Shown here in pieces: positions 1 to 64,000 of a stretch of 64,000 nucleotides of DNA. How positions within the stretch are numbered: the stretch's first letter is position 1; every line of letters starts with the position of its first letter. The notes below the pieces were generated by a model. That model was not told the DNA's origin. It was given only the letters and a program-made list of their open reading frames with translations, and did not search any database. Both the position numbers and the translations under genes were made by a program. Source of the stretch: Chloroflexota bacterium (lineage in GTDB: Bacteria > Chloroflexota > Anaerolineae > 4572-78 > J111). Location: contig BOKF01000034.1 of NCBI GenBank assembly GCA_016860845.1, positions 1-64,000 of the forward strand, in the 5' to 3' direction.

Positions 1-15
1 ATTGTTCGTACACAT
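1..15 (-). CDS. Start of an unidentified gene running off the left edge
   Basis: On the minus strand an AGGAGGTG Shine-Dalgarno (20-27) lies 4 bases before an ATG at 13-15, followed by four more codons (M-C-T-N-N) before the window ends. Nothing can be said about the product. It would be divergent from the GAF gene at 224, so 16-178 would hold both promoters. The main alternative is a chance match in non-coding DNA; the perfect ribosome binding site is the only evidence. Confidence 0.4.
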
Positions 16-44
16 AAGGCACCTCCTGTACTGAGATGCCTTAT
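14..44 (-). promoter_or_regulatory. Hairpin enclosing the ribosome binding site of the left-edge gene
   Basis: ATAAGGCA (14-21) and TGCCTTAT (37-44) form a perfect 8-bp stem. In the minus-strand transcript the AGGAGG lies in or beside the loop and the start codon overlaps the stem, so folding could limit ribosome access. The stem has no T-run, so it is a poor rho-independent terminator, though it could be the end of an unseen transcript. Confidence 0.35.
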
Positions 45-141
45 TATTGGAGCTCTGCCCTATTTATGTAAAACTATCTGAACCAATTTGGGGTTGATTT
101 TATCCGTTTCTTTTGCTTCGAATCACCAGTTTGGAAAGGGG

Positions 142-170
142 TTGTATCTTGCGTTAATCTCTGCTATACT
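142..170 (+). promoter_or_regulatory. Sigma-70-type promoter for the GAF gene pair
   Basis: A -35 TTGTAT (142-147) and a -10 TATACT (165-170) are separated by exactly 17 bp. Transcription would start near 177, giving a leader of about 47 nt with an AAAAGGAGA ribosome binding site at 211-219 before the ATG at 224. Confidence 0.6.
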
Positions 171-223
171 GATCAATATTGAGGTTAATGCCTACCTTGG
201 CAGATAACCTAAAAGGAGACGCC

Positions 224-811
224 ATGAGCGACGCGCCGCTGCGGTTTCTACAACAGGAAAACAACCGGTTACAAGAGGAAAATAAAGGGCTGCGCGAGGA
301 AAATACCTCCCTGCGAGAGCGATTGGCTGCTGTGGGGGAACTTAACGCGGCCTTACAGCGTCTTGAATCAACAGAAACTCCCCTGACCTTATTAGACGAG
401 CTGCTGTACAAGACCATGGGGGTAATTGGGGCCAGGGATGGTTCCATTTCTCGCCTGGACCGCTTTACCGGAGAGTTGGAGTTTGTGCTGGTTCGTGGCG
501 AAATTTGGCAGGAATTGCGCGGCTATCGCATCGGGACCGGTACCGGTATCGCCGGCTGGGTCGTGAACGAGCGCGAACCGTTGATTGTCAACAACCCTCG
601 TCAGGATTGGCGGTTTTCGCTGGAAGTGGACCAGGAGTTTGGTTTTGTGACGCGCTCGATTGTGTGCGTGCCGATTATCGCTCATGATCAACTTATCGGG
701 GTCATCGAATTGCTCAACAAGGCCAACGGGGCCTTCAACGAAACCGACCTGGCTGTTCTGTCCATGCTGAGCCAGGTAGCGGCCAAAATTTTGACTGCCG
801 TCCCCACCTGA
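224..811 (+). CDS. Coiled-coil GAF-domain protein (first paralogue)
   Basis: This cytoplasmic protein of 195 residues has a charged leucine/glutamate heptad coiled coil (about residues 5-45, rich in QEEN and REEN), followed by one GAF domain (about 55-190). The GAF core is visible in GTGIAGWVV, PLIVNNP and SIVCVPI. GAF domains bind small ligands or mediate dimerisation; no kinase, cyclase or DNA-binding output is attached, so it may act as a partner protein. The ATG at 224 is chosen over an in-frame TTG at 179 because it has AAAAGGAGA 5 bases upstream and PF-like homology to the next gene starts there. It is followed 20 bp later by a close paralogue, probably in the same operon. Ligand unknown. 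Confidence 0.85.
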   Translation: MSDAPLRFLQQENNRLQEENKGLREENTSLRERLAAVGELNAALQRLESTETPLTLLDELLYKTMGVIGARDGSISRLDRFTGELEFVLVRGEIWQELRGYRIGTGTGIAGWVVNEREPLIVNNPRQDWRFSLEVDQEFGFVTRSIVCVPIIAHDQLIGVIELLNKANGAFNETDLAVLSMLSQVAAKILTAVPT

Positions 812-831
812 AGACTTTAAGGGAGATAGTC

Positions 832-1455
832 ATGGAGAATACAACCTCGGCTTTACGGTTTTTACAACAAGAAAATGCGCGCTTGCAGGAGGAGAACAAA
901 ACTCTGCGTGAGGACAGCCTGGCCTTCCGCCGTTACATCGAGGCCCTCCATGACCTTTATTGGGCCACCCAGCGCATCACCTCGGAGGAGAATCTGTTTA
1001 ATTTGCTGGACCAAATCCTCCACAATGCAATGGGTGTCCTGAGAGCCGAGGATGGTTCTTTACTGCTGTTGGATGAAGAAACCAATGAATTGGTTTTTGT
1101 CCTGGTTCACGGCGATATCAGGAACCAACTGCGCGGCTACCGTATCAAGAGCGATAATGGTATTGCCGGTTGGGTAGCCAGCCAGCGTGAGCCGCTCATT
1201 GTCAACAATCCCCGCCAGGACAGCCGCTTTTCACTGGACATTGACGAGGAATTTAGTTTTGTCACCCGCTCAATCCTCTGCGTGCCCATGATCGCCCGCA
1301 GCAAGCTGATCGGTGTCATTGAATTGTTGAACAAGCGTGATGACGAATTTAGAGAAGCCGATGCGACCTTGCTGCTAATCCTGGCCCAGGTGGCCGCCAT
1401 CGCCCTGGAAGAAATGCAAACCCGGCTTGAGGCCGAAGAGGCGAAACTGGCCTGA
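832..1455 (+). CDS. Coiled-coil GAF-domain protein (second paralogue)
   Basis: This is a tandem paralogue of the preceding gene. It has 207 residues with the same opening (LRFLQQEN...LQEENKTLRE) and the same GAF signatures (NGIAGWVAS, PLIVNNPRQDSRFS, SILCVPMIA, LIGVIELLNK). The C-terminus ends in an extra charged helix (EEMQTRLEAEEAKLA). GGGAG lies 7 bases before the ATG and the gap to the upstream gene is 20 bp, so the two are probably co-transcribed and may hetero-oligomerise through their coiled coils. No output domain is present. Function beyond ligand or redox sensing cannot be inferred. Confidence 0.85.
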   Translation: MENTTSALRFLQQENARLQEENKTLREDSLAFRRYIEALHDLYWATQRITSEENLFNLLDQILHNAMGVLRAEDGSLLLLDEETNELVFVLVHGDIRNQLRGYRIKSDNGIAGWVASQREPLIVNNPRQDSRFSLDIDEEFSFVTRSILCVPMIARSKLIGVIELLNKRDDEFREADATLLLILAQVAAIALEEMQTRLEAEEAKLA

Positions 1456-1468
1456 TACTGGAAAGGAA

Positions 1469-1496
1469 GCGGGGAACGTTCCTCTTTAATCCCCGC
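1469..1496. terminator. Possible terminator between convergent genes
   Basis: GCGGGG (1469-1474) and CCCCGC (1491-1496) can form a 6-bp GC stem between the end of the second GAF gene and the convergent hydro-lyase small-subunit gene. The stem overlaps the stop codon of the latter. There is no clear T-run, so it is weak. Confidence 0.3.
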
Positions 1497-1989
1497 GAGC
1501 TAATTGCTTCTTCAAATGGGGGATCAGGCCGCCAGCAGCGATGATCGCCTGGACCGACGGGGCAAAGAGAGGAAAGGTAAAGGTACCAGCCTCGCTCTTG
1601 ATAACCCCGCCTTCTAAATCAATCTCCACCCAATCTCCGGAATTGAGAGCCTCAAAGGCAGCAGGACAGGTTAAGGCTAACAGACCGTTGTTGATGGCGT
1701 TGCGATACCAGATGCGGGCAAAGGAAACGGCAATCACCGCACCAACGCCGGCCTGTTTGAGACATGTCACTGCCTGTTCACGGCTGGAGCCGTTGCCCCA
1801 GTTCTTACCCGCCACGATTACATCCCCCGGTTGGACGTGCGCGGCAAAGGAAGGATCGAGGTCTTCCAGGGCGTGTTGGGCCATTTCCGCCGGGTCGGTG
1901 ACGGTATAGGTGTACTTGCCGGGGAAGATGACGTCGGTATTGACCCCGTCGCCGTATTTCCACACTCTCGCTTTTCGATTTTCGCTCAT
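1486..1989 (-). CDS. Aconitase-family hydro-lyase, small subunit (homoaconitase/isopropylmalate isomerase type)
   Basis: This 167-residue protein is the swivelling small subunit of a two-subunit isopropylmalate isomerase or homoaconitase. Visible signatures are [14 protein letters not shown] at the N-terminus, [17 protein letters not shown] (substrate and phosphate-binding loop) and [15 protein letters not shown]. The substrate-discriminating loop after PGKY reads TYTVTDP rather than a form I can assign safely to isopropylmalate or homocitrate. The ATG at 1989 is preferred to an in-frame TTG at 1995. It lies 2 bases after the stop of the large-subunit gene, so the two are co-translated. The neighbouring homocitrate-synthase-like gene favours homoaconitase, but leucine biosynthesis is not excluded. 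Confidence 0.85.
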
Positions 1990-1991
1990 CC

Positions 1992-3308
1992 TCAAATCTG
2001 CTCCGGTCCGGCAATTTTGCCGGCGATAGCGCTGGCAGCGACAACGGCCGGGGAAGCCAGGTAAATGTCGGACTCGCGGGTACCCATGCGCCCGCGGAAA
2101 TTGCGGTTGGCGCTGCTAATGGTCGCTTCGCCGGGGGCGGGAATGCCCATGTGGTTACCCATACAGGGGCCGCAGCCGGGTGAGCCAAAGGCAGCTCCGG
2201 CGGCCAGCAATGTTTCAACATAACCCGCTTTCACTGCATCGAGATAAACCTGGGAGGAAGCCGGGATAACCAGCAGCCGCGTGCCCGGCGCAACCCGCCG
2301 GCCCGCCATAATCTGCGCGGCTACGGCAATATCTTCCAGCCGGCCATTGGTACAGGTCCCTAAAAAAGCCTGGTCTATTTTCGTTCCGGCGACCACGCTC
2401 AACGGTTTGACGTTGTCCACACTGTGCGGGCAGGCCACCTGCGGCTCAATCACCCCCGCATCAAACTCATATTCAGCCAAGTAAGCTGCATCAGGGTCAG
2501 GCGACAATTCACGGCTTATCGCCTCCAATTCCGAAATTCTAGGTTTTAGATTTTGGATTTTGGATGGCGGCTCTAGTTCTCCTTTGCTCCTCTGCTCTTC
2601 CAGCCACGCAAACGTCACCGCATCCTGGGCCACCCACGAACTCTTAGCGCCCATCTCCGCCATCATATTGGGTAGGACAAAACGGCTTTCCATGCTCATC
2701 CCGGCGACCGCCTCGCCGTGAAACTCGACGCTGGCATAGAGGCCGCCATCCGCGCCCAATTGGCCGATGATGAACAGGGCAATATCTTTGCTGGTCACCC
2801 AGGCTTTGAACGCACCCTGCAAGGTGATTTTGATACTTTCCGGCACGCGCAGCCATAATTGGCCGGTCGCCCAGATTGCCGCCATTTCACTGCGGCCTAC
2901 TCCGGCCCCAAATGCGCCCAGCGCCCCATAGTGGGTCGAGTGGCTGTCGGCGCCCAGCAGCAGTACGCCGGGATAAATCAAACCCTCTTCACACAAAACC
3001 TGGTGGCAAATGCCCCGGCCCACTTCAAAAAAGTACTTGACACCCTGGGCGGCGACAAAGCGGCGCACGTCGGCGTGATTTTGGGCATGCTGAGTTGTAG
3101 GCGGTGGGGCGGCGTGGTCCAGGGTAATGGCCAGCCGCTCCGGGTATTTGACCCGCTCGATGCCCAGGCTGTAAAAAGTTTTGGAGATGGCCGCCGTGTT
3201 ATCGTGGCTAAGCGCCACATCGGGGGTCGCATCAAGAACCTGGCCCGGCGTCACCTCGGCCAAGCCGGCATTTTTGGCTAAAATTTTTTCAACAAAAGTA
3301 TATCCCAT
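1992..3308 (-). CDS. Aconitase-family hydro-lyase, large subunit (homoaconitase/isopropylmalate isomerase type)
   Basis: This is the 438-residue catalytic subunit holding the [4Fe-4S] cluster. Cluster cysteines lie in LGTCTNGR and [23 protein letters not shown] is the conserved active-site stretch. It isomerises a 2-hydroxy-tricarboxylate or isopropylmalate through a cis-alkene. The ATG at 3308 is chosen; an in-frame TTG at 3353 would only add repeat-encoded residues. Two oddities: the upstream 45 bp, where a ribosome binding site should lie, is heptad-repeat DNA, and the same repeat occurs inside the gene at 2536-2566, encoding [11 protein letters not shown] in frame. Followed at once by the small subunit. 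The substrate is unresolved between homocitrate and isopropylmalate. Confidence 0.85.
2536..2566. repeat. Heptad repeat embedded in frame in the large-subunit gene
   Basis: On the coding (minus) strand the units AAATCCA, AAATCTA and AAACCTA follow one another with 7-bp period. Three heptads equal 21 nt, so the reading frame is kept and the stretch is translated as [10 protein letters not shown] in a likely surface loop. A related copy lies just upstream of the same gene (3308-3352). Confidence 0.6.
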
Positions 3309-3352
3309 TTTGGATTTTAGACTGCCCTGACGGGCGTGGATTTTGGATTTCA
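3308..3352. repeat. Heptad repeat copies flanking a GC-rich core upstream of the large-subunit gene
   Basis: Two AAATCCAAAAT-type stretches flank an 18-bp core (about CACGCCCGTCAGGGCAGT, which contains a CCCGT/CAGGG-like dyad). The repeat abuts the ATG at 3308 and replaces the normal Shine-Dalgarno region. It resembles short tandem heptanucleotide repeats known from cyanobacteria and Chloroflexota genomes (general knowledge, not searched). Confidence 0.5.
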
Positions 3353-3409
3353 AAGGGAAAGCAAAGTTCTGCTGTGCCGCTTCGCCTCATCGCCTCACAT
3401 TTCCTCGCT

Positions 3410-4786
3410 TCATCTTTTCAAGCTGACTGCGGCTTCGCGGCCATAGGTTTCGGCAATTTCGGAACCGGGCTGGTCCCGGAGTTCAGCTTCAGCAGGCAAC
3501 GGGGCAGCCGCGTCGGCGTCCATGCGCTGGAGAATGTTATCTTTGAAGCGTTCCGGCACGCTGATGTGGCTCAAACCAAACTGGTTTTCGGCAATTTCAA
3601 TCAAAATCTGGGTGGGGGAGTCTTGCGGGCCAATATTGTAAACCCGATCTTTGAAGGCTGTCGCAATTTGCCGCGCCGTTCCCTCGTCAAGGTTATACCC
3701 CTTAATTTCCTTCAGGAAATAATGGACAATGTTCCAGCCGCTCAACGGCCCCAACAGCACTTCTGACTCGCTCACCCCAAACTGGTCAAGCGGAAAAGCT
3801 TCGTAAGTGCCGGCGTTGTTAAGCAGCGCTTTTTGATGGACGCCGGCGGTGTGGGTCCGGTTGGTTAAACTGACCGGCTCTTTGGACGGCACCAGCTTTT
3901 TGAGCTTGGAAGCAAACATCACGTTGATCGGGTAGGAGCCGCGCAAGTTGTACCCTTCCAGGTGGTCATAGGCTTTATCAATGTAGAGGTTAAAAAATAG
4001 GGCGGTCATCGAGGTAATGCCGGAGCGTTCCCCGACCCCTAACAGGGTTGTATTCATATAACGCATACCACTTTTGGCCGCTTCCAGGGTATTGACCAAG
4101 GCAAAGCCACGATCATCGTGAAAGTGACCTTCAAAATCCATCGCCGGGTAGCGCTCGCGCAAAGCTCTGATCCGCTGAGCTACCTGGGTTGGCGTGGCTA
4201 CACCCACCGTATCCGGCGTGCCGAGACGGTCCACAAAAGGCACAATCTGGTCATAAACGCGGAAGAGGTGAGGCTCCGGGGTGCGGAAGGCATCTTCACC
4301 GCTGAAGCGCAGAATCAGGTGCGGGTGATGCCGGCGCACCTCTTCCAACAAAGAACGCGCCCGGCGAATGATGTCGTCAAAATCCTTGCCATGATTGTAC
4401 ATGCGCGAGGCTTCGGACAGGCCGATGTAAAAATTCAGCCCATCGGCGCCTGCCTCAACGGCCGAGGCCACATCGTCGGGGTGGCAGCGGACGTGGGCCA
4501 GCAAAAAGGTGTAACCTTTCTGCATAATCAGTTCATCCCGCACCTCCTTGATCGCCGCAAAATCATCCCGCTCCTGGGGGCTGACGATGGGGGCAAACAG
4601 TTCGATAAACTTGACCCCAAACACAATTAGGGCGCGGGCAATTTCCATCTTGTCGTTTTGGTTAAAGAAGTATTTGTAATGATCGTGCAGCAGCGAAGTC
4701 TGTGAGCCTTCGCGCAGGGTGGTGTCAATAATCTCTAAAGGGCGAGGCCGGTAATGCTTGAATTGAAAAGGGCTTACAGTACTCAT
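3410..4786 (-). CDS. Homocitrate synthase-like DRE-TIM metallolyase
   Basis: This 458-residue enzyme of the isopropylmalate/homocitrate synthase family condenses acetyl-CoA with a 2-oxoacid. The metal and catalytic motif IIDTTLREGSQTS (D21, R25, E26) and the HxH metal motif in EGHFHDDRG are present. RFSGEDAFRT and DTVGVATP resemble Thermus-type homocitrate synthase more than LeuA, and there is no LeuA-type regulatory domain. With the downstream hydro-lyase subunits this suggests the first steps of alpha-aminoadipate lysine synthesis. A Re-citrate synthase, which belongs to the same family, is a real alternative because downstream lysine genes are absent here. The start ATG overlaps the smpB stop as ATGA. 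Confidence 0.75.
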   Translation of the reverse strand: MSTVSPFQFKHYRPRPLEIIDTTLREGSQTSLLHDHYKYFFNQNDKMEIARALIVFGVKFIELFAPIVSPQERDDFAAIKEVRDELIMQKGYTFLLAHVRCHPDDVASAVEAGADGLNFYIGLSEASRMYNHGKDFDDIIRRARSLLEEVRRHHPHLILRFSGEDAFRTPEPHLFRVYDQIVPFVDRLGTPDTVGVATPTQVAQRIRALRERYPAMDFEGHFHDDRGFALVNTLEAAKSGMRYMNTTLLGVGERSGITSMTALFFNLYIDKAYDHLEGYNLRGSYPINVMFASKLKKLVPSKEPVSLTNRTHTAGVHQKALLNNAGTYEAFPLDQFGVSESEVLLGPLSGWNIVHYFLKEIKGYNLDEGTARQIATAFKDRVYNIGPQDSPTQILIEIAENQFGLSHISVPERFKDNILQRMDADAAAPLPAEAELRDQPGSEIAETYGREAAVSLKR

Positions 4787-5256
4787 TCTACTCCTTTTTG
4801 ACGCCGGCCCACGGCCCGGGCAATCTGGCGGCGGTCATCACGCTCGCGCAGCGACTCGCGTTTATCATGCAATTTTTTACCCCGGGCCAGGCCCAACTCC
4901 ACTTTGGCCCGGCTGTTTTTGAGGTAAAGTTGCAGGGGAATCAGGGTCAGGCCCTTTTCTTGCAGTTTGCCGGTTAGCCGATTAATTTCGCGGCGGTGCA
5001 TCAACAGCTTGCGGTCGCGGCGCGGCTCGTGATTTTCATAACTGGCCTGATGGTAAGGGGCAATGTGAGCATTGAGCAGCCACAGCTCTCCCTCCCGAAT
5101 GGCGGCATAGCCATCACGCAAATTAACTTGCCCGGCGCGGACAGATTTGATCTCGCTGCCGGTCAGGACAATACCTGCCTCAAACGTGTCCTCAATGAGG
5201 TAATCGTGGCGCGCTTTTCGATTGGTGGCGATAACTTTTACGGGTTGATTGGTCAT
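4783..5256 (-). CDS. smpB: SsrA-binding protein SmpB
   Basis: This 157-residue RNA-binding protein partners tmRNA in trans-translation to rescue stalled ribosomes. The N-terminal TNRKARHDYLIEDTFEAGIVLTG and GSEIKSVR, then HIAPYHQASYENHEPRRDRKLLMHRREI and the basic C-terminal tail (KLHDKRESLRERDDRRQ) are all classic SmpB. The ATG at 5256 is chosen because the upstream in-frame codons are repeat DNA. The stop overlaps the start of the homocitrate-synthase-like gene by 4 nt, so translation is coupled. The ssrA gene itself was not seen in the window. Confidence 0.95.
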   Translation of the reverse strand: MTNQPVKVIATNRKARHDYLIEDTFEAGIVLTGSEIKSVRAGQVNLRDGYAAIREGELWLLNAHIAPYHQASYENHEPRRDRKLLMHRREINRLTGKLQEKGLTLIPLQLYLKNSRAKVELGLARGKKLHDKRESLRERDDRRQIARAVGRRQKGVE

Positions 5257-5336
5257 AAGTGGAAGATTGGAAGACTGGAGGACCGGAAGGTTGGAGGACC
5301 GGCAACTGTCCAATCTTCCAACCTTCCAACCTTCCA
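5257..5336. repeat. Palindromic heptad-repeat cluster between a protease gene and smpB
   Basis: Nearly the whole 80-bp gap consists of GGAAGAT/TGGAAGA/GGTTGGA-type heptads whose reverse complements (TTCCAAC-type) form the right half, for example GGAAGATTGGA at 5261-5271 against TCCAATCTTCC at 5309-5319. It can fold into a long hairpin and leaves smpB without a conventional ribosome binding site region. Confidence 0.6.
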
Positions 5337-6623
5337 TTACTTTGCTGATTGGCTCAGCGGCAATTTCTGGGTTGTTTGCAAATATTCCACAGCCGCGTCT
5401 AGCTGCGGATCAAGGTCCTGTTCAACTTCTTCGGCCGTCATTTCAACTGCGATATCGGGCGTAATCCCCTGGCCATTAATTTGACGGAGAGCAGGGGTCA
5501 GCCACTCGGCAATCGTGACCCGCAGTTCCGACCCATCAGAGAGGTTGTGAGGCAACTGCACCGAACCTTTACCAAAAGTCTGCTCGCCGACGAGTGTTGC
5601 CCGCTCCAAATCTTGCATTGCGCCGGCCACAATCTCACTGGCGCTGGCGCTGCCGCCGTTCACCAGCAGAACCAAAGGAATTTCAGTGGCGACGTGAGGG
5701 TGGTAAGCTGCGTTAAACCGCTTGTCCTGGCCGTCCTTTAATTTTTCGACGACGATGGTTCCATCGGCCACGAACAGACTGCTTACTTCCACTGCTTCCG
5801 ACAACAGGCCGCCTGGATTGCCGCGCAAATCAAATATAATGGCTGTCGCGCCGCTATCAAGCAGGGTTTTAATCGCCCTGGCCACTTTTCTGGCGGCGCC
5901 GTTGCTAAATTGGGTCAGCCGCACATAGCCAATTTCAGGCGCATCTTCCAATATTTTCGATTCAACAACCTTTATCTCGATTTTGGCCCGGACAACCGGA
6001 ACCTCAAACGGTTCCCGTTTACCCTCACGGGCAACCATCAGGACCACCGTAGAACCAGCCGGGCCGCGAATCAGGGCGACCGCTTCATACAGGCTCAACC
6101 CGTCAACAGGCAGGCCATCTACTTTTAACACGACATCCTTAGCCCGCAGCCCGGCTTGAAAGGCAGGGCGCTCCGGCAGCGCCTCGACGATCACCAGCCG
6201 GTCCAGTTCATCCAGGCGAACGGTCGCCCCAATCCCCTCAAAACTGCCCCGGATATTTTCGCTCATGATGGTAGCGCGGGCCGGGTCAATAAAGGCCGTG
6301 TGCTGGTCGCCGTAGGAGTTGACCATACCCCGGATAGCGCCATACATTCGTTCGCTATCCGAAGGAATATCGCCGTAAAACTGATTCTCCAAAAACGACC
6401 AGGCTTCCCAAAACGCGGCAAATTCGCTGGGCGCAAGGGGCATACTGGGGCTTGGCGACTGGTCCAGTTCAGCCACGCTGTTGAATGACACCGTCGTTGC
6501 CTGAGCAACTGTTTGGGCTGGCCTCAAAAAATCAGCGTGAAACACCATACCCGCCCCAAAAGAGCCAATGACAACCACCAGAACCAACAGGGCCATGAGC
6601 AGGAGCTTGAAGTAGCGCATCAT
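5337..6623 (-). CDS. S41 family C-terminal processing peptidase (first copy)
   Basis: This 428-residue membrane-anchored serine protease degrades or trims envelope proteins from their C-termini. It has an N-terminal membrane helix (about 7-28), the S41 N-terminal helical domain (70-120), a PDZ domain (about 125-200: EGIGATVRLDE, AGLRAKDVVLKVDG) and the catalytic core. The Ser-Lys dyad is visible: S327 in GGSASASE and K352 in TFGKGSVQ, with the usual 25-residue spacing. FDLRGNPGGLL is also typical. The start has GAAGGAAGG upstream. A paralogue lies directly upstream (6686-7885), so this is a tandem duplication. Substrates unknown. Confidence 0.92.
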   Translation of the reverse strand: MMRYFKLLLMALLVLVVVIGSFGAGMVFHADFLRPAQTVAQATTVSFNSVAELDQSPSPSMPLAPSEFAAFWEAWSFLENQFYGDIPSDSERMYGAIRGMVNSYGDQHTAFIDPARATIMSENIRGSFEGIGATVRLDELDRLVIVEALPERPAFQAGLRAKDVVLKVDGLPVDGLSLYEAVALIRGPAGSTVVLMVAREGKREPFEVPVVRAKIEIKVVESKILEDAPEIGYVRLTQFSNGAARKVARAIKTLLDSGATAIIFDLRGNPGGLLSEAVEVSSLFVADGTIVVEKLKDGQDKRFNAAYHPHVATEIPLVLLVNGGSASASEIVAGAMQDLERATLVGEQTFGKGSVQLPHNLSDGSELRVTIAEWLTPALRQINGQGITPDIAVEMTAEEVEQDLDPQLDAAVEYLQTTQKLPLSQSAK

Positions 6624-6656
6624 AAAAACAGACCTTCCTTCAGAGAGAACGGGGGT

Positions 6657-6687
6657 TTATATCTTAACAAAATGATAAGGGTTAGTT
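6657..6687 (-). promoter_or_regulatory. Possible second-class promoter before the first S41 gene
   Basis: On the minus strand AACTAACC (6680-6687) is followed after exactly 16 bp by GATATAA (6657-6663). This matches the spacing of the AACTAACC promoters at 36.1, 37.5 and 37.6 kb. Transcription would start about 27 nt before the ATG. An 8-base match alone could be chance. Confidence 0.35.
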
Positions 6688-7885
6688 ACTGGGTGGCACT
6701 CTCGCCATTAGTCAAAAAACTAATGGCCCGCTCTAGCTGCGGATCACGATTATTCGCCCGATCTTCGTCGGTGATCAACACTTCAATATCAGGTTTTAAC
6801 CCGGTGCCGTCAATCGCATTGTTATTGGGGGTAAACCACTTAGCTACCGTGACGTGCAGGCGGGAGGCATCCGACAGTTCGTAGATCAGTTGGACGCTCC
6901 CCTTACCAAAAGTTTTCTCGCCAACCAGGGTGGCCCGCTTGTAGTCCTGCAAGGCCCCGGCCACAATCTCGCTGGCGCTGGCAGTACCGCCGTTGACCAG
7001 CAGGGCCAGGGGTTGATCCAGGGCTTTACCGCCGGGGCGCACATCGTAGACCCGCTCGCCTTCGTTTTTACGATCTTCGCGGAGGATGACGCCATCACGT
7101 AGAAACTGGCTGGCGACATCAACCGCTGTTTCCAGAAGACCGCCACCATTGCCTCGCAAATCCAGAATGTAAGATTCGGCCCCCTGGGCCGTTAGCTCCT
7201 CAAAAGCACGATCCAACTCTTTATTGCTGCGCTCGGTGAAAGAGGTCAATTGAATGTAGCCGATCTTGGGCGCCTGCTCTAAAATGCGCCACTGGGCGCT
7301 GGGTGTTTCTATGGGCGCGCGCTCAATGGTAATGTCCAGGGTGTTTTCAACCCCTTCGCGCTGGATGGTCAGCACCACTTTGGTCCCGATCTCACCCTTA
7401 ACCAGTTTTACGACATCCTCTGTACTTATCTCCTGGGCAAGGGGCTGACCATCAACCGCCACCAGAATATCACCCTTGCGCACTCCCGCTTTCTCAGCCG
7501 GTTGATCAGGCATCGGGTCGAGAATGACCCGCCCGGCTTCATCGCGCTGGATAAACGCGCCAATCCCGCCGAATCTGCCTTCCAATTGAGCTTTTTCTTC
7601 CTTGGCCGGTTCCGGTTCGATAAACAGGGTGTACGGATCATTCAGGGTCGCCAGGGCGCCGCGAATGGCCCCATAAGTTGATAGCGGAGCATCCGGGACT
7701 TTACCGTAAAACTGCTGTTCGACCCGATGCCAAACTTCCCAGTACAGACTCAGCGATTGAAGTTCTTCGGCAGTGGGTTGGTCGTCCACGACGTAATCGC
7801 GAACAGCATAGCCGGCGCCCGCGCCCATAATAAAGATAAACATGGCGATAAAAGTTGTCAGTGCGATTTTTATTGCAAGTTGCAT
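6686..7885 (-). CDS. S41 family C-terminal processing peptidase (second copy)
   Basis: This 399-residue paralogue of the next gene has an N-terminal membrane helix (AIKIALTTFIAMFIFIMGAGAGY), PDZ domain (FGGIGAFIQ, AGVRKGDILVAVDGQP) and S41 core (LDLRGNGGGLLETAVD). The dyad is S303 (GGTASASE) and K328 (KTFGKGSVQ). The ATG at 7885 with GGAAAG upstream is preferred over an in-frame TTG at 7906. Its upstream region carries a REP-like palindrome rather than an obvious promoter. The two copies may process different substrates or form a mixed assembly; the sequence does not decide this. Confidence 0.9.
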   Translation of the reverse strand: MQLAIKIALTTFIAMFIFIMGAGAGYAVRDYVVDDQPTAEELQSLSLYWEVWHRVEQQFYGKVPDAPLSTYGAIRGALATLNDPYTLFIEPEPAKEEKAQLEGRFGGIGAFIQRDEAGRVILDPMPDQPAEKAGVRKGDILVAVDGQPLAQEISTEDVVKLVKGEIGTKVVLTIQREGVENTLDITIERAPIETPSAQWRILEQAPKIGYIQLTSFTERSNKELDRAFEELTAQGAESYILDLRGNGGGLLETAVDVASQFLRDGVILREDRKNEGERVYDVRPGGKALDQPLALLVNGGTASASEIVAGALQDYKRATLVGEKTFGKGSVQLIYELSDASRLHVTVAKWFTPNNNAIDGTGLKPDIEVLITDEDRANNRDPQLERAISFLTNGESATQ

Positions 7886-7936
7886 GGCGGCTTTCCAAAA
7901 ACTCAAATTTTTTGACTTTGGTTACTCCTCCTCCAA

Positions 7937-8017
7937 TGTCATTTCGAGGCCATAAGCCGAGAAATCCCTTAAGCGACACATAGGCATTAGGGATTTCTCC
8001 CTTCGGTCGAAATGACA
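7937..8017. repeat. REP-like palindromic repeat unit
   Basis: Outer inverted repeats TGTCATTTCGA (7937-7947) and TCGAAATGACA (8007-8017) enclose inner inverted repeats GAGAAATCCCT (7959-7969) and AGGGATTTCTC (7989-7999), all perfect. The TGTCATTTCGA/GAAATCCC type of element is widely dispersed in bacterial genomes (established knowledge). It lies in a 354-bp gap between divergent genes; the rest of that gap holds the promoter at 8184. Confidence 0.75.
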
Positions 8018-8183
8018 TGGCGGAGCAGTTACTGATTTCGAGAAAAATTGTAGCATGGATAGAGAGGGGCTGCAAACCAAAATTCACACCTGATCATTCC
8101 ACGCGAGCGATGCCAGAGGCTATTATACTGAAAGATGTGAAATCCTTCCTCAACGAAAAGCCTTCTACCAACCTCCGAAATTA

Positions 8184-8212
8184 GTGACAATTTTGTTTTT
8201 TTAGGGTAAAAT
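8184..8212 (+). promoter_or_regulatory. Sigma-70-type promoter for the ATPase-epimerase pair
   Basis: GTGACA (8184-8189) and TAAAAT (8207-8212) are separated by 17 bp. Transcription would start near 8219, leaving a leader of about 20 nt that contains GGGGACGGG before the ATG at 8240. Confidence 0.5.
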
Positions 8213-8239
8213 CCCGCCCACAATAGGGGACGGGCAAAA

Positions 8240-9070
8240 ATGAGATTTTTAGCCGATACTGTGGCATTTGCCCCCGAGGCTGAGCCAATACCTCTGGGCT
8301 TTCGAGCGCTGACTGAGTTGCCTTTGGTGATTCTGGTCGGCTTAACGGGAGTGGGTAAGTCAACCGTTTTGGATTTGCTGCCGCAAAACGGCCTGAACTT
8401 CACTTTATTGCCCAATCGCCGAGAGATTACCGACGAAATTATCATTGCCTCGCTCCAGGCAGAAGCGGGTGAGCCGCTTCGCCCGATTACCGACCGGGTA
8501 GAGCGCTTTGAGTATACCGCGCGCTACCGGGCCAAGTTTCCCGGTGGAATGGCCCATGCCCTGAGCCGCCTGGCCGTCCACTCCGGCCACACTCAACCCC
8601 TGTTCATTTTCGACGGGCTGCGGGGTCTGAATGAAGTTCAGCATGCCGTCACCTATTTTCCCGAAGCGCGCTTTGTGGTTTTGGATGCGCCTGATACCAT
8701 CCGGCTCAACCGCCTCTTGAAGCGGGGCGATGTTTTTGATGTGACCGACAGCGTTGCTCTACAAAGTTCGCTGACCAGCCAAAATTTAATGGCGACTTTG
8801 CTGGCTGTGCCTAACATCGAAGCTGTTTTTAGTGAGGAACAGTTGCAGCAAATTGCCAAAGGCGCGCGCCTGGCTCAGATTCCCGTGGATGAGGTGGTCC
8901 AGAAAATCACCATAATTGTTAAGGAGCGGCGTAATTACGACTCCAACACGGCCCGGGTTTACTTAACCCACAGCCTACCCCCAGCAAAAGTGCTGGTGGT
9001 TGATACGGCGATGCACTCTCCCCACACGGTAGCGGAAAGAGTCGCTGCCTGGTTGGGAGCGGGGGGGTAA
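8240..9070 (+). CDS. P-loop ATPase/kinase-like protein of unknown role
   Basis: This is a 276-residue cytoplasmic protein with a clear Walker A motif GLTGVGKST (34-42) and a Walker B-like strand LFIFDG (about 118-123). The N-terminal half binds nucleotide and resembles small P-loop kinases or AAA-type proteins; the C-terminal half (VPVDEVVQKITIIVKERRNYDSNTARVYL) has no recognised domain. It contains no membrane segment. The gene is 23 bp upstream of an enolase-superfamily epimerase and probably co-transcribed with it, which hints at a metabolic link but does not show one. No gene symbol is justified. Confidence 0.7.
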   Translation: MRFLADTVAFAPEAEPIPLGFRALTELPLVILVGLTGVGKSTVLDLLPQNGLNFTLLPNRREITDEIIIASLQAEAGEPLRPITDRVERFEYTARYRAKFPGGMAHALSRLAVHSGHTQPLFIFDGLRGLNEVQHAVTYFPEARFVVLDAPDTIRLNRLLKRGDVFDVTDSVALQSSLTSQNLMATLLAVPNIEAVFSEEQLQQIAKGARLAQIPVDEVVQKITIIVKERRNYDSNTARVYLTHSLPPAKVLVVDTAMHSPHTVAERVAAWLGAGG

Positions 9071-9093
9071 CATATTTTAGATTGCACGAGTCT

Positions 9094-10185
9094 ATGCCAA
9101 AAATTACGGAAATTCAGACCTTAACCTTCCGCCTGCCGATGGCCGGCGCTTTAAGTTGGGGTAAGGCCAGCCGCCTGGATATTTTAGAACATGTCCTGGT
9201 GCGGGCCATCACCGATACGGGCCACATTGGCCTGGCTGAAGCGACGCCCCGCCCCACCATTTACGGCGAAACACCCGAGTCTATCCAGGCTATCATCCAA
9301 AAATATTTCGCTCCGCAATTGGTGGGATTGGAGGTGACGCAGCTTGAAGAGGCCAACCGGCGCATGGCGGTCATTGTCAACAATCACACAGCCAAGGGGG
9401 CAGTAGATATTGCTCTGCATGAAGCCCTGGCAGCCTGGCAAGGGCAAAATCTACTGGCTTATCTTAACCCGCCGAACCGTAAAATTAAAGTCTCTTATAT
9501 TTTGGGTATTTCTGACCCAGCCACCATGCTGGCTGAAGCGAAAGCTGTTTACGAGCGGGGGGTGCGAGTCCTCAAGGTTAAAGTTGGACGCAACTTTGCC
9601 AAGGATGTCGCCCTCATCCAAAAGCTGCAAGCAGAGTTCAAAGGCAGTCGGCTTGAGCTGTATGCCGACGCCAACGAGGGCCTGCTGCCGGAAGAGGCCC
9701 CGGCCCAACTGCGGCAACTGGCTGACCTGGGCATTTTATACGTCGAGGAGCCGCTGCCCGTCGAGATGATCCCAGAGCGAGCAGCCTTGCGTCAAATGGA
9801 AATCCTGCCGCTGATTGCCGACGACAGCGCCTTTACGCCCCGCGAGTTGGCCCGTGAATTTCGATTTAATACGTTTGATATTCTCAACATCAAAACCGCT
9901 CGAACCGGCTACTCTCAGTCATTACAAATGCTGGCTGCGGCGCGACAGCAACACAAAGGGGTGATGGTCGGCTCACAGGCCAGTTCAACCCTGGGCACGA
10001 TTCGGGCGGCTATCTTTGCCGGGCTGGCTGGAATTGACTATCCCTCTGAGCTGAGCTTTTTTCTCAAATTGGAAGATGAAATTGTTAACCGGCCCATCGA
10101 ATTGCTGGACGGCTACCTGGACTTAGATACGCTGGCCGAGATTACAGTAGACGAGGCCAGGTTGAAGGCCCATGTTGTTCAGTAG
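9094..10185 (+). CDS. Enolase-superfamily dipeptide epimerase-like enzyme
   Basis: This 363-residue member of the muconate-lactonising subgroup resembles L-Ala-D/L-Glu epimerases of murein peptide recycling. It has the N-terminal capping domain and a C-terminal barrel. Expected residues are present: catalytic lysines in KVKVGR (K161/K163), metal ligands D192 (YADANEG), E218 (VEEPLP) and D243/D244 (IADDSAF), and the second catalytic lysine K267 (NIKTARTG). The ATG at 9094 replaces an in-frame TTG at 9082. Actual dipeptide specificity cannot be read from sequence, and other substrates in this subgroup are possible. Confidence 0.8.
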   Translation: MPKITEIQTLTFRLPMAGALSWGKASRLDILEHVLVRAITDTGHIGLAEATPRPTIYGETPESIQAIIQKYFAPQLVGLEVTQLEEANRRMAVIVNNHTAKGAVDIALHEALAAWQGQNLLAYLNPPNRKIKVSYILGISDPATMLAEAKAVYERGVRVLKVKVGRNFAKDVALIQKLQAEFKGSRLELYADANEGLLPEEAPAQLRQLADLGILYVEEPLPVEMIPERAALRQMEILPLIADDSAFTPRELAREFRFNTFDILNIKTARTGYSQSLQMLAAARQQHKGVMVGSQASSTLGTIRAAIFAGLAGIDYPSELSFFLKLEDEIVNRPIELLDGYLDLDTLAEITVDEARLKAHVVQ

Positions 10186-10200
10186 GAAGATCGGACTCAT

Positions 10201-12582
10201 TTACGGTCCCCACGAGATACGCTCATTGGTCCAGCTCCGATCGCCGTCCCCCCAAGGCTGAGCGATAGGCAGGTCAAACAACTTTTGGGGGTCTCCTCCC
10301 GTTATGGGCACGGCCCAGACAGCCCAAAGCCCATTCCGATCCGACACAAAAGCGACCCAATTACCGTCGGGTGAAAGGGTGGGGAGGCCATCATTAGAGT
10401 TTGGGCTGTTAGACAAATTTTTCACCCCACCGCCGTTCAAATCCATGATATAAGCTTCCCAATTGCCGTCTCGCTGCGAGGTGAAGGCAATGAAGGCGCC
10501 TTTGGTATCGGAAGGGATATCACTGGTATCGCTGGTAAGCTGCCGGGGAATAAAACCGTCGCTAAAGCCTTTGGTGGAGGTGGAAGGTACGCTATAGATA
10601 CCACATAATCTCGCTCCGGCCCAGGTATTGCAGCCCCTATAAACAATCATATCGGTGCTGGTCCAGACCGGGTGGGTTCCCTGGATCTCGCCCATCTGGC
10701 CGGATGGGACCAGCACACCCAGGGAGGGGATGTCTCGACAGCGCGGCTCTGTTTCCAGATGGGGGGGCATTAAACCACACTGCACAAAGAGAAAAGGAGC
10801 ATGACGCCCCTTAGCCCCTAAAACTAGCTCGGCGTTGCCATAAGCCACCCGATTACCCCAAGGATCATAATACGGATGAGAGTCACCGGAAGCATCACCG
10901 ACCTGCTGTGCCACTCCGTCGGTCAGATTATATTCATAGATATTTTCTACCCCGCCTCCTTCGCGGTTGGCCAAAATTCGTTGACCATCAAAGCGGAAAT
11001 TGGGTTGACGAGCATTTGGTATTACGAACAATTCCCGGCCATCCGGCAGGTTATAAAGGTGAACATCATAGTGAATGCGGCCGTTGTCGAGAGGTATGGC
11101 TATTTTGCCAGTGATTGGGGTGACCGCTAGAGCAGGTTGAGCAGCGATGTTCTCAGCTAAGGGGTCTATCGTGTCTATTGCTTCGCCAGGGATAGAGGTT
11201 GATGTCTCGCCCGTGAATACTTGAGTCCCGGAGATTGAAGTTGTTGCTCCGACATCATAGTAAGCTTCGGTAGTGATATCATCCGACGGGGAAGGGTTAT
11301 AGGCTGTGGTGGCATATTTAGCTTCAACCTGCCAGCACAAATGTTGATTGTTCTCCAACAAGCTCAGCGGTATCCATAAAGCTATTATTGTGTCATTAGC
11401 CGAAACTTGAAACTTGAGTGGCTGCACCCAAACATAGCGCTTTTGGGCGCTATCCCACACATTAAAACTAGCGCGACCATCATCGTGGCGGTACAAAATT
11501 TGATAATCTCTGCCCAACTCACCTCTCTGACTACCGGTATCTAAGCTGCAATCCTTGTCAATGTACAAGCGATAATGAAAAGGTTCGCCAACGGCTCCCA
11601 ATTTGCCGACAGTGTAAAAAGTAGCCTTGAGGTTGGAGGCGTCATGCTGCAGCGCGATACTGGTCAGATCATAGTTTGGAAACGGTACATCACCGATGCG
11701 GTCGGATATAACCTGCTGAACCGCATGGGGTTCTACCACAATATCGCCGCTACGATTATCCTCCTGAGAGTCAATAGTTCGTCCGACTGATCTACCCACA
11801 TTTTTCCAGGTAGCCCAGGCATGGGTTACAACCAGTGGAGTTGTCACCTTTTCACTAGAAACCTTAAAACTGAGCGCTATATCGGCCTGTTGCTCTATCT
11901 CTGAGGTAAAAAAGGAAACCTCGCGTCCATCAAAATTAGTCACGAAGGGAGGCGGGGCTTCGGCTGACACAAAGGTCGTTCCTTCGGGTACAGGAACATT
12001 TATCTTCAAATCCCACATCCGCAACCTGCTCAGGTTAGTGGGATAGATATGGTAAGTAATAATATCATCAGCTACGGCGGCCATGGCTCTCAGGCGCAAG
12101 CGAGAAGGAACAGGGGCTTCCCAGGTTGTGGTTTGGCGAGTAATATCAAGCGAGACATCCTGGGCCAAATAGTCGCCCGGCTGCAGACCTTGCCAGGATA
12201 TCCAGGCATGGGTCGTAAAAACAGTCTTGGCCGGGTCAATAATTTCTACTACAAAGAAGGCATCTCTAATAGGCTGGTAATAAAAAGCAGTAAAGAAGGT
12301 TATTTCAGACCCATCAAAGGTAACTTGAGTAGTTGGCTGAGCCTTAGCTTCTACAAAGCGAGTCCCTTCGGGTAAAGGTATTTTGAAGGTAACATTACTC
12401 ATCGGCCAATCTACCTGAGTAGAAAACCGGATGTAATAGGTTATTTTGCCTTGTTCGTGCGAGGGGGTCAGATTAAAAGAAAAAGGCGGCCATTGAGCAT
12501 AAGCTCGCTGCGGCGCAGGGATGAGCATCAAAAGCAACGTTAGACCAAAAAAGATATTCAACTTGAATAAGATACGGGCCAT
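10201..12582 (-). CDS. Secreted protein with CARDB/DUF11-like domains and a TolB-like beta-propeller
   Basis: This 793-residue exported protein has an N-terminal signal peptide (hydrophobic 8-27, then PQRAYA). Two similar beta domains follow (about 30-145 and 150-260), each with PLPEGTxFVxA and NFDGxExxFFT motifs. A middle beta domain carries YIDKDCSLDTG. The C-terminal part (about 480-790) is a WD40-like/TolB-type propeller with repeats such as LSPDGNWVAFVSDRNG and AFTSQRDGNWEAYIMDLNG. AAGGTAGG precedes the ATG. It ends in ISWGP and lacks the LPxxxK tail of its neighbours. It lies downstream of the GDP-mannose dehydrogenase gene by 28 bp. Likely a surface protein; no enzymatic motif is seen. 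Confidence 0.75.
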   Translation of the reverse strand: MARILFKLNIFFGLTLLLMLIPAPQRAYAQWPPFSFNLTPSHEQGKITYYIRFSTQVDWPMSNVTFKIPLPEGTRFVEAKAQPTTQVTFDGSEITFFTAFYYQPIRDAFFVVEIIDPAKTVFTTHAWISWQGLQPGDYLAQDVSLDITRQTTTWEAPVPSRLRLRAMAAVADDIITYHIYPTNLSRLRMWDLKINVPVPEGTTFVSAEAPPPFVTNFDGREVSFFTSEIEQQADIALSFKVSSEKVTTPLVVTHAWATWKNVGRSVGRTIDSQEDNRSGDIVVEPHAVQQVISDRIGDVPFPNYDLTSIALQHDASNLKATFYTVGKLGAVGEPFHYRLYIDKDCSLDTGSQRGELGRDYQILYRHDDGRASFNVWDSAQKRYVWVQPLKFQVSANDTIIALWIPLSLLENNQHLCWQVEAKYATTAYNPSPSDDITTEAYYDVGATTSISGTQVFTGETSTSIPGEAIDTIDPLAENIAAQPALAVTPITGKIAIPLDNGRIHYDVHLYNLPDGRELFVIPNARQPNFRFDGQRILANREGGGVENIYEYNLTDGVAQQVGDASGDSHPYYDPWGNRVAYGNAELVLGAKGRHAPFLFVQCGLMPPHLETEPRCRDIPSLGVLVPSGQMGEIQGTHPVWTSTDMIVYRGCNTWAGARLCGIYSVPSTSTKGFSDGFIPRQLTSDTSDIPSDTKGAFIAFTSQRDGNWEAYIMDLNGGGVKNLSNSPNSNDGLPTLSPDGNWVAFVSDRNGLWAVWAVPITGGDPQKLFDLPIAQPWGDGDRSWTNERISWGP

Positions 12583-12610
12583 TTTCAGCCTACCTTCAAA
12601 ACACGCCTAT

Positions 12611-13927
12611 TTACCAACAAATTCCCTGATAATTCTGATTTTGTTCAATTTGATTATCACCAAGGTGTACTAAATCAATAATTATATGCTTACCGTTAGT
12701 ATGTTTGAGCAATCCGGTTACTTCCGGCAATCGATTCCCCACAATTAACACCTCGGCATGCGCCAATACATCATCTAACGACGGACACAAGAGAGAAGAG
12801 ATGTGGGGAATGACTTTTTCAATGTACTGTTTGTTCGCTCCTGTTAAACGGGCCAGAGAAACATTCTGGTCGTAAATCATCAAATCATACCCTTTACCTA
12901 GCAACGTCTCGGCCAGATAAACCAGCGGGCTCTCGCGCAGGTCATCGGTGCCGGCCTTGAAGCTAAGGCCCAAAATACTGATCCGTTTTTTGCCTGTGCG
13001 TAACACAGCTTCTACCCCCAGCTTGGCCTGAAGTTCATTGCTGCGGGGGATGGCCTGTAAAACCGGCAGGTCCAGATCTTCTTGACGCGCCCGATGCAAT
13101 AAGGCGCGCAGGTCTTTAGGCAGGCATGAACCGCCAAAAGCGTACCCGGGTTTAAGATAAGCGGGTGAAATATTCAACTTGGTATCCATACAAAAGACAC
13201 GCATGACCTCGTGACTGTCTACCCCTACCTTTTTACAGAAATTGCCAATCTCATTAGCAAAGGTGATTTTCAAGGCGTGGAAAGTATTGCTGACATATTT
13301 GATCATCTCGGCAGTGGATATGTCAGTGCAAACAGTCGGTGCATCTATGTTTTGGTAAACCGCTGCCACCCGGTCACCGCTGCGCTCGTCCCACTGGCCA
13401 ATTAAGGTAAAAGCGGGTTGATAAAAATCGGCCACAGCACTGCTCTCACGTAAAAATTCGGGGTTGGAACAAAGGCCAAAATCCACACCCACGCGCCGGC
13501 CTGATGCTTCTTCCAACACGGGGATAATTTCTTTGGCTATGGTGCCGGGCAAGACCGTACTGCGAACGGCGACAACATGATAATTTTCTTGCTGCCCCAG
13601 CGCCTGGCCAATTTCGCCAGCGACGTGATGCACATACTGCAAGTCCAGACTGCCGTTTTCATTGCTGGGTGTACCCACACAGATAAAAGAGAGGTCTGCT
13701 GAAGCAACAGCCTCGGCGGCTGCTGTGGTGGCGCGTAACTTGCCAACAGCTACCGCTTCAGCGATGAGCTTATCCACACCCGCCTCGATGATGGGGCTTT
13801 TCCCGGCATTAATCATATCTACTTTGAGGGAGTTGACATCTACCCCAATCACCTGGTGCCCCTCATGAGCCAGGCACGCCGCCGAAACACAGCCGACATA
13901 CCCTAAACCAAAAATCGCAATGCGCAT
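12611..13927 (-). CDS. GDP-mannose 6-dehydrogenase-like nucleotide-sugar dehydrogenase
   Basis: This 438-residue UDP-glucose/GDP-mannose dehydrogenase family enzyme oxidises a sugar nucleotide twice with NAD to the uronic acid. The Rossmann motif GLGYVG, KSPIIEAGVD, and the catalytic cysteine C268 in GGSCLPKDL are present. The opening MRIAIFGLGYVGCVSAACLA and C268 at the same number as in Pseudomonas AlgD favour GDP-mannose over UDP-glucose. It would supply GDP-mannuronate for the acidic exopolysaccharide made by this locus. An AAGAGGT ribosome binding site precedes the ATG. A terminator-like hairpin separates it from the upstream transglutaminase-like gene. Confidence 0.85.
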   Translation of the reverse strand: MRIAIFGLGYVGCVSAACLAHEGHQVIGVDVNSLKVDMINAGKSPIIEAGVDKLIAEAVAVGKLRATTAAAEAVASADLSFICVGTPSNENGSLDLQYVHHVAGEIGQALGQQENYHVVAVRSTVLPGTIAKEIIPVLEEASGRRVGVDFGLCSNPEFLRESSAVADFYQPAFTLIGQWDERSGDRVAAVYQNIDAPTVCTDISTAEMIKYVSNTFHALKITFANEIGNFCKKVGVDSHEVMRVFCMDTKLNISPAYLKPGYAFGGSCLPKDLRALLHRARQEDLDLPVLQAIPRSNELQAKLGVEAVLRTGKKRISILGLSFKAGTDDLRESPLVYLAETLLGKGYDLMIYDQNVSLARLTGANKQYIEKVIPHISSLLCPSLDDVLAHAEVLIVGNRLPEVTGLLKHTNGKHIIIDLVHLGDNQIEQNQNYQGICW

Positions 13928-13960
13928 AATACCTCTTGTGTAGTAAAGAATAGGGAGTGA

Positions 13961-13986
13961 AAAGGGGACGACAAAATTCGCCCCCC
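13961..13986 (-). terminator. Rho-independent terminator after the first transglutaminase-like gene
   Basis: On the minus strand a GGGG..CGA / TCG.CCCC stem with loop ATTTTG is followed by TTTT. It lies between the stop of the gene at 14028 and the start of the dehydrogenase at 13927, so the latter may have its own promoter or depend on readthrough. Confidence 0.5.
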
Positions 13987-14027
13987 TTGTGACACTAAAA
14001 CCTGATCGTTTTTTTTACGGCCAATTC

Positions 14028-17000
14028 CTATTTGAAGAGGGTAGGCAAGAAGAATCTAAATTCAGTCCTGGGGTCCTGGTTATCGGGTATACCATCCCCA
14101 TCGGTATCCGGGTTGTTAGGATGGGTGCCTTTTTGGTATTCCTCTTCATTCGTCAATTGATCACCGTCCGGATCGCCGCTGGCGCCATTATTGCCCGTGC
14201 TATCAGTTGGATCGAGGCCTTGCCTCACCTCCCAACCATCGGGCAGACCATCGCCGTCAGTATCGGATTTGTGAGGGTCTGTACCATGTTGATATTCCTC
14301 TAAGTTAGTCAATCCGTCGCTGTCAGCGTCGCCATTCGCATCATTGATTTTAGGATCCAAGCCATGGTCCACCTCCCAGCCATCGGGCATACCGTCATTA
14401 TCGGTATCGGGATTGTGGGGGTCTGTACCGATGGCTATCTCCTGATCATTAGATAGGCCATCGTTATCAGGATCATTTAATTGGCCAGCTACGATTACGT
14501 CATCAATATACCAGAAATCATCAGATGAACCACCGGCAGAGTTAAGTTCAAAACGCAAGTAGACGGTAGGTTCACTACCAAACAAGCTCAAATCAAGAAC
14601 CTGGGTTTGCCAAGACTCAATCTTATTGGAGAAAGTAGCAATCGTTTCCCAATTATTACCATTGCTGGAAGCTTTTACATAACCAAACTCATTGGTATTG
14701 TACAGTTTGTAATAGGTGCGGAACTTTAAGACAGGTTTGGCAATTTTGGTTAAACTAAACACTGTCTGCAACGAGGCATTAGCATCACCAGCCCGCCAGG
14801 CATGATCTGGGCTAAAATAGGCGCGATTTTCGGCTATTTCCCAAGGAGACTCGGCTGTCCACTGGCCCGCACCATTTTCAACAAAATCATCCAAGAGCAG
14901 CGCAGCACCTTTGACCCCAGGTTCGAATTGGCCAAATGAATAGGTATTAGTAGTATAGGCAGTATCAACTTCATCATTGATCTCATCCCACTTTAGCGGG
15001 CCAGTATAAAGCTTCAAAGCAACTAGAGTGAATTTCTGGCTAGCCTGGGCGTGGGTTTTCATATAATCAGACAGGGTCCGGCCCTCGTAGGTTAATGAGA
15101 GTTCGTGATTGCCAGCCTCTAAAACAACAGGGCCGGTATGCGCCCAGGAGACCAAATTACCCTGTTCATCCACCAACCAGCCCTCAAGCTGGTACTCATC
15201 AGGGTTAACTACTTGCATGCCCACCTTGATTTGCAGGGAGTCATATTTGCCGTTGTTATCTTGATCTACCGGAACCTCAAGATACGTTGTGGTTGTAATA
15301 CCCACACCTAATGGCCCAATGCCACCACTATCCTGCACCGGTATGGTTGTAAACCCGGAGACAGGTTCTCCCGCAGACACATTTTGGGCAGTATAGGCTT
15401 GTTCAATCTCATCCAAACCTTCACCCTCAGCTCGACTTAGAAGCAGGTTGCGCAGTATATAAGGTCCGGAAGTACCACCTATGTTATTAAACCGAAGCGT
15501 GGCTTTGTCGGTTGTCCCACTCCATGTTGCCTCACCAAGGGATATATTGTTGTCATCGTATAATTCACCAGTTACCGTATAATTTCCGGGGCGATAGATA
15601 TCTAAGGACACATCTATTTCTAAAGCTTCGGCATGGCCATCCTTATCGCTATCGAGCGCACGATCAGAATAACTGCGAGCAAACATAGCATCTAGTGTTT
15701 TAAATTCGTTAAATCGGTAAGCTGCGGTAACGTAGGAGTTATTCTTAGAGTCAAGCGCTCCATTAACAAAATCATCCGGAGCAGGGTTATCCACATCGGT
15801 AATGAGGAGATACATCAACTTATAAGGACCGTTAACCCGGGTTCTAGAAATGCTTAAACCATCAAATACAAGATGGACTATTTGTTCTCCCTGCTCTAAA
15901 TCAACTTTAAACTGATCGACGGCCATCACGCCGCCAGTACCCCAAAAGGAGGGATCATCTGTCCCAAGTTGTGCCTGAATCCAATAACTGCCCGGTTGTT
16001 TCACCTCCACAACCACTTGTAGTTCCAAAGAGTCAAATTTACCATCCCTGTCTTCGTCAAGGCCATGTTCAGTTACAATATCTCCCAGCCGAACCTTATC
16101 AAAATCGAGCGCCGTAGTCGAATCTGCCGGTAAGGCATTTTCAGACGAGTCAGGTGAAACGGCCAGGACAGACAAGCCCGCTCCTCCAACAGTCACGGAT
16201 TGAACATTACTCCAAGCACTGGCGCCCGCACTATTTTCAGCGCGAACGCGATAATACCAGGTACCGGCCGGCTGACCAGAGATACTTTTATCTTTCGCCT
16301 GCCCATTATAACGTGTTGTCGGGCTGGTGAAGTTAGAATTGGAGTCCTCCTCCAATCTGTAGGCTTGCGCCCCACTCACGCTATTCCAATGCACTATATA
16401 ATTGCCATCCCGCTCAGGATTACTAATGGAGTTAAGCGTAGGAGTGCCAGGTGGTGTATCTGCAAGCCAACTGGATGGAATAGGACTATTCCAGGCCGGT
16501 GGATTTGTGGTGTCTGGATCGCCTACATTTGTCGGCTCCTGATCAACTCTATAATCCCTGTTCCAATAAGGCATAGCCAGAGTTTCAAACCAATCATTAC
16601 GGGCTACCTTATATTTGTCCCACACCACCCATTTGTAATCAGGAGGCCAGCCATTAGTCTCATTCTCATTCCACTTTTCGTTTGCAGTGATCATCATCCA
16701 CTCGTTACCGTTTGAGGCGCTACCTCGGGTGGGCCAAACTCGAGAATACGGCCTATAATACTGGCTCCCATATTGGGACCGACTAACGCGGACACGATAG
16801 CCCCCACTGACGTGGGTCAGGGAACAGTAACCGTTATTATCAGGATCACCTTCGGTAGTTGCAAAAGCTCTGGCTGTATACCAGGTGTAAGCACTGGAGG
16901 AGTTTGATCGAGTCCATATTTCTGTCGAAGTATCGAAATTGCTGTTCCGGTGGTCAACAGCCACCATTCGGGCGGGGATACCTACTGAGCGGTGAAACGA

Positions 17001-18125
17001 GGTTAACAAGCCGGCAATATTAGAGCATTGGTTATTTAGATTACTACCGCCAGGAAACAGGGTGCTCCAGGCAGTAGTCCGGACAGTCAAGGGATAGGCA
17101 AAACACGTAAAATCATCAGCCAGCTTGGTCAGGCTTGCCGAAGCATCCCAGGTAGACGTCTTTCCATGGACGGCTTTGATGACGCTAGGGTACTTACTGG
17201 CTGGTCCCCCATAGTAACGTTTGATTGCCTCACTTCCATCAAAAATGTAGGCCGAGAATTGGTCGAGGTCATACTTATAACCATATAATCTGATTTTCAG
17301 ATCCTGATCCGGGTCAGCCCCTGTACCGTAGAACCAAATTCCTGTTTTGTCTTTCGTATTGTTGCGATCTCCGTCATATAAGAAGCCATCAACTTGGGCA
17401 TCGGTTAGACCGGATGGCATCTCAAAAATGACATCTACGATCAAAGTATCGGTCCATCCATGACCATTGCTGGCGACAAGCTTATATTTTCCCACAGTTC
17501 CATTCGACGGCACGGAAACCGTCCAGCTATTACATCTATCGGTACAGGCGTTTCGTGGACCAATCGTTAAAGGGGTTAGAACCCCCGGATTCTTAAGTGC
17601 ATCACCCCAGGTGAGTGACACCGGATAACCATCCACAACACCGGGGCCACCCACAGTGAAGGTTGTACCACGGCGAATGACTAAGGTTTCAGTGCCAATC
17701 ATTTTGTGACCCTGCGGTCTAAATATGCCTGAACGTTTTATGGGTGTCCAGGCAAATATGTATTCGCCAGTCTGAAAAGAATCCTCGTAGATTGTGTAAA
17801 GGCCAGGACTCTTCCTGTCGAGTGGATTTGTATTAAACAACATCTCCTCGCCGTCGGCCAAGCCATCGTCATCACTATCTGTGTCGTAAGGGTCAGTCCG
17901 GTAAGGAACACCTCCACCCTGGTCGTTAGCCCGCTCGTTGACCCAACCTTGGATTTCGACTGCATCTGATAGCCCGTCTAAATCCGAATCTGGTGGTAAG
18001 AAAGGTCCTTCACCTTGAGCCAGAAGAATAGCTGTATTCGCCGAAGGCAGAACAATAGCAAAAACCACGGCAATTGCTATCAAAATTAATTTAACTAATC
18101 GCAACTTAGTACAATGCACTCCCAC
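14028..18125 (-). CDS. Giant secreted transglutaminase-like protein with thrombospondin type 3 repeats (copy A)
   Basis: This protein of about 1365 residues is exported (hydrophobic signal about 10-36). Two N-terminal DxDxDG calcium loops (DSDLDGLSD, DTDSDDDGLAD) are followed by a beta region and a transglutaminase-like core with C367 in NNQCSNIAGLLTSFHRSVGIPAR. A fibronectin type III domain (about 555-645) and several beta-sandwich domains follow, then six C-terminal DxDxDG repeats and the tail FRFFLPTLFK. The His and Asp partners of C367 cannot be placed with certainty. Start is GTG at 18125 or the second GTG at 18119, which is better spaced from GGGGG. It may crosslink or process surface protein. 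Close paralogue of the upstream gene. Confidence 0.8.
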   Translation of the reverse strand: MGVHCTKLRLVKLILIAIAVVFAIVLPSANTAILLAQGEGPFLPPDSDLDGLSDAVEIQGWVNERANDQGGGVPYRTDPYDTDSDDDGLADGEEMLFNTNPLDRKSPGLYTIYEDSFQTGEYIFAWTPIKRSGIFRPQGHKMIGTETLVIRRGTTFTVGGPGVVDGYPVSLTWGDALKNPGVLTPLTIGPRNACTDRCNSWTVSVPSNGTVGKYKLVASNGHGWTDTLIVDVIFEMPSGLTDAQVDGFLYDGDRNNTKDKTGIWFYGTGADPDQDLKIRLYGYKYDLDQFSAYIFDGSEAIKRYYGGPASKYPSVIKAVHGKTSTWDASASLTKLADDFTCFAYPLTVRTTAWSTLFPGGSNLNNQCSNIAGLLTSFHRSVGIPARMVAVDHRNSNFDTSTEIWTRSNSSSAYTWYTARAFATTEGDPDNNGYCSLTHVSGGYRVRVSRSQYGSQYYRPYSRVWPTRGSASNGNEWMMITANEKWNENETNGWPPDYKWVVWDKYKVARNDWFETLAMPYWNRDYRVDQEPTNVGDPDTTNPPAWNSPIPSSWLADTPPGTPTLNSISNPERDGNYIVHWNSVSGAQAYRLEEDSNSNFTSPTTRYNGQAKDKSISGQPAGTWYYRVRAENSAGASAWSNVQSVTVGGAGLSVLAVSPDSSENALPADSTTALDFDKVRLGDIVTEHGLDEDRDGKFDSLELQVVVEVKQPGSYWIQAQLGTDDPSFWGTGGVMAVDQFKVDLEQGEQIVHLVFDGLSISRTRVNGPYKLMYLLITDVDNPAPDDFVNGALDSKNNSYVTAAYRFNEFKTLDAMFARSYSDRALDSDKDGHAEALEIDVSLDIYRPGNYTVTGELYDDNNISLGEATWSGTTDKATLRFNNIGGTSGPYILRNLLLSRAEGEGLDEIEQAYTAQNVSAGEPVSGFTTIPVQDSGGIGPLGVGITTTTYLEVPVDQDNNGKYDSLQIKVGMQVVNPDEYQLEGWLVDEQGNLVSWAHTGPVVLEAGNHELSLTYEGRTLSDYMKTHAQASQKFTLVALKLYTGPLKWDEINDEVDTAYTTNTYSFGQFEPGVKGAALLLDDFVENGAGQWTAESPWEIAENRAYFSPDHAWRAGDANASLQTVFSLTKIAKPVLKFRTYYKLYNTNEFGYVKASSNGNNWETIATFSNKIESWQTQVLDLSLFGSEPTVYLRFELNSAGGSSDDFWYIDDVIVAGQLNDPDNDGLSNDQEIAIGTDPHNPDTDNDGMPDGWEVDHGLDPKINDANGDADSDGLTNLEEYQHGTDPHKSDTDGDGLPDGWEVRQGLDPTDSTGNNGASGDPDGDQLTNEEEYQKGTHPNNPDTDGDGIPDNQDPRTEFRFFLPTLFK

Positions 18126-18230
18126 ATTCCCCCTTTCATAATTCTTAGAGCAACCCTTCCCTGTTATATCATGGACAGCAATGTTTTGTCGTCCTCTATA
18201 GAGATCGCCAGTAAGCTACTTGCAAAAATA

Positions 18231-21200
18231 CTACTTGAGGATAGCAGGCAGAAACAGCCTTTTCGTTATCTTGCCTGGCTCTGGATCTTGTCCATCAGGG
18301 ATAGTATCACCGTCTGTGTCAGCATTGTTGGGATCAGTACCCAGTTGAAATTCGTCCCCATTGGTGAGGCCGTCATTATCAGCGTCACTATTTGCATCAT
18401 TGACCAAGGGGTTAAAACCGTTCTCAACCTCCCACCCATCAGACATTCCATCCCCATCCGTATCAGGATTCAGGGGGTCGGTACCGTAGTTAAGCTCCTG
18501 TTGATTGTTCAGACCATCGTTATCAGGATCGCCAAGTGGTCCGTTGTTGCCATCAGGATCCAATGGATCAAGGCCATTGTTAACTTCCCAACTATCAGAA
18601 ATTCCATCCCCATCCGTATCAGGTTTCGTAGGATCTGTCCCATACTGGGCTTCTTCTTGATCTGAGAGGCCATCCCCATCCGTGTCATATAGGTCGCCAA
18701 CCACCACCACATCGTCAATATCCCAGAAATCGTTGGAGTTACCGCCAGCCGAGTTAAGCTCGAATCGTAAATAAACGGGGTTCTGGTTGGCAAAAGAACT
18801 TAAATCAATAACCCTGGTTTTCCAGGACTCCACAGCATCCGTAAAGGTAGCAATTGTTTGCCAATCATTGCCATTGGTTGAGAGTTTCAGGTAGCCGGTG
18901 TCACCATTATTATCCAACCGATGATAAGAACGAAACTTTAAAGTGGCATTAGCCATGTTTGATAGGTCCAAAATAGCACCTAATGCAGCATTGGCATTGG
19001 CGGCACGCCAGGCGTGCGCTGAACTAAAGAACTCACCACTCTCGGCTATAGCCCAAGGGGACTGAACAGTGGTCCACTTAGCTGCCCCATTTTCCATATA
19101 GTCCTGCAAAGGCACTTTGCCTTTAAGTGCAGGTTCAAACTGGGTCAAGGCGTATGTCCCAGTAGTATAAGCTACGTCAACCTCATCATTAATCTCATTC
19201 CATTTTAGAAGGCCTGTGTAAAGTTTCAAGGCGACCAGGGTAAATTTTTGAGTGGTTTGAGCATGGGTTTGCATATAATCAGCGATGGCCCGCCCGTTGT
19301 AGCTCAATATAATTTCCTGGTTGCCAGCTCCCAGGGTAACCGGGCCGGTATGAGTCCAGGAAACCAAGTTACCCTGCTCGTCCACCAGCCAACCTTCAAG
19401 CTGGTAATCATCGGGAGTAACTACCTGCACGCCCACCTTAATTTGCAGAGTGTCGTACTTGCCATTGCTATTTGTATCCTCTCCGAAATCAAGGTAAGTA
19501 GTTGTTGTGATACCTACCCCCAACGGGCCAAGGCCGCCACTGTCACCCCGCTGCATCGGTACGGCCGCGAACCCCGTGACAGGTTGGCCCTGGGATACAT
19601 TTTGCGTCGTATAAGCCCGCTCAATCGCCTCTATACCCTGGCCATCGCTGCGGCTCAAGCGGAGATTGCGCAGTTCGTAAGGGCCGGAGGTGCCAGCTAT
19701 CTTATCAAATCTAAGCGTTGCTTGAAAAGCAGCGCCACTCCAGGTTGCTTCACCAAGCAGCACCTCGTTATTATCGTATAACTCGCCTGTGACCGTGTAA
19801 CTTCCAGGCCGGTAAATATCAAGCGCCACATCTATTTCCACGGCTTCCGCTGAACCATCTTTATTGTTATCAATGCCACGGTCAACATAGTTGCGGGTAA
19901 ACATCGCATCTAAGGTTTTAAAATCATTGAATTTGTAGGCCGCAGTAACATAAGAGTTGTTCTTGTAATCAAGCGCATTGTTGACGAAATCATCCGGGCC
20001 GGGATTGTCCACATCTGTAATCAAAAGATACATAAGCTTATAAGGGCCATTAATCCGAGTTCGTGAAATACTGAGACCATCAAAGAAAAGATTGACTGTC
20101 TGTTCTCCCTGCTGCAGATCAACCTTAAATTCATCTACGGCCATGACCCCACCGGTGCCAATGAAGGAAGAGTCGTCGGTACCAAGCTGTCCCTGAATCC
20201 AATAACTGCCCGCCTGGTTCGCCTTTACATTCACCTGAATCACCAAAGCCTCAAATTGACCATCACCGTCTTCATCGAGGCCATATTCACCCAAAATATT
20301 ACCCAGGTGGACTTTACCGGAAGCGAATGTAGCAGAGGAGGCAGTGTCGGCAGATGAGGCAGATGGAGCAGCCAGAGCAGCCATGATGCCTCCCCCAACC
20401 GTCACGGATTGGATATTGCTCCAGGATTCACTGGTGCCCGCCCCATTTTCAGCATTAACGCGATAGTACCAAGTACCGGCCGGGGTCCCGGTTACTGTTG
20501 ACTGAGAAGTATTTCCGTAGTAACGGACGACCGGATTGTCAAAGGTGGGATCATTGTCTTCTTCTAGCCGATAATACTGCACATTGCTTACACTTGACCA
20601 GTCTACAATATATGTGCCATCCCCATCGGGATTGGCAATAGGAAAGAGGGTAGGGGTGTCAGGGGGTGTATTCGGTATCCATTCAGAAGGCGGGGTTTGA
20701 TTCCAGGCGGGCGGATTCGTCGTATCCGGGTCGCCAACATTCGTGGGTTCCTGATCAACTACATAGTTGGCGTTCCAGTAAGGCATGGCCAATGTTTGGA
20801 GCCAGGGCTGGCGGGCTATGTTATACTTGTCCCACACCACCCATTTATAATCAGCCGCCCCCCCCAGCTCACTTAAAAGCCAGTTCTCGTCGGCTGTAAC
20901 GATCATCCACTCGTTTCCATTTGAGGCGGTATCTCGGCTGGGCCAAACTTGGGAATACGGTCTGTAATACTGCCTTCCATATTGGGTCCGGTCAAGGCGG
21001 AGACGATAGCCCCCACTGACGTGGGTCACGGTACAATAACCGTAATTATTAGGATCGCCCTCATTAATAGCAAAACTCCTGGCCGTGTGCCAATTGTAAG
21101 AACTGGAAGAATTGGGGCGCGTCCAGATCTCGGTCGAGGTATCAAAGTTGCTGGTTCGATGGTCAACGGCTATCATACGGGCCGGGATACCCACCGAGCG

Positions 21201-22322
21201 ATGAAACGAGGTTAGCAAGCCGGCAATGTTGGAACATTGGTTATTTAAGTTGCTTTTATCATAAGGAAACAAGGTGTCCCAGGCGCTGGAGCGCGGCGTG
21301 AGAGGGTAAGCGAAACAGGTAAAATCGTCAGCCAACTTCGTCAGGCTGGCTGAGGCATCCCAGGTATTTGCCGTTCCATGCACAGCCTTGATGACGCTGG
21401 GGTACTTGCTCGCCGGTCCACTATAATAACGGAGCGCCTCGTCGCCATCAAAAATGTAAGAGGAATATTGGCTCAGATCATATTTGTCAGCATATAATCT
21501 AATCTTCAGATCCTGATCCGGGTCGGCTGATTTACCGTAGAACCAAACTCCAGTTCTATCTTTGCTGTTGTTACGATCCCCATCATATAAAAAAGCGGCA
21601 ACCTGCGGACCGGTCAAACCGCTCGGCATTTCGAAAATAACATCCACAATTAAGGTATCGGTCCAGCCCTGCCCATTACTGGCCGTGAGCTTATATTTTC
21701 CAACCGTACCCCCTGAGGGCGCTGTCACCGTCCAGCCGTTGCACTCGGCTCCGCACGAATTTCGGGAGCTGATGGTCAACGGGCTTAGAACGCCAGCCCC
21801 AAGTCCATCGCTCCAACTCAGGGTAACAGAGTAGCCATCCACGATACCAGGGCCGTTAACATTAAAGGAAGTGCCACGGCGAATCACCGCTGTTTCGTCG
21901 GTGATCATTTTGTTTCCATGGGGTCTGAATAAGCCCGAGCGCCTAACCGGGGTCCAGGCAAAGCTATATTCCCCTGTCTGGAAAGAATCTTCATAAACAA
22001 TAGACAGGCCAGGGTCTTTGTTACTATTCGGGTTAGTGTTAAACAACATCTCTTCCCCATCGGTCAGACCGTCGTCGTCACTATCCGTGTCGTAAGGGTC
22101 AGTCTGGTAAGGAACGCCCCCCCCCAGGTCGTTAACCCGCTCGTTGAGCCAACCTCCGGTTTCGACTGCGTCTGACAGACCATCCAAGTCTGAGTCCGGG
22201 GGCAATGCTGCGCCATCAGCCTTGGCCAAAGGGATAGCTGCGGAGAATGAGATTAATGTCAAAACTACAACAATAGTTAGGCAAAACATTGGTAGCAGGG
22301 ACATCTTAGGATATTTGCTCAT
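18231..22322 (-). CDS. Giant secreted transglutaminase-like protein with thrombospondin type 3 repeats (copy B)
   Basis: This 1363-residue paralogue of the gene at 14028 aligns along its whole length. It has a signal peptide (8-35), two N-terminal DxDxDG loops, a transglutaminase-like core with C363 (NNQCSNIAGLLTSFHRSVGIPAR), a fibronectin III domain, beta-sandwich domains, six C-terminal DxDxDG repeats and the tail KRLFLPAILK. GATGAGGAAAA precedes the ATG. The two genes are 105 bp apart, so this is a tandem duplication, yet the synonymous sites and linkers differ visibly. The promoter at 22441-22474 with the direct-repeat box drives it. The C367/C363 context is conserved, suggesting retained catalysis. 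Role in matrix assembly is inference. Confidence 0.82.
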   Translation of the reverse strand: MSKYPKMSLLPMFCLTIVVVLTLISFSAAIPLAKADGAALPPDSDLDGLSDAVETGGWLNERVNDLGGGVPYQTDPYDTDSDDDGLTDGEEMLFNTNPNSNKDPGLSIVYEDSFQTGEYSFAWTPVRRSGLFRPHGNKMITDETAVIRRGTSFNVNGPGIVDGYSVTLSWSDGLGAGVLSPLTISSRNSCGAECNGWTVTAPSGGTVGKYKLTASNGQGWTDTLIVDVIFEMPSGLTGPQVAAFLYDGDRNNSKDRTGVWFYGKSADPDQDLKIRLYADKYDLSQYSSYIFDGDEALRYYSGPASKYPSVIKAVHGTANTWDASASLTKLADDFTCFAYPLTPRSSAWDTLFPYDKSNLNNQCSNIAGLLTSFHRSVGIPARMIAVDHRTSNFDTSTEIWTRPNSSSSYNWHTARSFAINEGDPNNYGYCTVTHVSGGYRLRLDRTQYGRQYYRPYSQVWPSRDTASNGNEWMIVTADENWLLSELGGAADYKWVVWDKYNIARQPWLQTLAMPYWNANYVVDQEPTNVGDPDTTNPPAWNQTPPSEWIPNTPPDTPTLFPIANPDGDGTYIVDWSSVSNVQYYRLEEDNDPTFDNPVVRYYGNTSQSTVTGTPAGTWYYRVNAENGAGTSESWSNIQSVTVGGGIMAALAAPSASSADTASSATFASGKVHLGNILGEYGLDEDGDGQFEALVIQVNVKANQAGSYWIQGQLGTDDSSFIGTGGVMAVDEFKVDLQQGEQTVNLFFDGLSISRTRINGPYKLMYLLITDVDNPGPDDFVNNALDYKNNSYVTAAYKFNDFKTLDAMFTRNYVDRGIDNNKDGSAEAVEIDVALDIYRPGSYTVTGELYDNNEVLLGEATWSGAAFQATLRFDKIAGTSGPYELRNLRLSRSDGQGIEAIERAYTTQNVSQGQPVTGFAAVPMQRGDSGGLGPLGVGITTTTYLDFGEDTNSNGKYDTLQIKVGVQVVTPDDYQLEGWLVDEQGNLVSWTHTGPVTLGAGNQEIILSYNGRAIADYMQTHAQTTQKFTLVALKLYTGLLKWNEINDEVDVAYTTGTYALTQFEPALKGKVPLQDYMENGAAKWTTVQSPWAIAESGEFFSSAHAWRAANANAALGAILDLSNMANATLKFRSYHRLDNNGDTGYLKLSTNGNDWQTIATFTDAVESWKTRVIDLSSFANQNPVYLRFELNSAGGNSNDFWDIDDVVVVGDLYDTDGDGLSDQEEAQYGTDPTKPDTDGDGISDSWEVNNGLDPLDPDGNNGPLGDPDNDGLNNQQELNYGTDPLNPDTDGDGMSDGWEVENGFNPLVNDANSDADNDGLTNGDEFQLGTDPNNADTDGDTIPDGQDPEPGKITKRLFLPAILK

Positions 22323-22440
22323 TTTTCCTCATCTTAAACTAGTGTCTACTTAGAATTTGGATATTTGTTAAAGAAGGAATGGGGTGATTTTGGGAATAAC
22401 TAAGAGCAAAATGCGCGATCTAACTTTGTGACTCTGTTGT

Positions 22441-22474
22441 AGCATATCATAAAGAAGTTTGAATTTCGTTTGAG
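22441..22474 (-). promoter_or_regulatory. Direct-repeat activator-type promoter, copy 1
   Basis: On the minus strand CTCAAACGAAATTCAAAC (22457-22474) is a direct repeat of YTCAAAC with 11-bp period. Exactly 10 bp later comes the -10 box TATGCT (22441-22446). Transcription would start near 22434, about 110 nt before the ATG of the 22322 gene. No -35 hexamer is seen, as expected when an activator box replaces it. The rest of the 172-bp gap holds nothing recognisable. Confidence 0.65.
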
Positions 22475-22494
22475 ATATTATAGAGATTTACCAC

Positions 22495-23832
22495 TCAATT
22501 TAAGGTAACCGGCACATCAGAGGTGGTGACTAAAAATTTCCCGGCGGCGGTCATAGGTATTTCATCGGTGACGCTGATAATCAACTCAACTGACTCATTT
22601 TCTATGAGGGGTAAACATTGTTGACGAACCGAGTTAATTATGTCCTCACAGGGCCGTTCTTTTATTTGCAGCACAATTTCGATTTTATTGGGGGCATGCT
22701 GGTGAATTCGAAATCTTTGAATACCAGGTACATAATGTAGAACTACCCGACGAAAGACGCCCCCATACAGCAGTTTACCACTGGGCAAGGTGAACATGCT
22801 GGTTGCCCGGCCCATTAATTCTTGTAAGACGGGCAATCCCCGCCCACAAGAACAGGGTTGGCCGGCCAGGGCGGCGATATCGGCCATTTGATAACGAATG
22901 AGCGGCATGCCAAAATTGTAAAGAGGGGTAATAACTACTTCACCCATTTCGCCTGGAGAAACGGGCCGCCCATCCGCTAAAATCTCCACAAAACAAAAGT
23001 CGCTAAAGATATGTTTGCCGCCCTGGGGACATTCAGCGGCAATAATCGCCCCTGCTTCATGGCTGCTGTAACGATCAGAAACCGGGCATTGGAAAACTCG
23101 TTCAATCACCTCTCGCTCGTGGGGCCAAACAGGTACGGCCGTTGTTTGCACCATCTTTGGCCGGATGTCTCTGATATTTTGTTGAGCCAGGTATTCAGCA
23201 AACAGGTAAATAACATTCCCATAACCCGTAATGATAGTTGGTTTCCAGCGGCCTAACATCTGCGCAAACTGTTGAAAGATTTCAGGGGTCACAGTATATC
23301 CATCCAGCCAGCGTTCACGCTTAATCCGCTGCATCAGGGTTAAGTGGGAGCCATCTTGGCGCCGGCCCCAAATCCAGGCTATTTTATCACCCATATCACC
23401 CCCAAACCAGCGGTAAGAGCGAGTAAAGGCGGCAATATCGGCAGAACTATAATCCTGTGCTCGATATAAAACCAGCGGTTCTCCCGTAGAACCACTGGTT
23501 GCATCACGAGTCATTCTACTTTTGTCGTAATTAGTCGCCAGGAGCAAATCACCATTTTGGCGAATATCATCCTTACTTAACAGGGGAATTTGGTAAAAAT
23601 CCTTTTCGGTTTGAATATCTTGGGGGGTCAAACCGATTTCCTGAAATCGCTGACGATAGAAAGGGACATGGGTGTAAGCATGTTCCAATAATTTTTTGAG
23701 CTTTTGCCATGAAATCTGCTGTAACTCCTCGGGATTTAACCATTGATTGCGCTCAAATTCTTGAATATACCTGCGGGTACGAAATTCACCCGGCTTCATC
23801 AATCTCATGAACTGGTATAATTGCTTATACAT
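22495..23832 (-). CDS. CapK/phenylacetate-CoA ligase-like adenylate-forming enzyme
   Basis: This 445-residue member of the phenylacetate-CoA ligase (PaaK/CapK) family activates a carboxylate with ATP. The adenylation loop DATSGSTGEPL, the later SDRYSSHEAGAIIAAECPQGG, IRYQMADIA and a Cys-rich GQPCSCGRGLP are typical. CapK-type members occur in capsule loci and probably activate an acyl or amino-acyl group for transfer to sugar; the substrate here is unknown. It overlaps the upstream acetyltransferase gene by 28 nt, and GGAG lies 11 nt before the ATG. It is the last gene of a run that includes FemAB-like transferases, which could use its product. Confidence 0.82.
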   Translation of the reverse strand: MYKQLYQFMRLMKPGEFRTRRYIQEFERNQWLNPEELQQISWQKLKKLLEHAYTHVPFYRQRFQEIGLTPQDIQTEKDFYQIPLLSKDDIRQNGDLLLATNYDKSRMTRDATSGSTGEPLVLYRAQDYSSADIAAFTRSYRWFGGDMGDKIAWIWGRRQDGSHLTLMQRIKRERWLDGYTVTPEIFQQFAQMLGRWKPTIITGYGNVIYLFAEYLAQQNIRDIRPKMVQTTAVPVWPHEREVIERVFQCPVSDRYSSHEAGAIIAAECPQGGKHIFSDFCFVEILADGRPVSPGEMGEVVITPLYNFGMPLIRYQMADIAALAGQPCSCGRGLPVLQELMGRATSMFTLPSGKLLYGGVFRRVVLHYVPGIQRFRIHQHAPNKIEIVLQIKERPCEDIINSVRQQCLPLIENESVELIISVTDEIPMTAAGKFLVTTSDVPVTLN

Positions 23833-24491
23833 CTCTCATTCTCCATTAATGGATAAGGTCTATAGACAAGGCGGTCCCACAAAAGAATTCGCGTATGGCA
23901 GCTCTCCCCGACACAAACATAGCCAGCTTTTTCCGCCAATTTAATGGCAGGAATATTACCTTTGGTGCAATTAATCACCACCCGCTTGTAGCCCTGTTCT
24001 CGCAAAAGCTGTAACCGGTTGGCAACCAGCCGTTGAGCGACTCCTGTACCTCGATAAGCTGGTACCACAAATAATTCGTAAAGGGTGGCTTCGCCAGGCG
24101 CCAAGGGGACATGCACCCGATTTGTCTGAGGGTCAATTTTATAGGCAATCCAACCCCAGCCCGCCAGTTGTCCCTTATGTAAGGCAACAAACGCTGCATC
24201 GCCGGCAGCAAAGATTCGGCGGAAGCGGACAGCTTCCTTTGGGCTAATCCAGGGGTCCAGGAGCGCCAGCTCTTCCTTGTTTTTCAATTGGCGAACAATT
24301 AAGTCGGGTAGGGGTGCTGGAGGTGGTTCGCCGGGTAAGAGTGTTTTGGCCAGAACTACTGACTCAAGCCGGGTATAAAAGATACGGATCACCGTTTGGC
24401 CCAATTCAGCCAGTCCTGCCCGCCCGCCTCTTTCCTTGAATGTTTTCAAGCAATCAAGCAGGAGGTAAATTAATGATTTGAACAGACGCAT
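23805..24491 (-). CDS. GNAT N-acetyltransferase
   Basis: This 228-residue protein has a GNAT acetyltransferase core in its C-terminal two thirds. The acetyl-CoA loop appears in VVPAYRGTGVAQRLVANRLQLL, followed by GYKRVVINCTKGNIPAIKLAEKAGYV. The first 60 residues are a hydrophobic/helical stretch (LFKSLIYLLLDCLKTF) that could attach it to the membrane. It lies between a FemAB-like gene and the CapK-like gene, overlapping the latter by 28 nt, so a role in modifying an activated sugar or amino sugar of the exopolysaccharide is likely but not shown. Confidence 0.8.
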   Translation of the reverse strand: MRLFKSLIYLLLDCLKTFKERGGRAGLAELGQTVIRIFYTRLESVVLAKTLLPGEPPPAPLPDLIVRQLKNKEELALLDPWISPKEAVRFRRIFAAGDAAFVALHKGQLAGWGWIAYKIDPQTNRVHVPLAPGEATLYELFVVPAYRGTGVAQRLVANRLQLLREQGYKRVVINCTKGNIPAIKLAEKAGYVCVGESCHTRILLWDRLVYRPYPLMENERCISNYTSS

Positions 24492-24528
24492 CCTAATGGT
24501 TTCCTTACCCGTTATTGGCCGGGGTCAT

Positions 24529-25623
24529 TTATCCGCTTCTGAGGGAGTCCATCCATGTAGCAAGGCGATCAAGCACATCGGCGTTAAAGAATTTGTTGTT
24601 CAGCGAGGTATACATGAGAGGAGAATAAACATAATCATAGGCGCCTAGGTAGTACACCACATTTTCACTGAAGCTGCGTTTGAATTGATACACTCCCCAT
24701 AGACCATCGCTCCGCTCTTCTTCGGGTAGTGTTTTTCCCTCACTCACCTGCTGGCCTACTTCAGAGGGTATTCCCCATAAGTCATAAGTGTGACAATCAT
24801 GCGTCTTGGCCCATTTGATAGCTTCCCACACCAGCAAATGATTCGGACGCAGGTTTCTATAGGCATTGGATGAACTGGCATGGAAATCGGCGGCATGATG
24901 GCCCATCCGAAAGGCAGTCCGAACGGCTAACAATTGATCCTGATAGTAAGCCATTAGCAGGACAACCTGATCACAGGCCACAAAAGTCTGCCACTCTTCC
25001 TCATAATAATCCAGAACACGGGGAGCAAATTGGCCGCGCCGGCCGGTTATCTGCATTAATTGATGAAAAGCGGGAAGGTCTTCTCGGCCTCCTACTCGGA
25101 CGGTGACTCCTTGTTTAGGGCCATACCTGATGTTGTACCGTGTTTGCCGGGGTATCTGCTGTAAAATATCATCTAACTTCGGCTTTAAATCCATAATAAT
25201 TGTAGCCTGCGGCTGATTGGCATACCGGCTGGGCTGAAAATGATGTTGCTTTAACAATTGGTGGGGCGTCCCATGGTAAAGTAAGGGCGGCTCAATTTTC
25301 AAGAAGACAGCTCGATAATCTTTAGCAATCCGATGTAATTCAGAGAGCAGATAAGATGTTACGTCTTCATCTAGCCAATTACCTATAGGTCCCCGTGGGA
25401 TATAAGCGACACTCCCTACCCGCAGCGGCAGAGATTTGACCAGCATCTGCGCCCCGGCTATGATCTTGCCCTGTCGCTTTACGGCCACCCGAAAGGCTTG
25501 CCAGCCCAATTTTTCTTTGAATTCACCCCATTCCCAGGCTTGCAGCAAAGCAAAAGAGGGTTGCTGAGCCACAAAGGCGTTCCACTCGTCACGACGGTCG
25601 GTAGTAATGTGGTCAACGTGCAT
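24529..25623 (-). CDS. FemAB-family aminoacyl/acyl transferase (copy 1)
   Basis: This protein of about 364 residues resembles peptidoglycan interpeptide bridge enzymes (FemAB), which transfer an amino acid from aminoacyl-tRNA, built from two GNAT-like domains. Motifs such as LLQAWEWGEFKEKLGW at the N-terminus, QTRYNIRYGPKQGV and YRNLRPNHLLVWEAIKWAKTHDCHTYDLWGIP near the C-terminus are characteristic. The ATG at 25623 is used; a GTG lies one codon upstream. Preceded by GAGAAG. In exopolysaccharide loci such proteins are thought to decorate polysaccharide or lipid-linked intermediates. It is one of three FemAB-like genes between 24.5 and 32.8 kb, which have little obvious similarity outside the fold. 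Confidence 0.82.
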   Translation of the reverse strand: MHVDHITTDRRDEWNAFVAQQPSFALLQAWEWGEFKEKLGWQAFRVAVKRQGKIIAGAQMLVKSLPLRVGSVAYIPRGPIGNWLDEDVTSYLLSELHRIAKDYRAVFLKIEPPLLYHGTPHQLLKQHHFQPSRYANQPQATIIMDLKPKLDDILQQIPRQTRYNIRYGPKQGVTVRVGGREDLPAFHQLMQITGRRGQFAPRVLDYYEEEWQTFVACDQVVLLMAYYQDQLLAVRTAFRMGHHAADFHASSSNAYRNLRPNHLLVWEAIKWAKTHDCHTYDLWGIPSEVGQQVSEGKTLPEEERSDGLWGVYQFKRSFSENVVYYLGAYDYVYSPLMYTSLNNKFFNADVLDRLATWMDSLRSG

Positions 25624-25778
25624 CACTTATCTTCTCACCCTGCTCTTAAAAGTTGCAATAGATTGCTATCATCAGTGCTATCTAAAATTCCAAACCTTTT
25701 TCTGGCCCAGGGTAAGATTCCTTCAATAGAAATTTTTGAGCTGGGAAAATTTTGTACCGCATCTATCGAGCTAATTGA

Positions 25779-27722
25779 TTACAGGGCTGGTCTAATCAGG
25801 AAAAAGTCCATAAACTCGTAGCTTTTCATGATGGAAACACTTTTTTCACCAATAGATTTCTCGGTAAACTCTCGTACATCACCCCGCTTAATTCCTTTTC
25901 CGTAGACAAGATAGGGAACCAGGGCATCGGTGTGGGTTCCATCTGTGGAAAGGGTATAATGATCTGGTAACAAGGCGATTCTATAATCACCGGGATAATT
26001 ACTTTCCAGAAAGTCGAACAATGGTTTAATTAACTCCCGATCAATTTTTTCAAGAATTTGAGCCTTACCTTGTGGGTTTAAGACGTGGGCTTCTTCATCA
26101 GGCGCATTAATATGGATATAGACCAAGTCATGATAGCGCAAACTATTCTTAGCATATTCCAATTTTGCCTGTAAGTTTGTATCGCTGTAGCCGGTTGCAC
26201 CGGGGATTTTTTTGGCGTCCAGACCGGCAGCATAGGCTATTCCTCTTAAAAAGTCCAACCCACAAATCACGCTGCCGGTAATGCCATACTTTCTTTGAAA
26301 TGCAGGCAGCCAGGGTACAGAAGATGCGCTCCAGATAAAAAGCATATCTGCCGGCGTGTGAATCGTTTGATTGAGCTTTTTAATCTGATCAATAGAGTCA
26401 AGCATAAACTCATTCAACTCTCTAGCTAATTTTTCCGCCTCCGGAGTTTTGCCAGCCAGGAGTAGCTCATCTATGGATTTGCCGATATTATGATGGGGTT
26501 CCGACGAGATAATATCTTTGGCATGACCCGATACATGCTTGACGATTAATAAATTTCGATAACTTTGGCCGGGATAAAGCTTATAATGATCATGGGGGAC
26601 GGCCAAATTATCAATGATTAGTCTGGCTTGCTGATCAGTAATGTTATTTGAGGTAAAATCTTTAATCTTGCGATCTTGTAACTTAATAAGATTGCAACGC
26701 ATCGTAATATCATTATCTTCAAGAAAAATATTCTGGGCGAGTGCTTCAAATGATGATCTACCATGGGGATAGTACCGGGTAGGATTATAACCAAGCACAC
26801 CCATATTAGCCACGATGCTACCAATCGGCAATCCGGGATAAATTGTTCGCATCAACCCGGTCATCCCCTTTCGGGTCAGTTCGTCAATAGTAGGCAGGTG
26901 AGCCGCTTCAAGGGGAGTTTTGTTACCCAAAGCTTCAATAGGTACGTCCGCTGCCCCATCAATAATTACAATGACATATTTAGTAAGCCTAAATTCGGCC
27001 TCTGCTATTCTTAAATCATCAAAGTTATCTATTTCAATCCATTTAGAGCCAGTAATATCAAAAACGTAAATAGGCTCTTCTTCCAGATGTTTAGCAATGA
27101 CCAAGTCATAATAGATTTGAACTTCACCTTTCCGCACATCCTCGCCAAGCCATTGCGCCAATAATTGACCATATCTAGGGGTAATTTTTAGAACGCCAGT
27201 TGATTTGTATTGATTATTCTCATATTCTGTTAGTCGCTCTCGTATAATTTCTAACGATCTGATTCTACCTTCTGGATCAGTAATGGACATACTACCCAGA
27301 AAATCTGAGGTAAACCGATTTACAACCCAAAAGGTTTTGTCATCCGGGGTTTGTAATACCCGTCGGAAGATACTTTGGTCGAAGAGGGTATCACCCTCGA
27401 TAAGTAGAACCCCGTCTTTTAAGTAATGACGAGCTAACCAGGCAGAATACATAGAGTTAGTTTCATCATAGATTTCATTCCAAATAAATTCTATTTCTAA
27501 GGGACCAAAGCGTGATCCAATTCTTTGGACAATTACATTGCCCAAATAACCTACTACAATCACCGCTTTTTTAAAGCCATTTTGAACCAAAGAGTCCAGG
27601 GTCCGTTCAAGGATCGAACGGCCATTTACCTCAGTTAGACACTTGGGAACCTCATCGGTAAGCGGTTTTAAGCGGCTACCTAAACCCGCCGTTAGAATAA
27701 CCGCAGTGCTGATTTGAGCCAT
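25779..27722 (-). CDS. Nucleotidyltransferase fused to archaeal-type phosphoglycerate mutase-like domain
   Basis: This 647-residue protein has two full enzyme domains. Residues 1-245 are a sugar-phosphate/phosphocholine-type nucleotidyltransferase: TAGLGSRLKPLTDEVPKCL (11-29), IEGDT with D111, and WIEIDNFDDLRIAE. Residues 248-647 are an ApgM-type cofactor-independent phosphoglycerate mutase/alkaline-phosphatase-superfamily domain: metal ligand D255 (IIDGAAD), GNKTPLEAAHLPTID, catalytic serine S302 (PIGSIVANMGVLGYNP), D542/H546 (DEEAH), D587/H588 and H597. Both active sites look intact. It precedes a CDP-alcohol phosphotransferase gene, so a pathway making a CDP-activated phospho-compound is likely. 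Notably AT-rich. GGAG precedes the ATG by 9 nt. The frame stays open for 47 codons after the TAA. Confidence 0.85.
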   Translation of the reverse strand: MAQISTAVILTAGLGSRLKPLTDEVPKCLTEVNGRSILERTLDSLVQNGFKKAVIVVGYLGNVIVQRIGSRFGPLEIEFIWNEIYDETNSMYSAWLARHYLKDGVLLIEGDTLFDQSIFRRVLQTPDDKTFWVVNRFTSDFLGSMSITDPEGRIRSLEIIRERLTEYENNQYKSTGVLKITPRYGQLLAQWLGEDVRKGEVQIYYDLVIAKHLEEEPIYVFDITGSKWIEIDNFDDLRIAEAEFRLTKYVIVIIDGAADVPIEALGNKTPLEAAHLPTIDELTRKGMTGLMRTIYPGLPIGSIVANMGVLGYNPTRYYPHGRSSFEALAQNIFLEDNDITMRCNLIKLQDRKIKDFTSNNITDQQARLIIDNLAVPHDHYKLYPGQSYRNLLIVKHVSGHAKDIISSEPHHNIGKSIDELLLAGKTPEAEKLARELNEFMLDSIDQIKKLNQTIHTPADMLFIWSASSVPWLPAFQRKYGITGSVICGLDFLRGIAYAAGLDAKKIPGATGYSDTNLQAKLEYAKNSLRYHDLVYIHINAPDEEAHVLNPQGKAQILEKIDRELIKPLFDFLESNYPGDYRIALLPDHYTLSTDGTHTDALVPYLVYGKGIKRGDVREFTEKSIGEKSVSIMKSYEFMDFFLIRPAL

Positions 27723-27764
27723 TGTATTGCTACTCCTTAATCTATCTACCAGGACGATTTTAAA

Positions 27765-28496
27765 CTAATGGGTCTCTCGCCAATAATATTGCCCAAATAT
27801 GACCAAAAGTGCTACGTTTGAGATAATCGCCCAGATTTGAACAGCCAAAAAAGGAAACCCTATAAGAGAGGCAAGGATAAGTAAATTTGTGTCCAGCGGA
27901 GCAAATATATGAAAGAGGCTGCGAATACGTTTAATCAGAGATTTATTATTTTGATATTTGTCTTGGTCTGCTATATTTTTTGGTGAGCTGTGTGGTAGCA
28001 GATGATACTGCATATAGTAATAAGTATTCGTACCCAACATGGCCACCATCCCAATCAGCCAGGCCCCATTACTCCCGCCTATCCCAATCTCACCTAACGT
28101 GGCTCCAATAATGAGCAAATTATTGGTAAACCAGTGGCCCAACATATCTAATTTGTCACCTACTACAGAGGTACGTTTGCTGGCACGCGCCACAGGACCA
28201 TCACAACAATCAAGGATATAGGAGGCAATAATCAGTAGCGCAACAATTTGAACGCCATTGGTCGGGTGAAACGCCAGGACAAATGAAGCTAAAACAAGAC
28301 ACCCAATAAACAAGAAAGTGATTGTATTAGGGGCAATATTCCACCGCAAAAAGACCCAGCTCAAATGGGGCGAGATTTTTCCTGCCAAGCGGTGAACAGG
28401 TGCTTCATTTCCTGTATAGGTAACTTGACGTATTTCCTTAATCGTCCAATGTTTTCTAATAGGAGTTTCTTCTGATCTAAGTAAAATATTCGTCAC
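27765..28496 (-). CDS. CDP-alcohol phosphotransferase with altered final motif residue
   Basis: This 243-residue integral membrane enzyme of the CDP-alcohol phosphatidyltransferase family transfers a phospho-alcohol from its CDP derivative to an acceptor. The family motif is at 96-121: D96-C-C-D99-G-P-V-A103-R104, eight residues, G113, D117, and then H121 where the canonical fourth Asp should stand. At least five membrane helices are visible (55-77, 83-97, about 130-150, 190-215, 220-238). Start is GTG with GAGGAA 8 nt upstream. It follows the nucleotidyltransferase-ApgM fusion in the same transcript (gap 42 bp), which probably makes its CDP substrate. It is AT-rich like its neighbours. Acceptor unknown. 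Confidence 0.85.
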   Translation of the reverse strand: MTNILLRSEETPIRKHWTIKEIRQVTYTGNEAPVHRLAGKISPHLSWVFLRWNIAPNTITFLFIGCLVLASFVLAFHPTNGVQIVALLIIASYILDCCDGPVARASKRTSVVGDKLDMLGHWFTNNLLIIGATLGEIGIGGSNGAWLIGMVAMLGTNTYYYMQYHLLPHSSPKNIADQDKYQNNKSLIKRIRSLFHIFAPLDTNLLILASLIGFPFLAVQIWAIISNVALLVIFGQYYWRETH

Positions 28497-28508
28497 GATG
28501 TATGTTCC

Positions 28509-29210
28509 TCAATTGGGTAACTTATTTATTTTTTTAGCAAAATTAATAGTGGCTTTAGCATACTCTGTGCTTGAGTCAATAATTTTTAGCCCATTCAAAT
28601 TCGTACAACCCTCATAAGCAATAGAGAATTCAGTACAAGCTAGCAAAATAGAATCAATCTCATTGCTCATTTTCTGAATGACAGCTTCCAATCTACTTTT
28701 TGATGCAGGACACAAAACATTGGTTAATTTGATTTCCTCAATAGCCGACCAGACAATATCATTATCTGTCTCCAATGGATAGACAGCTTCAGGAATATAC
28801 TTACTGTAAGTTTTTTGGGTCAGGGTAACATATCCCCCTAAAACTAGAGGTCTGCTCTTATTATTGGTAACAACTTGGGACACAATTTCAATCATGTTGA
28901 GCCAGGGAATACGAATTCTATCCGCGACCTGTGGATAGAAATGATGAGCAGAATTACAGGGAACTGTAACAAAATCAGCACCGATACTAGCTAAATTATT
29001 GATACTTTCGATCATACCTGGAACCGGGCTGGCTTCGTTATATAAGATGGCCCTCGTGCGGCTGGGAATTTTGACGTTGTTATCTATGATGATTCTCAGA
29101 TGTTCCCAATCCTTTCGCGCAGGGGTCATAGAGACGAGTCTATGAAAGAAATCAATAGTAGTAAAAGGCCCCATGCCTCCTAAAATGCCGACAATCTTCT
29201 CCTCATTCAT
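28509..29210 (-). CDS. Aspartate/glutamate racemase family protein
   Basis: This 233-residue protein of the cofactor-independent Asp/Glu racemase superfamily has both catalytic cysteines: C85 in VPCNSAHHFY and C192 in LACTEFS. The N-terminus MNEEKIVGILGGMGPFTT is typical of aspartate racemase. It would make D-Asp (or D-Glu) from the L-form. The ATG at 29210 is chosen over one at 29225 because GGAG lies 6 nt before it; it overlaps the upstream FemAB-like gene by 8 nt. Placement among three FemAB-like transferases suggests a D-amino acid is incorporated in a surface polymer. The region is clearly AT-rich (16 of 60 bases G or C at 28501-28560). Confidence 0.85.
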   Translation of the reverse strand: MNEEKIVGILGGMGPFTTIDFFHRLVSMTPARKDWEHLRIIIDNNVKIPSRTRAILYNEASPVPGMIESINNLASIGADFVTVPCNSAHHFYPQVADRIRIPWLNMIEIVSQVVTNNKSRPLVLGGYVTLTQKTYSKYIPEAVYPLETDNDIVWSAIEEIKLTNVLCPASKSRLEAVIQKMSNEIDSILLACTEFSIAYEGCTNLNGLKIIDSSTEYAKATINFAKKINKLPN

Positions 29211-30435
29211 GTGAAACTCCTTCAAATGTCAGCTTGGAGATTTTTGTTTTTTTAATCCCTGGATTTCCATCAAAGAAATCGGCCACCGAACAAATAAGCA
29301 ACTTTTCTAAGCCAGAGGTAGCATACTGTTTCTCCCAGTCCTGCCGGGTTGCTTCTGTGACCTTATCCGGCTCATCGGTGACAATAAGTCCCTGTAGCTG
29401 TCCGCGCTCACCTATGATAATAAGTGGGTTATCTTTGAAAAATTGGCGGACGGCCGGGGTATCCCGCTTCACTTTGAGCCAGATTCGTTGTTGAGACGTG
29501 TCAGAACAAGTTGCGGCTGCGCCCCAGCGACGTTTATGTTGAAGAATTCCATCCGCCAGGTGAGGGGCAGAATCCCCAAAGGAAACATAATCATAACCTT
29601 CCTGATTAGCCCAATGGGTGATAGCGTAGTAATAGGCGCCCAGGGCGCCTTCTCGCATCAATTGTTCATCAGCATTGACGACGCCAATTAATCGAAACCT
29701 AATGATCCGCCCCTGGGGATAAGAAAGCCCACCTGCCACATACTGACCATCTCGCTTGATCAAATGCAGGAAACCTCGTTGGAAATTTTGACGAGCCTCT
29801 TCTACAGACATAGGCGAGGCTAATTCGTGATGTCGCTGGGCCATCGTCGGGCTGTACATTTGATGGTAGAACATTTCAAAATCTTCTTCACGGGGTGAGA
29901 CCTCATATTCGTAGCCATATTTGCGCACCAAACGAAGTTGGTAATCACGCACATTTTTATGAAAACGACGTTTCACGTCGTCCCAGTCTCCTCGCACATT
30001 GAGCAACATTCTGACGAAAAAGGGTTGTACAATTGCATTTTGGCGAGGCAAACTGCGAATGAGATACTGGCTGCCAAGAACAATAACCAGGTCATTACCT
30101 GGTAAATTGGTCAGAGTGCCGGCTTGCCACAAGGCCACTCGGCCAATCTCTTTGATGGTTGGCGCTTCCGCAAACAAGTTCCTGACCAGGGTTGGCCGAT
30201 AGTCTGTAAAGGGATTATCCAGGAGTCCTGACAAATAATCTAAGCCAACATAATCAACTGTCAGCGGACCGCCCTGGTTGTGGCCAGATAGCCGGTAGAT
30301 GGTCAGGTATGGCCGCAGCCGCATCAATTCTTTTGCCCCATGCAGATAGGGGATGACGCTCCTTTGAGCCCAATCGGGAGCGCGAAGTTGTGCTTCTACC
30401 CAAAGATCACGACTTAGCTCAAATAAGCTCTTCAT
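29203..30435 (-). CDS. FemAB/GNAT-fold acyltransferase (copy 2)
   Basis: This protein of about 410 residues has a double GNAT fold of the FemAB type in its central part: HKNVRDYQLRLVRKYGYEYEV, DGQYVAGGLSYPQGRIIRFRLIGV and EGALGAYYYAITHWANQEGYDYVSFGDS, the last being the GNAT core with the order seen in FemAB-like proteins. The N-terminal 90 residues and the C-terminal 70 are not recognised. The ATG at 30435, with AAGGA upstream, is preferred to one at 30492; the gene then overlaps the upstream glycosyltransferase by 17 nt. It differs strongly from the other two FemAB-like proteins, so it may use another donor or acceptor. Function unproven. Confidence 0.7.
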   Translation of the reverse strand: MKSLFELSRDLWVEAQLRAPDWAQRSVIPYLHGAKELMRLRPYLTIYRLSGHNQGGPLTVDYVGLDYLSGLLDNPFTDYRPTLVRNLFAEAPTIKEIGRVALWQAGTLTNLPGNDLVIVLGSQYLIRSLPRQNAIVQPFFVRMLLNVRGDWDDVKRRFHKNVRDYQLRLVRKYGYEYEVSPREEDFEMFYHQMYSPTMAQRHHELASPMSVEEARQNFQRGFLHLIKRDGQYVAGGLSYPQGRIIRFRLIGVVNADEQLMREGALGAYYYAITHWANQEGYDYVSFGDSAPHLADGILQHKRRWGAAATCSDTSQQRIWLKVKRDTPAVRQFFKDNPLIIIGERGQLQGLIVTDEPDKVTEATRQDWEKQYATSGLEKLLICSVADFFDGNPGIKKTKISKLTFEGVSHE

Positions 30436-31723
30436 TAAATCCTTGCTCCTGCTGTTTGATATCTCGTGCTCTTTGAGTAGGTAGTGCATCAATCAGTCCT
30501 ACATATTCCACGCTGAGTTTGGCCCAATTGTAACGTTGATTAAAGCTATCAGCATTTTTAGCCAGGGTTGCCCGGCGAACCGGGTCGTCGTAAAGCTTCA
30601 AAATGCTGGCAGCCAGCTCATCAACATTTTCCGGGGTAAAATACTCCACCATCGTCTCATCAAAATAAGCTTCAATGGCTGGGGTGCGGGCCACAATAGA
30701 TGGCACCCCCAGAGCAGTATATTCCATCAATTTGGTGGGTAAAATGCCATCGGTAAAAATATCTCGACGATAGGGAACCACCCCTACATCGGCGGTTCTT
30801 ATCAAATTCGGAAGTTCAGAAGAAGGTAATAGTAGGCCGGAACTGAATTGCACATGCTCCTTCAGATCTAACTCATCCACCAGCTTCATTAGTGTCTCCC
30901 GATAATCGCCGCCCCCATGGATCATCAGGTGGATTTTAGGTATTTTGTAGCGCACCAAGTTAACCGCCCGGACTAGCGAATCTATTCCATATCGTTGGGT
31001 AATATTACCGTGATAAATCAAACGGAAACAGTCATTGTTTCGGGGGGATAATTCACCGATCGAGGGCCGCTGAAAGATGCGGTCGTCGGCCACATTCATG
31101 ACTACACAGACCTTTTCGGCCGGAACACCGCGTTGGATCAGGGTGTTACGCCACAACTCGGTGACGGTAATCACCTTATTGGCAAAGCGGCAGGAGATTT
31201 GCTCTTGCCAGCGAATTAGACGGATAGGCCAGCTTGACCAATCGCTATCCTTAAAGCGGGCAGCGTAAAATTCGGGCATCAAATCATGGATGTCAAGGAC
31301 CAATTTGGCCCCCATCAGTTTGGGTATTAATCCGGCAAAGACCAAAAAATCAGGTAAATTATGTACCTGAACTGTTCTATAACGACGACGCCAATGTAAA
31401 CTGGCTAGTTTACGCGAAGCCAGAACAAAAAAAGTTAAATATTCCAGTAATTGAGCCTTAGATCCGCCGCTTTTATTGCGCTTCACCGGCAGGCGATAGA
31501 TATTAACCCCATCTCTGGTTTCAAATTCTGGTCCTTTTCTGGCCCACAGGCAGATTACATCTACCTCGTAGCCATGTTTTACCAACGCCAGAGCCTGTCG
31601 CTCAACGCGAGTTTCACCGAGGGGGTAATAGGCATGGACAACCATGCAGTGTCGTTTGTTCCTGCTTTCATTTTTGTCATCAGGCAAAGGTGGTCCAGCT
31701 TCAAGCGGCGATAATGTTTGCAT
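30419..31723 (-). CDS. GT4-family glycosyltransferase
   Basis: This is a cytoplasmic GT-B retaining glycosyltransferase of about 434 residues. The N-terminal domain has VVHAYYPLGETRVERQALALVKHGYEVDVICL, and the donor-binding C-terminal domain has LIYHGNITQRYGIDSLVRAV and the E-x7-E-like KLMEYTALGVPSIVA. It resembles WcaL/LPS-core type enzymes. Start is ATG at 31723; an in-frame TTG at 31735 has no better site. The gene overlaps the downstream FemAB-like gene by 17 nt, indicating translational coupling of sugar addition and acyl modification. Donor sugar unknown. Confidence 0.88.
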   Translation of the reverse strand: MQTLSPLEAGPPLPDDKNESRNKRHCMVVHAYYPLGETRVERQALALVKHGYEVDVICLWARKGPEFETRDGVNIYRLPVKRNKSGGSKAQLLEYLTFFVLASRKLASLHWRRRYRTVQVHNLPDFLVFAGLIPKLMGAKLVLDIHDLMPEFYAARFKDSDWSSWPIRLIRWQEQISCRFANKVITVTELWRNTLIQRGVPAEKVCVVMNVADDRIFQRPSIGELSPRNNDCFRLIYHGNITQRYGIDSLVRAVNLVRYKIPKIHLMIHGGGDYRETLMKLVDELDLKEHVQFSSGLLLPSSELPNLIRTADVGVVPYRRDIFTDGILPTKLMEYTALGVPSIVARTPAIEAYFDETMVEYFTPENVDELAASILKLYDDPVRRATLAKNADSFNQRYNWAKLSVEYVGLIDALPTQRARDIKQQEQGFNEELI

Positions 31724-31755
31724 TTTGGTATCCAATTAAATCATAAGGGTAAAAA

Positions 31756-32763
31756 TCACAAGAAACGCCGGTAAACCTGATAACCCTGGTTACTCAATTT
31801 GAGCAAAGTAGGCTTATGCACATAAACATTGCGCCCAAAATTTACCAGATCACCGCCAAATTTGGCCTTGAAATCGCGCACCCCATATTCTTCATCCGGT
31901 TTGCCCGCACCGCCAAAATCATAAACGTGATAACCGTTATTCGCTCCCCACTCAAGAATGTGCCAGATCAACATTTCGTTGGGCAGATAATCGCTGTACG
32001 CCCGGTCTGAGCCGCCATACCAGCCATAAATCACATTTTTATAGAGCAGCTCAATCGAACAAGCAGCGGTCACGCCATTGACCTGGGCCAACAAAAACTT
32101 GGCCATTCCCTTGGCATACAACTCGTTGAAAGCGGCCACAAACAACGAGCGGTCGGCCAGCGGTACCTGGGCGTTGCTGTAGGTTTTCTGCAAAATATCA
32201 TACCAGTGTTCTAACTCGGTCAGGGTGGTGGCCTCACTCATTTGGACGAAGTTATCCCGCAAGCCTTTACGAATTTTTTTGCGGGTACGCTGGCCGATGC
32301 TTTGTAAAACATCCTCAGCCGGGCGGTTTAGGTTAATCAGGTAATTGAGATGTCCTTCAAAGAGAAAGCCGTATTCAGTGAGGAGGGACTGCAAGTCACT
32401 TAAATTGTAGAGATTGCGCAGTTCGGTAAAGAGGGCACTGCCTTTGGCTTCACGCTTGTACGTCTGCAAAAGCAACTCTAGCGCCTTTTTACCCTCCGGG
32501 TTATCGGCGCAGAGGATGCTGCTGTAGGCAATAGCTCGGGTAGTTAACTGCCGCAGCAGGCCATCCATCAGTGTGACTTGTATCGGCAGCAGGAGGGCCA
32601 ACGGATAGCCACTGTTATCTACAGCAGCCCACAAAGTTGGCCGGTGGTTTCTAGTCTGAGCGAATACTCTGAACATCTCAGGAGTATGGAAAATGCTGCC
32701 GCGCGGGTTGTTATTGACAAAATCTTGCCAGAGATCTTCAGCTAAACTTTGCACAAGGTACAT
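31756..32763 (-). CDS. FemAB-family aminoacyl/acyl transferase (copy 3)
   Basis: This 335-residue peptidoglycan-bridge (FemAB)-like protein has the double GNAT fold. Characteristic stretches are LWQDFVNNNPRGSIFHTPEMFRVF at the N-terminus, IGQRTRKKIRKGLRDNF in the centre and SDYLPNEMLIWHILEWGANNGYHVYDFGGAG near the C-terminus. It is the first gene after the direct-repeat promoter at 32932-32965, with a 5-prime leader of about 160 nt. It heads an operon of nine genes ending with the CapK-like enzyme at 22495. Likely role: transfer of an amino acid or acyl group to a polysaccharide repeat unit. Confidence 0.85.
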   Translation of the reverse strand: MYLVQSLAEDLWQDFVNNNPRGSIFHTPEMFRVFAQTRNHRPTLWAAVDNSGYPLALLLPIQVTLMDGLLRQLTTRAIAYSSILCADNPEGKKALELLLQTYKREAKGSALFTELRNLYNLSDLQSLLTEYGFLFEGHLNYLINLNRPAEDVLQSIGQRTRKKIRKGLRDNFVQMSEATTLTELEHWYDILQKTYSNAQVPLADRSLFVAAFNELYAKGMAKFLLAQVNGVTAACSIELLYKNVIYGWYGGSDRAYSDYLPNEMLIWHILEWGANNGYHVYDFGGAGKPDEEYGVRDFKAKFGGDLVNFGRNVYVHKPTLLKLSNQGYQVYRRFL

Positions 32764-32931
32764 TGTGTGTCGTTGATGGACCGTCCTTTTAAAATTAATC
32801 CTCGTTAAAATCTAAAAATCTAATGGACCCAAATTTAATGAGCCGGCATTCCTGGGTGTGGGCTTCGTTTTGCAGCCAAGGATACCTCACCCTCAAAAAT
32901 TGAATCTACTGCAATTTTTTTTGCTGAGTTT

Positions 32932-32965
32932 ACTATAGCACGAAAAGGTTTGAATTTAGTTTGAA
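32932..32965 (-). promoter_or_regulatory. Direct-repeat activator-type promoter, copy 2
   Basis: On the minus strand TTCAAACTAAATTCAAAC (32948-32965) carries two perfect TTCAAAC 7-mers 11 bp apart; 10 bp later is TATAGT (32932-32937). Transcription would start near 32925 and run into the FemAB-like gene at 32763. The 223-bp gap shows nothing else except an A/T-rich heptad-like patch near 32805. Confidence 0.65.
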
Positions 32966-32986
32966 TATGTTAAGAATTTAGTTCGT

Positions 32987-34273
32987 TTATCTATTCAGAG
33001 TGCGAAGTCCATAATCCCACAAAGTCAGCGCATCTATATCCCCGGTGACACAAAGGGCGCTACGTGTTCCATTAGGCCAGCGTCCCAACCGTAAAAGAGG
33101 CCAACTACCATTTTCAATTTTACCTAGCAGGGGGCGTTCGTCTTCCGGCTTAAACTCAGGGTGATGTAAATATAAAGGATAATTATGAGAGTCTTTACTT
33201 ATCTCGATGAGATAACCTTGCTGTCGCAGGAAATCAACAAGCGCCTTGGCGCTTTGAGGCGAAATCCCGATAACCGGTCGCTGGGTGGCAGCGATAGTAA
33301 ATGTTTTGCTCATAACCTGATCATATTGATCAAACCAGGGCCTGGTTGGACCATCAACTTCTAAATTTCTGGCTAAAACAGTGACCGATTTGGCCCCATC
33401 TACTATTGCCTCAAACTGGTCAGGATGAGTGGATGGATTAATCGTCAGCTTGGTTTCAGTCCGCTCAAGCCACCAGGTGGCAATTTCATCCAGGCGGGCA
33501 ATCCAAACGGCGGGTGAAAGGGCGCGAGCCTGAGCCAGAGTAGCTGCCAACGGTTCCTTTAATAAGTCAATGCGCTCTGGATGCAACCCCAGGGTAAAAA
33601 GTTCACCCAACTTGTAAGTCTGCTCCAATATATTCAGCCAGATTTCACTCTGGGCTTTCATACTGGCTAATTGCAGCCGATCTATAAGTCCTTCATCATC
33701 AGGGAGACAATAAGGAATGCGAACCAATCCATCTTGAAAGCTGGGTAAAGCGGGGTAACTACTGGCCTCTCGAGCGCCGTAGAAATTAATAACTCGCTGA
33801 TAGGCCGGCGTATCGTACCCGTTGAGAACATCCCAGGTCAGACCCTGGCTACTGTCGAACAGAAAATGGTGATGACGCAGAGCGGTCAACGTTCCTTCGT
33901 TCCAGCGTAGATAGGGACACCGAAAGCCGCGGAAAGGGACCTGGCTCGTTTCAAAGGCAGCGATAGCTTGATCAAGCCGGGCTATTTGTTCCTCTGCTGT
34001 TAAGCGGGAGTGGTCAATATGAGTATAACCATGAATAGCAAATTCAATACCCTGTTGCGCCAACTTTTGGATGGTGGCGCTATTTCGCCTCAAGGCTACG
34101 GCAGTGATAGGAAAGGTAGCACTGGCGTTGTAGGTTTGGAGTAAACGAGCAAAGCGTTCCAGGATATTATCCATTTTATCTGAAGTTAAACCATAACGGG
34201 CGGTAATTACTCTGGCCCGGGCCAGGGCATTTTTGAAGCCCTTGCCTTTAGCAGCTATCGCAAATGGATTCAT
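32987..34273 (-). CDS. Polysaccharide deacetylase-like protein with rearranged motifs
   Basis: This is a 428-residue protein of the NodB/polysaccharide deacetylase fold. The zinc motif H-x3-H appears in IHGYTHIDHS and the R-x-P-Y motif in GFRCPYLRWN, followed by FDSSQGLTWDV. The first motif, normally TFDD before the ATF strand, is absent: the N-terminus has YGLTSDKM instead. A TGDIDALT stretch near the C-terminus (LCVTGDIDALTLWDYG) could supply it, as if circularly permuted. There is no signal peptide, so it would act in the cytoplasm, unlike secreted deacetylases. It lies 18 bp after a GHL10 lipoprotein gene. It might deacetylate a lipid-linked sugar. Confidence 0.68.
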   Translation of the reverse strand: MNPFAIAAKGKGFKNALARARVITARYGLTSDKMDNILERFARLLQTYNASATFPITAVALRRNSATIQKLAQQGIEFAIHGYTHIDHSRLTAEEQIARLDQAIAAFETSQVPFRGFRCPYLRWNEGTLTALRHHHFLFDSSQGLTWDVLNGYDTPAYQRVINFYGAREASSYPALPSFQDGLVRIPYCLPDDEGLIDRLQLASMKAQSEIWLNILEQTYKLGELFTLGLHPERIDLLKEPLAATLAQARALSPAVWIARLDEIATWWLERTETKLTINPSTHPDQFEAIVDGAKSVTVLARNLEVDGPTRPWFDQYDQVMSKTFTIAATQRPVIGISPQSAKALVDFLRQQGYLIEISKDSHNYPLYLHHPEFKPEDERPLLGKIENGSWPLLRLGRWPNGTRSALCVTGDIDALTLWDYGLRTLNR

Positions 34274-34291
34274 TTTTAATTCCCAAATTTT

Positions 34292-36073
34292 TTAATTAGA
34301 GTTGATATTGGATGAAAAAGGGCCGTTCCCCAGGGCTTCCCAAACTTCGTCACTGATCCCGGCGAAATCGAAAAGAATAATACCCCTTGAACCGCTAGCG
34401 CGGGCCAGATCAACCTCAGCGAGTATCTGAGTTGATGCCTTAACTTCTCGACTGCTTTCAGAAATGAAAACACTTAGCCCTACCATCATCTCATTGGGGT
34501 CATCTATCACTGACTGCCAATCGGCCAAAACGGGCGCTAAAGGCTTGTCTTTTTCCACATAGAGCCGCGGAATGATCAAATCTACATATTCCCCTTCCAG
34601 CCAGGACTGCCAATCCAGAAAATACTTTTCGGCCAACGCCTCTTGACTGGCCGCCACCGTAATTGTTACCAATACTTCCGGGTCTTCTTGCTTAACCTGC
34701 TGGTAAACCTCCTGCAACAGGAAATTAATCCCCTGTTTACGAAAAGTTTTCCAATGGGCATCTCGGGTCAGGTAGTCTTCTAATTGTAAACCGCGCTCAG
34801 TGGCAGGGATTAAGGCATGCTGCCCCACAGGGATTAATAATCCGGTTCTGTCAAAGTGTCTACCTTGCGCGTTCACCCCAAGGAGGGCCTGAATATTTTT
34901 ATCTTTAATGGAAGGGGTTGGTCCATCAATAAAAATCACCCCTCCACCTTGTTGCACAAAATCAGCCAGGTCGCTCGCCGTTTGGGCAGTGATCAAATAG
35001 ATACCGGGCATAATGAGAATATCATTTACCTCAAGCGTTGTAATATCTTCTTCACCTATCTCAACCGGTGATACGCCGATATCCTCCAGCCAGGTAAAAA
35101 CGGTATCAAAATCACCGTAACCATATTTTTCGGCATTGGTTTGAGAACGTAAAATGTAAAGGTTGCCTGCCTCGTTTTGCAGGTAATTAAGGCTACGGCG
35201 CAGGATTTCGCTGCTGGCCGCAACAGTTCGTTCATCGGCCTGCCAATTGAATAGAATTACTTTGCCAGTTCCATAGTTATTAAGCAATATAGCCGGTTGC
35301 CCATCATCAAACACAGCTAATGCTTGAGCCGTAGTTACACCCGCCAAGGGATTACCCCTGAAACTGCCGTAGGCCGGCAAGTCGGTATAGCGCAATGCCT
35401 CTAAGTCAAGATTGTACGCCTCTTTAAAGGCATTAGCGCTATAGGCATCAAAGCCCCATTTCCAACCGGGGTGGGGATAACGGGTGTAATCAAAATGGAT
35501 GCCATCTACTTTGTACTTTCTCACCATCTCCAAAGCAAGGTCAATGATAAATTGCCTGACATCCGGCCGGTTATAATTGAGCCAATTTGCTTTCTCACCA
35601 TCCAAACTTAGCATGCCCCATTCAGGATGCTGTGACAGAATCGGCCCATCTGTTCCCCCAACCGGACCGGCCACAAGCCAGGCATGCACCTGAATATTGC
35701 GTTGGTGAGCGGCCTTTACCAGATAGGCCAGGGGATCAAAGTCCGGCTCAACTCTTTCATATTTTTCAACTAAGTCACTGTTATATAGAGCTTGTCCCTG
35801 GACGAAGGTATTAACAAATAGGGCATTAAAATGTCCGATTTCAGCGCGTTTAAGGACAGCATCAATTTCTTTCTGGCTACTAACAGATCTGGCCTGTACC
35901 CATACTGCTCGTATCTCTGGCTGACTCGATCCTCTGGTAGGCATTGTTAAGGAATCCTGTGCGAGAGGGGCAAGAGGACCAGGTGAAGAAAGATGATCAT
36001 TTCTATTCACCAAGCAAGCGCCGAGAGTCAGCAAAAAGGTTAAAGTTACTACAATAATAAAAAGTTGTCGCAT
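34292..36073 (-). CDS. GHL10-family glycoside hydrolase-like lipoprotein
   Basis: This protein of about 593 residues starts with a lipoprotein signal (MRQLFIIVVTLTFLLTLGAC), the cysteine being the lipid anchor. The catalytic domain matches the GHL10/DUF187 family: EIRAVWVQARS, GHFNALFVNTF, HAWLVAG and KYKVDGIHFDYTRYP. A ThuA/glutamine-amidotransferase-like insertion (NDILIMPGIYLI) lies in the middle, and WLEGEYVDLIIPRLY is the second half of the barrel. The ATG at 36073 is chosen because the signal peptide starts there; in-frame ATGs at 36082 and 36112 exist. The promoter at 36078-36108 places this ATG 6 nt after the -10 box, so the mRNA may be leaderless. Confidence 0.78.
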   Translation of the reverse strand: MRQLFIIVVTLTFLLTLGACLVNRNDHLSSPGPLAPLAQDSLTMPTRGSSQPEIRAVWVQARSVSSQKEIDAVLKRAEIGHFNALFVNTFVQGQALYNSDLVEKYERVEPDFDPLAYLVKAAHQRNIQVHAWLVAGPVGGTDGPILSQHPEWGMLSLDGEKANWLNYNRPDVRQFIIDLALEMVRKYKVDGIHFDYTRYPHPGWKWGFDAYSANAFKEAYNLDLEALRYTDLPAYGSFRGNPLAGVTTAQALAVFDDGQPAILLNNYGTGKVILFNWQADERTVAASSEILRRSLNYLQNEAGNLYILRSQTNAEKYGYGDFDTVFTWLEDIGVSPVEIGEEDITTLEVNDILIMPGIYLITAQTASDLADFVQQGGGVIFIDGPTPSIKDKNIQALLGVNAQGRHFDRTGLLIPVGQHALIPATERGLQLEDYLTRDAHWKTFRKQGINFLLQEVYQQVKQEDPEVLVTITVAASQEALAEKYFLDWQSWLEGEYVDLIIPRLYVEKDKPLAPVLADWQSVIDDPNEMMVGLSVFISESSREVKASTQILAEVDLARASGSRGIILFDFAGISDEVWEALGNGPFSSNINSN

Positions 36074-36074
36074 T

Positions 36075-36136
36075 AATCTCATCACTAAGGCTATACTCAA
36101 GGTTAGTTCCAATTACCCTACAACTACCATACGTTT
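36075..36136. repeat. 62-bp intergenic repeat, copy A
   Basis: This stretch matches 37456-37517 at 55 of 62 positions with no gaps. Both lie directly upstream of minus-strand genes (34292 and 36281). It contains the second-class promoter. The rest of the 207-bp gap up to 36280 shows no gene or clear terminator. Confidence 0.7.
36078..36108 (-). promoter_or_regulatory. Second-class promoter (AACTAACC type), copy A
   Basis: On the minus strand AACTAACC (36101-36108) is followed after 16 bp by TGATGAG (36078-36084). The ATG at 36073 begins 6 nt beyond the -10 hexamer, giving a probably leaderless transcript. TAGGGTAA lies just upstream of the -35. It may be used by an alternative (ECF-like) sigma factor. 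Confidence 0.45.
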
Positions 36137-36280
36137 CAGTTCTATTGAACCCCTGGCCGGCAGACGGTTGGCTCAAGTAAAGTCACGGCGCACCCAGCCG
36201 CTCGTCATAAATTCTATGGCCATTATTCAACTGTTCATCCCAATAATGTTAACCTTAAAATAACTTGATTTAGACTGTGT

Positions 36281-37399
36281 TCAATGTGAAGCAGGTAACA
36301 AATAGTTTTCAACCAAATTCTTAACCGAATTTTTCGCTTGAAACAACTCTAAGTAGCGGCCGTAACCCGCTTCACCCATTTGTTTCGATTTATCCGGTTG
36401 AGACAGGAGTCGCAGAATAGCCTCGGCCAAGTGATCTGGGTTGCCGGCTTCAACCAGATAACCTGTTTCGCTATCCGTTACTGCTTCGGGAATGCCAGCC
36501 ACTTGAGTGGCTACAATAGGTAGTTTCAAAGCCATTGCTTCCATAATGCTTAATGGTAAGCCCTCGCCAAAACGTGAAGACTGAACATAAATATCGGCGG
36601 CATTTAAGACCTGCCAACCATCATCTCTAATACCGGCCCAATGAACCTTACCAGCCAGGCCAAGGTTAGCCGCTTGCGCTGGGAGAGGGGAGCGTTCCGG
36701 ATCAACCCCCACGTGGATTAAGTGAGCTTGAGGGCAGTTGTGAACAACTTTGGCAAAAGCAGTCAACAGAATATCCAGGGCTTTGAATGGGGCATCAAAA
36801 GCGATACAAGCCAATACCGGGGCATGGGGGGGGATACCAAATTCCTGACGATAGTGTGTCCGAAGATGAAGCGAGGGTTCACGCGACCCTGACAACCCCA
36901 GGTAATGGGTGGACACGATTTTGGGATTAACCCCGGCATAGACCAAATTACGGGCGACCGCCTCAGAGACGGCCAGAATATGATCATACTGATTAAAAGC
37001 CAGTCGCCGGGGTGACTTATTCTTAAACTGGTAATTGAAGTGGATCATCGCTACGAGCTGGTTCGCCCCTAACAGCCGGGCAAGTTTGGGCGTAACAAAC
37101 AATATATTTTTATTAACAAAATGGGTCAGGACGATTCCTGGCCGCACCGCTGCAATTAAAGGGATCACGCGGCGGAGTGATTGGAATAAATTTACCTGGG
37201 TAGGTAACACCCTGATCTCAGTGTTAAAATCTTTTAAGTCCTGTAAATATGAGACGCTTTGAGGTAACGTTTCGTATTGTAACACTGAGCGATAACCCTT
37301 AGAAGCACATAAACTGGCAATTTCAACAAAATAATGCTCTAAAGCCCCATATTTAGTGCTGCGCATTCCGGTTAAATGAAGGATCGTTTTGTTTGACAT
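36281..37399 (-). CDS. GT4-family glycosyltransferase
   Basis: This is a 372-residue GT-B glycosyltransferase. The acceptor domain starts with ILHLTGMRSTKYGALEHYFVEIASLCASKGY; the donor domain includes VLACIAFDAPFKALDILLTAF, IYVQSSRFGEGLPLSIMEAMALKLPIVATQVAGIPEAV, with the E-x7-E motif in EGLPLSIME. It stands alone between two 62-bp repeat copies, so it has its own promoter about 50-60 nt upstream. Sugar donor and acceptor are unknown. It is followed by the GHL10 lipoprotein gene, which has its own copy of the same promoter. Confidence 0.88.
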   Translation of the reverse strand: MSNKTILHLTGMRSTKYGALEHYFVEIASLCASKGYRSVLQYETLPQSVSYLQDLKDFNTEIRVLPTQVNLFQSLRRVIPLIAAVRPGIVLTHFVNKNILFVTPKLARLLGANQLVAMIHFNYQFKNKSPRRLAFNQYDHILAVSEAVARNLVYAGVNPKIVSTHYLGLSGSREPSLHLRTHYRQEFGIPPHAPVLACIAFDAPFKALDILLTAFAKVVHNCPQAHLIHVGVDPERSPLPAQAANLGLAGKVHWAGIRDDGWQVLNAADIYVQSSRFGEGLPLSIMEAMALKLPIVATQVAGIPEAVTDSETGYLVEAGNPDHLAEAILRLLSQPDKSKQMGEAGYGRYLELFQAKNSVKNLVENYLLPASH

Positions 37400-37455
37400 A
37401 AATTTTTCCCTGTGTTTGACTCGCGTCCAATTGGGTTGACTTAAAGAGTTGTATC

Positions 37456-37517
37456 AATCTTATCACTAACGCTCTACTTAAGGTTAGTTTTAATTACCCT
37501 ACACCTACCATACGTTT
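37456..37517. repeat. 62-bp intergenic repeat, copy B
   Basis: It matches copy A (36075-36136) at 55 of 62 positions. It lies 57 bp upstream of the glycosyltransferase start at 37399. The differences avoid the AACTAACC core and are mostly single transitions, as expected for a conserved regulatory element. Confidence 0.7.
37459..37489 (-). promoter_or_regulatory. Second-class promoter (AACTAACC type), copy B
   Basis: On the minus strand AACTAACC (37482-37489) is followed after 16 bp by TGATAAG (37459-37465). Transcription would start near 37452, about 50 nt before the glycosyltransferase ATG. Confidence 0.45.
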
Positions 37518-37600
37518 GATTTCTTTAGTACTCAAGGCCTACAATTGGGTCTTGTCATCAAACTGATTCTGTGTTAAGGTATATCCGTCTAAAAATTCTA

Positions 37601-37639
37601 TAGGGTAAAACTAACCGTTTCTACCCCCTTTCTTATAGA
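37601..37639 (+). promoter_or_regulatory. Second-class promoter (AACTAACC type), copy C, plus strand
   Basis: TAGGGTAA (37601-37608) and AACTAACC (37609-37616) are followed after 16 bp by TTATAGA (37633-37639). Transcription would start near 37645-37647, at the first leader repeat. It differs from copies A and B by lacking 4 bp between TAGGGTAA and AACTAACC. It would drive the beta-helix gene at 37912. Confidence 0.4.
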
Positions 37640-37644
37640 GGGGC

Positions 37645-37700
37645 GAAGCAAATAGTAAGGCCCGATTTACCACCTGATTGGAGGTAAATCGGTTTTTTTT
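37645..37700 (+). terminator. First leader hairpin of the beta-helix gene, terminator-like
   Basis: A 24-nt stretch (37645-37668) shared with 37833-37856 at 22 of 24 positions runs into a perfect 10-bp stem CCGATTTACC (37662-37671) / GGTAAATCGG (37683-37692) followed by eight T. It is a strong intrinsic terminator in the leader of the plus-strand gene, 210 bp before the start codon. Confidence 0.65.
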
Positions 37701-37832
37701 GGCAAAAGGAGTTAAGTTCACATAAAAATAAGAACCTGAGCTTATAAACAATAATATAAGGTTCATGTAGTAAAGCCAACTAAATATTATCCTAGCAGGC
37801 AAAGCTAAATACTCCTCATAGTTACAGGGATT

Positions 37833-37888
37833 GAAGTAAATAGCAAGGCCCGATTTTTCACTTCAAGAGTGAAAGGCGGGCTTTTTTT
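37833..37888 (+). terminator. Second leader hairpin of the beta-helix gene, attenuator-like
   Basis: The second copy of the 24-nt leader repeat (37833-37856) flows into a stem GCCCG (37848-37852)/CGGGC (37877-37881) with inner TTCACT/AGTGAA, followed by seven T ending 23 bp before the ATG at 37912. Two tandem terminators with a shared 5-prime sequence suggest attenuation or a tandem regulatory RNA; no known riboswitch consensus was recognised. Confidence 0.6.
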
Positions 37889-37911
37889 ATTGCGCAAAAA
37901 AGGACAAGATC

Positions 37912-39789
37912 ATGAAATTACGACTCAAATTTCAAAAATCGTTTCTCCCCCTCTTTATCCTTTTAACCTTAGGGCTAATTGCAGCAACAACAATAGAGGC
38001 AGACAATAGTCCCTCAAATTCTCAAAAAACTGATACTAAAGACAGATTTCTTTTTGCCCAACAAGCGAGGCAAAGTAGGCTTTCCGAAGCCCCGGCAAGC
38101 ACTGCTTACACCTATACCACTTTTTTACCACATGTTATATTTGATGGCTTACCCCCTTTGCTGGAAAATCAAGCCGTAAATCAACCGGGGGTAAATGCCA
38201 TTACAATATCTCCCCTTCAGGATAGCGCTTTCTCCGGCTTTATCTTTTTACCCATTATTTTTAAGGCAAAACCCTGCCATCACGTAATTGAGCGGAATGT
38301 GGGCATAGCCGATGCACGAACAAATTATGCAAACGTGAAGCCGGGTGAGACTGTCTGCATCAGAGCCGGCACAAGAAATAGATTGATGTTAAAAAACTTC
38401 AAGGGAACTGCTGACCAGCCGATCACTTTTATTAACTTTGGTGGACAAGTTATCTTTAATCAAGCCTCCGATTTTGGGATCTATGTTAGAAACAGCCGCT
38501 TTATCCGTATTACAGGTACCGGCGCCCCTAACATTGCTTATGGCTTCAAGATTGAGGGCAATTTCTCGGCGGGTATGATGATTACTGATAAAAGTAGTAA
38601 TTATGAGGTGGACCACATTGAAATTGCTAACATAAAAAATGGTGACTATGGCAGTGGCATCCTGGCTCATACCCGCGCCACCTGCCCCGATGGCTCAACC
38701 AACAACTATGACTATGATGGCGATGGCTCTATAGAAAACGACTTAAATGATGTGGTGAGCCGAACCAACTTTACCCAATTGAACTCTATCTTTCACCATA
38801 ATTACATCCACAACACCTATAGCTCCGGCTTCTACCTGGGCAGTTCTTGGTATGTTCAAGGAGACCCTGTTTCCTGTGCTAATGGAGTTAATTCAGCCCC
38901 TGGTGTCCTGCTCAAAGGTGTCGAGATTTACAATAACATCGTTGAAGATACCGGAATGGATGGAATTCAGGTCGGATCAGCCGTTGAAAATTGTGACATT
39001 CATCATAACGAAGTATATCGGGATAGTCGTATCGCTCAGCAGGGAGATGAAACCGGTATTATCGTCAATAAGGGCAGTGTCTGTAATGTCTACAATAACC
39101 TTATAAAGGATGGAGGGGGTGTTGGGATTTATGTACAGGGTAATGGCGGCAACAAAATCTACAATAATGTTATTATTAATGCCGGACAAAATAATAGTCC
39201 CAATATAGGCTATGGTATCAAAATTACAACTGGCAGCAATATTGGCAACAGTATCTATGTTTTGAACAATACCATCATCAGACCCAAGGAAATTGGCATA
39301 AGTTATCAAAATCAAGTCGGGTCCAACAACCTTATCCAAAACAACATTATTGTCCAACCCGGCGGCGGTGATAAAGCTTATATTGCCTTAAATCAGCAAA
39401 TCAAAATCATCAAGGTTTCCCATAACTTAACTACTTATGATATGGCCGTAGTCAAATTTGTTAACCCCAACAGCGGCAATTACTCCTTGCGTTCCGATTC
39501 TCCGGCCATTGACGCCGGCTTAAACCTGAGCGCCTATGGCATTACAACAGATTACGAAGGGACTGCAAGACCACAGGGAGCCAATTTTGATTTAGGCGCT
39601 TATGAGTTTGTTTTAACTGCACCCCCCTCTCCTACACCAACACCAACCGAAACACCAACCCCGCTGCCTCCCACGGCCACACCCGTACCAACCGATACCC
39701 CAACCCCTATCTCCCCTACAGAGACTCCTACACCCGTACCAACCGATACCCCAACCCCTGTCATCCCTACAGATACGCCTGTATCTTGA
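37912..39789 (+). CDS. Secreted right-handed beta-helix protein with TP-rich C-terminus
   Basis: This 625-residue exported protein has a signal peptide (1-30), then a spacer that contains FLPHVIFDG and FLPIIFK (about 112-118). The main domain (about 125-570) is a parallel beta-helix of the pectate-lyase/NosD type, with many NN-turn rungs such as VEIYNNIVEDTGMDGIQVGS and IYNNVIINAG. The end is a low-complexity linker of PTPTPTETPTP repeats and stops at DTPVS with no domain or anchor after it. GGAC lies 6 nt before the ATG. It is the only plus-strand gene in the surface locus. Beta-helix proteins bind or cleave polysaccharides; catalytic residues were not identified. Confidence 0.8.
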   Translation: MKLRLKFQKSFLPLFILLTLGLIAATTIEADNSPSNSQKTDTKDRFLFAQQARQSRLSEAPASTAYTYTTFLPHVIFDGLPPLLENQAVNQPGVNAITISPLQDSAFSGFIFLPIIFKAKPCHHVIERNVGIADARTNYANVKPGETVCIRAGTRNRLMLKNFKGTADQPITFINFGGQVIFNQASDFGIYVRNSRFIRITGTGAPNIAYGFKIEGNFSAGMMITDKSSNYEVDHIEIANIKNGDYGSGILAHTRATCPDGSTNNYDYDGDGSIENDLNDVVSRTNFTQLNSIFHHNYIHNTYSSGFYLGSSWYVQGDPVSCANGVNSAPGVLLKGVEIYNNIVEDTGMDGIQVGSAVENCDIHHNEVYRDSRIAQQGDETGIIVNKGSVCNVYNNLIKDGGGVGIYVQGNGGNKIYNNVIINAGQNNSPNIGYGIKITTGSNIGNSIYVLNNTIIRPKEIGISYQNQVGSNNLIQNNIIVQPGGGDKAYIALNQQIKIIKVSHNLTTYDMAVVKFVNPNSGNYSLRSDSPAIDAGLNLSAYGITTDYEGTARPQGANFDLGAYEFVLTAPPSPTPTPTETPTPLPPTATPVPTDTPTPISPTETPTPVPTDTPTPVIPTDTPVS

Positions 39790-39812
39790 TTAGTTCCACC
39801 TTAAAATTACTC

Positions 39813-39845
39813 CAGACTTCGAGTTTGTATAAAGCTCGGAGTCTG
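39813..39845. terminator. Bidirectional terminator between convergent genes
   Basis: CAGACTTCGAG (39813-39823) and CTCGGAGTCTG (39835-39845) form an 11-bp stem with one G-T wobble, followed by TTGCTTT on the plus strand and preceded by A/T-rich DNA on the minus strand. It lies between the beta-helix gene (stop 39789) and the FG-GAP gene (stop 39858). Confidence 0.7.
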
Positions 39846-39857
39846 TTGCTTTATGGT

Positions 39858-42263
39858 TTACTTCATGATCACGGGTAAATAGATTGCTGATGTCGAATCA
39901 TTGCTAGTATTATCTATTACGGTAACAGTGATTTGACTTGAAACATTATCACTCCAGTCGGGGTCTACAACGCCCCCGGTCGGCGAAACAGTTGCTAAAT
40001 TGGTAAGTGTACCACTATAGGCAGCGTTGGTTGTAACAACCAATTGTAGCTGAGACTGAGCGCCAGTAACAATCCCCGATACCATGCAGGTAACAGTTGC
40101 CGAGCCAAGCGTCCAATTACAGCCAACAGGGCCAGCAACGCCAGCCAAAGCAGCAGGATTGTTAAAGGTATCTACAACGGTGGCAGTCACTGGTGTTGTT
40201 GGCCCGTTATTAGTAATAGCAATGGTATAGGTAATCTTTTCCCCAGCCACAACCTCACCCACGCCTGCCCGTGTTTTGGCGATGGTCAAATCACTTTCAA
40301 GAGATTGACTTTCTGTAAGATTTAAAATCTGATCCACCGGTATGTTGTGGAGTACCTGTACAATGCCGCTAGGCCAGGTAACGGTAATAGCGTTAGCTAC
40401 GGTATAATCGTCCAGGCCAAAATGGGCCAGCAAGCTGTTCTGGCATGGCCCCGACGTCCCGACGCCAACTTCTCTAGATTGGATTAGAGCACCCGTAGCA
40501 ACTTGGATTTTAGCCCCAATCCCTAACCGATTACTGGTTGTGCCGATTAATTTAATTTCCAGCCAATGATTAGCATTACCACCATTCAAATAAAGTTTGT
40601 GCGGTCCGGCTAAAGGCCCCACCGCCTCGGAGTTAGCCAGATACAAGTCCAGGAAACCATCGTTATTATAATCAGCCCAGGCGGAGCAGTTATCGTTGCC
40701 ATAAACGGAGCCGGTTAAGCCGGTGGCGGCGGCAATATCGGTAAAGGTTCCGTTGTTATTATTCCGGTAGAGCCGGTTAGCTTCATCACCACTGTAGGTG
40801 TTGCCCATATTGGTTACATACAAATCCAGATCACCGTCATTGTCAATGTCAACCCAGTGGGCGTATTGTGAATTAGAGGCAGGATCGGTCATGAGTCCCC
40901 AAACCAGTTGGAAGGTGCCGTCACCCCTGTTTCTATATAAAGCATTAGGATAGTTGTAGGTAAGGGGAGGCGGAATATCCAGTCCCAGCGAGATAACTTC
41001 GGTGAATTCGCCGGGGGTGGTGATCACGCTAACCAAGTCGAAGCCGGCCACAGCCGGCCGGCTCCAGCGAATGTTCCAGGGACCGGTGGCGCTATCGCGC
41101 CAGATAAGGCTAATATCACCCAGGTTAGAGGCCGGAACGCCGATGTGTGAGGTAGTATTATCCAGAGTAAAGGGATTACTTGGAGGGGGTTGGTTGGCGC
41201 TGCCTATGGCTATTTCAGACAAATTTTGCTTTCTATCCGTTTTCCATAAGTCGAAAGAGACCGTCGGGACAGTGCTGGTAAAAATAAGTCCCTCTGTCCC
41301 CGTAGAAGGCGGCGAAATGATGGCCGTAATTGTGTTTGTACTCCAAATCAGTTTATCTTGGATGGGGGAGTAGCCGCGGGTAAAATAAAGGTCCAGGTCG
41401 CCGTCATTGTCGTAGTCACCCCAGGCGGCTGAGGTAGGAAAATGGTTTCCAGTTAAACCGGCAGCAACCCTCGTTTCAACAAATGTGCCATTACCCTGGT
41501 TACGATAAAGCCGGTAGCCCGCCCCCCCGGCGCTGCCCAATTCAGTCATTATAAAATCGGTATAGCCGTCATTATTGTAGTCAGCCCAGGCCACCGACTC
41601 GATGCCGGTAGTCAGGGCTAGGCCTGCCTGTACAGCCACGTCTGTAAAAGGGCCACTTCCATTATTGCGATACAAAACTGAGGGTGCATCTACCTTGGCC
41701 GAGTTGGCCACAAACAGATCTAAATCCCCATCCCGGTTATAGTCAACCCAGGCCGGCTGCCGCCCCCGGCCCGGATCGTTTTTTATGCCCAGTGAACCGG
41801 CCTGTTCGGTAAAAGTACCGTTACCGTTGTTAACATAAAAATCACTACCGTCCGTCGCCACCCCGGTAACCACATATAAATCGAGACGGCCATCATTGTT
41901 ATAGTCTCCCCAGGCAGCGCCATGCCAATCATCCGGGCCAGCCTTGAGGCCGGCTGCGGCGCGCATATCGGTAAAGCTGCCATTGCCGTTGTTACGGTAC
42001 AGGTTAGGAGAGCTGAAATGATTACCGGCATAGAGGTCTTGGCGCCCATCGCCATCATAATCACCCCAAACACCCCCCCACTGCGAAACAATCAGGCTTA
42101 CCCCGGCCGAATCGGTCACATCTGTAAAAAAAACTGCTTCATTCTCGGCCAGTACAACGCCACTATCTCCCGTCCATTCACCTAATTTCAGGATGTGGCT
42201 TAAGATGAAGAGGGAGAAACCCAGTAAACATATTTTTAGCAAAAAGGAGTTTTTTCTATTCAT
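39858..42263 (-). CDS. Secreted FG-GAP/ASPIC-UnbV repeat protein with LPxxxK tail
   Basis: This 801-residue exported protein has an N-terminal signal segment (about 8-25). It then carries at least seven calcium-binding FG-GAP/VCBS blades with motifs such as WGDYDGDGRQDLYAGN, WADYNNDGYTDFIMTE and WVDIDNDGDLDLYVTN. An ASPIC/UnbV domain follows (HWLEIKLIGTTSNRLGIGAKIQV), then a DUF11 domain (LTIAKTRAGVGEVVAGEKITYTIAITNNGP), ending in AIYLPVIMK. It is probably a surface adhesin or matrix protein. It is the last gene of the minus-strand run from 59425 and is followed by a terminator. The tail matches the two transglutaminase-like proteins. Confidence 0.85.
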   Translation of the reverse strand: MNRKNSFLLKICLLGFSLFILSHILKLGEWTGDSGVVLAENEAVFFTDVTDSAGVSLIVSQWGGVWGDYDGDGRQDLYAGNHFSSPNLYRNNGNGSFTDMRAAAGLKAGPDDWHGAAWGDYNNDGRLDLYVVTGVATDGSDFYVNNGNGTFTEQAGSLGIKNDPGRGRQPAWVDYNRDGDLDLFVANSAKVDAPSVLYRNNGSGPFTDVAVQAGLALTTGIESVAWADYNNDGYTDFIMTELGSAGGAGYRLYRNQGNGTFVETRVAAGLTGNHFPTSAAWGDYDNDGDLDLYFTRGYSPIQDKLIWSTNTITAIISPPSTGTEGLIFTSTVPTVSFDLWKTDRKQNLSEIAIGSANQPPPSNPFTLDNTTSHIGVPASNLGDISLIWRDSATGPWNIRWSRPAVAGFDLVSVITTPGEFTEVISLGLDIPPPLTYNYPNALYRNRGDGTFQLVWGLMTDPASNSQYAHWVDIDNDGDLDLYVTNMGNTYSGDEANRLYRNNNNGTFTDIAAATGLTGSVYGNDNCSAWADYNNDGFLDLYLANSEAVGPLAGPHKLYLNGGNANHWLEIKLIGTTSNRLGIGAKIQVATGALIQSREVGVGTSGPCQNSLLAHFGLDDYTVANAITVTWPSGIVQVLHNIPVDQILNLTESQSLESDLTIAKTRAGVGEVVAGEKITYTIAITNNGPTTPVTATVVDTFNNPAALAGVAGPVGCNWTLGSATVTCMVSGIVTGAQSQLQLVVTTNAAYSGTLTNLATVSPTGGVVDPDWSDNVSSQITVTVIDNTSNDSTSAIYLPVIMK

Positions 42264-42279
42264 GGATGGATATTCTTTT

Positions 42280-43149
42280 TCATTTGTGGACCGGTTTTCC
42301 GGCCAGCAAACCCACTAATTGTCTCCACTGCGTCTGACGCACATAACGAATTACTACGGGATCTTCTAAATGATCTTGACCTCGCAGCCAGGCCAAAAAA
42401 TAAGCGCTGATTAAAGCCAACCCTCCGATCAAGTAAGGCCGCCTGGCCATATACCGAACCCCACGAGCCACCAAAAATAGAGGATGATAGCCCATATAAT
42501 ACGCGCCATATCCCTGCTCAATCCGGCTCTTCAACGAGCCGGTTGCAGCGCCGGTAACGCGATAATGATATACTTTTAACCGGAGAAAACTTTGCACTTT
42601 CCACCCCAGAGTCAGTGCTTTCCATTCATCTACGCCATCCCAGCCCAGCGCCGGAACCAGGCCACCAATAGCCTCAAAACAAGCGCGCCGATACACCTTA
42701 GTCGGCCCGCGGACGTGATCTGTGGATGAAGCCCGCACCCAATTTTTTCCATCGAGCCTTTCGTGCACTCCTCCCCCGGCAATGCCCAATTTGGGATTGG
42801 CAGCAAACTCCTGCAACAAAGACTCAAAGTAGATTGGCTCAAAAGATAAATCTCCATCCAATTTCACAATACAATCAAAATCCTGGCAAGTCAGTGCAGC
42901 AAAGCCATCATAAAAGGCCTCGACCACTCCTTTACCCCGCTGCCGGCTGCCTCGATCTGATCTATTAATTAACTTGATCCAGGACTGTCCGGCGGCGTGC
43001 CGGGCGACAATCTCGGCGGTGGCATCAGTTGAACCATCGTTAACAATGATCCACTCTGTGGCCTTAATTGTTTGCTGAATCATCGAACTAATTGTTTGTT
43101 CGATAAATTCGGCCTCGTTTCTAACGGGGGTAATAACGACATACTTCAT
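42280..43149 (-). CDS. GT2-family glycosyltransferase
   Basis: This is a 289-residue GT-A glycosyltransferase. Nucleotide-sugar motifs are YVVITPVRNEAEFIEQTISSMIQQT, IIVNDGSTD and the DxD-like KLDGDLSF; GWDGVDEWKALTLGW holds the probable catalytic ED-type region. A C-terminal hydrophobic segment (LIGGLALISAYFLAWL, about 243-258) suggests membrane association. The ATG overlaps the stop of the upstream sulfotransferase gene (ATGA), so the two are co-translated. It probably adds a sugar to the lipid-linked repeat unit. Confidence 0.88.
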   Translation of the reverse strand: MKYVVITPVRNEAEFIEQTISSMIQQTIKATEWIIVNDGSTDATAEIVARHAAGQSWIKLINRSDRGSRQRGKGVVEAFYDGFAALTCQDFDCIVKLDGDLSFEPIYFESLLQEFAANPKLGIAGGGVHERLDGKNWVRASSTDHVRGPTKVYRRACFEAIGGLVPALGWDGVDEWKALTLGWKVQSFLRLKVYHYRVTGAATGSLKSRIEQGYGAYYMGYHPLFLVARGVRYMARRPYLIGGLALISAYFLAWLRGQDHLEDPVVIRYVRQTQWRQLVGLLAGKPVHK

Positions 43150-44030
43150 GGCTTTGATGACTCATACCAAATTGAAAGATCTCGCCCCAGCAGATCTTCA
43201 AGCTGTTTTATATCCGGCAGATAGTAACTGAGAAGTTCCTGGCGGATAGCCGGATCCAAGCGTTCAAAGTTTTTCTGTTTTGGCCCCCATTCAAAGGCCA
43301 CCTTCTCAAAAACACGACGCCCAGTCGAAAAAAGGGGATCACGCCACCGGGCCGGCAGCAAATTCTTCTGCATGGCACGCAGTAACAGGCGGCGTGTTTT
43401 GAGCTTGAGCTGCCAGGCCTGGCGATTTAACACGGTAATATCTCGTGCGCCTCGATTAACTTTGGTGTCTAAAAGGCTGGGTTCAAATTCTGGATTTAAG
43501 CCCAGAAACTCCAGACAATCGGAGACGGCCTTACGACTATCTTTAAAGATTTCCTCATAGATGAGTAAAAATAAAATTTCACAGGGAAACCGTTTAAAGT
43601 AGCGGCTTAGATGAGTGTTATAACAACCAGTGCTACGAATGGTGAATTGATCACTCTCACGAAAGAAGGTGTAAAAATCGGTTTTCGGAGGAATCTTCCC
43701 CTGCCGGGCATAATGCCAGAAAGCTGAATAGGCTCGATCCACCGGATGGCGCAGACTAACTATCATCTTTATATTGCCTAATGTCGCTTGAATTCTGGCA
43801 GGCGCATCAGGATGATTAAGATAATTAGGGGTAGCTTCACCAATGGCTTTTTGGCCCGACCAATCATCGAAGAAGCTTTCATACCAGGCCAGACCTCTTT
43901 CAAAGTGGGCGTTGAAAAAGTATATCTCCTTCACCTTGACCATAAACACATCCGGGTGCTCACCCAAGCAGCCTGCCAGCCAAGAGGTAGCCGATTTTTC
44001 CGCGCCGATAATCATGAAATTAGGTAACAT
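43146..44030 (-). CDS. Carbohydrate sulfotransferase
   Basis: This 294-residue PAPS-dependent sulfotransferase is of the heparan N-/O-sulfotransferase type. The 5-prime-phosphosulfate loop is IIGAEKSATSWLAGCL and the 3-prime-phosphate site MIVSLRHPVDRAYSAFWHY. KAIGEATPNYL lies between them. It acts in the cytoplasm and would sulfate a sugar of the exopolysaccharide. GAGG precedes the ATG. It overlaps the GT2 gene by 4 nt. Together with the GDP-mannose dehydrogenase it suggests that the polymer is strongly acidic. Confidence 0.88.
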   Translation of the reverse strand: MLPNFMIIGAEKSATSWLAGCLGEHPDVFMVKVKEIYFFNAHFERGLAWYESFFDDWSGQKAIGEATPNYLNHPDAPARIQATLGNIKMIVSLRHPVDRAYSAFWHYARQGKIPPKTDFYTFFRESDQFTIRSTGCYNTHLSRYFKRFPCEILFLLIYEEIFKDSRKAVSDCLEFLGLNPEFEPSLLDTKVNRGARDITVLNRQAWQLKLKTRRLLLRAMQKNLLPARWRDPLFSTGRRVFEKVAFEWGPKQKNFERLDPAIRQELLSYYLPDIKQLEDLLGRDLSIWYESSKP

Positions 44031-44047
44031 TCATCCTCACCACCCAA

Positions 44048-45898
44048 TTAAATAGAAGTTCCAACTTCGCGCAAGGCCATCTCTACCGTCAGAATACGCC
44101 CCAATAATCCTTCGGATTTAAAGGAGTCTTTCCGGGCCTCGGCGAGCAATGTCTGCAAACGTTCAACGTCGTACAAACCACTTGAATGCATTTTGGCCGG
44201 CGTCAGCAAATTTTCTGCTTCCAATTGGGCCAAAGTATCACGTCGCCATTGGGCTTCGGGGTAGATCAGCCCATCAGGGCCTTTATCACTCTTTTTCCAC
44301 AATCTTCTGCCTGTGATTTTATAGCCTACACCCCACATCAGTTTTTCGGCCAAATTTGACCAATAGGGCACAAATCGAGGCAAGTTTGTTAAACGCATCG
44401 GTAAAGCCGGACCTCCGTCAGCCGTTTCAATCCCGGCCAGGGATGGGTTGATTCGCTCTAGCATCAATCTGACGAGGCGAGCGTGAGATCGCCACTTGTG
44501 GTTTACCGAGATAACACAAGCAACACCTTCTTTAAAATCAAGCGGGGCTATGGCTCTTTGTAAGCCCGCGACGGTGGAAATAGTGGCGCCACCTAAAGGA
44601 TGTTCGGTGTATTGACCAATCAGGTCTAATTTGACGGTATTCGGCCAATCGGGCTGCTGTTCACCAACTGTTTTTAGTTGCGCCTTAAGCTCCTGGTCAA
44701 ACACTCCCTTCCATTTGGCCTGATCTTTAAGCACCAGCGTGGTTGCCGAGCCAAACCGTTTGAGCAAGTTATCATAATTAACGGTCGAGGTCGCACCGGT
44801 CTTTAGTAATTCCTGTTTCCAGTAATAGCCCCGATATGTCTCACCCCCATACCCCCACCACGAAACAGGCAACTGTTGCGCCTTTAAGGTTTGCTCTCTG
44901 ACAATGCGGCTTAATTTCAAAATATTCATATGGGCATCACAGTGGCCCAGGGTACGGGATAACCACTCCGCTCGTTGAGTACCCCAATCTTCCGGTAAGG
45001 AGAAATATTCATGCTCCCAGCCCATTTCCCGGCTGATAAGTGAAGCAAGAAGCACATCTCGCGAGTCGGGCTGACCGTGAAAATAGGCTTTAAAAGGTAA
45101 ACCACTGTAACTGACCAGGGCGGCCGTAGTACGGCTGTCGAAACCGCCCGTCAAACTTAACCAGGCTTTACCTTCTCGCGCCAGGGTGCGGCGCATTGTT
45201 TGCGAAAGAACGTCAATAAGGCAGGCTACGGACTCGTCTAGCGATAAATTAGCAATGGTGTCATTAAGGCTAAAACGCCAGTAGGTAAATTTTTTAACAT
45301 CCTGGCGAGTCAGTTCCAAGACGGTAGCCGGTATGAGGCGTTTTACCTCCTGCCATAAAGTCATCTCGCCCCAAACAGCGCCCTGCGCCACAAAACAGCG
45401 CACCCCCAATTCGCTCGGTTGAGATTGTACCCCTTTTGCCACTGCCAGGGCTGAGGTTGAAACAAAAAATTGGTCCCCCTTTTGCCCATAAAAAATAGAA
45501 ATAAGGCCAAAAGGATCAGAGACAATGGCTAGACTATCCTCTTTTCCATTATAAATAACGAGGGCAAATTGACCATCCAATCGCTCAAAAACCTTGGCGC
45601 CCTGTTTCAGGTAATCTGTAAGTAACTGCTGCAAATCTCCATTGGGGAAGAGAGCTGCATTATCAATTACAGTTCCAACAGCCAACAACCATGAGCCAGT
45701 TTTCGCATCCCAGGTAATGCCGCGATGCAATGTTGAAGGCGTATCGAACTTGGCTGCAACACAACGCGACCCACTGGCAACTTGACCGGGTTTAGGGAGA
45801 CATTTATAGTTTGTTACCGAGATTAGAAAATCAACAAAACCCGGATCCTGAGCGGTCAACGGTTCTTTTTGATCAAATAGTAAGACAAAACCAGACAT
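44048..45898 (-). CDS. Asparagine synthetase-like ligase lacking the glutaminase cysteine (copy 1)
   Basis: This 616-residue protein has the AsnB architecture: an N-terminal Ntn-hydrolase-type domain (1-190; RLDGQFALVIYNG, DPFGLISIFYG) and a C-terminal ATP-pyrophosphatase domain with the PP loop LTGGFDS (249-255). The N-terminus is MSGF instead of MCG, so the essential Cys2 nucleophile is replaced by Ser and glutamine cleavage is unlikely; free ammonia or another amine would be the nucleophile, as in beta-lactam synthetase. AGAGAT lies upstream of the ATG. A paralogue lies 1.3 kb upstream with one glycosyltransferase between. It probably amidates a carboxylate, for example of a uronic acid; substrate unknown. 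Confidence 0.82.
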   Translation of the reverse strand: MSGFVLLFDQKEPLTAQDPGFVDFLISVTNYKCLPKPGQVASGSRCVAAKFDTPSTLHRGITWDAKTGSWLLAVGTVIDNAALFPNGDLQQLLTDYLKQGAKVFERLDGQFALVIYNGKEDSLAIVSDPFGLISIFYGQKGDQFFVSTSALAVAKGVQSQPSELGVRCFVAQGAVWGEMTLWQEVKRLIPATVLELTRQDVKKFTYWRFSLNDTIANLSLDESVACLIDVLSQTMRRTLAREGKAWLSLTGGFDSRTTAALVSYSGLPFKAYFHGQPDSRDVLLASLISREMGWEHEYFSLPEDWGTQRAEWLSRTLGHCDAHMNILKLSRIVREQTLKAQQLPVSWWGYGGETYRGYYWKQELLKTGATSTVNYDNLLKRFGSATTLVLKDQAKWKGVFDQELKAQLKTVGEQQPDWPNTVKLDLIGQYTEHPLGGATISTVAGLQRAIAPLDFKEGVACVISVNHKWRSHARLVRLMLERINPSLAGIETADGGPALPMRLTNLPRFVPYWSNLAEKLMWGVGYKITGRRLWKKSDKGPDGLIYPEAQWRRDTLAQLEAENLLTPAKMHSSGLYDVERLQTLLAEARKDSFKSEGLLGRILTVEMALREVGTSI

Positions 45899-45921
45899 TC
45901 AAATCTCTCTAAACTTTGGAA

Positions 45922-47181
45922 CTAATTACTTTCCCCCTCCGTGGTAGCGGAGGTCAACAAGTTAGCCAACTTATCAATAGAGCGATGAATACTGAACTCG
46001 GCAAGCACTTTTTCCCGGCCCGCTTTACCAAATTGTTGCCGCATAGCCGGGTTATCCTTTAAATAGAGGAGCATATCGGCTAAGGTTTTGGCATCGCCCG
46101 GAGAGGTTAAAAAGCCATTATGGCCATGATCAACTAATTCAGGAATACCAGCAATCCGGGTTGATATAACCGGCAATTCCATGGCCATCGCTTCGGTCAA
46201 GACAACCGGCAGGCCATCCTGCCGGCCTGATTCATCTCTCACACAGGGCAGCGCGAAAGCATCTGCTTGACTGAGCAACTGCCGCAAATCCTCCTGATAG
46301 ACGCGCCCTGGCAGCAATACATGTTCGCGCAAGTTGTACTGATCTACTAATTTTTCCAGCCTGCTCCGCTCTTCTCCTTCGCCTAAAATATGGCAGTGGA
46401 AAGCGACACCTCGCTCGGCCAAAAGATGGCAGGCCTCTATGAGCACTTGAAAACCTTTACAGGCGATTAATTGGCCTACTGCTACCACCGTAAACGCGCC
46501 ATTGTTGGGGTTAGACTCAGCCAAGCGAGTAAAGGCATCTGGGTTCAAGCCATGATGGACGACATGAATCTTGCCGGCTACTCCATTTTCGGCCATAAGG
46601 TCTATCAATATCTGGCGATGATATTCAGAGATAGTAACCACAAAGCGGGCGGCTCGAATTTTATCTTCGATTAACAGGTGGCGGGGGTGGGCATCCTTAT
46701 TATAAAAAGAGTGTAGGGTTAAACTAAAAGGAATTTTCAATAACCGGCTGGCAATCAAAGCCACCGTAGAGGCGCTCCAACCAAAATGGGTATGGATATA
46801 ATCTGGCTGCAACCGTTCTATTTCACGCACCGCTAACAGGCTATATAAAAAATGGATCAGGGTGCGCCAGCGGCTCTTTATAGGCTCCCCCGGGCGGGTG
46901 AGCACAAAAATCAGCGTCCCCAAATAGAGGAGGGGCCGGCTAAAAAGATACCTGAGATGAAGCCCCAGCAATTTTAACCAGGGGATTGGAAAAATATAGA
47001 AGGTCTCGTCTACTAAAGGGATTGCTTCGGCTGCTAACTTGGCCGGAGGCCGGAGGATGGACAGGGTGTGGATGACAAGCCCTCGCCGGCGCAGAGCTAA
47101 CACTTCACGATAGACAAACGTCTGGGTAACATCGGGATAGTTTGCCAGGATGTAGGCAATAGAGACGGGTTGTGATGACAT
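45922..47181 (-). CDS. GT4-family glycosyltransferase (colanic-acid type)
   Basis: This is a 419-residue GT-B glycosyltransferase. The N-terminal part has YILANYPDVTQTFVYREVLALRRRGL and HTHFGWSASTVALI, typical of WcaL-type enzymes. The donor domain has VVAVGQLIACKGFQVLIEACHLL and the E-x7-E region DGLPVVLTEAMAMELPVISTRIAGIPELV. The gene lies between the two asparagine-synthetase-like paralogues and is co-oriented. Its specificity cannot be read from sequence. Confidence 0.9.
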   Translation of the reverse strand: MSSQPVSIAYILANYPDVTQTFVYREVLALRRRGLVIHTLSILRPPAKLAAEAIPLVDETFYIFPIPWLKLLGLHLRYLFSRPLLYLGTLIFVLTRPGEPIKSRWRTLIHFLYSLLAVREIERLQPDYIHTHFGWSASTVALIASRLLKIPFSLTLHSFYNKDAHPRHLLIEDKIRAARFVVTISEYHRQILIDLMAENGVAGKIHVVHHGLNPDAFTRLAESNPNNGAFTVVAVGQLIACKGFQVLIEACHLLAERGVAFHCHILGEGEERSRLEKLVDQYNLREHVLLPGRVYQEDLRQLLSQADAFALPCVRDESGRQDGLPVVLTEAMAMELPVISTRIAGIPELVDHGHNGFLTSPGDAKTLADMLLYLKDNPAMRQQFGKAGREKVLAEFSIHRSIDKLANLLTSATTEGESN

Positions 47182-47247
47182 AATCTTTTGGTTAAATCGT
47201 CTAAAAAATTTTAGTCTTAAATAAGAGTTTACATCTTGTTTTTAGGT

Positions 47248-49107
47248 TCACGATATACTCGTACCGACTGTCCGCAGTGCCATTTCTAGCGTGATGACTC
47301 GACCCAGGAACTCAGTATATTTAAAGTCTTCTGCCTCGACTTGCTGAACAAGAGACTGCAATTTAGCGGCGTCATAAAGACTTTCAGAACACATATCCGT
47401 TGGATTCAACAATCCTTTAGCTATGGCAAAATTCAACCAACCCTTTCGCCAAGCTGGTAGGGGATAGGCCACATAATTGGATTTCTCCGACCAAAGTTTA
47501 ATAGACTTTCCAATTAATTTCTTTGAAAATTTCCGGGTCGCTCGATTAGTGGTAGATTTCCAGAAGGGCCAAAATTTGTAAGAATTTGTTAAGCGCATAG
47601 GAACAGCCGGCCCCCCGCTAGTTGTCATAATATTTGCCAATCGTGGATTCTCTCGCTCCATTAAGACTCTAACGAAATGGTAACTGTTAGGTAGCTTCCA
47701 CTTATAAGCCAATGAAAAAGCAAAGGTCGTAGGTTCCTTAAAGCAAAGAGGTATTACAGAGCGCACCATTCCCACGGCAGCAGATAAGTAGGCCCCCGAG
47801 TGAGTCGGGTGTCTATGAAATAGATATAAACTATCCAGCTTCACCGTGTTGGGAAATTCGGCATATTTGGATACCACGTTTTCAAAGTACTCTGTTAGGG
47901 CTTGTCGAATTTCTTCTGTCCAATCTTTCCTCAATATAGATATAGGGACAGAATTGATCAATTTCGCTAGAATATAGTCGTAAGTTGTAATGGGCGTTCT
48001 GCCAATATTCAATAGCTCTCCTGGCCAATAAAAGCCTCGCCAATTTTCTCCCCCCAAACCTAAAACATGGGTTTTACTCAGGGTAGATCTGTGCTGATGC
48101 CCCCATAAAACTCCCGCTAATTGCAATACATTAAGATGAGCATCCCCTTTATGCAGAGCTGTTTCAAACCAAGCACATTGTTCCTGTTCCCAATCATCGG
48201 GTAAAGATATATGCTGGTATTCCCAATTCATTGCTTGGCTAATCAACTTTGAAATTTCCACATCCTGATTAGCAGCCGGCCCAACACAATTAGCAACAAA
48301 AGGAATACCTGTTTTCGCCAAAAACATTGTTACTAACCGTGAGTCAAAGCCCCCCGTAAGGTCTGCCCAAACCTTATCTTCTCGGTGTAAACTCTTCTTA
48401 AAAGTCTGAGATAATAAGTCAACAGCTTTGTTCAGTGCTTCATTAAATGGTAAATCAGTAATTGCCTGATCAACTACGGGGGCCCAATAAGTAGATTTAT
48501 TAACTCTGCCGTGGCTAATATTTAAGACAGTGGCTGCAGGGACCCGTTTCACGTCATGCCAAAGCGTTTTGTTCTCGTACACTCTACCGGTGCTTAAGAA
48601 GCATTGTACGCCCAACCGATCCGGTTGAGAGTGAATTTGCCTGGCAATAGCCAATGCTGAGGTAGCAACGAATATTTGCTCGCCACGCCGGCCAAAGAAA
48701 ATGGAAAAGAGGCCCATCGGATCAGAAATGATGGAGAGGCTCTCTTCACGTCCATTGTAAATAGCAAGGGCAAAGTGGCCATCATAGTGTTGCAGGGCAA
48801 CTGCCCCATTCTCTACATAATCTCTCAATAGGACATTTAAATCCAGGTCTGAGCCATAATCAACTGCAAGATTTACCAAAGTACCACTTGCAATCAACCA
48901 CGATCCTGTTAGCTCATCTTTGGTAACACCTGGATGCAAAGCCGAGGGGGAATCCAATTTGGCCCCTGTACAACACCGGCCAACAATATATTCAGAAGAC
49001 ACATTTAAATTCTTATAATCGGCAACAAGTTGCAAGAAATCTTTAAAAACAATCTCTCGTTCTTGGGCAGATGAGTGTGGATCTATTAAAATGGCAAATC
49101 CAGACAT
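47248..49107 (-). CDS. Asparagine synthetase-like ligase lacking the glutaminase cysteine (copy 2)
   Basis: This 619-residue paralogue of the gene at 44048 has the same architecture and the same loss of Cys2 (MSGFAILID). HYDGHFALAIYNG and DPMGLFSIFFG mark the N-terminal domain, DLTGGFDSR the PP loop. The C-terminal region (KLQSLVQQVEAEDFKYTEFLGRVITLEMALRTVGTSIS) aligns with the other copy. AGGAG lies 5 nt before the ATG. It is visibly more AT-rich than copy 1. Both copies keep the ATP site, so two different acceptors, or a heteromeric enzyme, are possible. Confidence 0.82.
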   Translation of the reverse strand: MSGFAILIDPHSSAQEREIVFKDFLQLVADYKNLNVSSEYIVGRCCTGAKLDSPSALHPGVTKDELTGSWLIASGTLVNLAVDYGSDLDLNVLLRDYVENGAVALQHYDGHFALAIYNGREESLSIISDPMGLFSIFFGRRGEQIFVATSALAIARQIHSQPDRLGVQCFLSTGRVYENKTLWHDVKRVPAATVLNISHGRVNKSTYWAPVVDQAITDLPFNEALNKAVDLLSQTFKKSLHREDKVWADLTGGFDSRLVTMFLAKTGIPFVANCVGPAANQDVEISKLISQAMNWEYQHISLPDDWEQEQCAWFETALHKGDAHLNVLQLAGVLWGHQHRSTLSKTHVLGLGGENWRGFYWPGELLNIGRTPITTYDYILAKLINSVPISILRKDWTEEIRQALTEYFENVVSKYAEFPNTVKLDSLYLFHRHPTHSGAYLSAAVGMVRSVIPLCFKEPTTFAFSLAYKWKLPNSYHFVRVLMERENPRLANIMTTSGGPAVPMRLTNSYKFWPFWKSTTNRATRKFSKKLIGKSIKLWSEKSNYVAYPLPAWRKGWLNFAIAKGLLNPTDMCSESLYDAAKLQSLVQQVEAEDFKYTEFLGRVITLEMALRTVGTSIS

Positions 49108-49185
49108 GATAGCTCCTGCTGTCCAATCCTTTAGAGAAAGAGGCCCATAAATAGCTAAAATTATTTACCTTATTGCGATAAATGC

Positions 49186-49465
49186 TCAGACTTTCCTGGC
49201 AACACCCAAGATATTCTGGCGCAGGTTTTCGAGGGGAGGGGTGGAGTTGACGATTCTTTCGTAGATCACCCCTGATTGATAGGCTATCCTGGAAAAAAGT
49301 AAATAGGCAGGAGACATTTCCGTCGGCATCAAAATTTCTATTTCAAAGCCTGCCTGTTTTAAAAGCGAGTCACATTGCTTACGTGAGTTGAAACGATAAA
49401 AAGTTCTGACTATAAAATTGTTAAAATGGTTAACTTTGCCAAGTAATAGACATATTACCTCTGCC
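49186..49465 (-). pseudogene. 3-prime remnant of a SAM-dependent methyltransferase-like gene
   Basis: The 358-bp gap upstream of the second asparagine-synthetase-like gene holds an open frame of about 90 codons ending in TGA at 49186-49188. It reads ...KVNHFNNFIVRTFYRF, then NSRKQCDSLLKQAGFEIEIL and PPLENLRQNILGVARKV. The FYRFNSRKQCDSLLKQAGF stretch resembles the end of class I methyltransferases. There is no ATG, GTG or TTG with a ribosome site near its 5-prime end, and it begins at the stop of the neighbouring glycosyltransferase gene. It is best read as a truncated gene. The rest of the gap (49108-49185) shows nothing. Confidence 0.55.
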
Positions 49466-50629
49466 TCAAGAGCGTCCTTTTTGCATCACTGCAATCTTCT
49501 GATAAACCTCATAGGTCCGCCTGGCTACCACCTCGGCGCGATAATTCTCCACGGCGAATTTGCGGCCCGCCTCGCCCATGCCTTTGCGTAGAGATGGATT
49601 TTGAAGCAGGCGCTGCAAAGCTTCAGCGAGGGCATCAATCTTACCCACCTCGACTAAAAAACCTGTTTCGCCGGTCTTAACCATCTCGGTAACGCCACCC
49701 ACAGGTGTAGCGACCACCGGTTTGCCGGCGGCCATGGCCTGGGCAATCACCATAGGTGTAGTTTCTTGAGCGGAGGGCAGCGCTAACACATCACACCCGG
49801 CAAATTCGCGCCGCACGGCCTCTTCAGGAAGCGGCCCCAGCAGATGGACTCGATCCTCCAAATTTGCTTCCCGGATAAAAGTCTGCACAGCCTCGGCATA
49901 GGTGGGTTCAGAACTATATTCACCGGCCAGACGCAACTGAGCCAGCGGGTTTTGTCCGGCTATTTGGGCAAAAGCCCGGACTAAATCGAGGGTACGTTTC
50001 CGGGGGATGATCCGCCCGGCATACAGAATGGTATGACCATCGGCGGTATCGTTTAATTGAAAGAAACATTGATCAATCGCATTGGGAATATGGGAGACTT
50101 GAACATCCGGCCTCAGAAGCGAGGCGTAGTAACTGGTAACATAGCGGCTAATCGCGATAAGATAACGGGTATGTTTTAGATTGTAACGCTCAATTAGTAA
50201 ATTATGCAGCCAATTACGAATTCGAATGAAGAAAGAGTCTCCATATTTAATATCCTCACGCCTTATCCCATGCACGGTAATAATGGTCGGGTAGTTTGAG
50301 CGAAGGGCAACGTAGGCATGGATAGTGGCATCCTGGGCATGCAGGATATCTGGCTGAATTTGGGCCAGTTTAGCATCTAAGCGAGACTGATAAACCCGGT
50401 AGTTTCGCAGCAATTCAAAACGGGGAAAAGCAGGCAATCTATGGACGGTAACGCCATTTTGCTTGATTGGGTCATGTTGAGCATGAGTATGTCCGCGCAG
50501 AGTAAGAATATGAATCTGCAAATCATCAATTTGGCTTAGCCCGTTTACCAAATAAGTAAAAGCTGCCTGTACTCCCCCGTGTATCTGAGTGACATCTGTA
50601 GGGTAATCACCAATAATTGCTACGCGCAT
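49466..50629 (-). CDS. GT4-family glycosyltransferase
   Basis: This is a 387-residue GT-B glycosyltransferase. It begins MRVAIIGDYPTDVTQIHGGVQAAFTYLVNGL (a glycine-rich acceptor loop) and has ILYAGRIIPRKRTLDLVRAF and the E-x7-E region QETTPMVIAQAMAAGKPVVATPVGGVTEMV. The ATG at 50629 with GGAG 5 nt upstream is preferred to a longer in-frame start at 50707 that would overlap the polymerase gene. It ends beside a truncated methyltransferase remnant, so a gene next to it was probably deleted. Donor unknown. Confidence 0.9.
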   Translation of the reverse strand: MRVAIIGDYPTDVTQIHGGVQAAFTYLVNGLSQIDDLQIHILTLRGHTHAQHDPIKQNGVTVHRLPAFPRFELLRNYRVYQSRLDAKLAQIQPDILHAQDATIHAYVALRSNYPTIITVHGIRREDIKYGDSFFIRIRNWLHNLLIERYNLKHTRYLIAISRYVTSYYASLLRPDVQVSHIPNAIDQCFFQLNDTADGHTILYAGRIIPRKRTLDLVRAFAQIAGQNPLAQLRLAGEYSSEPTYAEAVQTFIREANLEDRVHLLGPLPEEAVRREFAGCDVLALPSAQETTPMVIAQAMAAGKPVVATPVGGVTEMVKTGETGFLVEVGKIDALAEALQRLLQNPSLRKGMGEAGRKFAVENYRAEVVARRTYEVYQKIAVMQKGRS

Positions 50630-50651
50630 AGTTTCTCCAGAAGTGGGACCG

Positions 50652-52184
50652 TTAACGGTAAAGGGAGTTGGTTGCCAGTTGGGCCCATTTTGGAGCTTGA
50701 GTATCACCAGGTTTGAGGTAGGCGTTCACCATATTGCCAATTAAGGCTAACACCAGCCACCACAAGGCATTGCCAAATGGAAAAAACCTGATCATATCCA
50801 TGAAGCTGCTAACAATAAACATGTGGACTATGACCAACCATAAGATGACCAATAATTGCCAGCTCCAAAAGCCGCGGGATGGTAACCGCTGTCTAACTTT
50901 TAGGCTGAGTATTAACCACCACACTACCGGGAAAATATAAAAAAAGAAACCTGTTGCGCCCAATTCTGTCAAAATGGTTAGGTAGGTATTATGCGATGTT
51001 TCGTTATCATGAAGTCTTATATTTCCTACCCGCTCCATAAAGGGTTGCTTATATTGGTCAAAGTTACCATAGCCCCAACCAAAGAAAGGTTTTCTTTCTA
51101 TCATTTTCAATGAGGCGTTGGTAACACTCGCCCGGCTCTCGGCGCTATCTTGAGCCTCTTCGCCAGTTAAGCGCTCATAACTCCAGGCCACCTGTTCGGC
51201 CAAAAGAGTGCCGCTCAATACATAGATAACTATCCCCAAAACAACGGCAAAACGAATTACCACTTTAGGATGAATAAATATTAAGGACAAGAGGATAACC
51301 CCCTCCCCCAACCAACTTGCCCTGGAGAAAGACATAAAAACACAATACAGAGCCAGACCAAATGTCACTAACAATCCAAAGCGAAGCTTAGTTGAGGCAG
51401 AATTTACAGCATATTGGAACAGCAAGAGTGAACAAAACAGAAGCGTGCTTGTGTATACAGCTACATTCCGCAACGAGCCAACGGTGCGTTCGCCAACCAG
51501 GCTAACCCATTTGGGTGGCAGTAATTCGGGGGCAAACCAACTAATAATCCCAATAGTCGCTTGAGCAATTATCGTGATAAAAGCAATCCAAAGGAAGCGT
51601 TTCCAATCCTTCTCAGTGGGAGCAAGTAATCGGATTAGCCAGTACAGACAAAATGGAATAAGTATTAGATCATAGGCTTTGATAAAGGTCTGTGTCTTGC
51701 CTTTAGTAGATAAGAGTAGGATGTTGACCGTCAGCACACCTAAAAAAAGCAGCATGGATAACTCGGCCCGCCCCAAGCGAACAGGTTCCCTTTTCTTAAT
51801 CCCCATCCAATCAGATAGGATGACAACACCTAAGCCAAAGGGAATTAACGCCCGGTATAATAACCAATATATGACCCGCCCAGCGGCTGTCGGCTCATTT
51901 AAAAAATATGGCACAAATAGCAACCAGATCATGACTACGGCAAATGGATACCTATTAAACAGAATAGCAACCGGTATAGCCGCAGCCAGAGGAATAGCCA
52001 AATGCCAAAGTCCCTTAACAATCAAAAAGGCTTCTATTGTGCCCAAGCTTAAGCCCAAAAGCAAAGGCAACCATCTGGGCAAAAATCGAGCTTCCCAAAA
52101 ATAGACCCAGTTTTTATCACCAAATATTTCAGCAATTACTGTTTTTTTATTTATTTTTGAAGAAAAATATGAGGTTAGCCCCAT
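50652..52184 (-). CDS. O-antigen ligase/polymerase (Wzy/WaaL) family membrane protein
   Basis: This integral membrane protein of about 510 residues has roughly 12 hydrophobic helices and the large periplasmic loop typical of Wzy_C/O-antigen ligases. GWGYGNFDQYKQPF followed by ETSHNTYLTILTELGATGFFFY is the hallmark region with the conserved His. It would polymerise flipped repeat units or ligate them to an acceptor. ATG at 52184 is used; an in-frame TTG lies at 52193. It is the natural partner of the flippase at 53912 and the chain-length protein at 58286. Confidence 0.86.
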   Translation of the reverse strand: MGLTSYFSSKINKKTVIAEIFGDKNWVYFWEARFLPRWLPLLLGLSLGTIEAFLIVKGLWHLAIPLAAAIPVAILFNRYPFAVVMIWLLFVPYFLNEPTAAGRVIYWLLYRALIPFGLGVVILSDWMGIKKREPVRLGRAELSMLLFLGVLTVNILLLSTKGKTQTFIKAYDLILIPFCLYWLIRLLAPTEKDWKRFLWIAFITIIAQATIGIISWFAPELLPPKWVSLVGERTVGSLRNVAVYTSTLLFCSLLLFQYAVNSASTKLRFGLLVTFGLALYCVFMSFSRASWLGEGVILLSLIFIHPKVVIRFAVVLGIVIYVLSGTLLAEQVAWSYERLTGEEAQDSAESRASVTNASLKMIERKPFFGWGYGNFDQYKQPFMERVGNIRLHDNETSHNTYLTILTELGATGFFFYIFPVVWWLILSLKVRQRLPSRGFWSWQLLVILWLVIVHMFIVSSFMDMIRFFPFGNALWWLVLALIGNMVNAYLKPGDTQAPKWAQLATNSLYR

Positions 52185-52208
52185 ATTACCCAAACACCTC
52201 TCTGATAA

Positions 52209-53894
52209 CTATTCCAGATAGCCCAGGGCTCGTAACCGGGCATGAATTTCGGCTTCATCTTCTGCGGATATAACTTCATCACTAAATAAGGCTTCATCTT
52301 TATTGGGCCAAAAGTCAACCGGTTCTCCATATCGCACAGGTCGGGACTCTAAAATATCTGGTTCCAGAGTTTCAGTTAGGACCCGTCCATCTATATCCGA
52401 AGGAACAGGCAAGCCGAGCATGTACAGGATAGTAGGGGCAACATCCTCAATAGCCAAGTTAGTTAATGGCTCCGGGTTCGACATAATGCCTGGGCCATTG
52501 GCCAGAAAGATACCATTGAGGCGATGATCACCACGAAGCAACTTCGCCTGCACAACTTTTGTTACCACAGAACTGTAATGGCCGAGGTGATGACCCCAGC
52601 CATAATCGGGCTTGATAATCACAATAAGGTCAGGAATATTAACCGCATACGGACCGTAGTAATATTCTTCACCCCGATAAATTTGCTCAACCACTTTTTC
52701 TCCGGTTTCAGGGTCAACAATTTTTTCCAGCTCCTGGATAATTTCCTGGCACAGTGCTGTTTTATCCTCCCCTACCAAATTGATACGGATACCGGCCACG
52801 TTATCATAAATCGGCACAAAGTAGGCTTTACTTCCCTCTGTATCAATGTTAACAGAGCGACTTTTGGCAACTTTTTTAACAAAATTTTTCGACACACCCG
52901 GTAATCGAAACATAAGCCGGCCAATTTTGTCTCGGGGCAGGCCCAATTGTTTGAGCCAACTTTCAGCACCGGTCATGCTACGAGCTCCATTTGTCTGAAC
53001 GGTAGCAAGCCAGCCATGCTGCTGCAACCAGAAGTTGCCATGGACACGCTTGCTGTACTTCGACCCCATCCCATGATCAGACATCACCACAACCGTTACA
53101 TTTTCACCAGCTTTTGTCACCAGTTCACCCACAATTTCATCCAGACGCTGGTAATACTGGTGAACACCGCGGCAAAGCGCCTGGATTTCTGGAGGGTCGT
53201 TAGGGTCGGCTGAACGATGATAAGGCCAGAGATAATGCCCCATACGATCTGTGCTCATAAAAACAACCATAAAAAAGTCCCAGGGCTGTGAATCCATGAG
53301 GGACAGGGTTGTTCTGGCCCGCTTTTCCGTCATTTCTCGAAACTCTTCCAGTAAAGACAGGGAGGGATTAATGGTCCCCACCTCATGGCCATCTTGATAG
53401 GGCTTGCTATCAATGAAACGGTCCAGGTCAATTATGTAATCAGTAAGTTTTTGAGAAAGTTCAAATGGATAAGTAAAAACCGAGGCGTTTTTCGGCGTGA
53501 GAAAGCAGGTAATCATTGTCCCATTCACCGGACGGGGAGGATACGTCATGGGCACATTGATAACAGTTGACTTCCGTTGATGATGGCCAAGAATATCCCA
53601 TAGGGAAGATGATTTTATACTGCGGGCATTTACAATACGGGGCTTTTCAGTTGTGTCACTATCAAATAGATTAATAAAGTGAAACACGCCGTGTTTGCCG
53701 GGTCTTTTACCCGTCATAAAAGTGCTCCAGGCCGCTGCCGTAAGTGGGGGCAAGGTAGAACGCAAAGGTCCCCAAGATCCGTTCTGGCGTAATTTGGCCA
53801 GGTTAGGCAAACTGCCATCACGCAGCCAGGGATCAAGCACGTCCCAGGTTGCGCCATCAAGCCCAATAACCAAAACACGATTTGAAACTGGCAT
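52209..53894 (-). CDS. Type I phosphodiesterase/nucleotide pyrophosphatase-like enzyme
   Basis: This 561-residue enzyme of the alkaline phosphatase superfamily starts with VLVIGLDGATWDVLDPWL; D13 is a metal ligand and T52 (PPLTAAAWSTFMTG) the likely nucleophile. VVVMSDHGMGS carries further metal ligands, and GDHRLNGIFLANGPGI is typical. No signal peptide or membrane segment is seen, so it probably acts in the cytoplasm, on a phosphodiester such as a nucleotide sugar or lipid-linked intermediate. GGGAG lies 8 nt before the ATG. It sits between the flippase and polymerase genes, a position for which no role is known to me. Confidence 0.83.
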   Translation of the reverse strand: MPVSNRVLVIGLDGATWDVLDPWLRDGSLPNLAKLRQNGSWGPLRSTLPPLTAAAWSTFMTGKRPGKHGVFHFINLFDSDTTEKPRIVNARSIKSSSLWDILGHHQRKSTVINVPMTYPPRPVNGTMITCFLTPKNASVFTYPFELSQKLTDYIIDLDRFIDSKPYQDGHEVGTINPSLSLLEEFREMTEKRARTTLSLMDSQPWDFFMVVFMSTDRMGHYLWPYHRSADPNDPPEIQALCRGVHQYYQRLDEIVGELVTKAGENVTVVVMSDHGMGSKYSKRVHGNFWLQQHGWLATVQTNGARSMTGAESWLKQLGLPRDKIGRLMFRLPGVSKNFVKKVAKSRSVNIDTEGSKAYFVPIYDNVAGIRINLVGEDKTALCQEIIQELEKIVDPETGEKVVEQIYRGEEYYYGPYAVNIPDLIVIIKPDYGWGHHLGHYSSVVTKVVQAKLLRGDHRLNGIFLANGPGIMSNPEPLTNLAIEDVAPTILYMLGLPVPSDIDGRVLTETLEPDILESRPVRYGEPVDFWPNKDEALFSDEVISAEDEAEIHARLRALGYLE

Positions 53895-53911
53895 TCTTCT
53901 ATCTCCCGAAC

Positions 53912-55480
53912 TTATCGAAGTGTATTAGGTAATACTGTGTTGATACGTTTGCGGAGGCGGGTTATAACCAGGTGATCTTCCTGAGATAATCCTAATAGCA
54001 GAATCATACCCCCATATAAGCCTAGCAGAATAAGTACTTTTAGGGATACCTGGATGAGACTGGTTTCTATAAGAATGAATTGATGGATACTCCAAACAGC
54101 AGTTAAGGTAATCAGCCCGGCAGCGACGGGTTTCAAGGATTTGAGATCATAGGGCTGCAATCGAAACAAAACAAAAACTTCCAGTAAACGAAGCAAGTTC
54201 ATGAGGATGGCCCCAGTTAGCGTTGCTACCGCCGCACCGACCAAACCCCATTGAGGAATCATAAAAAGGCTTAGGCCAATATTGGCAATGATAGCTGTAA
54301 CCGTATTCACCAATTTTAGATGGGTATTGCCGCTCATATCAATTAAAACACCACAGATGCCTGTACCCGTATTCACCAAACCTGCCCAGGCCAAAATCTT
54401 CAGCACTACCACACCCTCGGCAAAGGTTTGACCAAAAATAGAGATGATTGCCCCGGGAAATAACATAATAATGAGAAAGAGGGGGAAGTTTAAGGTAAAC
54501 GACCACCTTGTCATGGTTCGATACAAGCGCCCCATCTGCTCTCTCTCGCCTCGACTGCTTAACTCAGCAATAATCGGTTGAGATACGGTAACAATAGAGG
54601 CATGAAACATATCTGAAATTAATGTAATTTGCCTTGCTACAGCAAAAATGCCCACTGTTGCAACGCTGTGTAATGTGCCCAACATTATAGTCTTTATATT
54701 ACCGCTAAATATACTCATTAGTTGAGACATATAACTGGGCAATGAAAATCTCAACACTTCCTTTATTTCATGGTGAGCCAAAAGCAAAGGGCGTTTGAGC
54801 GAGAATTGTTTGTTTAGAAAGAAGACAAGTAGACCACAAACTATAACTTGGGCCAGAGAAGTGACAGTTACAGCTCCTGCTGCATTTAACCCAAAAATAG
54901 CCAGACCCAAAAGCAAAGCGAATTTAACGACTGATAGAACAATGTCTTGAGCAATAACCGTATAATGCATGTTCTTAAAACCCCGTGTTGCCGCTGCCAT
55001 CATATCAACCAGGGTAAAAAACAGAATTACTGGACTTACCAATTGTAATAGAGGGCCTAACTTCGGTTCATCAAATAACTGTTCCGCAATAGGGTTAGCC
55101 CAGATATATAAACCTACCCCCAAAAATATACTGATAACCGCCGGAAGCCCCAGACCGAGTTGGATGATACCCCAGAGCCGGTTCTCATCCCGCCGGCTAA
55201 CATAAATGGGGATGTAGCGCACCAGAGCAGGCACAAGGCCCAATGCGGCCACCCCGGCGGCTATTTCGACCACAGTTAAGCTTAGGTTGTACAGACCGTA
55301 TTGCTCGGCGGCCAGGAAGCGGGCTAATAAAATACCCGTGATAAATCGGGCGGCATAAGCAAATAATTTGCCGCTTAGTAAAATACTTCCACCTTTAGCT
55401 GCTAAGGTAATATTCTGATCGGATCGAGTGACGGGAGAGACAACTTTGGCTGCTTCGATCTGGGGTGAGAGATTGGACAT
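53912..55480 (-). CDS. Polysaccharide flippase (Wzx/MOP family)
   Basis: This is a 522-residue membrane protein of the polysaccharide transport (MATE/MOP exporter) family with about 14 hydrophobic segments. The opening KGGSILLSGKLFAYAARFITGILLARFLAAEQYGLYNLSLTVVEI is typical of RfbX/Wzx. It would flip the undecaprenyl-linked repeat unit across the membrane. The gene is 5 bp downstream of the BcsB-like gene stop, in the same operon as the polymerase and the Wzz-GGDEF protein, which defines a Wzx/Wzy-type assembly pathway. Confidence 0.92.
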   Translation of the reverse strand: MSNLSPQIEAAKVVSPVTRSDQNITLAAKGGSILLSGKLFAYAARFITGILLARFLAAEQYGLYNLSLTVVEIAAGVAALGLVPALVRYIPIYVSRRDENRLWGIIQLGLGLPAVISIFLGVGLYIWANPIAEQLFDEPKLGPLLQLVSPVILFFTLVDMMAAATRGFKNMHYTVIAQDIVLSVVKFALLLGLAIFGLNAAGAVTVTSLAQVIVCGLLVFFLNKQFSLKRPLLLAHHEIKEVLRFSLPSYMSQLMSIFSGNIKTIMLGTLHSVATVGIFAVARQITLISDMFHASIVTVSQPIIAELSSRGEREQMGRLYRTMTRWSFTLNFPLFLIIMLFPGAIISIFGQTFAEGVVVLKILAWAGLVNTGTGICGVLIDMSGNTHLKLVNTVTAIIANIGLSLFMIPQWGLVGAAVATLTGAILMNLLRLLEVFVLFRLQPYDLKSLKPVAAGLITLTAVWSIHQFILIETSLIQVSLKVLILLGLYGGMILLLGLSQEDHLVITRLRKRINTVLPNTLR

Positions 55481-55485
55481 TTTCG

Positions 55486-58293
55486 CTACAGCCTTTTACG
55501 GCGCGCTTGCCAGAAAACAAAACCAAAAATAATGATCACCAACAATCCATTTAGACCAACAAGGGGTATAAGCCAGCTTGGAAGGGTTGCTCCTGGCGCC
55601 GAGGCGCGCTCCGGGGTGGATACGCTTGGGGTTGAACCGGCCCGGTTGAGATCAGGAGTTACCGGAAGAGATAATGTGGGTACAGTTGTAGCTGTTGCAA
55701 CTGGCGTCATGACCGGCATAGCGGTAGCCAACGCCATGGTGATACCGCTACTGGTCAAACCACGGGTATCAATCGTATTAACTCTGTTATCCCTTACAAG
55801 AGCCAGGTTACCTTTCAAAGTCCACGGCCTGCTGGCGAGAGTGGATACCGCCTGTTTCACTCCCTCATTAGTTGTGCCAGTAACCGCCAGAAAAGCTTGC
55901 TCTTGATTCCAGGGTGAGGCAAGCAGTTGAATGTAACCCAAATCAATGTCTGGCGCCAGCCGAAAAATCACATCGTCGAGCTGTTGCTTAATCTCATCGG
56001 AGCCTGGTAGAAAAGGTTGAGGCAATTGACTGTTTACCTCCTGGATCAAAGTATTACGAGAGGGGCGGCCAATGGCGAGAATCTGATAATTTGCCAAAAC
56101 CTTGCCTGGCAAATCGCTACCAAATGTGGCCGCTGGGATGAGGGTCTTTCCAGCCGCTGAACTACCTAAGCTCGCTGCTAAACGTAACGTGGTTCCCCAT
56201 TCATCAAGAGTAGGGTCGTCGGGTAGCGCAAACAACAGATTACTTAGCGACTGGTTGGTTTGAAATGGGATCGGAAAGTAGTCAAGGTCAAGAAGCAGTC
56301 CTGGGGCCTCATCATGTGCTAATGAGATTCGTGAAGTGCTCTTGATCACAAACCAGATTTGGTCGGAGGCCGGGTCTATACACTGCCCCGGTAAAGACAG
56401 ATTAACCTGAACACTTAATCTATTTTGCCCAGGTTGAATATTTGTATCTTTTAATTTAATACGTAAGTGACCATCACTTGCGGTTTCATCGTTAAGAACA
56501 ACACTGGCTACAGGCTGCCGGTTAAGGGATACGGTCAGGCCGGATTCTTGATAATCCATCAGTTGAGAATGATAAAAATAGAGATCAATCGCAGCCTCAT
56601 CACTCAATTGCCAACCAAAAGGAACGGTGAAATAGTACTCAACAAGTTGTTGAGATTGTCCCCGAAGGAACCTATCCGGGTATCCCAAGTCGGCCAGGGT
56701 CATTTCAACCTGGGGCGTGTCTGTCTGATTAATCTCTGGTAGAGAGAGCGCTTTTCTAACCAGGGCCACTGTTGTATTCATACCTGGAAAGCGTGTTTCA
56801 GAACTCATAGCCTGGCTAGCTTTTTGCACAGCTTCATGGGTTAAGCCAGTAATAATCAAAATAGCCCGATTTTCGTTCCAGGGAGAGATAATTTCTTGAA
56901 TAATACCGTCCCCTTCAGCTACGGCTCGATCATTATATATAAAGAAATAGCCATTTTGATCAGCCACGGATACTTGTAGTTCGCTCCCGGATGAGTCAGT
57001 CACCACTGTTGAAGTGAGCGTATTGGCATTAATTGGCCCCAAATCAGCTTCGTACACTGTCACCGTATTTTCAATCTCTTCAATAATACTATCTCCAGCT
57101 TTTAGAACAAGCGAGAGATGGAGAGATGCATCGGGGGAGAGTTCCAAGTTGCTCCAGGTAATTATATTATCGTCTGTATTTTTAGAGCAATCGGGTACGC
57201 ATTTGATTAATGTAGTATGAAGTGGGAGTGAGTCAAGCAATGACAAATCCGCGCGCTGATTCGTCGTATTCGTGATATTAAAGGTGTAAGTAAAGGTATC
57301 ACTTGGCGCTACTATTGTAGGACCCTGTACGGCAACCTCAAGCTGTCGTTGGTGTAAGGAAACAGGCAGTTGAACAATATTGTTAAGCAGAGGCAACAAT
57401 TTATTATCTTGAGGAGAACCAATCACGATCAGATGTTCATCAAAAGTTGCAGAAACTGGCGAAATAATCTGACCAAGATCTAAATCTGTGGTAGGACTAA
57501 TTACTATCCGATTCCCGGTCAAATCACCCAATTTGGCTGCAACACCCAGGGCATTAACGATATCGTTAGGAGTTGGCCGGGAGGGTAATGCAAAGTACAC
57601 CACATCAGGGTCAAAGGCTTGCTGGTAAAAAGGCCAGGGATAACGAGAAAGATCAAACTCAAGTGAATTTTGGTTGTAGTTTATAAGAACAGAAGAAGTT
57701 GAATGAACAATCAATTTTGCCTGATGGGGCACTTCGCACAAAACCCCCGCATCGAACTCTAAACTGAGAACATGCCGAGTTCTGGTTGAACTCAGCAAAG
57801 CTGACGGCAGAGGAATACGCAATTGATAATTATTCAGGTCTCTTTCCTCAATGGGGAAGACATTTAAAGTTTGATCATCTAATTTTACCGTTAAACTGCC
57901 AAATAGAGCTGGATAATCAGTCTCTACTTGACTATAAGTGTAACTAAAATCAAGCTCAAGCAGGCCATCAGTTTGAATTGACCAATTTTCGGGCAATCTA
58001 AAAGAGAATTCTGCCCCATCAGAGGGGCTGTCGAGAGTGGTCTCGTTATAGCCCAAGGTAGCCAGAGAGAAGGTATAGGTAGATGTAACTTCAATCTGGG
58101 GTGTTGGTGTCGGAGTGGGTGTACTCTGAAGGGCCAAAAAGCGCCGGCCTTGAGTGTTTGAATTCTGTATTGAAGCTAAAGCATTATTGGCTGTAAAAAT
58201 GATGAGTAGAAAAGTGAGGGCCAGGGGGAAAAAGATTACAATCCAAAATGTTTGACCTGGTTGTATCCCAATGATTGAGGCTTGGTTACGCAT
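55486..58293 (-). CDS. Double BcsB-like membrane-anchored protein with an internal DUF11 domain
   Basis: This 935-residue exported protein has an N-terminal signal helix (about 15-40), a first BcsB-like module (about 68-310; LATLGY..TLDSPSDGAEFSFRLPENW, LIVIGSPQDN), a DUF11-like domain (315-425), a second BcsB-like module (about 545-870; LADLGYPDRFLRGQSQQLVEYYFTVPFGW, LAIGRPSRN) and a C-terminal membrane helix (SWLIPLVGLNGLLVIIIFGFVFW) with RRKRL on the cytoplasmic side. BcsB normally assists cellulose secretion by BcsA, which is missing in this window. A TP-rich linker follows the signal. It overlaps the Wzz-GGDEF gene by 8 nt, with no separate ribosome site. Confidence 0.8.
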   Translation of the reverse strand: MRNQASIIGIQPGQTFWIVIFFPLALTFLLIIFTANNALASIQNSNTQGRRFLALQSTPTPTPTPQIEVTSTYTFSLATLGYNETTLDSPSDGAEFSFRLPENWSIQTDGLLELDFSYTYSQVETDYPALFGSLTVKLDDQTLNVFPIEERDLNNYQLRIPLPSALLSSTRTRHVLSLEFDAGVLCEVPHQAKLIVHSTSSVLINYNQNSLEFDLSRYPWPFYQQAFDPDVVYFALPSRPTPNDIVNALGVAAKLGDLTGNRIVISPTTDLDLGQIISPVSATFDEHLIVIGSPQDNKLLPLLNNIVQLPVSLHQRQLEVAVQGPTIVAPSDTFTYTFNITNTTNQRADLSLLDSLPLHTTLIKCVPDCSKNTDDNIITWSNLELSPDASLHLSLVLKAGDSIIEEIENTVTVYEADLGPINANTLTSTVVTDSSGSELQVSVADQNGYFFIYNDRAVAEGDGIIQEIISPWNENRAILIITGLTHEAVQKASQAMSSETRFPGMNTTVALVRKALSLPEINQTDTPQVEMTLADLGYPDRFLRGQSQQLVEYYFTVPFGWQLSDEAAIDLYFYHSQLMDYQESGLTVSLNRQPVASVVLNDETASDGHLRIKLKDTNIQPGQNRLSVQVNLSLPGQCIDPASDQIWFVIKSTSRISLAHDEAPGLLLDLDYFPIPFQTNQSLSNLLFALPDDPTLDEWGTTLRLAASLGSSAAGKTLIPAATFGSDLPGKVLANYQILAIGRPSRNTLIQEVNSQLPQPFLPGSDEIKQQLDDVIFRLAPDIDLGYIQLLASPWNQEQAFLAVTGTTNEGVKQAVSTLASRPWTLKGNLALVRDNRVNTIDTRGLTSSGITMALATAMPVMTPVATATTVPTLSLPVTPDLNRAGSTPSVSTPERASAPGATLPSWLIPLVGLNGLLVIIIFGFVFWQARRKRL

Positions 58294-59425
58294 GATGATT
58301 ATTGTCTTGAGGAGTGCAGTTGGTTATTAAATAGACACTACCGTTCTCATTCACTTCGGCTAGATGAAGCGCCCGGTTGGCTTGAGCCACAAAATCATCA
58401 CGGCTGGTACCATTATGGTTGTAAGCAGCCACACCCACAATACTTTTAAGGTTGAGCTTGGTGTCATCGGTAACAGAGTGGAAGGAAAACATGTTAACAC
58501 GTGTTTGCATATATTCCATAACCGCTTTAGCATTTTCACCGGTCATGTCTGGCAGCAAGAGAGCAAAAGTATCATCTCCTAAGTAGGCTACAATATCTTC
58601 CTCCCTCAAGTATTGACTGGTGAGCACACCGATTTGGTGTAAAATTTTTGTGTGCATCTCATTTGAATTGCTCCCCTTTAGTAGCCCAAGATTATCAATA
58701 ACATGCAATAAGGCTACCGACAGTGGATACCGATTCCGCTTGGCGCGAACCATTTCATTACTTAATCTTCGCAAGAAATAATCTTTGTTATAAACGCCGA
58801 TCTTATTATCAACAATGTTTACTTCAGTGATCGAATTAACCGACGTTTCAAAATATACCGATAGAAAAGCTAATCCCCCCCCTAAAACCAACCCCAGTAC
58901 AGCAGCCAGAGCAAGGCTTAATGTTTTATTGGGGCTTATAGGATTGTTGGGGGTTGTGGCTTCGTCTAAAGGACGGAGAACAAAGACTTCATAAGATCCT
59001 CGTACATATTCTTCCGTTGTCACTCCAACAGCATTGACCAGGTCACGGGTAATAATAGGATCAGGCCCTTGAACTGTAAATTCGATAACATTTGTACCTG
59101 CCCGCAATTTACCAGTGACCGTGTAATCGCGGCCCGACTCCAGTGAAATAGAGTCCATAGCAAACTGTTTAATGCGACGACTTGAAGCAATTTCTGCGAA
59201 AGTCGTCGCAATTTCATCCCGTCGGCCCAGCATGTCTAAGCCATTGGCAAAGCTCTTCAAATCACCCAATGAAGAACTGGGCACAACCGTATAAGTAACT
59301 GTGGCGCTGTATACAGGGGTTTGAGTATAAGTAAACACAACACCCGCCGTTACTGTGACTAAAAATGTAGAGAGCACAATCCACCATTTTTTTAACAAGA
59401 TATTAAGATAAATTTTTAATTCCAT
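58286..59425 (-). CDS. Wzz chain-length protein fused to a degenerate GGDEF domain
   Basis: This 379-residue inner-membrane protein has a Wzz/chain-length domain (1-200): membrane helices at about 14-34 and 168-192, a periplasmic part, and the proline motif PNNPISPNK before the second helix. A cytoplasmic GGDEF-type domain follows (about 205-370). Its signature is GDDTF (283-287) instead of GGDEF, and the DxDxFK stretch reads VIDNLGLLK, so diguanylate cyclase activity is unlikely; it may bind GTP or c-di-GMP. It is the first gene of a roughly 20-kb minus-strand operon and its promoter bears the direct-repeat box. Overlaps the BcsB-like gene by 8 nt. Confidence 0.85.
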   Translation of the reverse strand: MELKIYLNILLKKWWIVLSTFLVTVTAGVVFTYTQTPVYSATVTYTVVPSSSLGDLKSFANGLDMLGRRDEIATTFAEIASSRRIKQFAMDSISLESGRDYTVTGKLRAGTNVIEFTVQGPDPIITRDLVNAVGVTTEEYVRGSYEVFVLRPLDEATTPNNPISPNKTLSLALAAVLGLVLGGGLAFLSVYFETSVNSITEVNIVDNKIGVYNKDYFLRRLSNEMVRAKRNRYPLSVALLHVIDNLGLLKGSNSNEMHTKILHQIGVLTSQYLREEDIVAYLGDDTFALLLPDMTGENAKAVMEYMQTRVNMFSFHSVTDDTKLNLKSIVGVAAYNHNGTSRDDFVAQANRALHLAEVNENGSVYLITNCTPQDNNHHA

Positions 59426-59699
59426 AGCCTCAACCTATTTTGCTGTTGACTGGGTGGATATCCTTGTCCATCCATAGAAGTGGTGTCTTTTAACAACTCT
59501 TTTTAAATTTCCGTTTGCTGATAACGCGGCTAGTGGGTGGTATATCAAACTTTGCTGACGCGGATTATCTTTAACGTAACACACAACACTAAGAAAGTAA
59601 TCAGAGAACTATTAGAAAATGGTTAAAACTGTATCAAAAATTGGCCTTCACTGTTATAGACAAAGAGGGCGCCTGACTAAAATGTGATAACGCCCATTA
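59426..59699. other. Untranslated leader region upstream of the Wzz-GGDEF gene
   Basis: This 274-bp stretch is the predicted leader of the operon starting at 59425 (start near 59693). It contains a GGGCG / CGCCC hairpin (about 59668-59696) near the 5-prime end and otherwise nothing recognisable: no open frame, tRNA or known riboswitch consensus. Confidence 0.4.
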
Positions 59700-59733
59700 A
59701 TCATACAATAAAAAAGTTTGAATTTGGTTTGAG
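59700..59733 (-). promoter_or_regulatory. Direct-repeat activator-type promoter, copy 3
   Basis: On the minus strand CTCAAACCAAATTCAAAC (59716-59733) is followed after exactly 10 bp by TATGAT (59700-59705). The geometry is identical to the copies at 22441 and 32932. Transcription would start near 59693 and give a leader of about 270 nt before the Wzz-GGDEF gene. Confidence 0.65.
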
Positions 59734-59801
59734 TCGTGTCCATAACTTTTTCGGCGTTTTTGAATTACTTGAGCAACATCTCCAAGCCACTTGAAAAATC
59801 C

Positions 59802-59830
59802 TTGCCGCTACCTTTAAGTCGTGTTACAAT
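59802..59830 (+). promoter_or_regulatory. Sigma-70-type promoter for the coiled-coil/selB operon
   Basis: TTGCCG (59802-59807) and TACAAT (59825-59830) are 17 bp apart. Transcription would start near 59837, about 43 nt before the GTG start at 59880, with AGGAG just before it. Confidence 0.5.
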
Positions 59831-59879
59831 ACTTGAATTCTATTTGTCGGGCGCATCATTGTCCGAGCAGGAGAGAATT

Positions 59880-61052
59880 GTGCCGATAGAGCAAACCAAA
59901 TCGTCACCTCAGCCTGATGCTTCAGGGCGGCCATATCAAACCGACCAGCAGATTATCGCCAAATTGCAGCAGCGCCTTGAAGCCCAGGCTTATGAATTAC
60001 AGGAGCAGGCCCGCCGGACCCAGCAACTGGAAGCGCAACTGGCCGAAGCCCAGCTCAAATGGAGTTCAACCCCGCAGCTCGATGACCAGTTGCTCAACCT
60101 GAAAACGGAACTCCTGCAAATTTTCGAAGAGCAGTACAGCCGCCGCCAGCAGAATTTCCGCGACGTTAACAACGCCATGCTCACCCAGTTGGACACGTTT
60201 GCCAAAACCCTCTATGAACTTCGGCGCGACCTGGACCGAACCCAGCGTTACGATGAGCAAATTTCGCTCGCCCGGGCTGAGGGCGACCGGCTCAACAAAG
60301 AAGTCAATACTTTTGAAACGCGGCTCAACAACCTTGACAAGCTGCTTGAGGAAAGGGCCAGGGCCGCCACCTACTTGGAAGATCAGCGCCGGGTTGATAC
60401 TCTCCGCCTGGCTGAACTGCAAGCAGAAATACCCAATCTTCATAAAAAAATTGATGCAAGTTTAACTAAAGTCCAACTGGTGGAGCAGCAAATTCCCCAG
60501 TATGCTCAATATCAGGCTGCTCTCGACGAAATCCGCGAGGATATTCGCCGCCACCGCGAACACATGGATTTCCAGATGGCCCAACGCGAACGGCTGGTGA
60601 AGAATTGGAGTGACGCCGCCGAGTCCATTGAGCATCGTATGGATGAGTACAAGGGCCTGATGGACAAATATGCCGAGCATTACCAGCTCAATAAACGAGC
60701 CTTGGAGTCGCTGCAAGATTTTCAAGAGCGCCTGCAGCGGGAACAGCACAAAGCCACCGAGTTGCAGCGCCTGGCTGAAGATCGCCAGCAGGCCGAAATG
60801 GAAAAGTGGCGGGCCGAATATGAACAGCGCTGGAAAAAGCAGAGCTTGGAGTGGAAACCTACCTTTGCCGATCTACAAAAGAACATGGAACTTCTACAAA
60901 AGCGGGTGGATGAAATGGTCAAGCTGAGCCAAACGGTTCAAACCCAGATGGATCTTGTTCTGCAAATCATCGAAGAAGATATTCAAAACCGCACTTTTGT
61001 CGCCCGCGATTGGCAGCAGCGCTTTGAAGAGCTAGCCAACAGGCAGGTCTAG
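59880..61052 (+). CDS. Long coiled-coil protein of unknown function
   Basis: This cytoplasmic protein of 390 residues is nearly all coiled coil (about 20-380), rich in Q, E, R, L and A, for example LQQRLEAQAYELQEQARRTQQLEAQ and QERLQREQHKATELQRLAEDRQQ. There is no signal peptide, membrane helix or catalytic motif. The GTG at 59880, with GCAGGAGAG 6 nt upstream, is preferred over an upstream in-frame GTG at 59736 that lies inside promoter DNA. It ends 3 bp before selB and is co-transcribed with it; that linkage is the only hint of function. Confidence 0.75.
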   Translation: MPIEQTKSSPQPDASGRPYQTDQQIIAKLQQRLEAQAYELQEQARRTQQLEAQLAEAQLKWSSTPQLDDQLLNLKTELLQIFEEQYSRRQQNFRDVNNAMLTQLDTFAKTLYELRRDLDRTQRYDEQISLARAEGDRLNKEVNTFETRLNNLDKLLEERARAATYLEDQRRVDTLRLAELQAEIPNLHKKIDASLTKVQLVEQQIPQYAQYQAALDEIREDIRRHREHMDFQMAQRERLVKNWSDAAESIEHRMDEYKGLMDKYAEHYQLNKRALESLQDFQERLQREQHKATELQRLAEDRQQAEMEKWRAEYEQRWKKQSLEWKPTFADLQKNMELLQKRVDEMVKLSQTVQTQMDLVLQIIEEDIQNRTFVARDWQQRFEELANRQV

Positions 61053-61055
61053 GCG

Positions 61056-62963
61056 ATGCGGGTCATTGGCACTGCCGGCCACGTAGATCACGGCAAATCC
61101 ACCCTGGTCAAAGCTCTCACCGGCATAGACCCCGACCGGCTGAAAGAAGAGCAACAGCGGGCTATGACCATTGACCTGGGTTTTGCCTGGCTGACTCTCC
61201 CCTCCGGCGAATCGGTTGGCATTGTGGATGTGCCCGGCCACATAGATTTTATCAAAAACATGCTGGCCGGTGTCGGCGGGATTGATGCGGCTCTCTTTGT
61301 GATTGCCGCCGACGAAGGGGTTATGCCCCAAACCCGCGAGCATCTGGCCATTCTGGATTTACTGGAAATTCCGCGGGGCGTCATCGCCGTTACCAAAGTA
61401 GATATGATTGAAGACGAAGATTGGCTGGAACTGATCCAGGCCGACATTGCCGAAACCATGACCGGTACAGTTCTGGCTGACGCCCCCATCATCCCTGTTT
61501 CCGCCCTGCGCGGTACGGGCCTCAAAACCCTCGTCCAAACCCTCGATCAACTGCTGGCTCAGGCCCCGCCCCGGCCCAACCGCGGCCGGCCCCGCCTGCC
61601 GATTGACCGGGTTTTTTCCATGAGCGGCTTTGGCACCGTCGTTACCGGCACCCTCCTTGACGGCCAATTGCAGGCCGGCCAGGAAGTCGAAATTTTACCG
61701 CAGGGCCTCAAGACGCGCATTCGCGGGCTGCAATCGCACAAAAAAAGCGTCGAGCTGGCCAGCCCTGGCTCGCGCACGGCAGTCAACCTGGCCGGCTTAA
61801 GCACCGCCGACGTAGCTCGCGGCAACGTCTTGACGACCCCCGGCTGGCTCGAGCCGTCCCAATTAATTGACGTGCAGCTCCGCCTCTTATCCGACTCGCC
61901 CCGTCCTCTGCGCCACAACCAGGAGGTCGAACTGTTTACCGGCTCAACCGAAGTTCTGGCCTACACCCGCCTGTTGGGGGTGCGCCAATTGGAACCGGGG
62001 CAGACCGGCTGGGTCCAGCTCCGGCTGGCCCGGCGCATTCCGGTTATCAAAGGCGACCGCTTTATCATTCGCCAACCTTCTCCCTCGCTGACCATCGGCG
62101 GCGGCGTGATCGTTGATCCCTTGCCGCGCCGCCGCCATCGCCGTTTCCGGCCCGATTTGCTCAAGCGGCTGGACACCCTTCTCGCCGGCACGCCTGGCGA
62201 TGTACTGTTAGGTGAACTGGACCGCCGCGGCCCAACACCCGCTCAAACCCTCCTGGCCGAGTGCCGCCTTCCGGCTGAGGCGGCTTCAGCAGCGCTGGCT
62301 GAATTGTTAAAAAAAGGGGACGTCTTTATGCTGGTGGAGCCTGTCGGACAAGTTGATAAATTGTCCCACTCTAAAGCCCTGGTTGCCTCGCAGGGCGGCT
62401 GGGCCACCCTCCTGGGCCAAATTACAGCGACCCTTCTCGATTATCACCGCCGCTTTCCCCTGCGGGCGGGGATGCCGCGCAGTGAGTTAAAAAGCCGCCT
62501 CAAACTGGAAACCCGGCTTTTCAATGAAGCCATTCAGCGCGGCCAACAGGAAGGAACGCTGGCCGCCACCGAAAATACAGTGCGGGTGTCTACTCACCAG
62601 GTCAAATTTGCTCCCGCCCAGCAGGCCGCTGTGGACAAGCTTCTGGCCGATTTTCGGCGCGCTCCCTTCAACACCCCCCTGCCTAAAGATGTTGCTGCCG
62701 CTCTGGGTGACGAGGTGATGCAGGCTCTCATCGAAGGAGGGCAACTGACCCGCCTCTCCCCAGAAGTTATTCTCCTGACCGATACCTATAACGAGTTTGT
62801 CGGGTGGTTGAGAAATTACCTGCGCCAACATCAAACCATCAATGTGGCCCAGGTGCGGGATGCCTTTAACACCAGCCGCAAATATGCCCTGGCTCTCCTG
62901 GAGTACACCGACGAACAGCGCCTGACCAAGCGCGTTGGGGATGAGCGGGTGCTGCGGGAATGA
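61056..62963 (+). CDS. selB: Selenocysteine-specific translation elongation factor SelB
   Basis: This 635-residue translational GTPase delivers Sec-tRNA to UGA codons that carry a SECIS hairpin. The GTPase domain shows GTAGHVDHGKST (G1), DVPGHIDFIKNM (G3) and TKVD (G4); domains II-III follow, including LPIDRVFSMSGFGTVVTGTL, typical of SelB. The C-terminal 250 residues form winged-helix domains (ending FNTSRKYALALLEYTDEQRLTKRVGDERVLRE) that bind SECIS RNA. The ATG lies 3 bp after the stop of the coiled-coil gene. It is GC-rich (42 of 60 bases at 62101-62160). No selA, selD, selC tRNA or selenoprotein gene is visible in the window. Confidence 0.95.
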   Translation: MRVIGTAGHVDHGKSTLVKALTGIDPDRLKEEQQRAMTIDLGFAWLTLPSGESVGIVDVPGHIDFIKNMLAGVGGIDAALFVIAADEGVMPQTREHLAILDLLEIPRGVIAVTKVDMIEDEDWLELIQADIAETMTGTVLADAPIIPVSALRGTGLKTLVQTLDQLLAQAPPRPNRGRPRLPIDRVFSMSGFGTVVTGTLLDGQLQAGQEVEILPQGLKTRIRGLQSHKKSVELASPGSRTAVNLAGLSTADVARGNVLTTPGWLEPSQLIDVQLRLLSDSPRPLRHNQEVELFTGSTEVLAYTRLLGVRQLEPGQTGWVQLRLARRIPVIKGDRFIIRQPSPSLTIGGGVIVDPLPRRRHRRFRPDLLKRLDTLLAGTPGDVLLGELDRRGPTPAQTLLAECRLPAEAASAALAELLKKGDVFMLVEPVGQVDKLSHSKALVASQGGWATLLGQITATLLDYHRRFPLRAGMPRSELKSRLKLETRLFNEAIQRGQQEGTLAATENTVRVSTHQVKFAPAQQAAVDKLLADFRRAPFNTPLPKDVAAALGDEVMQALIEGGQLTRLSPEVILLTDTYNEFVGWLRNYLRQHQTINVAQVRDAFNTSRKYALALLEYTDEQRLTKRVGDERVLRE

Positions 62964-62968
62964 GGCGA

Positions 62969-64000
62969 CTATTGTTCTGCCGCAATCTGCACCTGCTGGG
63001 GAAAAGTTACCCGGCTGGGATCGCCATCGGAGATGTAATATTCGTGAGGCTTCTGCTCAAAATAGGTCAGCCAATGATCCAGCGATGTAACCGTCACTTC
63101 CAACCGGGAGACATGAAAAGGCTCAAAGGTTTTATCAAAGGGTGACACATTGGGTCCGCCCCATGCCGCAGCATTGCCGGCGTAACTATAGCTATAATCA
63201 CCCCATTGGCCTGTCTTTAAAAAATCCAGGGTGTAGGGGAAGCCGCCAAAAGGCACCGACAAACTCTGGACTTTATAGCCCGGCGCCATTTCCTCAATGA
63301 CGTGCTGGCTCACTGCCAGTTCCCAATAGATGCGCTCCGCCGTTGCCACCGATAGGTCGGCGTGACTCACGGTATGGCTGCCGACTTCCATCCCCAGGTC
63401 AACCAACACTTGAATTTTTTCTTTGGCTAGCTCCGATTGCCCAAAAACAGAATAGTAATTGGCGTTATCATTACCCAAAACAAAAAAGGTGGCGCGGGTA
63501 GGCCAATCATTAACGTGCTGATGATGAAAATTTAAAATAATCCCAACAGCGCTATCGGCGTCTATGGTGCGATCAGCCAGCACCCGAAATTGGCTGATGT
63601 CGGAGTCGTCGAAGGTAAGGGCAATGGGTTTTTTACCGGGGGGGACATCGGGCAAGCCGCGAATAATGTCAATAAAATTAACCGGATAGTAACCTTCTTG
63701 GTAAAGCCGCTCCAAATCGGCGCGGAGATTATCAGGAGTACGCTGGTAACGCTGCTCCGGGTAGCCAATGCGGTGATATTCCAGAACCATCACTTTGCCT
63801 AATTCATTGGCGCCGGCAAAATAAGGGGCCGGGCCAGGCTGTAAAGTTGGCTGCGCGGCGGGCAGCACCAGCGAGCGCTGTCCTTCATTGAGCAGCATTT
63901 CACTGCGCGGGGTCGGCGTTACAAAAACAATGCGCGGCTTGGAGGAAGTGGACTGCCCCCATTGCATGAGATTACAGGCAACCAGGGTTAACCCCATCAA
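62969..64000 (-). CDS. Polysaccharide deacetylase lipoprotein, 5-prime end outside the window
   Basis: At least 343 residues of a secreted NodB-type polysaccharide deacetylase are present. The N-terminus in the window reads MGLTLVAC, a lipobox with its lipidated cysteine, but the signal peptide before it is too short, so the real start lies beyond 64000. The catalytic motifs are intact: LTFDDSD (motif 1), SHTVSHADLS (zinc His residues) and VPFGGFP (motif 3, with V in place of R). HRIGYP precedes. It ends 5 bp from the convergent selB stop. It would deacetylate cell-wall or capsular sugars outside the membrane. Confidence 0.85.
   Translation of the reverse strand: MMGLTLVACNLMQWGQSTSSKPRIVFVTPTPRSEMLLNEGQRSLVLPAAQPTLQPGPAPYFAGANELGKVMVLEYHRIGYPEQRYQRTPDNLRADLERLYQEGYYPVNFIDIIRGLPDVPPGKKPIALTFDDSDISQFRVLADRTIDADSAVGIILNFHHQHVNDWPTRATFFVLGNDNANYYSVFGQSELAKEKIQVLVDLGMEVGSHTVSHADLSVATAERIYWELAVSQHVIEEMAPGYKVQSLSVPFGGFPYTLDFLKTGQWGDYSYSYAGNAAAWGGPNVSPFDKTFEPFHVSRLEVTVTSLDHWLTYFEQKPHEYYISDGDPSRVTFPQQVQIAAEQ

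Follow-up and report, generated by a model that had tools for sequence, protein, structure and literature searches.

The gene at 25779..27722 on the minus strand of the window (the whole stretch of 64,000 nucleotides that was analysed) joins a nucleotidyltransferase (NTase) to a metalloenzyme of the ApgM fold. The fusion is best explained, with a probability of about 0.55, as a bifunctional enzyme that combines a hydroxy-amino-acid kinase with a cytidylyltransferase. Serine is probably the likeliest substrate of the kinase, homoserine or another hydroxy amino acid being less so. The reading is built on direct observations, namely the fusion itself, the fold and the clade of its second half, the loss of basic residues, the recurring neighbour genes and the exchange of the ApgM half with SerK-like halves. 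Each of these lines is weak when taken alone. Jointly, they point to a kinase and a cytidylyltransferase that feed a transferase of the CDP-alcohol type. The features of the locus are as follows.

25779..27722, minus strand: whole fusion gene NTase-ApgM, a single ORF of 647 aa with an ATG start
26988..27722, minus strand: LicC/PntC-type NTase half, residues 1-245, Pfam cut-offs passed
25797..26981, minus strand: ApgM-fold metalloenzyme half, residues 248-642, putative amino-acid kinase
27765..28496, minus strand: CDP-alcohol phosphotransferase (PF01066), motif DxxDGxxAR...GxxxDxxxH, one gene upstream of the fusion
28509..29225, minus strand: Asp/Glu-racemase-family protein, TIGR00035 132 bits, above the cut-off of 93
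29203..36112, minus strand: upstream genes, 92-97% identical to genome G001
22495..25626, minus strand: downstream genes (FemAB, GNAT, PaaK-like ligase), 94.6-95.6% identical to G001

A fusion family in a polysaccharide locus

The preliminary description had read the gene as an NTase fused to an ApgM-type domain, and this is borne out by the single ORF and by the joint occurrence of both halves in 103 of the first 104 database clusters listed. The NTase-ApgM fusion is a genuine, old family with members in bacteria and archaea, and wherever sources give the protein a name, it is called phosphoglycerate mutase. The mobile-element search returned none of 72,556 plasmids or 50,697 phages that covers 80% of the query. 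NTases of this type fused to enzymes of their own pathway are known, as in the PEP mutase fusions, Fom1 and PntC, according to PMC6697681. Neither an ApgM-fold partner for such an NTase nor a cassette with a racemase and a methyltransferase was found in the open-licence PMC papers searched.

Against Pfam, a check that the preliminary description had proposed, the N-terminal half passes the NTase cut-offs and the C-terminal half has the ApgM fold. The NTase half carries the signature motif GLGSRLxPLTxxxPK together with D111, E230 and D232, which we take to be its metal residues. G13, G15, P26, K27, D111, E230 and D232 are invariant in all 44 fused rows of the alignment, and R17 is nearly so. 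In the PDB, LicC is nearest by sequence, and LicC and PntC are nearest by structure. Judged from its sequence, the half is a putative CTP user of the LicC/PntC type. The likeness to LicC and PntC also favours a rival reading, in which the same two-step machine acts on ethanolamine, choline or another amino alcohol that has no carboxylate, and yields CDP-ethanolamine or CDP-choline. The ApgM half would then be an ethanolamine-type kinase, and the methyltransferase of related loci would make phosphocholine-like bases.

The window locus is a polysaccharide locus with a flippase, an O-antigen ligase-type protein, a Wzz-like protein, glycosyltransferases, a sulfotransferase, a deacetylase, a UDP-sugar dehydrogenase and FemAB. 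The upstream genes at 29203..36112 encode a 429-aa protein that has no Pfam match, a GT4 glycosyltransferase, a FemAB/GNAT-like protein, a polysaccharide deacetylase and a GHL10 protein. The CDP-alcohol phosphotransferase has H at the position where the PF01066 motif, as we assume, ends in D. The racemase is closest to the cysteate racemase CuyB (173 of 190 bits) and retains both Cys as well as the R and K of aspartate racemase. The window cassette contains no methyltransferase.

Residues and kinship of the ApgM half

We know of no biochemistry for the ApgM half of such fusions. Its residues were tabulated for 44 fused proteins, 12 proteins from loci without a fusion, 11 single proteins, 12 TIGR02535 proteins (those above the model's own cut-off), 25 ordinary ApgM proteins of the window's relatives, assigned by family match and residues, and 2 PDB entries. 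The ordinary set (n=27) consists of the last two groups. The fusion's half keeps the metal and nucleophile set D255, S302, D542, H546, D587, H588 and H597, and each of these seven positions is retained in 42-44 of the 44 fused rows. Position 546 is E, not H, in 25 of the 25 ordinary proteins of the relatives. Four fused proteins (P0026, P0052, P0055 and P0071) lack one or more of the metal ligands or the nucleophile, and their key NTase residues are still invariant, as would be expected if the ApgM half were a hydrolase or an inert structural partner and the NTase half alone were active. We find this scarcely credible, since the other 40 of the 44 fused rows keep the whole set, and the proteins from loci without a fusion keep each position in 12 of 12 cases, and 8 of these 12 loci have an NTase nearby.

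The phosphoglycerate mutase label is called into question by four other positions. Residues 356, 357, 464 and 539 are R, R, R and K in 27/27 ordinary ApgM proteins, where they presumably bind phosphoglycerate, and all four are absent from 44/44 fused proteins. In the fused rows, 464 is W and 539 is N in all 44, 356 is F in 43 and A in 1, and 357 is T in 42 and S in 2. W464 is found in 44/44 fused and 12/12 TIGR02535 proteins; D490 and E543 are each found in 42/44 and 12/12, respectively. At the six positions 356, 357, 464, 539, 490 and 543, which were picked only after the table was seen, the net charge is +4 in 27/27 ordinary proteins, -2 in 40/44 fused proteins and -3 in 12/12 TIGR02535 proteins. 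A charge of -2 at these candidate pocket positions fits an amine-bearing acceptor. Among 158 columns conserved in ordinary ApgM, 12 switch to one and the same residue in both the fused and the TIGR02535 proteins.

The half scores 353 bits against the general apgM model TIGR00306 (cut-off 320), 339.2 bits against TIGR02535, below its curated cut-off of 446.3, and 154.1 bits against the PhpG model NF038358, below its curated cut-off of 545. A tree of 72 domains, made by a quick method and including 22 of the 44 fused proteins, 11 of the 12 unfused ones and 13 of the 25 from relatives, places the fused and unfused-locus proteins, 10 of the 11 single ones and a protein of G006 in one clade (SH-aLRT 100). 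This clade stands apart from the TIGR02535 and the ordinary proteins. No protein in 19 genomes exceeds the cut-off of the mutase equivalog profile. Among its four best scorers, L114 and L115, which come from genomes hosting the fusion, carry the complete basic set, and L116, from another host of the fusion, carries three of the four with G464. The highest score belongs to L113, yet this protein, whose genome lacks the fusion, has a TIGR02535-like residue set. The residues thus separate the family more cleanly than the model score, their functional meaning being presumed.

That the half is a true phosphoglycerate mutase, supplying 2-phosphoglycerate or a phosphonate for conversion to CDP-glycerate, seems very improbable. 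The general model is indeed passed and the metal set retained, but the four basic residues are missing, the half belongs to a distinct clade and is exchanged with SerK-like halves, and the fusion hosts G338, G339 and G343 each possess another, unlinked-to-the-fusion ApgM protein in which R356, R357 and K539 are retained. The name phosphoglycerate mutase is therefore probably wrong for this half, as far as its residues can tell. The preliminary description had suggested that the half makes a phospho-compound for the NTase, for example 2-phosphoglycerate; a phospho-compound is still plausible, whereas 2-phosphoglycerate as the product is opposed by the loss of the four basic residues in 44/44 fused rows.

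The closest named kin of the ApgM half is the TIGR02535 family. PMC7311316 ties this family to threonine synthesis, with a homoserine kinase role proposed by its curators. There, mutants of its member BT2402 are described as requiring threonine in minimal medium, and BT2402 as not restoring an E. coli thrB mutant. PMC7311316 also grades ThrB as a low-confidence step for 29 organisms among 148, and TIGR02535 is present in 15 of the 29. Taken together, the closest named kin is a suspected, unproven amino-acid kinase. When read by eye, the TIGR02535 loci L086 and L089 contain aspartokinase-like and threonine-synthase-like ORFs. A homoserine kinase of the threonine pathway is disfavoured as the main job of the fusion, since the window locus is a polysaccharide locus. 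ThrB scores above its cut-off in 5 of 14 host genomes and TIGR02535 in one more; with neither in the remaining 8, the presence of ThrB makes a weak test.

Partner exchange and recurring neighbours

The ApgM half appears to be an exchangeable part. In G001, the nearest comparison genome (24% of sampled words in common), nine flanking proteins are 92-97% identical to those of the window, and the slot between them has different contents. The window slot holds the racemase, the CDP-alcohol transferase and NTase-ApgM; the G001 slot holds a CDP-alcohol transferase 66% identical to that of the window, an NTase with a SerK/SbnI-like half, a second, MobA-like NTase and a DUF711 protein. The NTase of the G001 slot is only 25% identical to the window NTase. 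Its C-terminal part matches SerK, an ADP-dependent serine kinase (E 3.4e-7), and SbnI (E 2.9e-6), and the PDB free serine kinase 5x0b weakly (E 8e-4).

Similar exchanges occur among closer relatives of the NTase. In the archaeal loci L019, L020 and L022, the NTase is joined to a SerK-like half, and the NTases of L019 and L020 are 45% identical to that of the window. The SerK-like half of L019 matches NF053625 (E 1.5e-11) and the PDB entries 1vk1 and 5x0b (E 1.6e-8 and 6.4e-7); the matches to the SerK model are modest (29.7-44 bits, E 1.5e-11 to 3.4e-7) and stay far below its cut-off of 380 bits. The NTase of P0119 is 66.5% identical to that of the NTase-ApgM protein P0046 and nests with the latter (99/99) in a tree of 54 rows, and the second half of P0119 is SerK-like, 66% identical to that of L019; P0119 comes from a single metagenomic contig and may be chimeric. 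When the NTase half was used as the only query, 89 proteins were found. Their partners besides ApgM are a methyltransferase in P0121, P0122 and P0128, a CobD-like PLP enzyme in P0123-P0127, a HAD-IIA hydrolase in P0129-P0132, a SerK-like half in P0119, PEP mutase in P0133, and a choline-kinase-like domain in P0134, a distant relative whose NTase match is weak (E 4.5e-7). The CobD-like, methyltransferase, PEP mutase and choline-kinase-like partners could all be substrate makers for the NTase; the HAD-IIA partner is not obviously a maker of a phospho-substrate. It is mainly because of this partner exchange that the ApgM half is read as the maker of the NTase substrate. According to PMC5120207, the SerK TK0378 phosphorylates free serine and does not accept threonine or homoserine.

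Neighbour genes were counted within 6 kb on the same strand at 19 loci of the ApgM clade (the window, L001-L009, L011-L017, L024 and L042). L010 was left out because no ApgM ORF was called there, and so were L057 and L056, which carry the G005/G006 ApgM relatives, L056 being a long branch with other neighbours. Some of the counted loci are close copies (e.g., L013/L042 and L014/L015), and the profile models derive from the counted loci, which makes the counts descriptive and not a test. In 14/19 loci, an NTase is fused or close by. A CDP-X transferase from one of two unrelated families is present in 13/19: five are of the CDP-alcohol type, seven are TagF-like, and that of L003 is TagF-like as called by Pfam only. 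None lies within 6 kb in L001, L002 (a 3.3-kb contig), L005, L006, L016 or L017. A racemase occurs in 10/19 loci, that of L024 being a fragment, and a methyltransferase in 11/19. In a control set of 30 loci, which have a related NTase but lack an ApgM of the clade, the corresponding counts are 6 for the CDP-X transferase, 0 for the racemase and 1 for the methyltransferase; at L019-L022 and L027, a CDP-alcohol transferase does lie nearby, encoded on the opposite strand. These counts make it plausible that, as proposed in the preliminary description, the product feeds the adjoining CDP-alcohol transferase.

Racemase and methyltransferase form one protein in L004 and L005, and a Wzt-type ABC protein adjoins the NTase in L012-L015. 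All 8 of the 8 aligned racemases retain the two Cys, together with the R and K that align with aspartate racemase 1jfl; we take their roles to be those of aspartate racemase. No curated NCBIfam model names the cassette methyltransferases. Nine of 11 CDP-alcohol transferases at ApgM-, SerK- or CobD-type loci have the DxxxH ending (window, L007, L008, L010, L019, L020, L022, L027 and L100); that of L009 ends DxxxD, and that of L004, by eye, has E and N at what we take to be the last two Asp positions of the motif.

The same surroundings bear on the ethanolamine or choline reading, which is the main rival on account of the CobD-like and methyltransferase neighbours of related genes. In the PDB, the L014 methyltransferase best matches phospho(methyl)ethanolamine N-methyltransferases of plants (E 1e-9). 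The NTase-SerK genes of L019, L020 and L022 are preceded by a CobD-like PLP enzyme or decarboxylase (134 of 290 bits against TIGR01140 in L019), and L018, L021 and L023 have a CobD-like gene and an NTase without a SerK half. Such decarboxylases could convert phosphoserine to phosphoethanolamine, and the activated product of L019, L020 and L022 may accordingly be ethanolamine. The choline-kinase-like partner of P0134 fits as well. For the window fusion, we nevertheless consider carboxylate-free alcohols unlikely: they leave the acidic-amino-acid racemase (10/19 loci versus 0/30 in the control) and its fusion to the methyltransferase unexplained, and the nearest named ApgM relatives are tied to threonine synthesis in PMC7311316. 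Serine is favoured because the exchanged half is SerK-like and the acidic-amino-acid racemase fits a phospho-amino acid.

A third reading is modelled on PhpG, a CMP-phosphonoformate:3-phosphoglycerate transferase. The NTase would activate a phospho- or phosphono-acid with CMP, and the ApgM half would then move the group from CMP to an acceptor. PhpG is a related ApgM-fold model, B12-radical-SAM genes come after the fusion gene in L001 and L003 (that of L001 scores 342 of 575 bits against a P-methyltransferase family), and in G339, to which L003 belongs, the contig of the fusion gene also carries a PEP-mutase-like gene, which lies about 34 kb away and falls short of the cut-off (263.5 of 319.55 bits). 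We judge the reading quite improbable, since the PhpG score is far under its cut-off and under the scores of four other ApgM models, and the CDP-alcohol and TagF-like transferases would be left without a job. No PEP mutase was found among the 34 window ORFs scanned (of 53 ORFs of at least 130 aa), and PEP mutase is above the cut-off in 2 of 17 genomes only, on contigs other than that of the fusion locus. The same counts disfavour a phosphonate pathway in general, and with it the phosphonate-like substrate of the preliminary description; the G339 gene keeps this reading alive for L003.

Proposed route and comparison with known systems

In the kinase-cytidylyltransferase reading, we infer the substrate, the donor, the direction, the order of steps, the product and the final acceptor. 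The ApgM-fold half would move a phosphoryl group via metal-bound Ser302 from a putative donor, a nucleotide or PEP, onto the hydroxyl of a small alcohol with an amino group, L-serine being the likeliest. The N-terminal half would combine the resulting O-phospho-amino acid with CTP to give a CDP-amino acid. The adjoining racemase may invert the anionic phospho-amino acid, and the methyltransferase of the relatives may N-methylate it. Finally, a phosphotransferase, which is of the CDP-alcohol family here and TagF-like elsewhere, would hand the phospho-amino acid on to a polysaccharide or lipid of the surface that the surrounding Wzx/Wzy-type locus produces. More tentatively, the ApgM fold may have turned into a kinase for free serine, or a close hydroxy amino acid, within a widespread exchangeable cassette that leads to CDP-D-amino acids and to phospho-D-(N-methyl)-amino acids on the surface. 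Sometimes, perhaps, a phospho-D-(N-methyl)-amino acid serves as a cap read by Wzt transporters. A CDP-D-amino acid as an activated building block was not found in the open-licence PMC papers searched. In these papers, the term CDP-serine turned up only in a steroid review.

The mutase label is probably wrong for a family spanning bacteria and archaea. If the kinase reading is true, free amino-acid kinases gain another fold, surface chemistry gains a new activated amino acid, and the fusion can serve to test what the TIGR02535 'homoserine kinase' does. With the two proposed steps united in a single protein, one tube would suffice to test the question.

The fusion protein is not filed as a mutase, TIGR02535, PhpG or PntC because it lacks a defining feature of each. 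Archaeal-type ApgM (2zkt, 3kd8, 3idd) has the fold and the metal and nucleophile residues in common with its second half, but it carries the four basic residues, whereas the half under study has none of them, is fused and stands in a surface-polysaccharide context. The BT2402 family, TIGR02535, is an ApgM fold that likewise lacks the basic residues and has W464, D490 and E543, but the fusion half forms a separate clade and scores below the TIGR02535 cut-off. TIGR02535 is described beside threonine-pathway genes, whereas the window neighbours of the fusion are polysaccharide genes.

On the NTase side, LicC (CTP:phosphocholine cytidylyltransferase, 1jyk/1jyl) has the fold, motif and metal residues of the N-terminal half, but it is a stand-alone protein, whereas the fusion's NTase has an ApgM-fold partner. 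LicA, the choline kinase serving LicC, is a separate enzyme with another fold. A Treponema fusion of LicC with choline kinase would be a precedent; the open-licence PMC papers searched do not show it. PntC-AEPT (6pd1/6pd2), a phosphonate cytidylyltransferase with a transaminase, has a similar NTase half and a partner that, according to PMC6697681, likewise belongs to the same pathway. Its partner is a PLP aminotransferase instead of an ApgM fold, and its pathway requires PEP mutase, which is absent from the window ORFs scanned. The preliminary description had offered PntC as an analogue; the NTase half is related, but the NTase-SerK-like fusions are closer.

These fusions (L019, L020, L022, P0119 and the G001 slot) have a homologous NTase, 45-57% identical (25% in G001), the same order of halves, and related CDP-alcohol transferases nearby with the same DxxxH ending. 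The free serine kinase SerK/SbnI is the characterised relative of their second half. The window protein agrees with the NTase-SerK type in its architecture, with the NTase first, and in the CDP-X transferase nearby; its second half is a putative maker of the NTase substrate. The second half of that type has the ParB/SerK fold, whereas that of NTase-ApgM has the ApgM fold. A CobD-like decarboxylase adjoins the NTase-SerK genes of L019, L020 and L022, where the CDP-alcohol transferase lies on the opposite strand; no such decarboxylase was seen at the ApgM loci. The closest analogues of the fusion are NTase-kinase proteins, above all the NTase-SerK-like ones, rather than the PntC-aminotransferase.

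Cassettes at the shared slot in the nearest genome

Whole cassettes seem to be exchanged at this position of the polysaccharide locus between close relatives, because the syntenic slot of the nearest genome, G001, is occupied by a cassette different from that of the window:

L100 (G001), 8001-11871: CDP-alcohol transferase, fusion of a nucleotidyltransferase (NTase) to a SerK-like protein, MobA-like NTase and DUF711

Two further features lie elsewhere in the window:

14028-22322: pair of similar adjoining proteins, each about 1365 aa long, in which stretches resembling transglutaminases and calcium repeats were recognized by eye
58286-59425: single 379-aa protein with a Wzz chain-length domain and a GGDEF diguanylate cyclase domain

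Variation in the ApgM family and other NTase fusions

The ApgM half lacks the metal ligands or the nucleophile in four fused database proteins (P0026, P0052, P0055 and P0071), the last three of which form one clade. The ApgM-family protein L113, from a genome without the fusion (G355), had the highest score for a mutase model among 19 genomes (375 of 489 bits), despite which its residues are those of the proposed homoserine kinase family. In proteins P0129-P0132, several of them named as archaeal, an NTase of this kind is joined to a HAD-IIA hydrolase.

Neighbours, hosts and the CDP-alcohol transferase motif

At two ApgM-clade loci, a B12-binding radical SAM protein is encoded directly 3' of the fusion gene:

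L001, 11929-13383: B12-binding radical SAM protein
L003, 11949-13340: B12-binding radical SAM protein

The L001 protein scored 342 of 575 bits against the Sden_1168 P-methyltransferase family. An ApgM-clade protein is also encoded by a named isolate, Clostridium ihumii (L017); at a distance of 8-10 kb, its locus carries a choline/ethanolamine kinase as well as a LicC-like NTase. The catalytic motif of CDP-alcohol transferases usually ends in DxxxD, whereas it ends in DxxxH in those of the window (27765-28496), the ApgM-clade loci L007 and L008, the archaeal loci L019, L020 and L022, and loci L010, L027 and L100.
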